Source: Pirellula staleyi DSM 6068
GTDB taxonomy: Bacteria; Planctomycetota; Planctomycetia; Pirellulales; Pirellulaceae
Direction of reading: 5' to 3'
Length of the DNA: 35,821 nt
Assembly (NCBI GenBank): GCA_945870455.1
Contig: CAMBSL010000031.1
Location: 1-35,821 of the forward strand
The translations under genes were made by a program, and so were the position numbers. The notes beneath the pieces were generated by a model. That model was not told the origin of the DNA. It ran no database searches and saw only the letters and a program-made list of their open reading frames with translations. Position 1 is the first letter of the stretch. Every line of letters begins with the position of its first letter. Below are positions 1-35,821 of the stretch, in pieces.

Positions 1-2
1 AG

Positions 3-62
3 TTGAGCCTGAGGCGCTAGCCGATTCATGCCGCAAGAAATCGGCTAGCGCCTCAGGCTCAA
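3..62. repeat. Perfect inverted repeat (REP-like hairpin)
   Basis: Arms 3-26 and 39-62 are exact reverse complements (24 bp) around a 12-nt loop (27-38). The arm carries the core GCGCTAGCCGA. A related GCGCTAGCCCCGG-type inverted repeat lies at 15624-15696, so this looks like one member of a dispersed palindromic family rather than a gene-specific terminator. No U-tract follows on either strand. Confidence 0.85.
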
Positions 63-171
63 ATTTACAAATAAGGTACTTTGCAAGCTGCCGATCGCAT
101 TAGTGACACCGCTTGAAAATCTTTCGCAGCGTGGCCCGCAGAGTTTCCCAGCCCGCAGAGGTTCCCAAATT

Positions 172-564
172 TCATCGTAGCGTTGTGTCGAACGTTTTCT
201 CGGCAATCTGACTTTTCACTTCGCTGACCTTGGTCGGGTTCGCACTCCGACGAAGAAGTTCCCGAACGGATTCAGCCTTAGCTTCATCGATTGTCGAACG
301 CAAACCCGCGTACTTTGGGTCTGATGCAGCTGCTCTTAAGCCTTCCGCAATGTGCGGAGAATCGCCCAGCGCTATTAGCAATCGACTCACGTTTCGCGTG
401 AACGAAGTGTCCGTCTCATCATAACCTACCAGCTCCTTAGCCAAAAAATCCTTTGGGATAATCGCAAATCCCGATGCAAGCCCAGTCGCTAATCGAATTG
501 CTGCCGCGAATGTGTCTGAGCCATTCGTCGCTTTGTCGGAACCGAGATCTGCAATCGAAGCCAT
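172..564 (-). CDS. Hypothetical protein, small soluble (130 aa)
   Basis: An open frame of 130 codons from ATG at 564 to TGA at 172. I do not recognise the family. The product is predicted soluble, has no signal peptide or membrane segment, is rich in Ala, Ser and Leu, and has a charged C-terminal half (about residues 88-125) likely to be helical. There is no clear Shine-Dalgarno sequence before the ATG. It lies alone, pointing away from the Uma2 gene at 744. Amino-acid composition looks protein-like and the opposite-strand frames are short, so it is probably real, but no function can be assigned. Confidence 0.5.
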   Translation of the reverse strand: MASIADLGSDKATNGSDTFAAAIRLATGLASGFAIIPKDFLAKELVGYDETDTSFTRNVSRLLIALGDSPHIAEGLRAAASDPKYAGLRSTIDEAKAESVRELLRRSANPTKVSEVKSQIAEKTFDTTLR

Positions 565-731
565 TATGTTAAGTGAGGGTCGCTGCTAAATCTCCGTTTC
601 GGGTGAAAGTCAGGGTTCGAACAGCCTTCAGTAGGATGGGGGATGGTAAGACCGTCCCGTTGGGACTCAATGCGCCCTTCTGATGTACAATGGAGATATG
701 GATAGGCAGGCAGAGACCCAAGTTCACGTCC

Positions 732-737
732 AAGGAG
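732..737 (+). promoter_or_regulatory. Shine-Dalgarno AAGGAG fixing the Uma2 start
   Basis: AAGGAG lies 6 nt upstream of the ATG at 744. The alternative ATG at 690 has no such site. Confidence 0.7.
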
Positions 738-743
738 TCGAGC

Positions 744-1334
744 ATGAGTTCCTCAATTCGATTAACGAAGAAAATGACACTGGAAGAGTATGAAGTATGG
801 GAACGTGAGCAAACCGAGCGGCACGAGTACTGGGGGGGTGAAGTCTTCTCGCAAGCTGGCGGCACGCGTATCCATAGCTTAATTGGGGCAAACATTCTGG
901 GCGAAGTACGTCAGATTCTAAAAGGGGACCTTTGCCAAGCACATGGTAGCGACATGCGAGTCGATATCGAAGCCGCAGGGTACCAAGCATATCCCGACGT
1001 CTCCGTGGTTTGTCCGCCTGTTGAGGGGAAATCGACGGATGTGATTTCGAATCCAGTTTTGGTGGTTGAAGTACTTTCACCGTCAACGGCCGATTTTGAT
1101 CGAGGCACAAAATTTGGACACTACCGCAAGATACCATCCTTGAAAGAGTACCTTGTGCTATGGCAGGACCAACCACGCGCGGAGCAGCATGAACGTGCCG
1201 AAGACGGCCTCTGGCTGTTGAGGGAAATTGTGGGTGTCGACCAATCTATCCAGCTAGCGAGTATCGGAGCGGCAATCGCAATGGCTGACATCTACGATAA
1301 AGTAGTATTTCCTGAGATTGAGAGAACAGAATGA
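744..1334 (+). CDS. Uma2 family endonuclease (DUF820)
   Basis: Predicted PD-(D/E)XK-fold nuclease of the Uma2/DUF820 family, which is widespread in multiple copies in cyanobacteria and planctomycetes; the cellular role is unknown. ATG at 744 is preferred over the upstream in-frame ATG at 690 because AAGGAG (732-737) sits 6 nt before it; this gives 196 aa. Family signatures visible are the N-terminal MTLEEY opening, the YPDVSVV stretch with the active-site Asp, the VVEVLSPST motif with the conserved Glu, and the later DRGTKFGHYRK and KEYLVL segments. Length is normal for the family. It ends 46 bases before the preferred start of the next gene on the same strand. Nothing in the neighbourhood suggests a partner gene. 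Confidence 0.9.
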   Translation: MSSSIRLTKKMTLEEYEVWEREQTERHEYWGGEVFSQAGGTRIHSLIGANILGEVRQILKGDLCQAHGSDMRVDIEAAGYQAYPDVSVVCPPVEGKSTDVISNPVLVVEVLSPSTADFDRGTKFGHYRKIPSLKEYLVLWQDQPRAEQHERAEDGLWLLREIVGVDQSIQLASIGAAIAMADIYDKVVFPEIERTE

Positions 1335-1380
1335 AATCATTGCCCTTACTTCGCACATCGCAACGAATTCAAGGCGCATT

Positions 1381-3360
1381 ATGAGCCGTATCATTTGGTC
1401 GACGTTGTGGTTGATCGGCAACCTAGGATGGTTCACGAGCAATCTAGGCGCCCAGTCACTTGAGCCGTTGCAATACAACCATCCAGGACTTGTTGTCGAT
1501 CTTGGAGTGGGTCTGTGGGCTTGGCCAATTCCTTGCGATGCGGACGGAGACGGCGATTTTGATTTGATCGTCTCGTGCCCAGACAAACCTTCGAACGGCG
1601 TTTGGTTGTTTGAGAATGCGAGCGGTCTCACGTCGCCCAATAAGATGCCCGTCTTCAAACCCGCTCGATTTCTGAGCAAGACGACTCACTATGTCATGCC
1701 GAGCTACGATGGCGAATCGATGCGTGTCTTGTCACCGGGCACGGAGTACGCGAATTTTACTAAGACCGGAACAGCCGAAAAACGGCTGTTGCCCATCGAG
1801 GCCAAGTTTCATAAACCGCTGGGGGAACAAACCAAAGGCCCCAAAGTACGGCACAATCAATGGCGATATGCGGACTACGACGGAGATGAGCGTTTGGACT
1901 TGATCGTGGGAATTGAGGATTGGAGTTACTACGGTTGGGATGACGCTTGGGATGCGACGGGGCATTGGGTAAACGGTCCTTTGCGAGGTTGGATCTACGT
2001 GTTTCGCAACACGGGCTCAACGGTGAATCCCAACTATGAAATGCCATTTTTTGTTAACGCGGGAGGCGAGCGATTGGAAGTTTTTGGTTGCCCGTCTCCC
2101 AACTTTGTTGACCTGGACAAAGACGGCGACCTGGACTTGTTGTGTGGCGAGTTTCTCGACAAATTTACTTACTTCGAGAACGTCGGAACGCGAACGGAAC
2201 CCAAGTATGCCGCTGGTCGATCGCTGCAAGACGACCGTGGCGAGCGGCTTCAAATGACCGTCCAGATGATTGTCCCTGTCGCGTTTGATTGGGACCGCGA
2301 TGGAGATCAGGACTTGATCGTTGGAGACGAAGACGGTCGGGTCGCATTCGTTGAAAACCTGGATCAAATGAGAAACGGATTACCCTTGTTTGCGGTTCCG
2401 AAGTATTTTCAACAAGAAGCCGATGCGTTGAAATGCGGAGCTTTGGCGACTCCATACGGTTTTGATTGGGATGGAGATGGCGACATCGATATCTTGAGCG
2501 GCAACACAGCAGGTTTCATTGAGTTCTTTGAAAACCTCAGCGGCCCAGGCATCGTAAAACCAATGTGGAATAAGCCAGCAAGGCTGTTGGCCGATGGTCG
2601 CGAGTTCCGAATCATGGCAGGCGAGAACGGTAGTATCCAAGGGCCGGCAGAAGCCAAGTGGGGTTACACGACGTTCAATATTGCGGACTGGGACGCAGAT
2701 GGTTTGCCGGACATCGTTCTCAACTCGATTCTAGGTCGCGTTGTTTGGTTGCAGAATATTGGCACTCGATCATCCCCGAAGCTCTCGGGTCCGCGTCCAA
2801 TCGAAGTCGCTTGGAAAGAAACGCAAGCGGCACTTGTCTGGGGTTGGCAACGACCTGCTGGCAATGAGCTTTTGACTCAATGGCGGACGACGCCGGTTGT
2901 ATATGATTTCAACGCGGACGGCTTGCTCGATTTAGCAATGCTCGACCATGAGGGCTATCTCGCCTTCTTTGAACGATCGAAAAAAAACGGAGAGCTAACG
3001 CTGCTGGCACCTCGGCGCGCGTTTGTGGACGAACAAGGCGAACCTATTCGTTTGAATTCGGGTAAAGCTGGCCAGAGTGGTCGGCGAAAGCTGAGCGTTG
3101 TCGACTGGGATCAAGATGGTAAGTTCGATTTTCTGCTCAACTCCTCGAACGCCGATTTCCTGAAGCAGTTTGCTTCACACGAGGGAAAATGGATCATGAA
3201 AAACGCCGGAACACTTGCCAGCAGAAACATCGAGGGGCACGACGTAAGTCCGACGGTGGTTGATTTTGACGGGAATGGCATTCCCGATTTTCTGGGAGGA
3301 GCCGAGGATGGCCGCATGTATATCCTCACCAACCCCCTCTCTGCCGCGAAAGCTCGTTAG
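1381..3360 (+). CDS. Secreted VCBS/FG-GAP repeat propeller protein
   Basis: Probably an exported calcium-binding beta-propeller. From ATG at 1381 (659 aa) the N-terminus is basic, then hydrophobic (IIWSTLWLIGNLGWF), then ends near the GAQS cleavage region, a plausible signal peptide. The in-frame start at 1318 would overlap the Uma2 gene and push the signal peptide inward. At least nine Asp-rich FG-GAP/VCBS loops are visible, for example DADGDGDFDLIV, DYDGDERLDLIVG, DLDKDGDLDLLCG, DWDRDGDQDLIVG, DWDGDGDIDILSG, DWDADGLPDIVL, DFNADGLLDLAML, DWDQDGKFDFLL and DFDGNGIPDFLGG. These are spread over the whole protein. No catalytic domain is seen, so the role is probably binding or scaffolding. A 24-bp tandem duplication spans its stop codon (3341-3388). 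Confidence 0.88.
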   Translation: MSRIIWSTLWLIGNLGWFTSNLGAQSLEPLQYNHPGLVVDLGVGLWAWPIPCDADGDGDFDLIVSCPDKPSNGVWLFENASGLTSPNKMPVFKPARFLSKTTHYVMPSYDGESMRVLSPGTEYANFTKTGTAEKRLLPIEAKFHKPLGEQTKGPKVRHNQWRYADYDGDERLDLIVGIEDWSYYGWDDAWDATGHWVNGPLRGWIYVFRNTGSTVNPNYEMPFFVNAGGERLEVFGCPSPNFVDLDKDGDLDLLCGEFLDKFTYFENVGTRTEPKYAAGRSLQDDRGERLQMTVQMIVPVAFDWDRDGDQDLIVGDEDGRVAFVENLDQMRNGLPLFAVPKYFQQEADALKCGALATPYGFDWDGDGDIDILSGNTAGFIEFFENLSGPGIVKPMWNKPARLLADGREFRIMAGENGSIQGPAEAKWGYTTFNIADWDADGLPDIVLNSILGRVVWLQNIGTRSSPKLSGPRPIEVAWKETQAALVWGWQRPAGNELLTQWRTTPVVYDFNADGLLDLAMLDHEGYLAFFERSKKNGELTLLAPRRAFVDEQGEPIRLNSGKAGQSGRRKLSVVDWDQDGKFDFLLNSSNADFLKQFASHEGKWIMKNAGTLASRNIEGHDVSPTVVDFDGNGIPDFLGGAEDGRMYILTNPLSAAKAR

Positions 3361-3388
3361 CCATCTGCCGTGAAAGCTCGTTAGCCAT
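3341..3388. repeat. 24-bp tandem duplication across the stop codon
   Basis: Copies 3341-3364 and 3365-3388 differ at one base (CTGCCGCGAA versus CTGCCGTGAA). The stop codon of the VCBS gene lies inside the first copy, so the second copy is untranslated. Confidence 0.85.
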
Positions 3389-3595
3389 GAGTAACTGGCG
3401 GTCCTGCAAGAACACTTGTTCGAACCGAAAGTGGCAGTTATTTCGCTGGTGCGTCGGACGATATCAACAATGCGAAGACCGGAAACACAGAGTCTGTCTG
3501 AGAAAGACGACGGAAGGACGATTGTAATTGTTTTTTAACAGCAATGTGATATTCTGATAACCTTGTTATCGCCGCCTGCAGCCCAAGCTTCCGTC

Positions 3596-4963
3596 ATGCC
3601 ACGTAAACGCATCGAGCCGCTTGATTCCCAGTTTTTGCCGGCTACCGTTGCATCGATGGATCAGCGACAGGGCTCCAACCCAGGCGGCGTTGGAGGGGCA
3701 TTTGACTTACCCGAACCACCATTGCCCGTCTCTCTTGGGAGATATCACATTCAACGTGAGATCGCTCGCGGTGGTATGGGGATCATACTGCATGCACACG
3801 ATGAGCTGCTTCGCCGCGACGTTGCCATCAAACTCTTGCTGGCTCGATACGCTGAAAACTCGGGTCTACTTCAGCGATTTGTAAACGAAGCTCTGGTTAC
3901 CTGCCGACTTCAGCACCCGTGTATCGTTCCCATTTACGAACACGGTCATGCCGAGGATGAACGCCCCTATTTTGCGATGAAATTAGTGACAGGTCAGTCG
4001 CTGGGAAAAATCCTTGGTTCCCCCCCCAGTAACCAAACAGACCGATCTCGATTGTTTAAGATTTTCGAACATGTTTGTCGTGCGATTGCTTACGCTCATT
4101 CGCAAGGTGTTTTGCATCTGGATTTAAAACCAGCCAATATTATGGTAGGCGAATTCGGGGAAGTATACGTGATGGACTGGGGGTTGTCTCGAGTATTGCA
4201 GAGGAGCGATGCAATGGGATCGGAAACCAATGCTGAGAACTTGATTGCCGAGCCACTCAATGCTTACTCCGCTCCTTCATCCGGAATACATGGCACGCCC
4301 GCGTACATGGCTCCAGAGCAAGCGCGAGGCCTAGCTGTTTGTCCTCGATCGGACGTGTTTGGGCTTGGCGCTATGCTTTGCGAAATCCTAACGGGGCGCC
4401 CTCCCTATCGCAATCGGGATCTTCGACGGACGTATGCCGACGCAACCGGTGCAAAGTTGGACGATGCCCATCGGGGCCTGGATGCATGTGCAAGTGACGA
4501 TCGACTCATTCAGCTTGCCAAGCGATGTCTTGCCCCCAATCCTAAGGATCGTCCACACAATGCCAGTTTCATAGCAAATGAAATCAGCGGCTATCTTGAA
4601 TCGGCGCTAGAGCAATCGGAAAGCGACCTTTGTCGTTTCTTTGATTTATCGCTTGATTTGTTTTGTATCGCAACCATTGATGGCTATTTTCGTCGGGTGA
4701 ATTGCAATTTCCCGCGAGTGCTAGGTTATTCCGTAGAACAACTGGTTAGCCAACCATTCTTGGATTTCGTTCACCCCGACGACAAAAACCCCACGGTGCA
4801 AGTCATGGCGGATTTGCTGGCGGGAAAACCGGTCGTGCATTTTTGCAACCGATACCGGCATTCGGCTGGGCATTACATCATGCTAGAGTGGACGGCGAAA
4901 TCCATCGTCGAGGAGAATACGATTTTTGCGGTCGCGCGAGACATAACCAAACGTGCCAGCTAG
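3596..4963 (+). CDS. Hanks-type Ser/Thr protein kinase with C-terminal PAS domain
   Basis: Predicted cytoplasmic signalling kinase (455 aa from ATG at 3596; a TTG at 3563 is possible but weaker). The kinase domain runs from about residue 50 to 335, with a glycine-rich loop ARGGMG (58-62), VAIK with Lys79, the catalytic loop HLDLKPAN (174-181, with Leu in place of the usual HRD Arg), DWG in place of DFG (194-196; from memory a frequent planctomycete form) and MAPEQARG (238-245). Catalytic Asp176 and metal-binding Asp194 are kept, so it should be active. Residues about 345-452 form a PAS fold (IDGYFRRVN, FLDFVHPDD, EWTAKSI, AVARDITKR). There is no membrane segment and no output domain after the PAS, so the sensor is at the C-terminus. 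The same-strand GT4 gene begins 159 nt downstream. Confidence 0.92.
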   Translation: MPRKRIEPLDSQFLPATVASMDQRQGSNPGGVGGAFDLPEPPLPVSLGRYHIQREIARGGMGIILHAHDELLRRDVAIKLLLARYAENSGLLQRFVNEALVTCRLQHPCIVPIYEHGHAEDERPYFAMKLVTGQSLGKILGSPPSNQTDRSRLFKIFEHVCRAIAYAHSQGVLHLDLKPANIMVGEFGEVYVMDWGLSRVLQRSDAMGSETNAENLIAEPLNAYSAPSSGIHGTPAYMAPEQARGLAVCPRSDVFGLGAMLCEILTGRPPYRNRDLRRTYADATGAKLDDAHRGLDACASDDRLIQLAKRCLAPNPKDRPHNASFIANEISGYLESALEQSESDLCRFFDLSLDLFCIATIDGYFRRVNCNFPRVLGYSVEQLVSQPFLDFVHPDDKNPTVQVMADLLAGKPVVHFCNRYRHSAGHYIMLEWTAKSIVEENTIFAVARDITKRAS

Positions 4964-5092
4964 ATTGAGCCGCTTGAACGGACGGGTTGGCCAGTAACAA
5001 AAACCCCGACCTGCACCCCAGCCATAAATCACCGCATTTTGATCTGGACGCTAGAGATTGAAAACGCCTACGATCGACCGTACTCAATCTAG
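4960..5092. repeat. 10-bp inverted repeat flanking the kinase-GT intergenic gap
   Basis: CTAGATTGAG (4960-4969, containing the kinase stop codon) is the exact reverse complement of CTCAATCTAG (5083-5092). The arms are 113 nt apart, so a simple hairpin is unlikely. It may be chance or a boundary scar. Confidence 0.35.
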
Positions 5093-5122
5093 ATACTAAT
5101 CGTTTTTTCAGGAATTCCTCGG

Positions 5123-6283
5123 ATGCTGCCAACGAAAATGAAGCTGGCGCTAATGTCATCTCCCGTTAGTTGGGGTGGTGGCGAGCAATTTCTATGGTCA
5201 TTAGGAAACGGATTGGTCAGTCGTGGGCACCAAGTATTGTGGGTTTGCGATGAAAGCAGTTCTCTGCACGGCAGAGTCCAACAAAGCAGCTTTCCGTGTT
5301 GCCCATTATCGAGCCGAGCACCAAGACCGAAGTCGTTGCTGCGACTCAGAAAGGCATGCACTAGCTTTGGCGTTCAGGTTTTGCATGCAAACGATTCGCA
5401 TGCATCCACTTGGGGGTCGCTTGCAATGCTTGGAAAACTGGGGATCAAACGAGTTCGAGTTAAGCACACTGCTTTTCCCATTCGCTCGTCCATTCCGTAC
5501 AATTGGATGCTCGACAAGTTGGTTTGCGTTTCGAATGCCGTTCGCGAGGTCTGTTTGGACGGAGGAGTTGCAGAACAAAAAACCTCGGTCATCCACGGAG
5601 GACTCGAACCCCCTAAGCTTGAGCGTTGGCTAGAGCGTTTTTGGGCGTGCGACATTCTGGGAATTCACCATAAAACACCGCTGTATTGTGCTGTAGGCAG
5701 CCTCATCCCCTGCAAAGGCTATCATCGATTGATCGAAGCAGCGCATCACTTGAGATGGCATATGCCCGAGTTTTGTATTGTTGTTTGCGGCGAGGGCAAA
5801 GCTCGACCGGAACTAGAGCAGTTGATTCGCAAGTATTCATTGGAAAAACATGTGCGATTGCTTGGTTTTCAGAACGAACCTGAGCGTTGGATTTGTGCTG
5901 CCGACGCTTTCGTCCACCCATCTCAAAGCGAAGGCCTTTCGTTGGTTGTAATCCAAGCTCAAATGATCGGAACTCCCGTTATCGCAAGCGAAGTCGGAGG
6001 GCTCAAGGAAGTCTTAAGGTCACCTGACGACGGGCAATCATTAGGCTGGACTTGCGACGGGAATGACCCTGCAACCTTGGCTCGCTTGATGACGGACGCA
6101 ATCCAAAACACCGAGCATCGCTTTGTCACCGTTCGTACGGCGAGCGAATATGCAGTAAAACGCTTTCATGTACGCCTCATGATCGATAAGTTTGAAGATC
6201 TCTTCCTTGAATTGATCGGAAAGTCGCGGTCGAGAGATTTGCACGAACCAATCAACTTGAAGTCGAGAAAGCTAGCAGGGTAG
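5123..6283 (+). CDS. Glycosyltransferase family 4 (GT-B fold)
   Basis: Predicted sugar-nucleotide-dependent glycosyltransferase of 386 aa for envelope polysaccharide or glycolipid synthesis; donor and acceptor cannot be read from sequence. The N-terminal domain starts with the SWGGGEQFL loop typical of GT4 acceptor domains. The C-terminal domain has VGSLIPCKGYHRLIEA (about 191-206), CGEGKARPELE, RLLGF and the nucleotide-sugar-binding region HPSQSEGLSL (265-274). The retaining-GT4 EX7E motif appears as Glu270 followed by Gln278 rather than a second Glu. There is no signal peptide. ATG at 5123 is used; an in-frame ATG at 5138 is an alternative. It lies between the kinase and the DUF1571 gene, all on the plus strand but with gaps of 100 to 160 nt, so an operon is unproven. 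Confidence 0.88.
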   Translation: MLPTKMKLALMSSPVSWGGGEQFLWSLGNGLVSRGHQVLWVCDESSSLHGRVQQSSFPCCPLSSRAPRPKSLLRLRKACTSFGVQVLHANDSHASTWGSLAMLGKLGIKRVRVKHTAFPIRSSIPYNWMLDKLVCVSNAVREVCLDGGVAEQKTSVIHGGLEPPKLERWLERFWACDILGIHHKTPLYCAVGSLIPCKGYHRLIEAAHHLRWHMPEFCIVVCGEGKARPELEQLIRKYSLEKHVRLLGFQNEPERWICAADAFVHPSQSEGLSLVVIQAQMIGTPVIASEVGGLKEVLRSPDDGQSLGWTCDGNDPATLARLMTDAIQNTEHRFVTVRTASEYAVKRFHVRLMIDKFEDLFLELIGKSRSRDLHEPINLKSRKLAG

Positions 6284-6383
6284 GTCTGTGACGACATCAC
6301 TACATTTTTTCATTGAAGCTCAACCCGTCGATCGATACTCACAACATTAAGAATTCTGACTGCGAGCAACTGCGGTCACACGG

Positions 6384-7310
6384 ATGGGTAATCTAGGGAA
6401 GCAACGGAGACGATTTTCGATGAGGCGATTTGGACGCACTTGGTTTCGAGCGGCATTGGTTTCGCTGTCTCTGTCTGCTGTTACGACCGGTGTCGCCGTC
6501 GCTCAACAACCGCCGACTTCAGGTTTAACTGAGCCCGTTTTCCGTGTTTCGAAAAATGATCCTTCGATTCCGCCTGCGGTGGCTCACCCGCTCGATCCGG
6601 CTATTCAATTGGCACATCAAAGCCTTGCACTTATTCGGAATGACTTGAAGGATTATACAGGGGTCTTAGTTAAACGAGAAAAAATCGGAGATGACCTGGG
6701 CGAACATGAATTTATGTTCGTAAAAGTTCGTAATCGAAAGATCCAAAACAACCAGGTGGTAGTTCCATTCAGTGTCTATCTCGCCTTCCTAAAACCTACG
6801 GCCGTGAAAGGTCGCGAAGTTCTCTTCGTCGAAAACCAGAATCAGGGCAAGTTGTTTGCCCACGAAGGCGGTATGAAGAGAATGCTCGGTACGCATTCCC
6901 TTGAACCCACTGGTTATCTAGCCATGGCTGGTCAACGCTATCCGTTGACAGACATCGGCATCGAAAACTTGGTTGTCAAGCTGATCGAACGCGGCGAAAA
7001 AGACAAGCGTCACGGTAGCTGCAATGTCGAACTCGTTCCGGGTGCTAAAGTTGGAGGCAGATCCTGTTCAATCCTTCAAGTCACGCATCCGATCCAGCAA
7101 AACCATTATGAATTCCATATCGCTCAGATCTTCATGGACGATGAATGGAAGATCCCAGTTCGCTACGCTGCGTACAGTTGGCCAAAAACGGCCGGAGCTG
7201 AGCCCGAAGTGATCGAAGAATACACTTATCAGAGCCTCAAGTTCAACGTGGGACTAACCGACGCCGATTTCGACGTGAAGCACAAAGACTACAACTTTCA
7301 CGGAAAATAG
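6384..7310 (+). CDS. Exported DUF1571 domain protein
   Basis: A 308-aa protein matching the DUF1571 family, which is common in planctomycetes and of unknown function. The N-terminus has a basic stretch, then a hydrophobic core (ALVSLSLSAVTTGVAVA) and an AQQ cleavage site, so it is a likely Sec substrate; ATG at 6420 is an alternative start that shortens the basic region. The body has the family opening (LIRNDLKDYTGVLVKREKI), VPFSVYLAFLKP, GREVLFVE, and a C-terminal EEYTYQSLKFNVGLTDADFD. No catalytic motif is apparent. Related proteins are thought of as envelope or lipoprotein-carrier-like, but this is not shown here. Confidence 0.87.
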   Translation: MGNLGKQRRRFSMRRFGRTWFRAALVSLSLSAVTTGVAVAQQPPTSGLTEPVFRVSKNDPSIPPAVAHPLDPAIQLAHQSLALIRNDLKDYTGVLVKREKIGDDLGEHEFMFVKVRNRKIQNNQVVVPFSVYLAFLKPTAVKGREVLFVENQNQGKLFAHEGGMKRMLGTHSLEPTGYLAMAGQRYPLTDIGIENLVVKLIERGEKDKRHGSCNVELVPGAKVGGRSCSILQVTHPIQQNHYEFHIAQIFMDDEWKIPVRYAAYSWPKTAGAEPEVIEEYTYQSLKFNVGLTDADFDVKHKDYNFHGK

Positions 7311-7374
7311 TCGGACTGATTTCTCACTCGTAGGCTGTGATTTCTCGGATGGACCACTTTTTGGCGGCAGTTTG

Positions 7375-7429
7375 ACAACCCGAGCCCGTAAGCGAGGCGG
7401 CAACTGCAATTCCTCGCTCACCGGGTTGT
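7375..7429. repeat. Imperfect inverted repeat (CCCGAGCCCGTAAGCGAGG family)
   Basis: ACAACCCGAGCCCGTAAGCG at 7375-7394 pairs with CCTCGCTCACCGGGTTGT (7412-7429), with a small internal bulge. A further copy of the arm, in reverse orientation, occurs at 8099-8126 (TCCTCACTTACGGGCTCGGG core), about 0.7 kb away. Confidence 0.65.
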
Positions 7430-7574
7430 TGATTTAATAGACGGCAATACTGGATATTCGAGAGTGGCATGGGCGGCTTGCCTCATCGTTACCCACAATT
7501 CGCAGCAAGCCAAGCTCGAAATCCCAATGGATTTGCTTGATCCCAGCGCGTTTTCTCCCCCTCGCCCCGTTTTC

Positions 7575-7701
7575 GAGACTGCTGATTGAGTGGATTTGCT
7601 GCAGGGAAAGGCTATAGCACAACCCGAAGCGTTAGCGGGGGGCAGACCGTCCCTCGCTAACGCTTCGGGTTGGGATTAATGGGGATTAAATCAGCAGTCT
7701 C
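7575..7701. repeat. Nested inverted repeats
   Basis: Outer arms GAGACTGCTGATT (7575-7587) and AATCAGCAGTCTC (7689-7701) are a perfect 13-bp pair. Nested inside are AACCCGAAGCGTTAGCG (7621-7637) and its exact complement (7655-7671), a 17-bp stem with a 17-nt loop. The pattern of one palindrome inserted between the arms of another suggests successive insertion of REP-like elements. Confidence 0.8.
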
Positions 7702-7855
7702 CTTTCGCGGAGAGGGGGTCGGGGGGTTAGGGGTAGTGCCCTGAAACAGTAGCCTCCGGTTCAGTTATTTGTTTACCCTTCGGAAACGCAGCTAGACATT
7801 TAATTCACGATCAAAAAACCAATCAAAATACGGTGTAAACCCCTCTCCCCGAGTA

Positions 7856-7896
7856 CAGGGCGAGGGGAGCAAGATCAAAAGGTGTGGGTAAAGATG
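7856..7896. repeat. Dispersed 41-bp repeat, copy 1
   Basis: The reverse complement of this segment matches 18460-18500 at 40 of 41 positions. It includes the CTTGCTCCCCTCGCCCTG core and the ATCTTTACCCACA segment. Both copies lie in gene-free repeat-rich gaps. Confidence 0.85.
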
Positions 7897-7958
7897 AGGC
7901 GTCTCGCCCATGGATTCACGAGCGGGACTCGCGTGCCACGCGATGGTAACCCGACGCG

Positions 7959-8082
7959 TAACGGCTTGTTGCTTTAGTGAAGTCGTTATTGGGTGAGGGC
8001 GGTAAGATGGACTTCCAAGTCCGTCAATGGGGAATTCGACGGACTAGGAAGTCCGTCTTACCATTAAAGCAACGAGCCGTTA
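7959..8082. repeat. Long two-layer inverted repeat (cruciform candidate)
   Basis: Inner arms 8001-8025 and 8038-8062 pair over 25 bp with two mismatches around a 12-nt loop. Outer arms 7959-7976 and 8065-8082 pair over 18 bp with one mismatch. The intervening left spacer (24 nt) is much longer than the right spacer (2 nt). The inner arm carries GGACTTCC/GGAAGTCC. Confidence 0.8.
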
Positions 8083-8275
8083 ATCGAGGAGCCGACCACA
8101 ATTCCTCACTTACGGGCTCGGGTTACCAATTCACAGACTCTCCGCGAAAGCGGCAGTTAAGCAAACGTTGACAAGGCGAGCGAGATTTAGCCAAGCACTG
8201 TTCAGGATTGGAATTTCCGTTAAAAACTTACTCAACGGTTTAGTTTCGATTCCTTGAATAGAGTGCACAGCAAAG

Positions 8276-9463
8276 ATGGCCAAGAAAAGCATTTCGGATG
8301 TTGATTGTCAGGGCAAAGTGGTACTGATGCGGGTTGACTTTAATGTCCCGCAAGACGACTCGGGTTCAATAACCGACGATCGGCGGATACGAATGGCGCT
8401 CCCGTCCATCGAATCCGTCCTGTCTAGAGGCGGCAAGTTAGTTCTCATGAGCCACCTTGGACGCCCAAAAGGCAAGGGCCCTGAACCTGAGTTCACTCTC
8501 AAACCGACCGCAGAACGATTGGCACAACTACTCGGAACACCTGTTTCCTTCGCTTCGGACACGGTTGGACCCGACGCCGAAGCAAAAATCACCTCGCTCA
8601 AAAATGGTGACGTTGTTGTTCTGGAAAATGTCCGCTTTAACCCCGGTGAAAAGAACGGGGAAGCAGTTTACTCCGGCAAATTGGCTTCGTGGGCCGACAT
8701 TTATTGCAACGACGCTTTCGGAACTTGCCACCGAGAAGAAGCTTCTATGGTTGCAGTCCCGCTGGCCATGGGAAACAAGCCCAAAGTCGTAGGCTTCTTG
8801 GTCGCAAAGGAAATCCAATACCTAAGCGATACGATTGCAAACCCACAGCGCCCATTCGTAGCTATCCTGGGTGGCGCTAAGGTTAGTGACAAGATCAATG
8901 TTATCAGCAACTTGCTCGGCATCTGCGATCAGGTTTTGATCGGCGGAGCAATGGCTTACACCTTCTCCCTCGCACAAGGTGGCTCAACCGGCAAGAGCCT
9001 TGTCGAGAAAGACAAAGTCGAACTGGCCAAAGAATTGATCGCCAAAGGGGGCAATAAATTGGTGCTGCCCGTTGATACCCATTGTGGCGACGCTTTCAGT
9101 GGGAACTGCAACAAGCAAGTCGTAGCGGCTGGCAAGATACCGGATGGCTGGGAAGGGCTCGATATCGGCCCGGAAACTGCCAAAATATTCTCGGCCATCG
9201 TTGAAAAAGCAAAGACAATCGTTTGGAACGGTCCGATGGGTGTATTCGAAATGCCCCCATTTGATCACGGGACGGTCGCGGTCGCTCAAGCAGTCGCGAA
9301 CAGCGACGGCATCAGCATCATCGGCGGCGGCGACAGCGCCGCTGCCATTGAACAACTTGGTTTTGCCGACTCTGTCACCCACGTGAGCACCGGCGGCGGT
9401 GCAAGCCTTTCGATGCTCGAAGGGGAAAAGTTTAAGGCTGTCGAGTTGCTCGACAACGCATAG
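8276..9463 (+). CDS. pgk: Phosphoglycerate kinase
   Basis: Cytoplasmic glycolytic and gluconeogenic enzyme that interconverts 1,3-bisphosphoglycerate plus ADP and 3-phosphoglycerate plus ATP. The 395-aa length is standard. Diagnostic motifs in order are [12 protein letters not shown] with the substrate-binding Asp and Asn, [63 protein letters not shown] and the C-terminal nucleotide-loop [11 protein letters not shown] and [16 protein letters not shown] at 8276 opens directly into the family N-terminus. No other glycolytic gene is adjacent. It ends two bases from the convergent stop of the minus-strand gene at 9466. Confidence 0.98.
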
Positions 9464-9465
9464 GG

Positions 9466-12400
9466 CTATTTGAAAACCTTGGCTTTTGGATCGCCGCTGG
9501 CCGTGAGGTAGGCCAGCAGATCCAAAAGCTCGTTCTCATTGAGAGTGTCGATCAAACTGCTCGGCATTTGCGAGACTTTGGATGGCTTTATCTCTTCGAC
9601 TTGGCTCTTCTTCAAAACGATCGGCTTGGCCTCGGCGTCTGCAATGTACACGTAGTACTCATCGCCGATTTCGACCGTTCGCCCAACAAGCACTCGGCCA
9701 TCGTCGGTCAGGACTTGTTGAGATCCATATTGATCCGAGATGGCTTTGCTAGGTTCAATGATCGCGTCAAGCATGTCTTGCATCGAGAACTTCTTGGCTG
9801 CTGTCGACAAGTCCGGGCCAATCGCCCCGCCTTCTCCAGCGAGTCGATGGCATTTGGAACAGGAGGTCGCATGATAGAGATTGCGGCCTTGTTGGAAGTC
9901 TCGATTCTTTAAACCTGCTGCTGCAATGCTGAGAGCTTCTTCGGTCGACCATTTGCGTCCAGGGCCCTTGGGTGGCGTTGACTGGATCGGAGCGGAAACT
10001 AGCGAAACGTTGGTGATCGGTTCAAGTACGATTTGCTCGCCGGGTGAACAGGTTGCAATGGCATCGTCGCGAAATTGCATCAAGAACTTCGCGAAACTAT
10101 TTCCGCCGGGGTGCTTGGCGGCGCGAATAAAGAACTCGAAGTACTTTTTGCGTTGCTCCATCGTCCAGCCCGTCTTTGCATTCCTAAGCACAAACGCAAA
10201 ATGGATCGCTCGAACGGGGGGCATGTCCCCCATCATCTTGTCAATCGTCCCACCGTAGCCGGCATTTCGCGAAACGAGATATCCCCAATCTGGAATCGGG
10301 TCAGGTCCAAGCTTGCTCATCAGATCCAGCGTCTTGGAAACGACGGTTGGCGATTGCAGGTAAACCAACAACTGCACCAATTCGGCGTTCGCTTCATAGG
10401 ACGCGGCTGGGTAGAACGAATCAAAATGACTTGCAAGCCGAAGGCGACGGTCGTCGGACGGCTGGCCAAGTCGCGTGAATGCAAGTTCAAACGCTCGGAA
10501 CCAAGCCAAGGAATCGCTCGAACTGAGCGACTTGAAATCGAGTGTCATCAACGAATCAAGAACGCGATCCAAGTCATCGGGTTTGCCTTGCCTGGCGATG
10601 GCCATGGCTGCGTTGATGATCCCCTTGGGTTGCTTGATCGCCAAAGCCCTGGATCGCCAAACATCAATAGGTTGGTTTTCCAATGCAACGCGAGCGGCGT
10701 ATCGAATAAACCGGTCCTCATGCGCCAGATGCTTGAGAATGAAGTCCATGTCGACCTCGGAACGACCATGGAAGCTTTCCAGTTTACGTCGTAATTGTCG
10801 AAGCTGAATGCCGGCTTGATTCGCAATTGTCACCGGCGTTGTCGGCTCATTGCCAACATAGCTTACACGATAGAGAGAGGACTGAGTTCCACGCCCACCC
10901 GCCGCAAAATACAATGCGCCGTCGGCACCGACCACCGCATCGGTGACTGGAAGCGGCGAGCCAGTTACAAAGTCTGCTTTCGTACCACGGTAGCTTGAAC
11001 CGTCTGGCGCAAGGTCAATCGAATAAATCGTGCTGTACGTCCAATCCAAAATGAACATCGCATTTTGATACTTGGCGGGAAACTTAGCGCCCGTCCCAAA
11101 CACAACTCCCGTCGGGGAGCCTGGTCCAATATCGACTACAGGTGGTAGGGAATCTTCGTAGTACGTGGGCCATTTTCCAGTTCCGCTGCGCCATCCGAAT
11201 TCGCTGCCACTTGTGGCATGGCATACTCGCGTCGGGCGATACCAAGGCGATCCAAAGTCCCACTCCATATCCGCATCATAAGTAAAAAGGTCTCCTTCGG
11301 GATTGAATGCAATGTCGTATTGATTGCGGTAGCCAATGCTAAACACGTCCCATTTTTTGCCGCTCGGATCGACATTGCAGATCCATCCGCCAGGTGCCAA
11401 AATACCCGCTGCGTGACCGTTCGCATCCCAACGACGTGGTAACAGATGATCTTCGCTCCAATTGCGAGGAATATGGCTTCCCGATATCGCGTCCGGAAGC
11501 TTCGTGTGATTACCGGCTGCGACGTACAACGATTTGCCATCTGGGCTGAGCACAACAGCATGCGGTCCGTGCTCGCCGCCGCCGTTGACGTGCATGCAGA
11601 ACTCATCGGAATCTACGAGCCCGTCGTTATTGGTGTCTCGCAATCGATGCAACCCGGATTGCTTGCCACCATTGACGATGACGTAGAGAGAATCGAATGC
11701 CCAAAGCATCCCTTGTGCACCGCTGAGTTCTACCGGCAGCCGCTCAACTTTGGTTGGTGTGGTCGCTGAACCAGGCGTGATTAGAAATAGTCCTTTGTTT
11801 TCTTGGTCCGAAGCGATCAAGCGGCCACGGTCATCGGAAGTCAAAGATACCCAGGAGCCCATGGAACTCGGTACTTGAAAGATCTTCTCGATCTTGAATC
11901 CTGCTGGAACCTGAGCGTTTTCGGCGACGCGCGGCATAAAATCGCCGCTGTCGTTCATGCTTGAGGCCACATCGAAACTTTCCTGGTTCACGCTCGAGGT
12001 CCAAGGAAGTTTCGCGTCTCCTAACTTTCCAACTTCGTTTGCATTCGTCCAGCTTTGATCGTCGAAATCAATATTTCGCCATGCGCCGTTTGCGTTGTTG
12101 CTCCCCTTCCAAGCTTTGTTGGTAGCGATCTTCTGAGAATCACCGCCTTTCATCGTTATCTGAAGAACTGCGATCAAGCCCGCAGGTCCGCCTTCGTTCT
12201 TGGCTGAGATTGCAACGACGTTTTTACCCTGTTTCAATTGTTTGCTTACATCGCTTGTTGCAATTTGAGACCAATCATTCGAAGCTGTAACCTTCGTTCC
12301 ATTCAAAAATACGTCGCACAGGTTGTCCGCAGTTGCCATCAAAGTGGCTTTCTGTACATCCCCTGCGATGGAAAACTCGCGACGGACCATGATTTGTGGT

Positions 12401-12540
12401 TGTGACTCACCGTCACCAACCCAGATCCACTGCGGAGGTGGAGCTTTTTCTTGCGAATAAACCTCGGCAGAATAAAAAGCTAAGAACACGGCCGCAAACC
12501 AGCCAAAAATGGGAAGCCGATAAACCAGGAACCGAAACAT
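9466..12540 (-). CDS. Secreted propeller/HEAT protein with C-terminal c-type haem domain
   Basis: A 1024-aa exported protein of the large planctomycete family of membrane-bound dehydrogenase-like proteins. ATG at 12540 is chosen, as the longer frame begins with GTG at 12573 and would place 11 residues before the hydrophobic signal segment (IFGWFAAVFLAFYS). Order: signal peptide; galactose-binding-like beta domain (about 38-185, WIWVGDGES to FDDQSW); a glucose/sorbosone-dehydrogenase-like propeller (about 205-560); an alpha-helical HEAT-like stretch (about 590-870); and a cytochrome c domain with CSKCH at 894-898 and a probable distal Met in SQMPSS (about 992). It may transfer electrons from periplasmic sugar or alcohol oxidation, which is inferred from the family. 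It lies downstream of the SGNH-PQQ gene on the same strand with a 114-nt gap. Confidence 0.9.
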   Translation of the reverse strand: MFRFLVYRLPIFGWFAAVFLAFYSAEVYSQEKAPPPQWIWVGDGESQPQIMVRREFSIAGDVQKATLMATADNLCDVFLNGTKVTASNDWSQIATSDVSKQLKQGKNVVAISAKNEGGPAGLIAVLQITMKGGDSQKIATNKAWKGSNNANGAWRNIDFDDQSWTNANEVGKLGDAKLPWTSSVNQESFDVASSMNDSGDFMPRVAENAQVPAGFKIEKIFQVPSSMGSWVSLTSDDRGRLIASDQENKGLFLITPGSATTPTKVERLPVELSGAQGMLWAFDSLYVIVNGGKQSGLHRLRDTNNDGLVDSDEFCMHVNGGGEHGPHAVVLSPDGKSLYVAAGNHTKLPDAISGSHIPRNWSEDHLLPRRWDANGHAAGILAPGGWICNVDPSGKKWDVFSIGYRNQYDIAFNPEGDLFTYDADMEWDFGSPWYRPTRVCHATSGSEFGWRSGTGKWPTYYEDSLPPVVDIGPGSPTGVVFGTGAKFPAKYQNAMFILDWTYSTIYSIDLAPDGSSYRGTKADFVTGSPLPVTDAVVGADGALYFAAGGRGTQSSLYRVSYVGNEPTTPVTIANQAGIQLRQLRRKLESFHGRSEVDMDFILKHLAHEDRFIRYAARVALENQPIDVWRSRALAIKQPKGIINAAMAIARQGKPDDLDRVLDSLMTLDFKSLSSSDSLAWFRAFELAFTRLGQPSDDRRLRLASHFDSFYPAASYEANAELVQLLVYLQSPTVVSKTLDLMSKLGPDPIPDWGYLVSRNAGYGGTIDKMMGDMPPVRAIHFAFVLRNAKTGWTMEQRKKYFEFFIRAAKHPGGNSFAKFLMQFRDDAIATCSPGEQIVLEPITNVSLVSAPIQSTPPKGPGRKWSTEEALSIAAAGLKNRDFQQGRNLYHATSCSKCHRLAGEGGAIGPDLSTAAKKFSMQDMLDAIIEPSKAISDQYGSQQVLTDDGRVLVGRTVEIGDEYYVYIADAEAKPIVLKKSQVEEIKPSKVSQMPSSLIDTLNENELLDLLAYLTASGDPKAKVFK

Positions 12541-12620
12541 AGGATGCTTTCTTGGAGGAATGGTAATGAGCACGATACTTAATATACCTAATATACTGTC
12601 GTTTCAATCACTTTGTCGCG

Positions 12621-12638
12621 GGACAGCACAAGCTGTCC
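12621..12638. repeat. Short perfect hairpin between the SGNH-PQQ and propeller/haem genes
   Basis: GGACAGC (12621-12627) pairs with GCTGTCC (12632-12638) over a 4-nt loop. It lies just beyond the stop of the gene ending at 12655 on the minus strand and could attenuate read-through into the gene starting at 12540. No U-tract follows, so a standard intrinsic terminator is not supported. Confidence 0.45.
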
Positions 12639-12654
12639 GGTGAGGATTCGCAAA

Positions 12655-14604
12655 TCACTTCCCAATCGCGTAAAGTTGTTTCTCGCCGCGAATAAAGAAC
12701 TGACCTTGCGAAATTGCAGGCGACGCGAAACTGTTTTCGCCAAGCGGATTCTCACAGACAACCTTGAGTTCCGGTCCAGGTTGGATCACCCGGACGATTC
12801 CTTCGTCCGAAGTGCAATAGACCAATCCATTTGCTGTCACGAGCGAGGCGCTGTAGTGTCCACCTAGCCGGTCTCGCCACAGTCGTTCACCGCTCTTGGT
12901 GTCGAAACAACTGATGGTCCCACGATCATCCACGACAAAGAGTTGACCAAGCGTTAGTACCGGCGATGGGACATAGCACTTTGCTTCGGTGCTTGACCAA
13001 GCCACGTGCGATTTCGAAACGTCGCCACTGCCGTCCGGTCGAATGGCCATCACAAAATAGTCTGGGAATCCCGCCGCAAGATAAAATTGGTCGCCGTCGA
13101 AAACCATGGACGCTACGAACTGTTCGGTCGGACCTTCAACCGACCAGTGCAGTTTCCCCGAATCAGGGTCCAAACTCACCACTTGCTTGCTGCCGGATAA
13201 TACCATCTGCGTCTTGTTTGCAACCTCTCGGATGATCGGTGTACAGTAACTGCGTGTTTGGTGGATACGAGGGAATTTCCAAACCACTTCGCCGGTTTTG
13301 CGATCAAGGGCCAAAACGTTGGATTCGCCATCATGGTCGCCGTTCACGATCAACAGGTTTTTGTGAATGACAGGCGAACTACAATAACCATGCGCACTGC
13401 TAAATCGACTCGGACGCGTGATCCACTGTTGCTTGCCTTGCATATCGTAGGCTGCTACGACCATATTGCCGACCGTGATCATACGCGTTTGGCCGACGTT
13501 TTTGGCGGGCTCCATCGTACCGTCGGTCTCAAGAAACGTGACATAAATCGTTTCTCCATCCGTGACGGGCGTTCCCGATGCGTAACTGTTCAGTTGGTGT
13601 TTGCTCTCCAGCATCGACTGGATGACAGTCGACCGCCATCGCTGCTTACCATCTTGCCGGTCGAAACACATCAGGATGCGTTCATTCGATTCTTCGATGC
13701 AAGCCGCAACCAAGACTTGATCGTTCCACACAACAGGTGAAGAATGACCGCGACCGGGCAACTCAACTTTCCATGCGATGTTTTCACCGGTTAGTCCATT
13801 CCAGCGAGTTGGTACGGTTGCTTCCTGCGAAGTGCCGTCACCGCGTGGGCCTCGCCAGCCGGGCCAATTCTCTTTTCCAACGGTGGGCATCCATTTCGGC
13901 AAAACGGTTTTGATCTTCGCCGCAACTTGATTCGCCAAGTATTTCGACCCTGCTGGAGTGTAGTGCACGTTGGCTGGAAGTTGAACGTCCTCGCCTGCCG
14001 AGGCGTAGGAGTGAAGTTCATTGATTGGAATCCCGGCTTCCTTCATGATCCGGGCAGCGACTTCGTTGTATTTGATTTCCTCGCCCGCGATTCGGCCTGC
14101 CGATCCCTGTGGCACTGGCGTAGTCTCGCACCAGATCAATTTTGCACCGGTTGCTTGCAGCTTGGCAACCAACTCGCGCATATTCGTTTCATACTGAGGT
14201 AAATCGACTTGAGGATGGCTGCCCACTGCCTTGGGATCAGCCAACTTCGATGGATCGCTTTGGATGTATTTGAGGTCATGTAACCCCCAATTGAAATGGA
14301 TCACGTCCCACTTCGATGTTCCAAACCAGTCTTTCGCATGCTTCAAGCCGTTCGTGGTAGGGCCACCATTGGTGGGAATACGATGTACGTTGGCTTGATC
14401 CTTTAGAAGTTCGCGAACAGGCAGCGTGTAACCCATCGAGATCGAATCGCCGATGAGCAACACTCGAGGTAATCCCGGTATATCTTCGATCGCTGCCAAT
14501 TCTGGATTTGGAACTTTTGCCTTGCTGGTTTGCCCAATTGCTTTGAGCCCCAAAATCCCGACGACACAAAAAATCACCAGTGCGGCAGTAAAAAGGTTTC
14601 GCAT
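12655..14604 (-). CDS. SGNH/GDSL hydrolase fused to PQQ-like beta-propeller
   Basis: A 649-aa exported two-domain protein. The N-terminus is a signal peptide (LFTAALVIFCVVGILGL). Residues about 45-237 form an SGNH-hydrolase domain: GDSIS with nucleophile Ser54, the NGG block II glycine (80-82), FNWGLHD with Asn105 (block III) and VHYTPAG with His214 (block V). The usual Asp three residues before that His is Ala here (ANVH). Residues about 245-649 are a PQQ-like quinoprotein propeller starting WPGWRGPRGDG and carrying repeated blades such as VLALDRKTGEVVWKFP, VVSLDPDSGKLHW and ISCFDTKSGERLWRD. The SGNH part probably acts on ester bonds of polysaccharide or acetylated sugar, and the propeller may bind substrate; both are inference. 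Confidence 0.9.
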   Translation of the reverse strand: MRNLFTAALVIFCVVGILGLKAIGQTSKAKVPNPELAAIEDIPGLPRVLLIGDSISMGYTLPVRELLKDQANVHRIPTNGGPTTNGLKHAKDWFGTSKWDVIHFNWGLHDLKYIQSDPSKLADPKAVGSHPQVDLPQYETNMRELVAKLQATGAKLIWCETTPVPQGSAGRIAGEEIKYNEVAARIMKEAGIPINELHSYASAGEDVQLPANVHYTPAGSKYLANQVAAKIKTVLPKWMPTVGKENWPGWRGPRGDGTSQEATVPTRWNGLTGENIAWKVELPGRGHSSPVVWNDQVLVAACIEESNERILMCFDRQDGKQRWRSTVIQSMLESKHQLNSYASGTPVTDGETIYVTFLETDGTMEPAKNVGQTRMITVGNMVVAAYDMQGKQQWITRPSRFSSAHGYCSSPVIHKNLLIVNGDHDGESNVLALDRKTGEVVWKFPRIHQTRSYCTPIIREVANKTQMVLSGSKQVVSLDPDSGKLHWSVEGPTEQFVASMVFDGDQFYLAAGFPDYFVMAIRPDGSGDVSKSHVAWSSTEAKCYVPSPVLTLGQLFVVDDRGTISCFDTKSGERLWRDRLGGHYSASLVTANGLVYCTSDEGIVRVIQPGPELKVVCENPLGENSFASPAISQGQFFIRGEKQLYAIGK

Positions 14605-14690
14605 ATGGGAGTCCAGAAAACGGGTGGGAGGGAAATTCGGAAAACCGGCGGGCCTCCCATTATGCGCGAAGCGACCCCGCGAAGACAGTA

Positions 14691-14783
14691 CTTACTGCGG
14701 TTAGGTTAACTTACCACGGTTTGGTTAACTTACCGCGGTTTGGTTAACTTACCGCAGTTTGGTTAACTTACCGCAGTTTGGTC
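14691..14783. repeat. 19-bp tandem repeat array with GTTAAC core
   Basis: Four full 19-bp units at 14701-14719, 14720-14738, 14739-14757 and 14758-14776 (consensus TTTGGTTAACTTACCGCGG, with small differences), preceded by a partial unit at 14691-14700 and followed by a partial unit. Each unit contains the palindrome GTTAAC and an ACCGC tail. A tandem array between divergent genes fits a multi-site operator or a replication-slippage product. Confidence 0.9.
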
Positions 14784-14926
14784 AGCGTTATCATCGTGAT
14801 GATTGCGTATCATTTTGATTGCTTTGTCGGTCTCGAAAAGTTGAATAAACACGCATAATCATCGTAATCGGCCATTGGCGCGATATTTGCGTATTGTTTC
14901 GTTCGCACGCGTTCTAACAGAAGTTC

Positions 14927-14956
14927 GTGCAGTCAAATCCGCGTCGCTGACTGCAC
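14927..14956 (+). promoter_or_regulatory. Leader hairpin upstream of the Gly/Tyr-rich gene
   Basis: GTGCAGTCA (14927-14935) and TGACTGCAC (14948-14956) form a perfect 9-bp stem with a 12-nt loop; a looser outer pairing (AAGTTCG with CGAAGT) extends it. It ends 17 nt before the GAGGGAG ribosome-binding site (14974-14980). It could be an RNA leader structure or a DNA dyad for a regulator. Confidence 0.5.
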
Positions 14957-14990
14957 TGTACGAAGTCTTAATTGAGGGAGTAGAAGTATC

Positions 14991-15425
14991 ATGAGTATGC
15001 GATGGGTTCGAGGTTTCGGTTTGGCCACGTTGACGGTCTTGGCGTGCATAGGCGCATCAGGTTCGGCTTCAGCGCAGCAATATCGCCACCACAATAACCA
15101 GCACTACCACCATTGTGCTCCGCAGTATAAAACGAACGGTTATAGTACCGTGTACCGGCCGAATCTAATCTATCCAAGTTACGGAATCAGAAACGGAACC
15201 ACTAGCAACTACGGCAATTATGGTGGCTATGGTAATTACGGTGGCTATGGCATCGGCAATGGATATTCTAGCAACTACGGCGGTTACGGAATCCAACAAC
15301 CATCGAGGGGTGGATATGGCATGGGCGGCTTTCCGATCGGCGGCTCGTACGGCGGAGGAGGTGCATTTCCCCGCGGCGGTTCGTATGGTGGAGGGTCAGG
15401 CTTCTCACTCTCGATTGGTCGATAA
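14991..15425 (+). CDS. Small secreted Gly/Tyr-rich protein
   Basis: A 144-aa protein with a clear signal peptide (FGLATLTVLACIGASGSASAQQ). The mature part begins with a His-rich stretch (HHNNQHYHHCAPQ), then a low-complexity region of NYGGYG and GGSYGGG repeats, ending SLSIGR. GAGGGAG at 14974-14980 lies 10 nt before the ATG; a second ATG two codons later is an alternative. I do not know a named family. The composition resembles secreted or surface Gly-rich proteins, and the His-rich stretch could bind metal. The stop codon lies inside a 13-bp tandem repeat, so slippage would alter the C-terminus. Confidence 0.8.
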   Translation: MSMRWVRGFGLATLTVLACIGASGSASAQQYRHHNNQHYHHCAPQYKTNGYSTVYRPNLIYPSYGIRNGTTSNYGNYGGYGNYGGYGIGNGYSSNYGGYGIQQPSRGGYGMGGFPIGGSYGGGGAFPRGGSYGGGSGFSLSIGR

Positions 15426-15463
15426 TATTGGTCGATAATATTGGTCGATAATATTGGTCGATA
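15414..15463. repeat. 13-bp tandem repeat overlapping a stop codon
   Basis: ATTGGTCGATAAT is repeated at 15414-15426, 15427-15439 and 15440-15452, with a partial fourth copy to 15463. The TAA stop of the Gly/Tyr-rich gene is within the first copy (15423-15425). Confidence 0.9.
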
Positions 15464-15733
15464 GAGTTGCAATGGACCCTGCCCTTTTTGCCGAAGCCTT
15501 AGGCGACGGGCAGTTTCGAATCGACTGGTCAATTGGGCGGCACGCTCTGAGGTACGAAGGGCGTGTCGCCTGTGAGCGTGTCACCCGCCACTAAGCACAT
15601 CCGCATATGTTTTTCATACCATTAGCCATTGGGCGCTAGCCCCGGTTGTCCAATTGCTCGACATTTGTCGAGAACCGGGGCTATCGCTCAACGGCTATCA
15701 GTTTGTTTCATCCGAAGACTCATACCGATGTGC
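15426..15733. other. Intergenic region between convergent genes
   Basis: No gene is seen in these 308 bases. They hold the tail of the 13-bp tandem repeat and the GCGCTAGCCCCGG inverted repeat (15624-15696). The genes on each side converge. Confidence 0.6.
15624..15696. repeat. Imperfect 24-bp inverted repeat (REP-like)
   Basis: Arms 15624-15647 and 15673-15696 pair over 24 bp with three mismatches around a 25-nt loop. The core GCGCTAGCCCCGGTT resembles the arm of the window-start repeat at 3-62. It sits between two converging genes. Confidence 0.8.
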
Positions 15734-18376
15734 TTAGCGACTCCAAACCGCTGGGAAATCTTTTGACTGTTCGCCATATGTTTGCGACACGATGAAACCG
15801 CTGGCCTGCGAAGTATAAAAAATTCGACCGTTCGAAACGACCGCTCCAAGGCATTCACGCGAATCGATCGCAGGCCCCGTGGAAACCAATTTGCTATCCT
15901 GTGAGAGATCGATCATATCCATGTTGGCTCCTAGGATGAACGGCTCGGATAATGTGAATCGGCAGCATGCATAGTTGTGGTCCACACCTCCAACCACTTT
16001 GCCGGACGTTCGTTCGAATACGTTTCCTCGACCGCGAAGCGAATTGGAAAAAATGAATTGCTCACCGACACTCACCACGTTCAAGGCTGATGTGATCGGA
16101 TCGGATTTCCAAACGAGTGAACCATCTTTTGCGTCAAGACACCACACAAATCGATCTTGTGTCGATTCATTTGGGCGATTGTTGCCACCAAGAAAAAGTT
16201 TGCCATCGCGTGCGCTAAGCGTGCATTTTGCTGTAACGTAGTACTCGTTCGTTTTCCATAGTAGCTCACCCGTCTGTGGATCCAGGCAAGCAGTTAAGCC
16301 ATTGTTCTCAACAGGCAGTCCTCGTCTGGCTCGTTGACTGGCCGAATAGCCAAAAAATGTTGAGTAGAAGAGTTTGCCGTCCATCACGCAGATACCACAG
16401 TCGTTCCCTCCTTTTCCGAACTCGGAAAAATCTTTCTGCCAGACTATTTTCCCAGTCTGCAAGTCCCAGGCCCACAACAAAGGCCTATTGTCGCGAGGGT
16501 AGTAGGGGTTATCGTTGGAGTAGATCCAACTCATCACTTCAGCACCACCGACAGATTCGGCAGGCGTCCCTTTGAACGTGAACGGTTTCTCGGTCCCTTG
16601 CGGCGCATACTGTCCAGAGCCAGAAGCGTAGATTGCGATGTTGCCATGAACGACCGGCGGAAACTGTCTGCTCCAACTGGGTGAGCCACTAAAAGGTGCA
16701 TCCCAAAGCAAGTCTCCGGTGGCAGCATCCAGGCAGCGCATTCGAGATTGCTTGATACCCGCTTGTGGAACAAGCAACTTGCCGGCCACATAAAGAGGTG
16801 ACGTAAACGAAAGATAGACATCTGGCCAATACCGTCGCCAAAGCACCCGCCCTGTATCTTGCTCACATGCGATGACTTGTCCCTCAGCCGTATGCGTATA
16901 AAGTCGACCGCCACCGCAAACCGGCAAGTGCTTGACGGTACCTTCGAGGCGTCGCGCCCATCGCATTCGCAACGGCGCTCGAAGCCCTTGCTCGTTTGCA
17001 TTCGTGGAACCAAAATTGCCATAGTTGGTGTACCAATCAAAAGCAGCGTCCGCGAATGGTCCCGTAAGCGGGCTGCGAATTCGGTTCACTTGAAGGTTTC
17101 GTGTGGGAAGAGGCGCGGTACCGTTTTTGCCAAACACGTAGAGATAACCGTCTTCGCATGGCACAAAGATTCGACCATCTGCAATCGCCGCGGATGCAGA
17201 GATGGGGGAACCAAACGCGGTGGATAAAGCCAGTGGTTCGGTGCCATCGAGCGGCACCACATACACCTTGCTATCGAGACCGCCGTAGACAACATGCTTG
17301 CGAGTCACGACAGGCGCACAAATGGCAGGAGCCTCGCATAGTATTTCTGGTTGTTCGTTGCCGGCAGTATGACGACATAAACCGAAACCTTGTTCGGGTC
17401 GAACGCGATAAACGTCACTTCCACGAACACTCACTGAGGAAAAACTCAAAAGGCCAGGCAGTTGAATTGCTGTTTGCGTCCCTTGGACAAAGTCCGTCTC
17501 AACGCGATTGCCGACCGCCTTGAGTATCTCGACACGACCTGCATTATCCCGGCGATGCCATTGAACGTAAACATTTCCGGACGCATCCGCACTCTGGCCG
17601 AATGTTGCCGGATATTCCTTCCCATCAAACTCGGGAATTTCACCTGTCGCTTTCAATTTCGCAGCGGTGCCTTGGTCGTCGAGGAATACCGTTCGCCCGC
17701 CAGCGGGAATGACGAGTGTGTTGTCAATCAAACACAATTCCCTCGAACAAACAAAGTGGTCGCGCCAGGTCACGCGATTTGGCCGCTCCTTTAACCAATC
17801 CTCCCCCTTCCATCGATCTCCTTGAAAGCCAATTACTTCCTTGACAAAATCCCAAGTCCATGCCAAGCCTCCATCGAACTCCATCGCGTAGATTTGAGCC
17901 CCGATGGTGGCGAAATAGACGCGTTTGTCGTTTGCTACTGGGCTTGAAAAAATGGCCTCGCCGCAATCCAACTCCTTCACGACAGCACCCGTCACTCGAT
18001 CAAGCACGTAGTAATAGCCCGCCATTGTTCCGAAGTGTAAGTAATTACCGACGATCGTGGGCGACGAAACATTGTTGCAGTTTCCTGCACCACCGCGTGT
18101 AGCAAACTTCCACTTGATTTCAAACGTTTCTGCGTTGATCGCAAAGACGACACCCGAGCCATCGATCACGTAAACCATTCCTTCAGCGATTACCGGAGAT
18201 GTATAGATTCCATCCGTAAGCGGTACCGCAGCTACCAATCCAAGCTTTTCAGGGAGATCGACTTGGGGGACATTGCCTGATCGACGCGAGTCACCTTGCA
18301 ATTGAGTCCAGCGCTCGGCCGCGGATGCCAACGACGCGAGGAACACACATGCGATTGCAATGAAATAAGTCTTCAT
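15734..18376 (-). CDS. Exported PQQ-like beta-propeller protein
   Basis: An 880-aa exported protein built almost wholly of PQQ-like propeller blades, enough for two propellers. ATG at 18376 is preferred over an in-frame TTG at 18394, because it starts at the signal peptide (MKTYFIAIACVFLASLASAA) and is preceded by AAAGAGAG. Blade motifs include TSPVIAEGMVYVIDGSGVVFAINAETFEIKWKF, VTGAVVKELDCGEAIFSSPVANDKRVYF, ACEQDTGRVLWRRY and CLDPQTGELLWKTNEYY, here cited by position across the length. No CxxCH haem site or clear dehydrogenase active site was noticed, so it may be a binding or scaffold protein. It is downstream of the NHL gene on the same strand, separated by about 300 nt of repeats. Confidence 0.85.
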   Translation of the reverse strand: MKTYFIAIACVFLASLASAAERWTQLQGDSRRSGNVPQVDLPEKLGLVAAVPLTDGIYTSPVIAEGMVYVIDGSGVVFAINAETFEIKWKFATRGGAGNCNNVSSPTIVGNYLHFGTMAGYYYVLDRVTGAVVKELDCGEAIFSSPVANDKRVYFATIGAQIYAMEFDGGLAWTWDFVKEVIGFQGDRWKGEDWLKERPNRVTWRDHFVCSRELCLIDNTLVIPAGGRTVFLDDQGTAAKLKATGEIPEFDGKEYPATFGQSADASGNVYVQWHRRDNAGRVEILKAVGNRVETDFVQGTQTAIQLPGLLSFSSVSVRGSDVYRVRPEQGFGLCRHTAGNEQPEILCEAPAICAPVVTRKHVVYGGLDSKVYVVPLDGTEPLALSTAFGSPISASAAIADGRIFVPCEDGYLYVFGKNGTAPLPTRNLQVNRIRSPLTGPFADAAFDWYTNYGNFGSTNANEQGLRAPLRMRWARRLEGTVKHLPVCGGGRLYTHTAEGQVIACEQDTGRVLWRRYWPDVYLSFTSPLYVAGKLLVPQAGIKQSRMRCLDAATGDLLWDAPFSGSPSWSRQFPPVVHGNIAIYASGSGQYAPQGTEKPFTFKGTPAESVGGAEVMSWIYSNDNPYYPRDNRPLLWAWDLQTGKIVWQKDFSEFGKGGNDCGICVMDGKLFYSTFFGYSASQRARRGLPVENNGLTACLDPQTGELLWKTNEYYVTAKCTLSARDGKLFLGGNNRPNESTQDRFVWCLDAKDGSLVWKSDPITSALNVVSVGEQFIFSNSLRGRGNVFERTSGKVVGGVDHNYACCRFTLSEPFILGANMDMIDLSQDSKLVSTGPAIDSRECLGAVVSNGRIFYTSQASGFIVSQTYGEQSKDFPAVWSR

Positions 18377-18674
18377 AAGGACTCTCTTTCCCAAAGTGAT
18401 TTCGAACTTAAGCGGGGGTACGCCATTCTAGCGGATTGCGATGTGATCAACGCGGCTTTCATCTTTACCCACATCTTTTGATCTTGCTCCCCTCGCCCTG
18501 GTCTCCCCTGGTCTCGGGGAGGCTCGCGAAGAGGGGGTTCAAGTATCATCGCCAGGATACAAGGGATGCTCTCATCCCCTCATCCCCAGGCCTTCTCCCT
18601 GGTACTCCGGGGAGAGGGGGGCGGGGGTGAGGGGCTTTACGCCAGCGGTAACCAACCTTCGCCCTAGCAACGCC
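18377..18674. repeat. Repeat-filled gap with dispersed repeat and GC-rich inverted repeat
   Basis: 18460-18500 matches the reverse complement of 7856-7896 at 40 of 41 bases, and is followed by a duplicated 10-mer GTCTCCCCTG. Further right, CCCCTCATCCCC (18576-18587) pairs with GGGGTGAGGGG (18624-18634). No gene is seen. The gap lies between two same-strand genes, so it may separate their transcripts. Confidence 0.75.
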
Positions 18675-19760
18675 TTAACTGACCTTCTTGAGCTTGGTAA
18701 CTCGCCCGGTGCCGACCCATTCCGCCACGTAGATATTGCCTTGGTTGTCGAAGCAAGCGTCATGCGGGTGAACGAACTTGCCGTCCTGCCATTGTTTCTC
18801 ATCGCCGCGAATCTTTTTCCCCTTGTCCGCACTGATTCGCTCCACGTCGCTACCCAGTTCAACGATTGGCTTATAGTTTTTGTCTAAAATGGAAACTCGT
18901 GCCTTGAGTTCGGGCACCAACAACAGGTCCCCTTGTTTGTCGATGTTGGCTGGGAGCCCAAAGCCTGTGATGGTGCGTTCATATTTTCCTTCTAGGTCGA
19001 AGATTTGGAGTGTGTCGTGAGCCCGATCCGTGACCACGATTTTGGGTGCAGCCGGATTGCGATCGTCGATCCAGAGTCCATGCGGTGTATTGAATTTGCC
19101 TTCACCAGCGCCGTCACCACCGAACGACCGTAGCCACTTTCCATCTTTGTCGTAGCGATGGATGTAGAAGGCTCCGTAGCCATCGGCGAGGAAGAATCCG
19201 CCGTCCGGCAAAAAGGCGAAATTAGTTGGCATGAATCGATTGCGCCCCCAAACTTTGGCCGGATTGTCCGCTTCGTCGGAATGGTAAACACCGGATTCTT
19301 TCGGCGCTCGCTTGGTCCAAAGGACTTCGCCTTTCAGATCGAGTTTGGCAAATTCCTTGACTTGCTGGTACGCGGCAACGTAGAGAAACTCTTGATTGCC
19401 TTCTTTGCGGACTTCGATTCCGTGTCCACCACCTTGGTACTGTTTGCCAAAAGCTCGAATGAATTTGCCATTTTCATCAAATACAAAAATGGACGGATGG
19501 TCTTTTTTTGATTCTTGCCCTTCGTGGATGACGTAGAGATTATTCGCTGCGTCGACGGCCACGTTGTGAGTGGTTTGCCACGAGAACTGCGATGGCAATT
19601 GTGGGAAATGGTGGATCACTTCAAATTGGAGATCTTTCTCGCCAACGATGATTTGCGAGTTGGTCCGGCTGGCGGTTGCAATATTCGGGGCAGCAACAAT
19701 TCCTGCAGTAACGGCAGCAGTCGTTTTTAGAAAATCACGACGAGAGGAAGCATTTTTCAA
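18675..19760 (-). CDS. Tat-exported NHL-repeat propeller protein
   Basis: A 361-aa protein starting at TTG (19760), which is preferred because GGAG (19768-19771) sits 7 nt upstream and the product then opens MKNASSRRDFLKTT, a clean twin-arginine signal followed by a hydrophobic AAVTAGIVAA. A longer frame from ATG at 19820 has no ribosome-binding site and would place 20 residues before the Tat motif. The body is a six-bladed NHL-type propeller, with blades such as NVAVDAANNLYVIHEG, FAFLPDGGFFLADGYG, LRSFGGDGAGEGKFNTPHG and HDACFDNQGNIYVAEW. No cofactor-binding cysteine pair is seen. It could be a 6-phosphogluconolactonase-like or peptidylglycine-lyase-like propeller. It is divergent from the glucosidase gene at 19911. 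Confidence 0.87.
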   Translation of the reverse strand: MKNASSRRDFLKTTAAVTAGIVAAPNIATASRTNSQIIVGEKDLQFEVIHHFPQLPSQFSWQTTHNVAVDAANNLYVIHEGQESKKDHPSIFVFDENGKFIRAFGKQYQGGGHGIEVRKEGNQEFLYVAAYQQVKEFAKLDLKGEVLWTKRAPKESGVYHSDEADNPAKVWGRNRFMPTNFAFLPDGGFFLADGYGAFYIHRYDKDGKWLRSFGGDGAGEGKFNTPHGLWIDDRNPAAPKIVVTDRAHDTLQIFDLEGKYERTITGFGLPANIDKQGDLLLVPELKARVSILDKNYKPIVELGSDVERISADKGKKIRGDEKQWQDGKFVHPHDACFDNQGNIYVAEWVGTGRVTKLKKVS

Positions 19761-19767
19761 GGTCGTT

Positions 19768-19771
19768 CTCC
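19768..19771 (-). promoter_or_regulatory. GGAG ribosome-binding site deciding a TTG start
   Basis: GGAG (read on the minus strand) is 7 nt upstream of the TTG at 19760, which puts the Tat motif at residue 7. Confidence 0.6.
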
Positions 19772-19910
19772 GGATGGAAGGGAAGCGGAAGTGGATGTTC
19801 TTAAGCTGGCCTAATATCATAATCGAAACAAGGTGGATTTATTTCGTGGAATCGCCTAAGCTCCTTATTTGGGATTGCTTCTTGAAACTGCCCTTTGCAC
19901 CAATGCTTCC

Positions 19911-22709
19911 ATGTCGAAACTAGAAATTGATTCGCCAGCCATGTGCTTTCCGACCTCGGAACCGATGCGCCGGACCGCAGAACATCAACGGCTCCTTGAG
20001 GCCAAGCAACGCAAAGCGAATTGGCAGCGGTGGGGCGCCTATCTGTCCGAACGGCAATGGGGAACTGTTCGCGAGGACTACTCGCAAAACCAGGAGCCTT
20101 GGTTCTTTTTGCCTCACGATCACGCCCGTTCGCGAGCCTACCGATGGGGCGAAGATGGCTTGCTGGGAATCTCCGATCGCGAGGGTCGCCTTTGCTTTTC
20201 GTTTGCCCTCTGGAACACGCGAGATCCAATCCTCAAAGAGCGCCTCTACGGTCTCTCTGGACCAGAAGGCAATCACGGCGAAGACGTCAAAGAGTGTTAC
20301 TACTATCTCGACTCAACACCAACTCATTCGTACATGAAGGGGCTCTACAAGTATCCCCAGTCGCGGTATCCCTATGAGGACTTGACGGACGTCAACCGAC
20401 GACGATCCCGCTCGGAAGCCGAGTACGAGATCCTTGATACGGGTGCATTCGAAGAAGACGCCTACTTCGATTGCGAGATCGAGTATGCCAAAGAGGCGCC
20501 CGATGATATTCTAATCAAACTGACCGTGCATAACCGAGGTGCGAATCCCGCCGTAATTCATGTGTTGCCCCAACTTTGGTATCACAACTCGTGGATCTGG
20601 GGATGTGAGTACGAGGGGTGTACGAGCAAGCCTCGAATGCGATTGCATCGATCCGATGATGAGCCAAATGGAGTCGTTCTTTGCGATCATGAATCGCTGG
20701 GTCACTTTGAGTTTCGAGTGGATGTTGGCCCCAACAAGGAAATCCCCAGTTGGCTGTTCACTGAAAATGAAACCAATCCGAACCGCCATCCCGGCACTCC
20801 AACATCCGGTTCGTTTTTCAAGGATGCGTTTCATGCGAACGTTGTCAACGGAGATTCAAACGGAACCGATAGTCGGGAGTTCGGGACAAAATGCGCTGCA
20901 CATTACATCGCGATCGTCCAACCTGATAAACCTCTGGTGATACGCTGTCGCTTGACGGGTCTGTCTCCTGCAACCATCGAAGCTGGCGTGTCGCCAACCG
21001 AGAACATTACCGAGCCTATCATGACTCCCATTTTCGCCGATCATCAGTTTGGCGACACCTTTGAAACCATTTTCCAAAATCGGCGAAACGAGGCGGATGC
21101 GTTCTATGATGAATGCATTTCACCTCAGTTAACGCCCGAGGAAAAATCGATCTCGCGGCAAGCGTACGCCGGCTTGCTTTGGACGAAACAGTTCTATTAT
21201 TACGTCGTGAATTCCTGGATCAAAGGAGACCCGAATAGTCCCCCACCGCCGGCTGGCCGCGAAAACGGACGCAACGGCGATTGGACTCACTTGTTCAATC
21301 GAGACGTGATCTCGATGCCTGACAAATGGGAATACCCTTGGTACGCCGCTTGGGACGTAGCCTTCCATATGCTTCCGATGGCCCGTGTGGACATTGAGTT
21401 TGCAAAAAACCAACTGATCCTGTTTCTTCGAGAATGGTATATGCACCCCAACGGGCAGATGCCGGCCTATGAATGGGCTCTTAACGATGTGAATCCGCCC
21501 GTCCATGCATGGGCATGCTGGCGAGTTTACAAGCTTAGCGGCGATAAAGAATTCTTAGCTCGGACGTTTCAGAAACTGCTCCTGAATTTCACGTGGTGGG
21601 TCAATCGAAAAGATACGCGAGGGCAACACGTATTCAGCGGCGGTTTCTTGGGATTGGATAACATCGGTGTATTCGATCGAAGCAAGCCATTGCCTGGAGG
21701 CGGAACGCTCGATCAAGCCGATGCGACAGCTTGGATGGCTTTCTTTTGCGGTTGCATGCTTCAGATGGCTTTGGAGTTGGCCGAGGAAAATCAAGCTTAC
21801 TCGGATATGGCGAGCAAGTTTTTCGAGCATTACGTCGCCATCGCGGAAGCCATGAATTCGCTTCATGGGACAGGCCTTTGGGAAAAGGAAGATGGATTTT
21901 ACTACGATCATCTTTTCCGTGATGACAAAAGCACAGCCATGCGAGTTCGATCCCTCGTCGGTCTCATTCCTCTTTGCTCAAATGTGCTCATTCACGAAAA
22001 AACGTTGATGCGGCTTCCAAGTTTCCAGCGTCGCATGGATTGGTTTTTGAAGAACCGACCCCAGATGGCCCAACACATGGCTTACATGGAGCAATTCTGT
22101 CCAGCTGGCTCAACAACCGGATTGCGACTATTAGCGATTCCGTCCACCGAACGGCTTCGCAAACTGCTGTCGTATATGCTGGACGAAAAAGAATTCCTAT
22201 CTCCATTTGGAATTCGATCCATGTCCGCCAATCACAAAGACAAACCCTTTGTATTCGAGTTTACAGGCGGCAAAGAATCCGTTGGCTACGTGCCGGGCGA
22301 AAGCAATACCGGAATGTTCGGCGGCAATAGCAATTGGCGCGGGCCGGTCTGGTTTCCGCTAAACTATCTCATCGTGGAATCACTTCGACAATACCATGAA
22401 TTCTATGGTGAAACCTTTCAGATCGAATGCCCGACAGGTTCAGGCATTCAGATGAATTTGCATCAAGTTGCAGACGAAATTGAACGCCGGCTAACAACAC
22501 TTTTTAAGCGAGACGAAAACGGCAAACGTCCATGCCACGGTTCTGAGGCACGCTACTCGGAAAACTCAAGTTGGAATGAACTCGTACTTTTCTACGAGTA
22601 CTTCCACGGCGACGATGGACGAGGTCTTGGGGCAAGTCACCAGACAGGCTGGACAGCCCTCGTTGCAACCATGCTCGAACACCAAGCCGCTAGCAAGCAT
22701 AATGCTTAA
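19911..22709 (+). CDS. GH63/MGH1-like glucosidase
   Basis: A 932-aa protein matching the bacterial GH63/MGH1-type glucosidase family, whose members act on alpha-glucosyl or mannosylglycerate-type substrates. ATG at 19911 is used; in-frame ATGs at 19941 and 19965 and a TTG at 19869 are alternatives. Strong family blocks are RWGAYLSERQWGTVREDY, FLPHDHARSRAYRWGEDG, GPEGNHGEDVKE and YLDSTPTHSYMK in the N-terminal beta domain, then an (alpha/alpha)6 part with PWYAAWDVAFHMLP, REWYMHPNGQMPAYEW, DQADATAWMAFF and GGNSNWRGPVWFPLNYL. No signal peptide is visible, so it is probably cytoplasmic. The universal stress gene follows 68 nt later, so the two may be cotranscribed. Likely role is turnover of a storage or compatible-solute glycoside; this is inference. 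Confidence 0.9.
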   Translation: MSKLEIDSPAMCFPTSEPMRRTAEHQRLLEAKQRKANWQRWGAYLSERQWGTVREDYSQNQEPWFFLPHDHARSRAYRWGEDGLLGISDREGRLCFSFALWNTRDPILKERLYGLSGPEGNHGEDVKECYYYLDSTPTHSYMKGLYKYPQSRYPYEDLTDVNRRRSRSEAEYEILDTGAFEEDAYFDCEIEYAKEAPDDILIKLTVHNRGANPAVIHVLPQLWYHNSWIWGCEYEGCTSKPRMRLHRSDDEPNGVVLCDHESLGHFEFRVDVGPNKEIPSWLFTENETNPNRHPGTPTSGSFFKDAFHANVVNGDSNGTDSREFGTKCAAHYIAIVQPDKPLVIRCRLTGLSPATIEAGVSPTENITEPIMTPIFADHQFGDTFETIFQNRRNEADAFYDECISPQLTPEEKSISRQAYAGLLWTKQFYYYVVNSWIKGDPNSPPPPAGRENGRNGDWTHLFNRDVISMPDKWEYPWYAAWDVAFHMLPMARVDIEFAKNQLILFLREWYMHPNGQMPAYEWALNDVNPPVHAWACWRVYKLSGDKEFLARTFQKLLLNFTWWVNRKDTRGQHVFSGGFLGLDNIGVFDRSKPLPGGGTLDQADATAWMAFFCGCMLQMALELAEENQAYSDMASKFFEHYVAIAEAMNSLHGTGLWEKEDGFYYDHLFRDDKSTAMRVRSLVGLIPLCSNVLIHEKTLMRLPSFQRRMDWFLKNRPQMAQHMAYMEQFCPAGSTTGLRLLAIPSTERLRKLLSYMLDEKEFLSPFGIRSMSANHKDKPFVFEFTGGKESVGYVPGESNTGMFGGNSNWRGPVWFPLNYLIVESLRQYHEFYGETFQIECPTGSGIQMNLHQVADEIERRLTTLFKRDENGKRPCHGSEARYSENSSWNELVLFYEYFHGDDGRGLGASHQTGWTALVATMLEHQAASKHNA

Positions 22710-22777
22710 AGGACACAATGCAATCCGTTCAATCCCATTGAATTTGACCAGAAACGATGAAAAGGAAATAAACCAAC

Positions 22778-23668
22778 TTGAATATTCTTGTCGCCGTAGA
22801 CGACTCTACTTCATCGCTGGAATCCGCGCGCTGCTTCCGCGAACTAACGCATCAAGCAGATTTAAACGCGACCGTCTTGACGGTTGTCGGCCTGCCGAAG
22901 ACAGCATTAACAGAATCCACTGGCCATTCCGTTTCTGAGTTTGTGACCGATGCCATCAAGCACGATGAACACGCTTTTGCATCGGTGGTCAAAATATTCG
23001 AAGGCTCGCAAGCTCATCTTACTCATATCACTCGATACGGTCATGTTGGGCACTGCATCGCTGCCGCCGCCGAAGAGATCAACGCAGACTTGATCGTCGT
23101 CGGCGCCAAAAGCAAATCGCCACACGACCACGTGACTCATGAAAGCGTCAGCGAATACGTCGCGACGCATGCCACCTGTTCGGTCCTGGTGGTGAGCTCT
23201 CGTGCGGCAACTCAACAACAACTCGATCACCCGTTGAGAATTACGATTGCATACGATGATTCCAAAGAATCCAAGGCTGCGATTGAGCAATTTGGATCCT
23301 ATCTTTGGGTCCGGAATGCGGATATTGAAGTTGTATCCGTGGTACCCATTCATACGATCCAGCGCGACGGAATGGATCCGGTAGAACTCCCAAACAGCCC
23401 CTCACTGGTACATGAAGCAACTGCATTCACAGAAAGAGCAGCGAACCAATTGAGATCACAAGGAATCCGAGCAACGTCGAGGGTGGTCGAGGCCAATCAT
23501 ATCGGTTCGCAAATCGCTGGCTTTGCCAAGCAGCACAACTCCGACTTGATCGTGCTTGGCTCGCAAGGCCAAAGTGGCATTGCAAGAATCCTGCTTGGAA
23601 GTACCGCTCAGTATGTGCTTCGCCATTCGGATCATTTGGTATGGATCGTTCGCGAAACGAATGTCTGA
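22778..23668 (+). CDS. Tandem universal stress protein
   Basis: A 296-aa protein with two Usp domains (about 1-145 and 153-293). The start is TTG at 22778, with AAGGAA (22762-22767) 10 nt upstream, giving MNILVAVDDSTSS as the typical Usp opening. The second domain has the ATP-binding motif G-2x-G-9x-G-S/T (GSQGQSGIARILLGST, about residues 268-283). The first lacks it (VVGAKSKSPHDHVTHES), so probably only the C-terminal half binds ATP. Usp proteins are cytoplasmic stress-response factors. It follows the GH63-like gene on the same strand. Confidence 0.9.
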   Translation: MNILVAVDDSTSSLESARCFRELTHQADLNATVLTVVGLPKTALTESTGHSVSEFVTDAIKHDEHAFASVVKIFEGSQAHLTHITRYGHVGHCIAAAAEEINADLIVVGAKSKSPHDHVTHESVSEYVATHATCSVLVVSSRAATQQQLDHPLRITIAYDDSKESKAAIEQFGSYLWVRNADIEVVSVVPIHTIQRDGMDPVELPNSPSLVHEATAFTERAANQLRSQGIRATSRVVEANHIGSQIAGFAKQHNSDLIVLGSQGQSGIARILLGSTAQYVLRHSDHLVWIVRETNV

Positions 23669-23677
23669 TTTCAAAAG

Positions 23678-23806
23678 TGGCATAGGCTTCCAGCCTGTGT
23701 TCGGCACAAGTTTTGTTGCAGCTGCTGGGAGCCAGCATCGAATAAGTTTAGCTTCCAGCCTGTCATTTTCCGCTTGGCAGGCTGGAAGCGCTGGAAGCCT
23801 ATCCCA
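23678..23806. repeat. Compound inverted repeat between convergent usp and phoD
   Basis: Outer arms 23678-23693 and 23791-23806 pair over 16 bp with one mismatch (GGCTTCCAG core). Inner arms 23751-23762 (GCTTCCAGCCTG) and 23778-23789 form a perfect 12-bp stem with a 15-nt loop. The repeat fills almost the whole space between the two stop codons, and could end transcription from both sides although no T-tract is obvious. Confidence 0.8.
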
Positions 23807-23823
23807 CTCAAGCATAGCAACCA

Positions 23824-25392
23824 TCACACCGTTGCGGGCAAATCGATGCTCCATAGATTCTTGCCGGCCGCCGAATAGTGCGTCACAGTCAACGCTCGCG
23901 TTTGCCCATCGATTTTTACCATTCCAAAGAACTGGAACCCATCCGATGGTGGACGATTCGGACGCATTCCATCCGGAATCGACTTGAATTTCAGCTGCGG
24001 CCCGAAGGTGTTGTCGAACTCACCTGGTCCAAACGTTCCCGAATGCAGGGGGCCCGATACGAATTCCCAAAAGGGGTCAAAATCCTTGAAGACGGCCTTT
24101 TCGGGGTCATAGTAATGCGATGCGGCGTAATGAACATCCGCCGTTAGCCATACTGTGTTTTTGATTTGTTGCGATTTGATGAAACGCAACAAATTGGCTA
24201 TTTCCAATTCTCTTCCGAGCGCAGGCCCATCGCCGTTGGCAACATTCTCAAAATCATCCTTGCCATCTCGAACCATTAGCCCGATGGGCATGTCGCTGCA
24301 AATCACTTTCCAAGTTGCCGTGCTGCGTTTGAGCGAATTCTTGAACCAATTCAGTTGCTCAGTTCCCATGTACGCAGTCGCGTCACTACCTTCGGTCTGT
24401 CGATTCGGTGAGTTTGGACCACGATAGGATCGAAGGTCAAGAAAGAAAACGTCCAGCAGAGGTCCGTAAGGTATCGTTCGATAGATGCGGCTATGACCAT
24501 CCGTAGTCGAGCGAATCGGTAGATACTCAAAAAACGCTTGTCGAGCGCGAGCGGCAAGGAGTGAAACGCTTTTGTCACGATAGCGGTTGTCCGACGTGAG
24601 TTTCTCGCCGGGATACCAATTGTTGAGCGTTTCATGATCGTCCCATTGAACGAAACTGGGTATCTCTGCGTTCATGCGACGAACATTATGGTCCAAAAGG
24701 TTATAGCGGTAGTTCGCACGAAATTCGTCGATGGATTCCGCGACTTTGGATTTGCCTTCGGTGGTGATATTTTTCCAGATGCTACCGTCGTCAAGGCGCA
24801 GTTCGGGTTCGATGGGGTTGTCGGCATAGCACACATCACCCGAGTTGATGAAGAAGTCGGGGCTGAGGCATCGAATCGTTTCAAACGTCGTCATTCCACC
24901 TCGCGCAACATCGATTCCATAGCCTTGTCCTGCAGTGTCACCAGACCAAGCAAATCGAACATCGCGAGCTTCGTTGGGAGCGGTGATGAGTCGTCCCGCT
25001 TGTGGTGCACTTAACTTGGAAAGATCCTCTAAATCTTGAAATGTCACTCGGTAGAAAACGGGTTCACCCGGCTTTAGACCGTTAATGCGAAGTTTACCGG
25101 TAAAGTCGGTCGACTCGAGCACGTCTGGTCCCACGATTCTTCTCGAATTCTTGAAGAACTCATTGCTCGCAAGGTCGACGAGCATTCTCGATGACCTATC
25201 CGAACGACTCCAAAGGGTGGCGGACGTAGTGGACACATCGCCAGAGGCGACACCGCATGGGATGTTGGGCCGTTGGCGATCATCTGTGATTTCGTCCGTG
25301 AAATGAGATCGGGCTCGAGGTGCAGCGTAGGCGATGACGCTAAGTTGCGTTAAGAGTCTGTTAAATTTTCGGCGAGAAATCGATTCACTCAT
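23824..25392 (-). CDS. phoD: Tat-exported alkaline phosphatase D (PhoD-like)
   Basis: A 522-aa predicted secreted phosphodiesterase/monoesterase of the PhoD family, which needs Ca and Fe in characterised members. ATG at 25392 follows an AGGGAT-type site and opens MSESISRRKFNRLL, a Tat motif; a longer reading frame upstream is not needed. An N-terminal beta domain (about 40-135, CGVASGDVSTTSATLWSRSD) precedes the metallophosphatase core: WSGDTAGQGYG, INSGDVCYADN, QWDDHETLNNW and the C-terminal TADVHYAASHYYDPEK, which supply metal-ligand Asp, Asn and His residues. Neighbouring genes are not phosphate-regulated by sequence, and no Pho box was identified. Function in phosphate scavenging is inferred from the family. 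Confidence 0.9.
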   Translation of the reverse strand: MSESISRRKFNRLLTQLSVIAYAAPRARSHFTDEITDDRQRPNIPCGVASGDVSTTSATLWSRSDRSSRMLVDLASNEFFKNSRRIVGPDVLESTDFTGKLRINGLKPGEPVFYRVTFQDLEDLSKLSAPQAGRLITAPNEARDVRFAWSGDTAGQGYGIDVARGGMTTFETIRCLSPDFFINSGDVCYADNPIEPELRLDDGSIWKNITTEGKSKVAESIDEFRANYRYNLLDHNVRRMNAEIPSFVQWDDHETLNNWYPGEKLTSDNRYRDKSVSLLAARARQAFFEYLPIRSTTDGHSRIYRTIPYGPLLDVFFLDLRSYRGPNSPNRQTEGSDATAYMGTEQLNWFKNSLKRSTATWKVICSDMPIGLMVRDGKDDFENVANGDGPALGRELEIANLLRFIKSQQIKNTVWLTADVHYAASHYYDPEKAVFKDFDPFWEFVSGPLHSGTFGPGEFDNTFGPQLKFKSIPDGMRPNRPPSDGFQFFGMVKIDGQTRALTVTHYSAAGKNLWSIDLPATV

Positions 25393-25631
25393 TGTTTTAT
25401 CCCTGACGTGATGCCTTTGCAAACGTAGATAGGGGCCATGGATCTGTCTAACTGTCGCTATACAACCGTGTTCGCGGTCATTGCCACATCGACACAAACG
25501 ATCACATCATGGCAAGGGGCAGGAGGGATAGCAAGGGGCCGAAGGAACACACTTACTTGAGGCAATCCGGGCTTGAGGCAATACGCTCAGGCAGATATCC
25601 CGCAGGGGAATCGGCGGCATTCCAATGCCAG

Positions 25632-26155
25632 GCAGATAAATCGCCGATTTGATGTAGTTGGAGTTTGCACGTTACTCCCGCCCGGACAAGCCGGACGGAG
25701 AGCCGAAAGGGAAGACAACCGATTCGAGTTTTGGTGTCCGATGGGTAGCTGTCAATTGTGGCTCCCACGGGGACAAGCCCACGTGGAAAGCAGCCTTTCA
25801 TCCGGGCTTGTCCCAAGGCAGCAAGCAACGTGTGAGGGATTCGTTGCAATTTCCGAAGTTAAAATACAACTTGCTGGTTCAATTGGCCTTCCATCCGGGC
25901 TTGTCCCGATGGAGGCAGCAATTGGCAGCTACAAAAGCTTGAATAAAAGGATAATCATCCTTTTAGCATTGGCTCTCCGTTCGGCTCGTCCGGGCGGAAG
26001 CAGCGTTGCAAGCGAGATCGCTGGCTGTACTGGTTTTTGCAAGCCCATGAATACGAACCGGAGGCGTTGTTAGCGCTGTTTCCGGAAGCTGAGATGCGTT
26101 TAGCGACTATTACGCTCGCGAGAATAACCGAGATAACTGAGGACAAAAAGATGAA
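25632..26155. repeat. Long direct repeat, copy A
   Basis: Matches 35328-35821 in the same orientation. The first block (25632 to about 25815) and the last block (about 25885-26155) align closely, with a different middle in each copy. The repeat contains several REP-like units built on GGACAAGCC and its complement GGCTTGTCC, in alternating orientation (for example CCCGGACAAGCCGG at 25681), a small hairpin AAAAGGAT-AATC-ATCCTTTT at about 25948-25967 and the transposase-like reading frame below. Copy B lies about 9.7 kb to the right. Confidence 0.9.
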
Positions 26156-26192
26156 TGACGCCCGCCTGTCGAGCGCGATCGCAAGCCAGTGA
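26010..26192 (+). pseudogene. C-terminal remnant of Rpn-type (PD-(D/E)XK) putative transposase
   Basis: An open frame without a start codon reads KRDRWLYWFLQAHEYEPEAL and continues through a TEDKKMNDAR segment to TGA at 26190-26192. The WLYWF...EYEPEALLALFPE...ITE.K block resembles the C-terminal part of Rpn-family recombination-promoting nuclease/putative transposases, which are abundant in planctomycetes. The nuclease core that should precede it is absent, since upstream sequence is REP-like repeat. The frame is open leftward for some residues (GRKQRC) and then merges with repeat sequence. Likely non-functional. Confidence 0.6.
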
Positions 26193-26233
26193 AAAAACTT
26201 AATCGACGCGAATTGAGCTGCGTCCGCTGCGTC

Positions 26234-26262
26234 CTCTTTTTGCTTTCCTCTTTTTGCTTTCC
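26234..26262. repeat. Tandem CTTTTTGCTTTCC motif, left of the subtilase
   Basis: CTTTTTGCTTTCC occurs at 26236-26248 and 26250-26262. The exact reverse complement occurs twice beyond the other end of the subtilase gene (30532-30544, 30551-30563). Confidence 0.75.
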
Positions 26263-26285
26263 TGGCATAGGTGCATGAGAGGCAG

Positions 26286-29200
26286 TTATATCAAACTTCC
26301 CAATTCGAACTTCGTACTTTCTTCTCCGCTCTCCTGCCGATTGTCAATTTTGCCAAAGACCATAAGGTTGAGAGTTCCAAACTTAACCCTTGTTGAATCA
26401 AGCGCCTTGTCCAGACCAGCGACATAAGCCGCCCCGTTAAGTTTGGACGACGCTTGGTGAGTCTTGATCGATGCGACACCTGTTTCAATAGCTCGGACAC
26501 GAAGGGTGAACAGCCCAAGCGAGTTATCTGCTTGTGTTGAGTCCAATGACAGTCCACCTAGATTTTGAAGCCTATTTGATGAGTTCGCATTTGAAGAAAG
26601 TGATTCCACATTGACAACTTGTAACCCGCGAGACAAGAGGACGTCTGCATAGGCACCGTAAATCGCCCGCCCGTTGAGTTCCTTTGCGCTTCCAGTGACG
26701 AAAAACTCTTTGCCAGCTTGAATCTTAGTGATTGCGTTGCCGGAGAGGTCAGTTGCGTTAAGGTCGATTGAGACTGATGCGTCCACGGTGGTTCCCCCAC
26801 CAGCAGATCTTTGCCCTCCAGCATTGAGGTAGTTGATAACAATCAAAACGTCTGTCGGCGAAATGAAGGTGTCGTTGTTCACATCGTAGTATGGTGGTGG
26901 TGCCGCAGGTAGGTTTGGGTTTCCCACAACGGAGCCCGATCCGAAGGCATTGATGAAGTTGATCACATTGAGGACGTCAATTGGCGAGACGAATCCATCT
27001 CCGTTCACGTCAACATTTTTCACCGGGTTTTGCCAAGATATCACCCTCCATGACTCGACAAGATTCCCAAGGTTGGAAAGAGAATTACCCGCTAGATCTG
27101 TTATTCCAGAGGTGGACGTATTGAGCGTCAAAGAGTAGTTGCCGAGGGCTGCGGTGATCGGGTCCAAATTGGAAAGCGTCCAACCGCTACCAATGATACT
27201 AACTGATTGCGCGCTTGATAAAACGTTGGCACCAGAATTTCTCTGTAAAGTTACATCTGATAAGTCGAATCCGGTGATCGAGGTCTCCGAAAAGTTGAAG
27301 TTGTAGGTGCTGATTGAATTCAACCGCGGATCTGGAGAAACGGAGGGCAGCGAGACGTTTGGCGCGACTGTGTCGTAAGTAATGCTCAATGAAAAGCCCG
27401 TGGATGACGCATTACCTGCTTCATCTAACGCGAACAGTTGATACAAATTCGATCCTTGCTGAGAAGGTGTGCCCGTCGACAAGAACGAATTGTTTGTAAA
27501 GTAGTCCGCAATCACTTGTCCATTACGAAGCAGCCGCAAATAAGGGGCAGCACCACTTGCGGAAAGAACTGGAGCGAAACGCGTTACATTGTCCGAATCT
27601 GAAAATCCGCTATCCGAGCTTGGTAGCAAATCCAAGAATCCGCCAAACGTAGGAGCGACAGTGTCTATGGTGAACCCAAGTAAAGGTGAGCTGAAGGATT
27701 GAGCAGCAGTACTGCTTGACGAGAAGGTCACGCTCGCTTGGTAAAATCCGCTTGCCAATGCACTTCCAGTATTAAGCGAGTAGTTGGCTATCCCAGAAGC
27801 CAATTGAATGAAGTTTCGAACTTGGCCGTTAACGAAAAGGCGAACATAGCTCCCCGCTGGAGCGGTGCCGACAAACGTTGGAGTACTTACAGCAGTATAA
27901 TTGTCCGCACTGGATGCTCCTGAGTCACTCGAGAAAAGCAAGTCGGGGGCCGTGGGTGGCGTGAACGTAGAGTAGATTGCGGAAAGTCCATCCACAAAAC
28001 CAGACCCTGTTTGCAAATCGACACCTGGAGCCGCCATGTCAATCGCTGTCGACGTGAGCGTCGCTAAGATTTGTGCGGGAGTGGCGTTGGGACGAGATTG
28101 TCGGATAAGTGCCGCTAAACCCGCAATATGAGGAGCAGATGCGGACGTCCCAGCAAAATTAGGGAAAACATCTGTGTCTGCAGCGCTGTCGACTCCAAAA
28201 AAGGTGTTGTTGACATTGTCTGGTCCCACGATGTCAGGGGTTTGACGAACTAGTGGCTGCGCAAGTGCAACACCTTGATTGTTGAACAAAATGGGAACGC
28301 CTCCCAATGCAGAATAAGACTGGACCAGTGGCGGGTTTCCAGTAACCAATGCGTTGGAAGCACCAACGGAAATAGCCCCTGCCGCATTCGTGTGCCCCCA
28401 TGCTGTTGAACTCGCGGTGCCAAACTCGTTGATCCTAGCGTTCGCACTTGTGATCACGTACTTCATACGCCCTAAACCGTTGACATTGAACCCCGCGATG
28501 GCAACGTTCAATGTTAATGCAGCAGCTGCGGCCGGAATCGTTAAAATTTCAACCGGGTCTCCTCCAATCCGGGACGTGGTACTTGCGAACAATAGGTTTG
28601 TTCCGGCAGCATCATAAACCAGCAAATCGAGATCTCGCAGTGTTCCCGTTGAGCTGGGTGCAACACTTCGAAACGGATCCTGCCATTGCAGAACAATATC
28701 AATAGCCGTATCTCGAGGAACCGTAATGGACTGAAATGCGTCTATTCCTGTTCCTGTATCAAAGTCCATGAGCGAGACAAGTCCGCGTCCGTAGTTGCGG
28801 GATACGTTGCTTGCGGTGAAACCTGTTCGTTCAAAGGATCGGTTTCCATAGTTGCCAGCTGCGGAAACGTACGTCGCTCCTTGAGCGATTACGGAATCAA
28901 CTTTCTGTGCCACCAAACCATCCATAAACATTGGCTCAGCAAGGTAGATAATATCGTCTACGATGATTCTCGCGCCATTGTTGTACAAATTCTGAATATT
29001 GTTTGAGAAGTTCAATTGACCACCCTCAGCTGTCGCAAAAAGGAGGTTTGCGTTTGGTGCCACGTCATGTACGATTTGCAGCATGGCGCGGCCCTCGTCA
29101 GTCGCGATGCCTGCGACGCTATCCGCGACCACACGTACTGTCGAGAGGTCATTCGAGAGAACGTCCGCACTTGCGCCTCCCAGTCGATTGAAGCTATCCG

Positions 29201-30212
29201 AAAGGACGCCGACTGACTGACCATTGCCCTGTAGTGAAAATCTATTGCGAGCTTCGTTGGTTTTCATCCGACTATCACCTTGACTGTCCGTCCTGCCAAC
29301 CATGCTAACGGCTTTAGTCTCGGCTGTTGCAAAAGTGAGTTCTGGAATCGCGCCGATTTGCGAAAGGGTGTTGATTGGAACCCAAGCGTTCACGGCATAC
29401 TCGTTTACTCCCGTGATGGTCGCCCCCATCGGTAACAATCTCTTGACCAGATCTGCGCCCGAATGGCTGGCGCTTACCGCCAGGATGAGTACTTGGTCGC
29501 CCTCCACTTGGTATACGTCATCCCCTTGCGCTATCGCCGAATCTCCCACAGAATCCCCTTGCGCTATCGCCGAATCTCCCACAGACTTAATCCGCAATTC
29601 CGTATCGCGCTGCGATATACTCCTCAAGTTTAGGCTTAGTTTCGGACTCCAATCAGCGGCGTTTGCATGTAATGCTGCCTGAGACGCGACCACTTGCCTT
29701 GACGATGCCAAATCTGAACTCACAAGAGCAGATGAAGCAAAGTTAATGGATGCGGAGTTAGAACCAAAACGCATGTCCTCAAAGTATACATAGCTCACGT
29801 GTGTTAGGCTTTTCAGATCGTTTAGCGAAGCCAATGAAACCCAGGCACTGATGCGATCCTCGATCGAAGCTACAACGTCTACTTGGAGAGGTGCCAGTTC
29901 TTGGAGCATCGACTCCAGATTCTCAGAATTCGAGACAAACACGAGTAGCGTACGTCCATCCTGAATACTTACTCTGCGGTCTTGGGACTGAATAAACGGT
30001 CCATGTCCAATTTCAGACTTACCCCACTCATCGAACTCCCAGGCCAATCGTGAAACATCAACCGACACTTCAGCGTCGAGATAAGAATCAGGTGGCGGTC
30101 CCAGGTAAAAATTGCCGTCTCCATCAAACATTCTTCTTGATTCTAAACTTTCGAGAACCAATGCCCTTTTTCTACGGCGTTGTAAGGATGGTTTTAGCGA
30201 CTGGCGTGACAC
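26286..30212 (-). CDS. Exported S8-like subtilase with dockerin domain and Glu in place of catalytic His
   Basis: A 1308-aa exported protein. The start is GTG at 30212, with AGGAG (30220-30224) 7 nt upstream; a longer TTG-started frame from 30266 is less supported. The N-terminus has the ALVLESLESRRMFDGD form of the planctomycete LEPR-XLL motif. A subtilase domain follows: SVGVLSDSFN (catalytic Asp339), DEGRAMLQIVHDVAP (Glu373 where HGTxVA normally gives His), SAAGN (oxyanion Asn454) and GTSASAPHIAGLAAL (Ser690). Then come at least two Ig-like beta domains and, near the C-terminus, two dockerin-type calcium loops (DVNGDGFVSPIDVLNVINFIN and DVNNDTFISPTDVLIVINYLN). The final ~130 residues are beta-rich and resemble a cohesin-like/surface domain. 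Residues about 211-232 hold an exact 11-residue duplication. Confidence 0.88.
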   Translation of the reverse strand: MSRQSLKPSLQRRRKRALVLESLESRRMFDGDGNFYLGPPPDSYLDAEVSVDVSRLAWEFDEWGKSEIGHGPFIQSQDRRVSIQDGRTLLVFVSNSENLESMLQELAPLQVDVVASIEDRISAWVSLASLNDLKSLTHVSYVYFEDMRFGSNSASINFASSALVSSDLASSRQVVASQAALHANAADWSPKLSLNLRSISQRDTELRIKSVGDSAIAQGDSVGDSAIAQGDDVYQVEGDQVLILAVSASHSGADLVKRLLPMGATITGVNEYAVNAWVPINTLSQIGAIPELTFATAETKAVSMVGRTDSQGDSRMKTNEARNRFSLQGNGQSVGVLSDSFNRLGGASADVLSNDLSTVRVVADSVAGIATDEGRAMLQIVHDVAPNANLLFATAEGGQLNFSNNIQNLYNNGARIIVDDIIYLAEPMFMDGLVAQKVDSVIAQGATYVSAAGNYGNRSFERTGFTASNVSRNYGRGLVSLMDFDTGTGIDAFQSITVPRDTAIDIVLQWQDPFRSVAPSSTGTLRDLDLLVYDAAGTNLLFASTTSRIGGDPVEILTIPAAAAALTLNVAIAGFNVNGLGRMKYVITSANARINEFGTASSTAWGHTNAAGAISVGASNALVTGNPPLVQSYSALGGVPILFNNQGVALAQPLVRQTPDIVGPDNVNNTFFGVDSAADTDVFPNFAGTSASAPHIAGLAALIRQSRPNATPAQILATLTSTAIDMAAPGVDLQTGSGFVDGLSAIYSTFTPPTAPDLLFSSDSGASSADNYTAVSTPTFVGTAPAGSYVRLFVNGQVRNFIQLASGIANYSLNTGSALASGFYQASVTFSSSSTAAQSFSSPLLGFTIDTVAPTFGGFLDLLPSSDSGFSDSDNVTRFAPVLSASGAAPYLRLLRNGQVIADYFTNNSFLSTGTPSQQGSNLYQLFALDEAGNASSTGFSLSITYDTVAPNVSLPSVSPDPRLNSISTYNFNFSETSITGFDLSDVTLQRNSGANVLSSAQSVSIIGSGWTLSNLDPITAALGNYSLTLNTSTSGITDLAGNSLSNLGNLVESWRVISWQNPVKNVDVNGDGFVSPIDVLNVINFINAFGSGSVVGNPNLPAAPPPYYDVNNDTFISPTDVLIVINYLNAGGQRSAGGGTTVDASVSIDLNATDLSGNAITKIQAGKEFFVTGSAKELNGRAIYGAYADVLLSRGLQVVNVESLSSNANSSNRLQNLGGLSLDSTQADNSLGLFTLRVRAIETGVASIKTHQASSKLNGAAYVAGLDKALDSTRVKFGTLNLMVFGKIDNRQESGEESTKFELGSLI
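29521..29586. repeat. 33-bp in-frame tandem duplication inside the subtilase gene
   Basis: 29521-29553 and 29554-29586 differ only at the last base. The duplication adds an extra 11-residue unit with GDSAIAQGDD-like sequence to the protein. Confidence 0.9.
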
Positions 30213-30219
30213 GATCGAA

Positions 30220-30224
30220 CTCCT
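30220..30224 (-). promoter_or_regulatory. AGGAG ribosome-binding site deciding a GTG start
   Basis: AGGAG on the minus strand is 7 nt upstream of the GTG at 30212. Confidence 0.65.
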
Positions 30225-30531
30225 AACACAACAGTTACGGAAGAAATGCTTAAAATCAGCTTCCAATCAGTTTGCTCTTTTCTCTTGAAAATATCAATAC
30301 GATTGCAACCTTCCCGTAGCCGTTTTTTGCAAAAAAGAAACTCGCGTTATTTGGAAGACAGTCCGTTTTTCAATTTAACGCCAAAACGATCTTTCCGGAC
30401 AAGATGCCTTCTTTTCGGACGGTGCTGGCATCCTGACCAACGGGAAGAGAGGCCTCCCATCGCGACCCGCCATCAAAATCATGCGCCCAGGTTGGGTCAT
30501 GGCTCCCACCGACAATTCGAAGTCCAAAGGG

Positions 30532-30600
30532 GGAAAGCAAAAAGTGGACGGGAAAGCAAAAAGGACGGACCGGCAATAAGGGATTGAGCTTTTGCTTTCC
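30532..30600. repeat. GGAAAGCAAAAAG repeats, right of the subtilase
   Basis: GGAAAGCAAAAAG occurs at 30532-30544 and 30551-30563, then the near-complement CTTTTGCTTTCC at 30589-30600. The two tandem units are inverted relative to 26236-26262. Confidence 0.75.
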
Positions 30601-30621
30601 CACTGGTTGTCGTGGACGCTT

Positions 30622-30714
30622 ACGCCAATGCGGCAAGTGTCGCTCATAACGACGGATCGGCAGATTCTCGTCCAGTCCTCGAAAGTTAGGAGGTGCAGGA
30701 AGATTAAAAGTCAT
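30622..30714 (-). pseudogene. N-terminal remnant of REP-associated tyrosine transposase (RAYT)
   Basis: From ATG at 30714 the frame reads MTFNLPAPPNFRGLDENLPI and then RRYERHLPHWR. RYxRHLPHWR is, from memory, the usual opening of planctomycete RAYT/IS200-like transposases, which continue into a YFVTFRLADSLP block. Here that block is missing, and the frame runs into unrelated sequence after about 31 residues. The catalytic HUH and Tyr motifs are gone. A REP-like palindrome lies 23 nt away. Confidence 0.6.
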
Positions 30715-30736
30715 TCAAGGTTCTCCCTGCGGAGGA

Positions 30737-30796
30737 TGGGACCATTGTCCCGTCCGTTAAAAATTTCCGAATCAAAAGCTCGGGACAATGGTCCCA
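30737..30796. repeat. REP-like palindrome, perfect 16-bp stem
   Basis: TGGGACCATTGTCCCG (30737-30752) is the exact reverse complement of 30781-30796, with a 28-nt loop. It lies between the RAYT and HsdM remnants. Confidence 0.85.
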
Positions 30797-30798
30797 AG

Positions 30799-31080
30799 CT
30801 ACGGTTCCAGCAATGCAGTCAGCGCGTCCATCTCCTCCATCGCTGTTACGAGTCGTTCTCGAATCATGGCAGTGATGGGATCTGGTTCGGGGAGTTCGTC
30901 ATGGTTGCTTGCGTTCTCGTCTTTCAGCCAGTTGATGTCGAGGTTCTCGCCTCGCTTCGTTAGTTCATCGCGATTGAAACAGCGGAAACGGCCTTCTTCC
31001 CCTTGATCGGTTCGCTTGCTGGTTCCGTCGGACTTCTTTCCGTGCACTTTCTCGAACTCGACGAAGTGGTCGTGCCTCAA
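30799..31080 (-). pseudogene. Orphan C-terminal fragment of type I methyltransferase (HsdM)
   Basis: 93 codons, opening with a TTG and with a stop seven codons upstream. The segment FRCFNRDELTKRGENLDINW followed by LKDENASNHDELPEPDPITA and AMEEMDALTALLE matches the C-terminal end of N-6 DNA methylase (HsdM) subunits of type I restriction systems. All catalytic parts (SAM-binding FxGxG, NPPF) are missing and no hsdS or hsdR is nearby. It is a relic of a lost or moved type I system. Confidence 0.75.
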
Positions 31081-31245
31081 AGTTGGTATACTAGTTAACT
31101 ACCTCGGAGTCTCTCTCACGGATAGAGCCAGGTCCCGCCAAGGCACTTTCCTGCCAAAATTTCCTCCCTCCCATGTATTCCCCCCATTTATTCCCTCTCG
31201 GCGCGCGAGTCGCTCATTAGATCCTGTGCGGAACAAAACAAGCCT

Positions 31246-33861
31246 ATGAAGAACTTGATGTTCACCATTCTGCTGGTCATCACCGGCGTCTGCACCAATC
31301 TGGTAGCGGATGATCGCGAGACACTCACTTTGCAGCAGGCCAACGAGGTGGGACGCACGAAGTCTAGGTTCCTAAAAGGGGTGGACGTAGAGGAAACGGT
31401 CGCTGAAGCCATTCCAACGGCGAACGTTGCCAACTATCAAGAGTCGGTGGGAGCGATCCTGAACAAAAACTGCTTAGCTTGTCATGGTCCCGAAAAGTCC
31501 GAGGGCAGACTTCGAGTCGACGAACTGAATTCTGACCTGCTAACCGGCCCTGACGTGGAACGATGGCGCGAGGTCTACAACGTTCTCAGCAACTCAGAGA
31601 TGCCGCCCGACGACGAACCTGATTACGCACTGGCCGACGCGGATCGCGGCAAAATGGTTGATTGGCTCAGCGCCGAACTGAATAAAGCGTCTCTCGTTCG
31701 TCGTAACACCCAAGAGCACTCGTCGTTTCGCCGGCTGACGAAATACGAATACAACTACGCCCTGCAGGATCTGCTTGGTCTACCCTATGCCCTTGCAAAT
31801 AAGCTGCCGCCCGAAACCGTATCGGAGGACGGTTTCAAGAATAGCTCCGAACTGCTACAGATGTCTATCATGCAGTTCGAGAACTATCGTGAGATTGGAC
31901 TGCAGGCGCTAAAGCGAGCCACCGTCAGCGGTGAGCGGCCTGAGCCTGTCACTTACATCTTCTCAACACAGGAAGAGATGGAGAAGCTGACGGCGGGAGA
32001 CAATTCCAAGACATTCGATGCGAAGGATGAGAGCAACCGTAAGCAAAGAAAGCAACAATATTTGTTGAATCGGGAGACCGGCAAGGGCATTCCATTTTCC
32101 GGTGGAAAGCTGATGCCTCGGCCCGAGGCCGTTGTTGGGCTGTCGCCGGCTGTTTCTCCGGTTGTGCATATTCTTCACCGAAACAACGAGCTGAAACTGG
32201 ATCTTGATCGCTTTCTGCCCGACGAAGGCATCCTGCGCGTACGCATTCGAGCCGGACGCTCGACGATGAACCCTGACGAGTATGCTAGCTTGCGTCTGAT
32301 TTTCAGTGCCCACACCAGCAATAATGCCAACTTCTCACAAGCAATCAGTGAGCATGACATCCCTGTTACGGCATCCGGCGACAATCCCGAGTTTATCCAC
32401 TTCGATATCCCGCTCAGCGATATTCAGCGTAACCCATTCCGGAAACTCATTACCACGTTTCCAAGACGGGATGAGTTCCTGCACATTCGAAATGTCTCCA
32501 ATGCGCCCGGCGGGCAAGAAGGTCTGCACGTTCTGATCGACACCATTGAGATCAGTGCTCCATTCTACGAACAATGGCCGCCGAAATCTCACACCGACAT
32601 ATTCTTTGCAAGCGACAACAAGAGCGATGAAGCGGTCTATGGCCGCGAAGTGTTGAACCGATTCCTAAAGCGAGTCTGGCGGCGCCCTGTCGGATCGCAG
32701 GAACTCGACCAGTTCATGGCTCTGTTTGTGAAGTACCGGCCAGAATTCTCGACGTTCGAAGATGCCATGCTGGAAGTCTTGGCGACAACGCTGGCCACTC
32801 CGGAATTCCTCTACCTGATTCAAAGAACAACGACCGGCGAGACGCAAGGCCCGACAGGCCCGACAAAAATCAGTGAACTCGAATTTGCCAGTCGACTCTC
32901 GGTGTTTCTTTGGTCAAGTATTCCTGACGAAGAGCTGTTGCAGGTTGCGGAGCAAGGAACGATACGAAACCCCGAAGTACTAACGGCTCAGGTCGAACGC
33001 ATGCTGGCAGACCCGCGTTCAAGACGATTCTCTCAGAATTTCGTTCAGCAATGGCTGGGGTTGGATACCCTGAACAATCTAACTCATGTCAAAGACGACT
33101 CGTTGAAAGAAGCAATGCAGGAAGAGCCGATTGCTTTCTTTGATGAAGTTCTGCGGCACAACCACAGCATCATGGACTTCATCCATTCCGATTACGCGAT
33201 GGTCAACGAGCCCTTGGCGGCACACTACGGGATTCCAAAGGTCTATGGCCCTCACTTTCGTCAAGTTTCGATCGAGCCTCAAACGAATCGTGGCGGTCTC
33301 CTGACGGGTGCTGGCGTCCTAGCCATGAACTCGGATGGCAAGGATTCGCATCCGCTGAAACGAGGCGTCTGGATGCTGAAACGCATCCTTCACGATCCAC
33401 CCCCTCCACCACCGCCGAATGTTCCGGAGGTGGATCTGACGGATCCGGAGATTCTGAAAATGACTCTGAAAGAACGGATCGCAGATCACCGGAACAAAGC
33501 GGCCTGTGTGTCGTGCCACTCAAGAATTGATCCTTGGGGGATCGCTTTTGAAAGCTACGATGCCATGGGAACTTACCGCACGCACGTGAAGAACGAGCCA
33601 GTGGATGCAACTTCAGAATTGTTCAACAAGCAGACGCTGGCCGGGATGGATGGGCTCAAGCGATATTTGCTCACGGACCGACAGGATCAAATTGCCCAAG
33701 CCATGGTGCATAAGATGACCGCTTATGCTCTTGGCAGACCACTCTCGTTTGGCGACAGTGCTGACATTGACAACTTGACCGGACAGTTCATGAGAAACGG
33801 CGCGGGCCTCGGCGACCTGATCCACCTGATCATCCGCAGTAACATTTTCAACTCGAAGTGA
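31246..33861 (+). CDS. DUF1592/DUF1588/DUF1585 cytochrome-domain protein
   Basis: An 871-aa exported planctomycete protein. The signal peptide is MKNLMFTILLVITGVCTNLVA. Domains in order are a planctomycete cytochrome-like domain with CLACH (76-80) and EGRLRVD; DUF1587 (SSFRRLTKYEYNYALQDLLGL); a beta-rich middle domain; DUF1595 (VLNRFLKRVWRRPVGSQEL); DUF1592 (ELEFASRLSVFLWSSIPDEE); DUF1588, with RGGLLTGAGVLAMNS, a Pro-rich DPPPPPPPNVP stretch and CVSCHSRIDPWG as a second CxxCH; and DUF1585 (MVHKMTAYALGRPLSFGD). Function is unknown in the family; two CxxCH sites suggest haem binding in the periplasm. It forms an operon with the DUF1552 gene 16 nt downstream. Confidence 0.93.
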   Translation: MKNLMFTILLVITGVCTNLVADDRETLTLQQANEVGRTKSRFLKGVDVEETVAEAIPTANVANYQESVGAILNKNCLACHGPEKSEGRLRVDELNSDLLTGPDVERWREVYNVLSNSEMPPDDEPDYALADADRGKMVDWLSAELNKASLVRRNTQEHSSFRRLTKYEYNYALQDLLGLPYALANKLPPETVSEDGFKNSSELLQMSIMQFENYREIGLQALKRATVSGERPEPVTYIFSTQEEMEKLTAGDNSKTFDAKDESNRKQRKQQYLLNRETGKGIPFSGGKLMPRPEAVVGLSPAVSPVVHILHRNNELKLDLDRFLPDEGILRVRIRAGRSTMNPDEYASLRLIFSAHTSNNANFSQAISEHDIPVTASGDNPEFIHFDIPLSDIQRNPFRKLITTFPRRDEFLHIRNVSNAPGGQEGLHVLIDTIEISAPFYEQWPPKSHTDIFFASDNKSDEAVYGREVLNRFLKRVWRRPVGSQELDQFMALFVKYRPEFSTFEDAMLEVLATTLATPEFLYLIQRTTTGETQGPTGPTKISELEFASRLSVFLWSSIPDEELLQVAEQGTIRNPEVLTAQVERMLADPRSRRFSQNFVQQWLGLDTLNNLTHVKDDSLKEAMQEEPIAFFDEVLRHNHSIMDFIHSDYAMVNEPLAAHYGIPKVYGPHFRQVSIEPQTNRGGLLTGAGVLAMNSDGKDSHPLKRGVWMLKRILHDPPPPPPPNVPEVDLTDPEILKMTLKERIADHRNKAACVSCHSRIDPWGIAFESYDAMGTYRTHVKNEPVDATSELFNKQTLAGMDGLKRYLLTDRQDQIAQAMVHKMTAYALGRPLSFGDSADIDNLTGQFMRNGAGLGDLIHLIIRSNIFNSK

Positions 33862-33877
33862 GCGTTAAGAATAGACG

Positions 33878-35275
33878 ATGAATAACAAATCCGCTTCCTT
33901 GAACCGTAGAACATTCCTTCACGGCACCGGCTTGGCTCTGGCTTTGCCGTGGTTCGAATCGTTTGCTGCGGCCAGCTCGAATCCTGACGAAACACCAAAA
34001 CGTTTTGTCAGTGTCTACCACCCTGATGGTGTGGGTCTGCCACTTAAATCAGACCCGGCTTGGAAGGATTGGAGCTGGTTTCCTCGGGGCGGCGAAGAGG
34101 ATTTCGAATTGACCAAAGTGCTCGACGTGCTTGAGCCTTTGCGCAGCGACATCACGATTTATTCAGGGCTGTCACATCCCGCATCGAGACGAGTGCATGG
34201 CCATTCCAATGCAGATCAGTATTTGACTGGCGCGGCAACCGGTGGTCACGGTCCCTATGCGAATTCAATCTCTCTCGATCAGGTGTATGCGGAACACGCG
34301 GGAAATCTCACTCGACACGCTTCTCTGGTCATGTCGACCAACGGCGGTGTTGGCGGTCCTCGCGGCGCGCAGACTCAGTCCTTCAACCGTGAAGGACGGC
34401 CGATTCCAGCGATGAATAAGCCAAAGCAAATCTTCGATATGCTGTTTGTGACCAGCAGCAAAGATGCAGCCGCCCGACTGGCGAGAAGCAAGAGTGCCCT
34501 GGATCTGCTCATCGAGAATACGCGATCGCTAGGACGGCAACTCTCCAGCCGCGATCAGGAGACGCTCAAGCAATATCTTGACGCAGTGCGTGATACCGAA
34601 GTGAAGCTGGCCAAGGCTCAAAGGTGGATCGATACGCCCGTTCCCGAGGTTGATACCCGCAACCTGCATCTGGATGCCGAGCCTAAAGAAGCTAGGCTTT
34701 ATTTCCAGACGATGTATGAACTGATCTACCTCTCCTTCCTGAGTGATTCAACTCGCGTGGCGACGTTCCAGCTGGGAAGAGAAAACGGCGAGGGTCCACA
34801 CGACCTGTTGTCACAAGCCGTTGGCCTGGGTGGTGCTCACGGTCTGACACATGACGTCAAAGCGCCCGATGGATGGAAAAACCTTGGTACGTATAATCGT
34901 TATCAGGCCGAGGAATTCGGTCGCTTCGCTCAAAGACTCAAGGAGACACCGGAGCCGACTGGTAAAGGCAACATGCTGGACAACACCCTTGCGCTGCACG
35001 GCTCCGCCTCTAGCAGTTTCCATCTCTCTCGCAATTATCCGATTATTTCTGCGGGTGGTTCGAACTTCGGTTTCACCAACGGCCGGTATTTGAAGTTCGG
35101 CAAAGGAAATGAAGACAATCAGGCCGGCGCAGGAATCGTGACGGATGCCGGATGGCAAGGCAATGTTGAAGTGGAAGAGCTGCCTCTGGCGAAGCTCTTC
35201 GTCACCATCCTACAAAGACTTGGCGTCGAGACCGATTCGTTCGCTGGCGAAACTGGAACGTTGAGCCGAGTGTAG
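33878..35275 (+). CDS. Tat-exported DUF1552 protein
   Basis: A 465-aa protein of the DUF1552 family. The N-terminus has a twin-arginine-like signal (LNRRTFLHGTGLALALPWFES), giving export. The body shows family blocks (SVYHPDGVGL, SGLSHPASRRVHGHSNADQYLTGA, RDTEVKLAKAQRW, STRVATFQLGRENGEGPHDL). Function is unknown; the family is found almost always next to DUF1592 genes in planctomycetes, which is the arrangement here with a 16-nt gap. The two products are therefore likely partners in one envelope process. ATG at 33878 is the natural start. Confidence 0.93.
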   Translation: MNNKSASLNRRTFLHGTGLALALPWFESFAAASSNPDETPKRFVSVYHPDGVGLPLKSDPAWKDWSWFPRGGEEDFELTKVLDVLEPLRSDITIYSGLSHPASRRVHGHSNADQYLTGAATGGHGPYANSISLDQVYAEHAGNLTRHASLVMSTNGGVGGPRGAQTQSFNREGRPIPAMNKPKQIFDMLFVTSSKDAAARLARSKSALDLLIENTRSLGRQLSSRDQETLKQYLDAVRDTEVKLAKAQRWIDTPVPEVDTRNLHLDAEPKEARLYFQTMYELIYLSFLSDSTRVATFQLGRENGEGPHDLLSQAVGLGGAHGLTHDVKAPDGWKNLGTYNRYQAEEFGRFAQRLKETPEPTGKGNMLDNTLALHGSASSSFHLSRNYPIISAGGSNFGFTNGRYLKFGKGNEDNQAGAGIVTDAGWQGNVEVEELPLAKLFVTILQRLGVETDSFAGETGTLSRV

Positions 35276-35327
35276 AGTCTAACTCAACGGGTTTCGAGCC
35301 AATCGCCGTAAGGTCGGAGTGTAACAA

Positions 35328-35821
35328 GCAAATAAATCGTCGATTGGATAACGTTGGAGTTTTCACGTTACTCCCGCCCGGACAAGCCGGACGGAGAGCC
35401 GAAAGGGAAGACATACGATTCGAGTTTTGGTGTCCAATGGGTAGCTTTCAATTGTGGCTCCCATGGGGACAAGCCCACGTGGAAAGCAGCCTTCCATCCG
35501 GGCTTGTCCCGATGGAGGCAACAATTGGCAGCACGCACAGATGCGATCAGCCTTCCATCCGGGCTTGTCCCGATGGAGGCAGCAATTGGCAGCTACAAAA
35601 GCTTGAATGAAAGGATAATCATCCTTTTAGCATTGGCTCTCCATTCGACTCGTCCGGGTGGAAGCAGCGTTGCAAGCGAGATCGCTGGCTGTACTGGTTT
35701 TTGCACGCCCATGAATACGAACCGGAGGCGTTGTTAGCGCTTTTTCCGGAATCGGAGATGCAATTAGCGACGATTACGCTCGCGAGAATAACTGAGATAA
35801 CGGAGGACAAAACGATGTACG
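35328..35821. repeat. Long direct repeat, copy B (runs off the window)
   Basis: Same-orientation match to 25632-26155. Compared with copy A, the middle contains a duplicated GGGCTTGTCCCGATGGAGGC unit with a short insertion around 35528-35550. The right end is cut by the window edge. Confidence 0.9.
35674..35821 (+). pseudogene. Second Rpn-type transposase-like C-terminal segment (partial at window end)
   Basis: Reads KRDRWLYWFLHAHEYEPEAL, then an LFPESEMQLATITLARITE block and TEDKTMY, and leaves the window. It is closer to the usual family text (LHAHEY, EDKTMY) than copy A, so it may be the less decayed copy. Its upstream part is again replaced by REP-like repeats, so an N-terminal nuclease core is absent within the window. 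Confidence 0.55.

Follow-up and report, generated by a model that had tools for sequence, protein, structure and literature searches.

Two direct repeats on a Pirellula staleyi contig probably belong to a repeat-rich site of gene turnover and are unlikely to be the ends of one transposon

Do two repeats lying about 9.7 kb apart on one contig form the ends of a composite transposon, or do they mark a place where genes come and go? The window, that is the whole stretch of DNA analysed here (35,821 nt), is the entire contig C31 of a Pirellula staleyi draft genome (G000), and the contig end falls inside the second repeat. A composite transposon is built from two IS copies with a transposase gene, at least one intact. 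An earlier note, written from the sequence, had read the locus as such a layout or as a recombination-prone island. The repeats that it described are real. Copy A (25,613-26,164) and copy B (35,325-35,821) have the same orientation and share two stretches that align without gaps, one of 200 nt (90%) and one of 268 nt (95%), at distances of 9,696 and 9,664 nt; the gapped alignment gives 86% identity (E = 2.4e-179). The subtilase, the HsdM and RAYT scraps and the DUF1592 and DUF1552 genes said to lie between them were also confirmed by Pfam, plasmid records and the loci of relatives. The features of the locus are as follows.

25427..31076, no strand: lineage-specific block, absent at the locus in G016; homology to G016 stops at 25,426 (C221) and resumes at 31,077 (C150)
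25590..25667, + strand: left part of copy A, rpn 5′ flank; 84.8% to the region upstream of the intact C16 rpn, 81% to G009:C118
25668..26009, no strand: palindromic REP/TIR element of copy A, with inverted ends CTCCCGCCCGGACAAGCCGGACGGAGAGCC
26007..26161, + strand: rpn relic of copy A, starting at residue 171 and ending just past an internal ATG; tblastn 90.6% against C16 Rpn residues 171-223
26162..26262, + strand: right half of M2 (second dispersed repeat) with CTTTTTGCTTTCC tail, adjoining the cut rpn relic of A; tails compared
26286..30266, - strand: large subtilase with Big_13 and dockerin domains (Pfam; Peptidase_S8 4e-14)
30519..30566, - strand: CTTTTTGCTTTCC tail in inverted copies, across the subtilase from M2; 32-nt inverted pair, 81%
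30619..30714, - strand: N-terminal RAYT scrap that matches G016:C307 and G023:C54 over 32 residues (75% and 78%)
30730..30803, no strand: REP-like inverted pair of another type, GGGACAATGGTCCC; 23-nt inverted repeat, 87%, 28 nt apart
30799..31080, - strand: HsdM C-terminal scrap, 93 aa, matching plasmid records
31246..33861, + strand: DUF1592-family protein with cytochrome-like domains (Pfam PSD4 5.7e-40)
33878..35275, + strand: DUF1552 protein (Pfam HXXSHH 6.7e-69)
35325..35363, + strand: left part of copy B, rpn 5′ flank; 89.7% to the C16 upstream region
35364..35673, no strand: palindromic REP/TIR element of copy B, one ~60-bp unit duplicated
35671..35821, + strand: rpn relic of copy B, residues 171-220; tblastn 96% against C16 Rpn; ends at the contig end, which is not a real border

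Both repeats are composites of rpn 5′ flank, a palindromic REP/TIR element of ~250-340 bp and the rpn C-terminus, with the element in place of rpn codons 1-170. An intact 298-aa Rpn is encoded on C16, where it matches PDDEXK_2 (4e-51) and fits the Rpn model TIGR01784 (1.4e-35). Its C-terminus (residues 171-223 in A, 171-220 in B) is the sole coding match found in the two repeats, and the tail of A by itself has no match in Pfam or NCBIfam. The earlier note had each repeat ending in a C-terminal Rpn frame; both contain the frame, but only in A is its end a true one, at about 26,161 where M2 starts, B being cut by the contig end. The element of A carries an internal expansion of about 85-90 bp relative to the shortest copies, and the two repeats differ in length from these by about 60-90 bp. 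Its boundaries recur in copies on C132 and G016:C60 that lack rpn sequence. Folded as DNA, the element of A reaches -91.1 kcal/mol (z = -8.86), and none of 100 shuffles was as good.

Inverted copies of the element flank a Y1_Tnp ORF on both sides on C132 (Pfam 1.9e-7), an ORF which fits transpos_IS200 below the cut-off and has no REP_Tyr_transpos match. A Y1_Tnp ORF on G020:C29 (1.2e-10) likewise stands between two element copies, the left piece matching about equally on both strands, while on G016:C60 the Y1 ORF is broken by the contig end and the element is visible on one side only. The sequences of the Y1 ORFs hold HVH and HIH motifs. This palindromic element from planctomycetes, whose candidate Y1 transposase is found in three genomes of the genus, is probably of the REPtron/TIRtron kind already known; the gene is a candidate solely by virtue of flanking the element. 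In its nearest complete form the element occurs as two copies with an IS200-like Y1 (HUH) transposase gene between them, and from this arrangement the element was most likely placed in rpn by a single-strand Y1 transposase acting in trans. About 540 bp of the ancestral rpn, namely codons 1-170 and the last part of the 5′ flank, would have been replaced in the process.

The two-copy picture of the earlier note holds in so far as A and B exist, but the genome contains more copies. A third composite lies on C86, in a different context, and pieces of the element occur on C132 and ten further contigs. Both joints are common to A, B, C86 and G016:C150 (the left joint judged against intact rpn), so the three composites of G000 may be copies of one event. 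The composite is rare, with three copies in G000 and one in G016; a search for the right joint (<=3 mismatches) found the three in G000 and none in the 148 other family genomes drawn, G016, with one, being outside the draw. A fixed-length REP pattern, blind to units with other spacing, matched 19 sites in G000 and 15 of the 27 genus genomes (reversed control: 3 matches in 3 genomes). As for what follows B, the last 31 bases of C31 (<=2 mismatches) match only C31 itself, C16 and C86, the latter two with 2 mismatches each; both matches are internal to their contigs, and therefore no overlap names a neighbour of C31.

The DNA between A and B contains further repeats. M2, about 225 bp where whole (judged by eye), has 12 matching places in G000, including 26162..26262, 11 in G016 and 4 in G009, some of them short and partial. 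Considered as a repeat linked to rpn, it precedes rpn genes or fragments by about 125-305 bases, in inverted orientation, at six places on five contigs (C153 twice, C66, G009:C137, G009:C1, G016:C21), and 3′ of an rpn gene on C39 and C11 (on C11 as a 20-base match). Five other M2 loci that were fetched (C57, C370, C201, C384, C3) have no rpn match, seven rpn loci (C16, C224, C206, C266, C305, G009:C144, G016:C92) have no M2 match, and the rpn locus of G009:C118 has a distant partial M2 only. The CTTTTTGCTTTCC motif occurs at 4 sites in the window (<=3 mismatches) against 0.41 expected, and the GGGACAATGGTCCC-type REP-like repeat has dispersed matches in several relatives. The RAYT scrap resembles a 261-aa ORF on G023:C54 that matches REP_Tyr_transpos at 7.8e-18, below the model's cut-off. 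The HsdM scrap has no match in Pfam or NCBIfam; it is matched by 31 plasmid records, and among the eight listed (46-56% identity) seven are annotated 'N-6 DNA methylase' and one has no annotation. All 27 genus genomes match some part of the subtilase, the best outside G000 being 31% over residues 294-874 in G021.

Two relatives were examined in detail at this locus; these genomes are drafts, in which copies may be hidden. The DNA of G016 is ~95-96% identical to that of G000, and its B occupies the corresponding position after the DUF1592-DUF1552 operon, beside DUF1552 (G016:C150 11,888-12,596). Neither A nor the subtilase and scraps, the left 5.65 kb, are present at the G016 locus, where the adjacency of C221 and C150 is based on a 25-bp shared end and a sulfatase frame continuing across. 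The right border of the missing block, 31,076, falls 4.2 kb short of B. The subtilase was considered as a counterpart of the G016 genes and rejected, G016 having a sulfatase and a DUF4011 helicase there. When the G016 helicase, transporter and CoA-transferase were sought in G000, the matches listed lay in repeats or outside those genes, with the exception of one 48-base match which is window 31,077-31,124 itself. In G009 the 3′ end of PhoD is followed by the helicase and then, across about 204 bp of unmatched DNA, by the transporter; most of PhoD, the operon and B are absent, no composite remains, and the operon sits elsewhere (C46, 79%). The sequence after PhoD is different in each of the three genomes (G000, G016, G009).

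Taken together, these data suggest that the locus is probably a turnover site rich in repeats, with A and B two members of a small dispersed family and not ends that moved together. At least three repeat families (the element, M2 and the second REP-like type) and the RAYT scrap are located after PhoD. RAYT/IS200-type palindromic elements are the probable recombination substrates; the strong single-strand fold of the element supports the reading as a whole. Since the contents differ in the three genomes, recombination or illegitimate joining near the repeats may have swapped whole genes in and out. The recombination-prone island of the earlier note therefore stands in this wider sense, several dispersed repeats lying inside 25,427-31,076, but not at its edges: the G000 loci fetched gave no repeat lying precisely at 25,427 or 31,076, which counts against repeat-driven exchange at those points. 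That note had set scattered copies with unchanged gene content against its own proposal; copies are indeed scattered genome-wide, but gene content does change between strains. The B relic differs from the C16 rpn at 5 of 135 bases and from its positional counterpart in G016 at 10 of 135 (raw counts, significance uncomputed), a nearness that supports a recombination-prone site. Recombination between A and B, or of either with further copies of rpn, would be possible, although no A-B recombinant was seen.

A possible but somewhat doubtful alternative is that, compared with G009, the operon and B were themselves inserted (6.4 kb in G016 for about 204 bp), B forming the right border and M2 repeats lying to the left, and that the G000 lineage acquired A afterwards. 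The close spacing of helicase and transporter in G009, where G016 has M2, operon and B between them, and the location of the G009 operon on another contig are in keeping with this. On the other hand, no duplicated target and no end common to both sides were seen, and no B copy adjoins the operon at the loci fetched from G021 and G009:C46. Moreover, loss in G009 is equally possible, because G009 also lacks most of PhoD here.

We regard it as improbable that A or C86 is a chimera assembled at a repeat. The draft consists of 386 contigs, C31 ends in B, and C86 has a regulator (AAA_lid_14, HTH_8) on one flank and on the other a porphobilinogen deaminase, a flank found beyond B in G016; all of this would fit an assembly error. 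Yet A and B are of unequal length and show 10 differences over 253 element bases, and therefore they are not one collapsed copy; A also lies inside its contig, between PhoD that matches G016 and DNA unmatched in G016.

Same orientation, high identity and an intervening gene block notwithstanding, it is highly improbable that A and B form the two ends of a single mobile element which brought the 9.7-kb block as a unit, given that G016 has B and the operon in place without A or the left 5.65 kb, that a third composite lies in another context, that the coding match in both is the Rpn C-terminus without residues 1-170, that no target duplication is visible by eye and that rpn genes are not autonomously mobile according to the part of PMC10327210 drawn on here. 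With B present in G016 without A, and G009 without operon and B, the repeats appear not to have arrived jointly, and on this sequence comparison A and B are unlikely to be two ends of one transposon. Inspection by eye of the joints between G016 and G009 showed neither a target-site duplication nor a clean empty site, so that transposition of the element or composite is at most presumed; for A there is no empty site to compare, because a G016 sulfatase gene occupies its place. A deletion between A and B, which the earlier note had envisaged, should leave one hybrid copy, and none was found in G016 or G009, so this proposal was rejected along with the composite transposon. On a draft contig, dispersed repeats of the REP type can be mistaken for transposon ends, and here the genome of one relative argues against that appearance.

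Returning to the turnover site, the rpn relics raise a further, unlikely idea: that the palindromic element made a free-standing antitoxin cassette out of an rpn toxin-antitoxin gene. The cassette would have lost the larger nuclease part, kept the predicted internal ribosome site, start and RpnS-like C-terminus, and spread to new loci, with its RpnS frame still selected there. Rpn toxin-antitoxin genes carry an internal antitoxin, RpnS (PMC10327210, in part). C86 and G016:C150 have GGAGG, 8 nt, ATG and GEIK repeats, a predicted internal start; copy B has GGAGG and ATG but is broken by the contig end, and copy A has TGAGG and is broken after the ATG, its RpnS-like frame lost. Between C86 and G016:C150 the frame shows 13 synonymous and 4 non-synonymous differences (dN/dS 0.08, a weak and confounded test). 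Its synonymous divergence (13/56) is far above the divergence of the adjoining element (7/253), and therefore the frame may have come by swap from intact rpn genes. In a literature search for RpnS as an orphan antitoxin, the works listed were mostly unrelated. If true, mobile palindromes would create orphan antitoxins out of rpn defence genes.

Among known systems, the locus resembles a composite transposon in having direct repeats around a gene block, but no recognisable whole transposase gene was found in A or in B (B being broken by the contig end), and ends and cargo have not moved together. The intact C16 gene is like other Rpn genes, and copies differ in their C-terminal four-residue repeats; unlike Rpn genes, A, B, C86 and G016:C150 lack residues 1-170, the larger part of the N-terminal PD-(D/E)XK nuclease, which is present in C16. 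As in REPINs and BIMEs, closely spaced REP hairpins of opposite orientation make one long hairpin, but here the copies are few and the units vary by ~60-bp duplications. Unlike single REPs the element is longer (about 250 bp at least), with hairpins bearing an ACAAG loop. The part of PMC5350276 consulted mentions neither Planctomycetes nor inverted repeats. REPtrons and TIRtrons are RAYT or TIRYT tyrosine transposase genes with flanking REPs or inverted, partly self-complementary repeats, and R. baltica has a plethora of such genes and flanking repeats (PMC3733652, in part). The element described here is like these, with a Y1/HUH ORF between inverted copies of a palindromic repeat (C132, G020:C29), pieces of which are also scattered elsewhere.

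The assembly studied (G000) is a draft of 386 contigs and 5.84 Mb, and the window is the whole of one of them, C31. The two direct repeats in the window, A and B, are real: ungapped cores pair 25,629-25,828 with 35,325-35,524 (90%) and 25,886-26,153 with 35,550-35,817 (95%), and the gapped match (E = 2.4e-179) is far above chance. The earlier note had each repeat close with an Rpn frame. The frame is present, but its end in B is no border, because the contig end cuts B.

An alignment of A, B, a copy on contig C86 and one in a related genome (contig C150 of G016), together with element copies from elsewhere and two intact rpn loci, revealed a composite of three parts, namely an rpn 5′ flank, a palindromic element and the C-terminal end of rpn (residue 171 onwards). 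The left joint was read from the locus comparison, as the intact loci aligned poorly in their 5′ flanks. Relative to the intact gene on C16 (298 residues; PDDEXK_2 4e-51; Rpn model TIGR01784 1.4e-35), the element stands in place of approximately 540 bases, from the 5′ flank through codon 170. It is about 253 bases long in the C86 and G016 composites; that of A is expanded internally, and in B about 60 bases are duplicated. Folded as single-stranded DNA, the element of A reaches -91.1 kcal/mol, while 100 shuffles average -53.2 (z = -8.86). An ACAAG loop closes its hairpins, with each short core matched in folding by 2-5 of 200 shuffles.

A 581-base query (25,600-26,180) returned 30 matching rows in G000, some of which are one place counted again, read from the other strand or split up. 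Two composites lie on C31 and one on C86; C132 carries copies of the element, C16 has rpn sequence lacking it, and fragments of the element are spread over C80, C246, C38, C214, C2, C151, C21, C224, C13 and C11. Matches occurred in 13 of the 40 genomes searched (G000 included), mostly as short element pieces. The element-rpn joint (up to 3 mismatches) was found three times in G000 and not in the other 148 family genomes drawn; G016, outside that draw, has one joint in the composite alignment. A fixed-length REP core pattern matched in 15 of 27 genus genomes, with 19 matches in G000, against 3 for the reversed control in all 27. A and B are members of a dispersed family in which a truncated rpn gene contains a palindromic REP/TIR element.

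The gene orders at the locus are as follows, M2 being a second dispersed repeat (about 225 bp where whole) and that of G016 presupposing the joining of its contigs C221 and C150.

G016: PhoD, sulfatase, M2, DUF4011 helicase (1,602 aa), M2 copies, DUF1592-DUF1552 operon, B, GntP/CitMHS-type transporter, CoA-transferase
G009: PhoD 3′ end (134 bp), M2, helicase, about 204 unmatched bases, transporter, CoA-transferase
G000: PhoD, A, half an M2, subtilase, scraps (RAYT N-terminal and HsdM C-terminal remnants), operon, B

Window 18,575-25,426 corresponds to C221 (95%) and 31,077-35,532 to C150 (96%), with copy B in place. The two contigs are probably neighbours, since their ends have 25 bases in common in joining orientation and C221 ends within a sulfatase frame that continues 67 codons into C150. 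As the G016 matches end at 25,426 and restart at 31,077, the lineage-specific block comprises:

25,427-31,076, the whole block
from 25,590, copy A
26,162-26,262, half an M2
26,286-30,266, subtilase
30,519-30,566, inverted M2 tail motif (4 sites window-wide, where 0.41 would be expected)
also within the block, the RAYT scrap, another REP-like pair and the HsdM scrap

A composite transposon spanning A to B, as had been proposed, fails on this comparison: B is in place in G016 and homology breaks only at 25,427-31,076. Of the proposed recombination-prone island, a repeat-rich, gene-swapping interval stands, with borders shifted to 25,427 and 31,076. No repeat was seen at these exact borders among the fetched G000 loci, and no A-B recombinant in the loci compared. 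Both operon and B are missing from the locus in G009, where the operon lies on another contig (C46, 79%); no copy of B adjoins the operon there or in G021 (81%). The helicase, transporter and CoA-transferase of G016 gave only repeat matches among those listed in G000, their absence being uncertain because that genome is 92.5% complete.

The subtilase has a LESRRMF-type N-terminus, a planctomycete extracellular signal motif, and in 26 genus relatives, beyond G000 itself, its best match reaches 31% identity. Its 3′ end and the bases beyond (26,261-26,348) match G015, G020, G022 and G023 (82-90% over 41-88 bases) and are perhaps another dispersed piece. M2 is found in inverted orientation at six places on five contigs (C153 twice, C66, G009:C137, G009:C1 and G016:C21), about 125-305 bases upstream of other rpn genes or rpn fragments; on C39 and C11 it lies on the 3′ side of an rpn gene. 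A 47-nt inverted repeat (7,851-7,897 and 18,459-18,505, 94% complementary) recurs at the G016 and G009 places matching its second arm.

Composites differ from one another by 1.6-4.0% in the element, 11-23% in the 35-base 5′ flank and 3.7-7.4% in the relic, the rpn remainder. Between A and B, 10 of 253 element and 7 of 35 flank bases differ (Fisher P = 0.0017); the flank being short and gapped, this is only a hint that the copies are homogenised or the element constrained. Copy B has a relic that is 5/135 bases from the C16 rpn and 10/135 from its positional counterpart in G016, which would fit gene conversion from an rpn gene.

GGAGG, 8 bases and an ATG (C16 Rpn residue 219) precede the C-terminal part in the two intact rpn genes, B (with one difference ahead of the ATG), C86 and the G016 composite; A has TGAGG. 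The number of GEIK-type repeats differs between rpn copies, as in RpnS (PMC10327210). In the C-terminal part, C86 and the G016 composite show 13 synonymous and 4 non-synonymous differences by codon alignment (P = 5e-6 against neutrality), and 14 differences in 249 bases by nucleotide alignment, which places the repeat gaps otherwise. However, synonymous divergence there is greater (13/56) than divergence in the adjoining element (7/253), so this part may have been swapped with intact rpn genes after the composites formed, and the selection signal may belong to those genes. In this part dN/dS is 0.33 for the intact C16-G009 pair and 0.08 for the composites. In the upstream relic no clear signal emerges between the C86 and G016 composites (2 synonymous, 3 non-synonymous, P = 0.29), but one does between A and C86 (5 synonymous, 1 non-synonymous, P = 0.002), though A is without the C-terminal part. 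Elsewhere, open frames on G018:C98, G018:C53 (beginning at the contig edge), G005:C432 and G024:C119 fit the PDDEXK_2 model in its C-terminal part only, and are possible orphan RpnS-like genes. PDDEXK_2 matches, several of them fragments, number 11 in G000 and 2-6 in seven relatives searched.

A candidate transposase for the element is suggested by a 276-residue ORF (Y1_Tnp 1.9e-7) between inverted element copies on C132. An ORF 83% identical to it on G020:C29 (Y1_Tnp 1.2e-10) is flanked on either side by element pieces, of which the left one fits both strands almost equally; on G016:C60 the contig end cuts the ORF, leaving the element visible on one side only. Another transposase ORF adjoins the C86 composite (REP_Tyr_transpos 2.5e-9, Y1_Tnp 0.0018, both below cut-off). 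A RAYT-like transposase unit on C86 (L084, 1,735-3,166, about 1.43 kb), whose ends recur, is matched many times in G009 and G021 among the rows listed. These matches frequently fall where a contig ends, and the pattern suggests an IS-like element present in many copies, not one domesticated RAYT. Among the matches listed for REP terms with Pirellula/Rhodopirellula, no title names the element of A and B; REPtrons and TIRtrons have already been described, many of them in R. baltica (PMC3733652).
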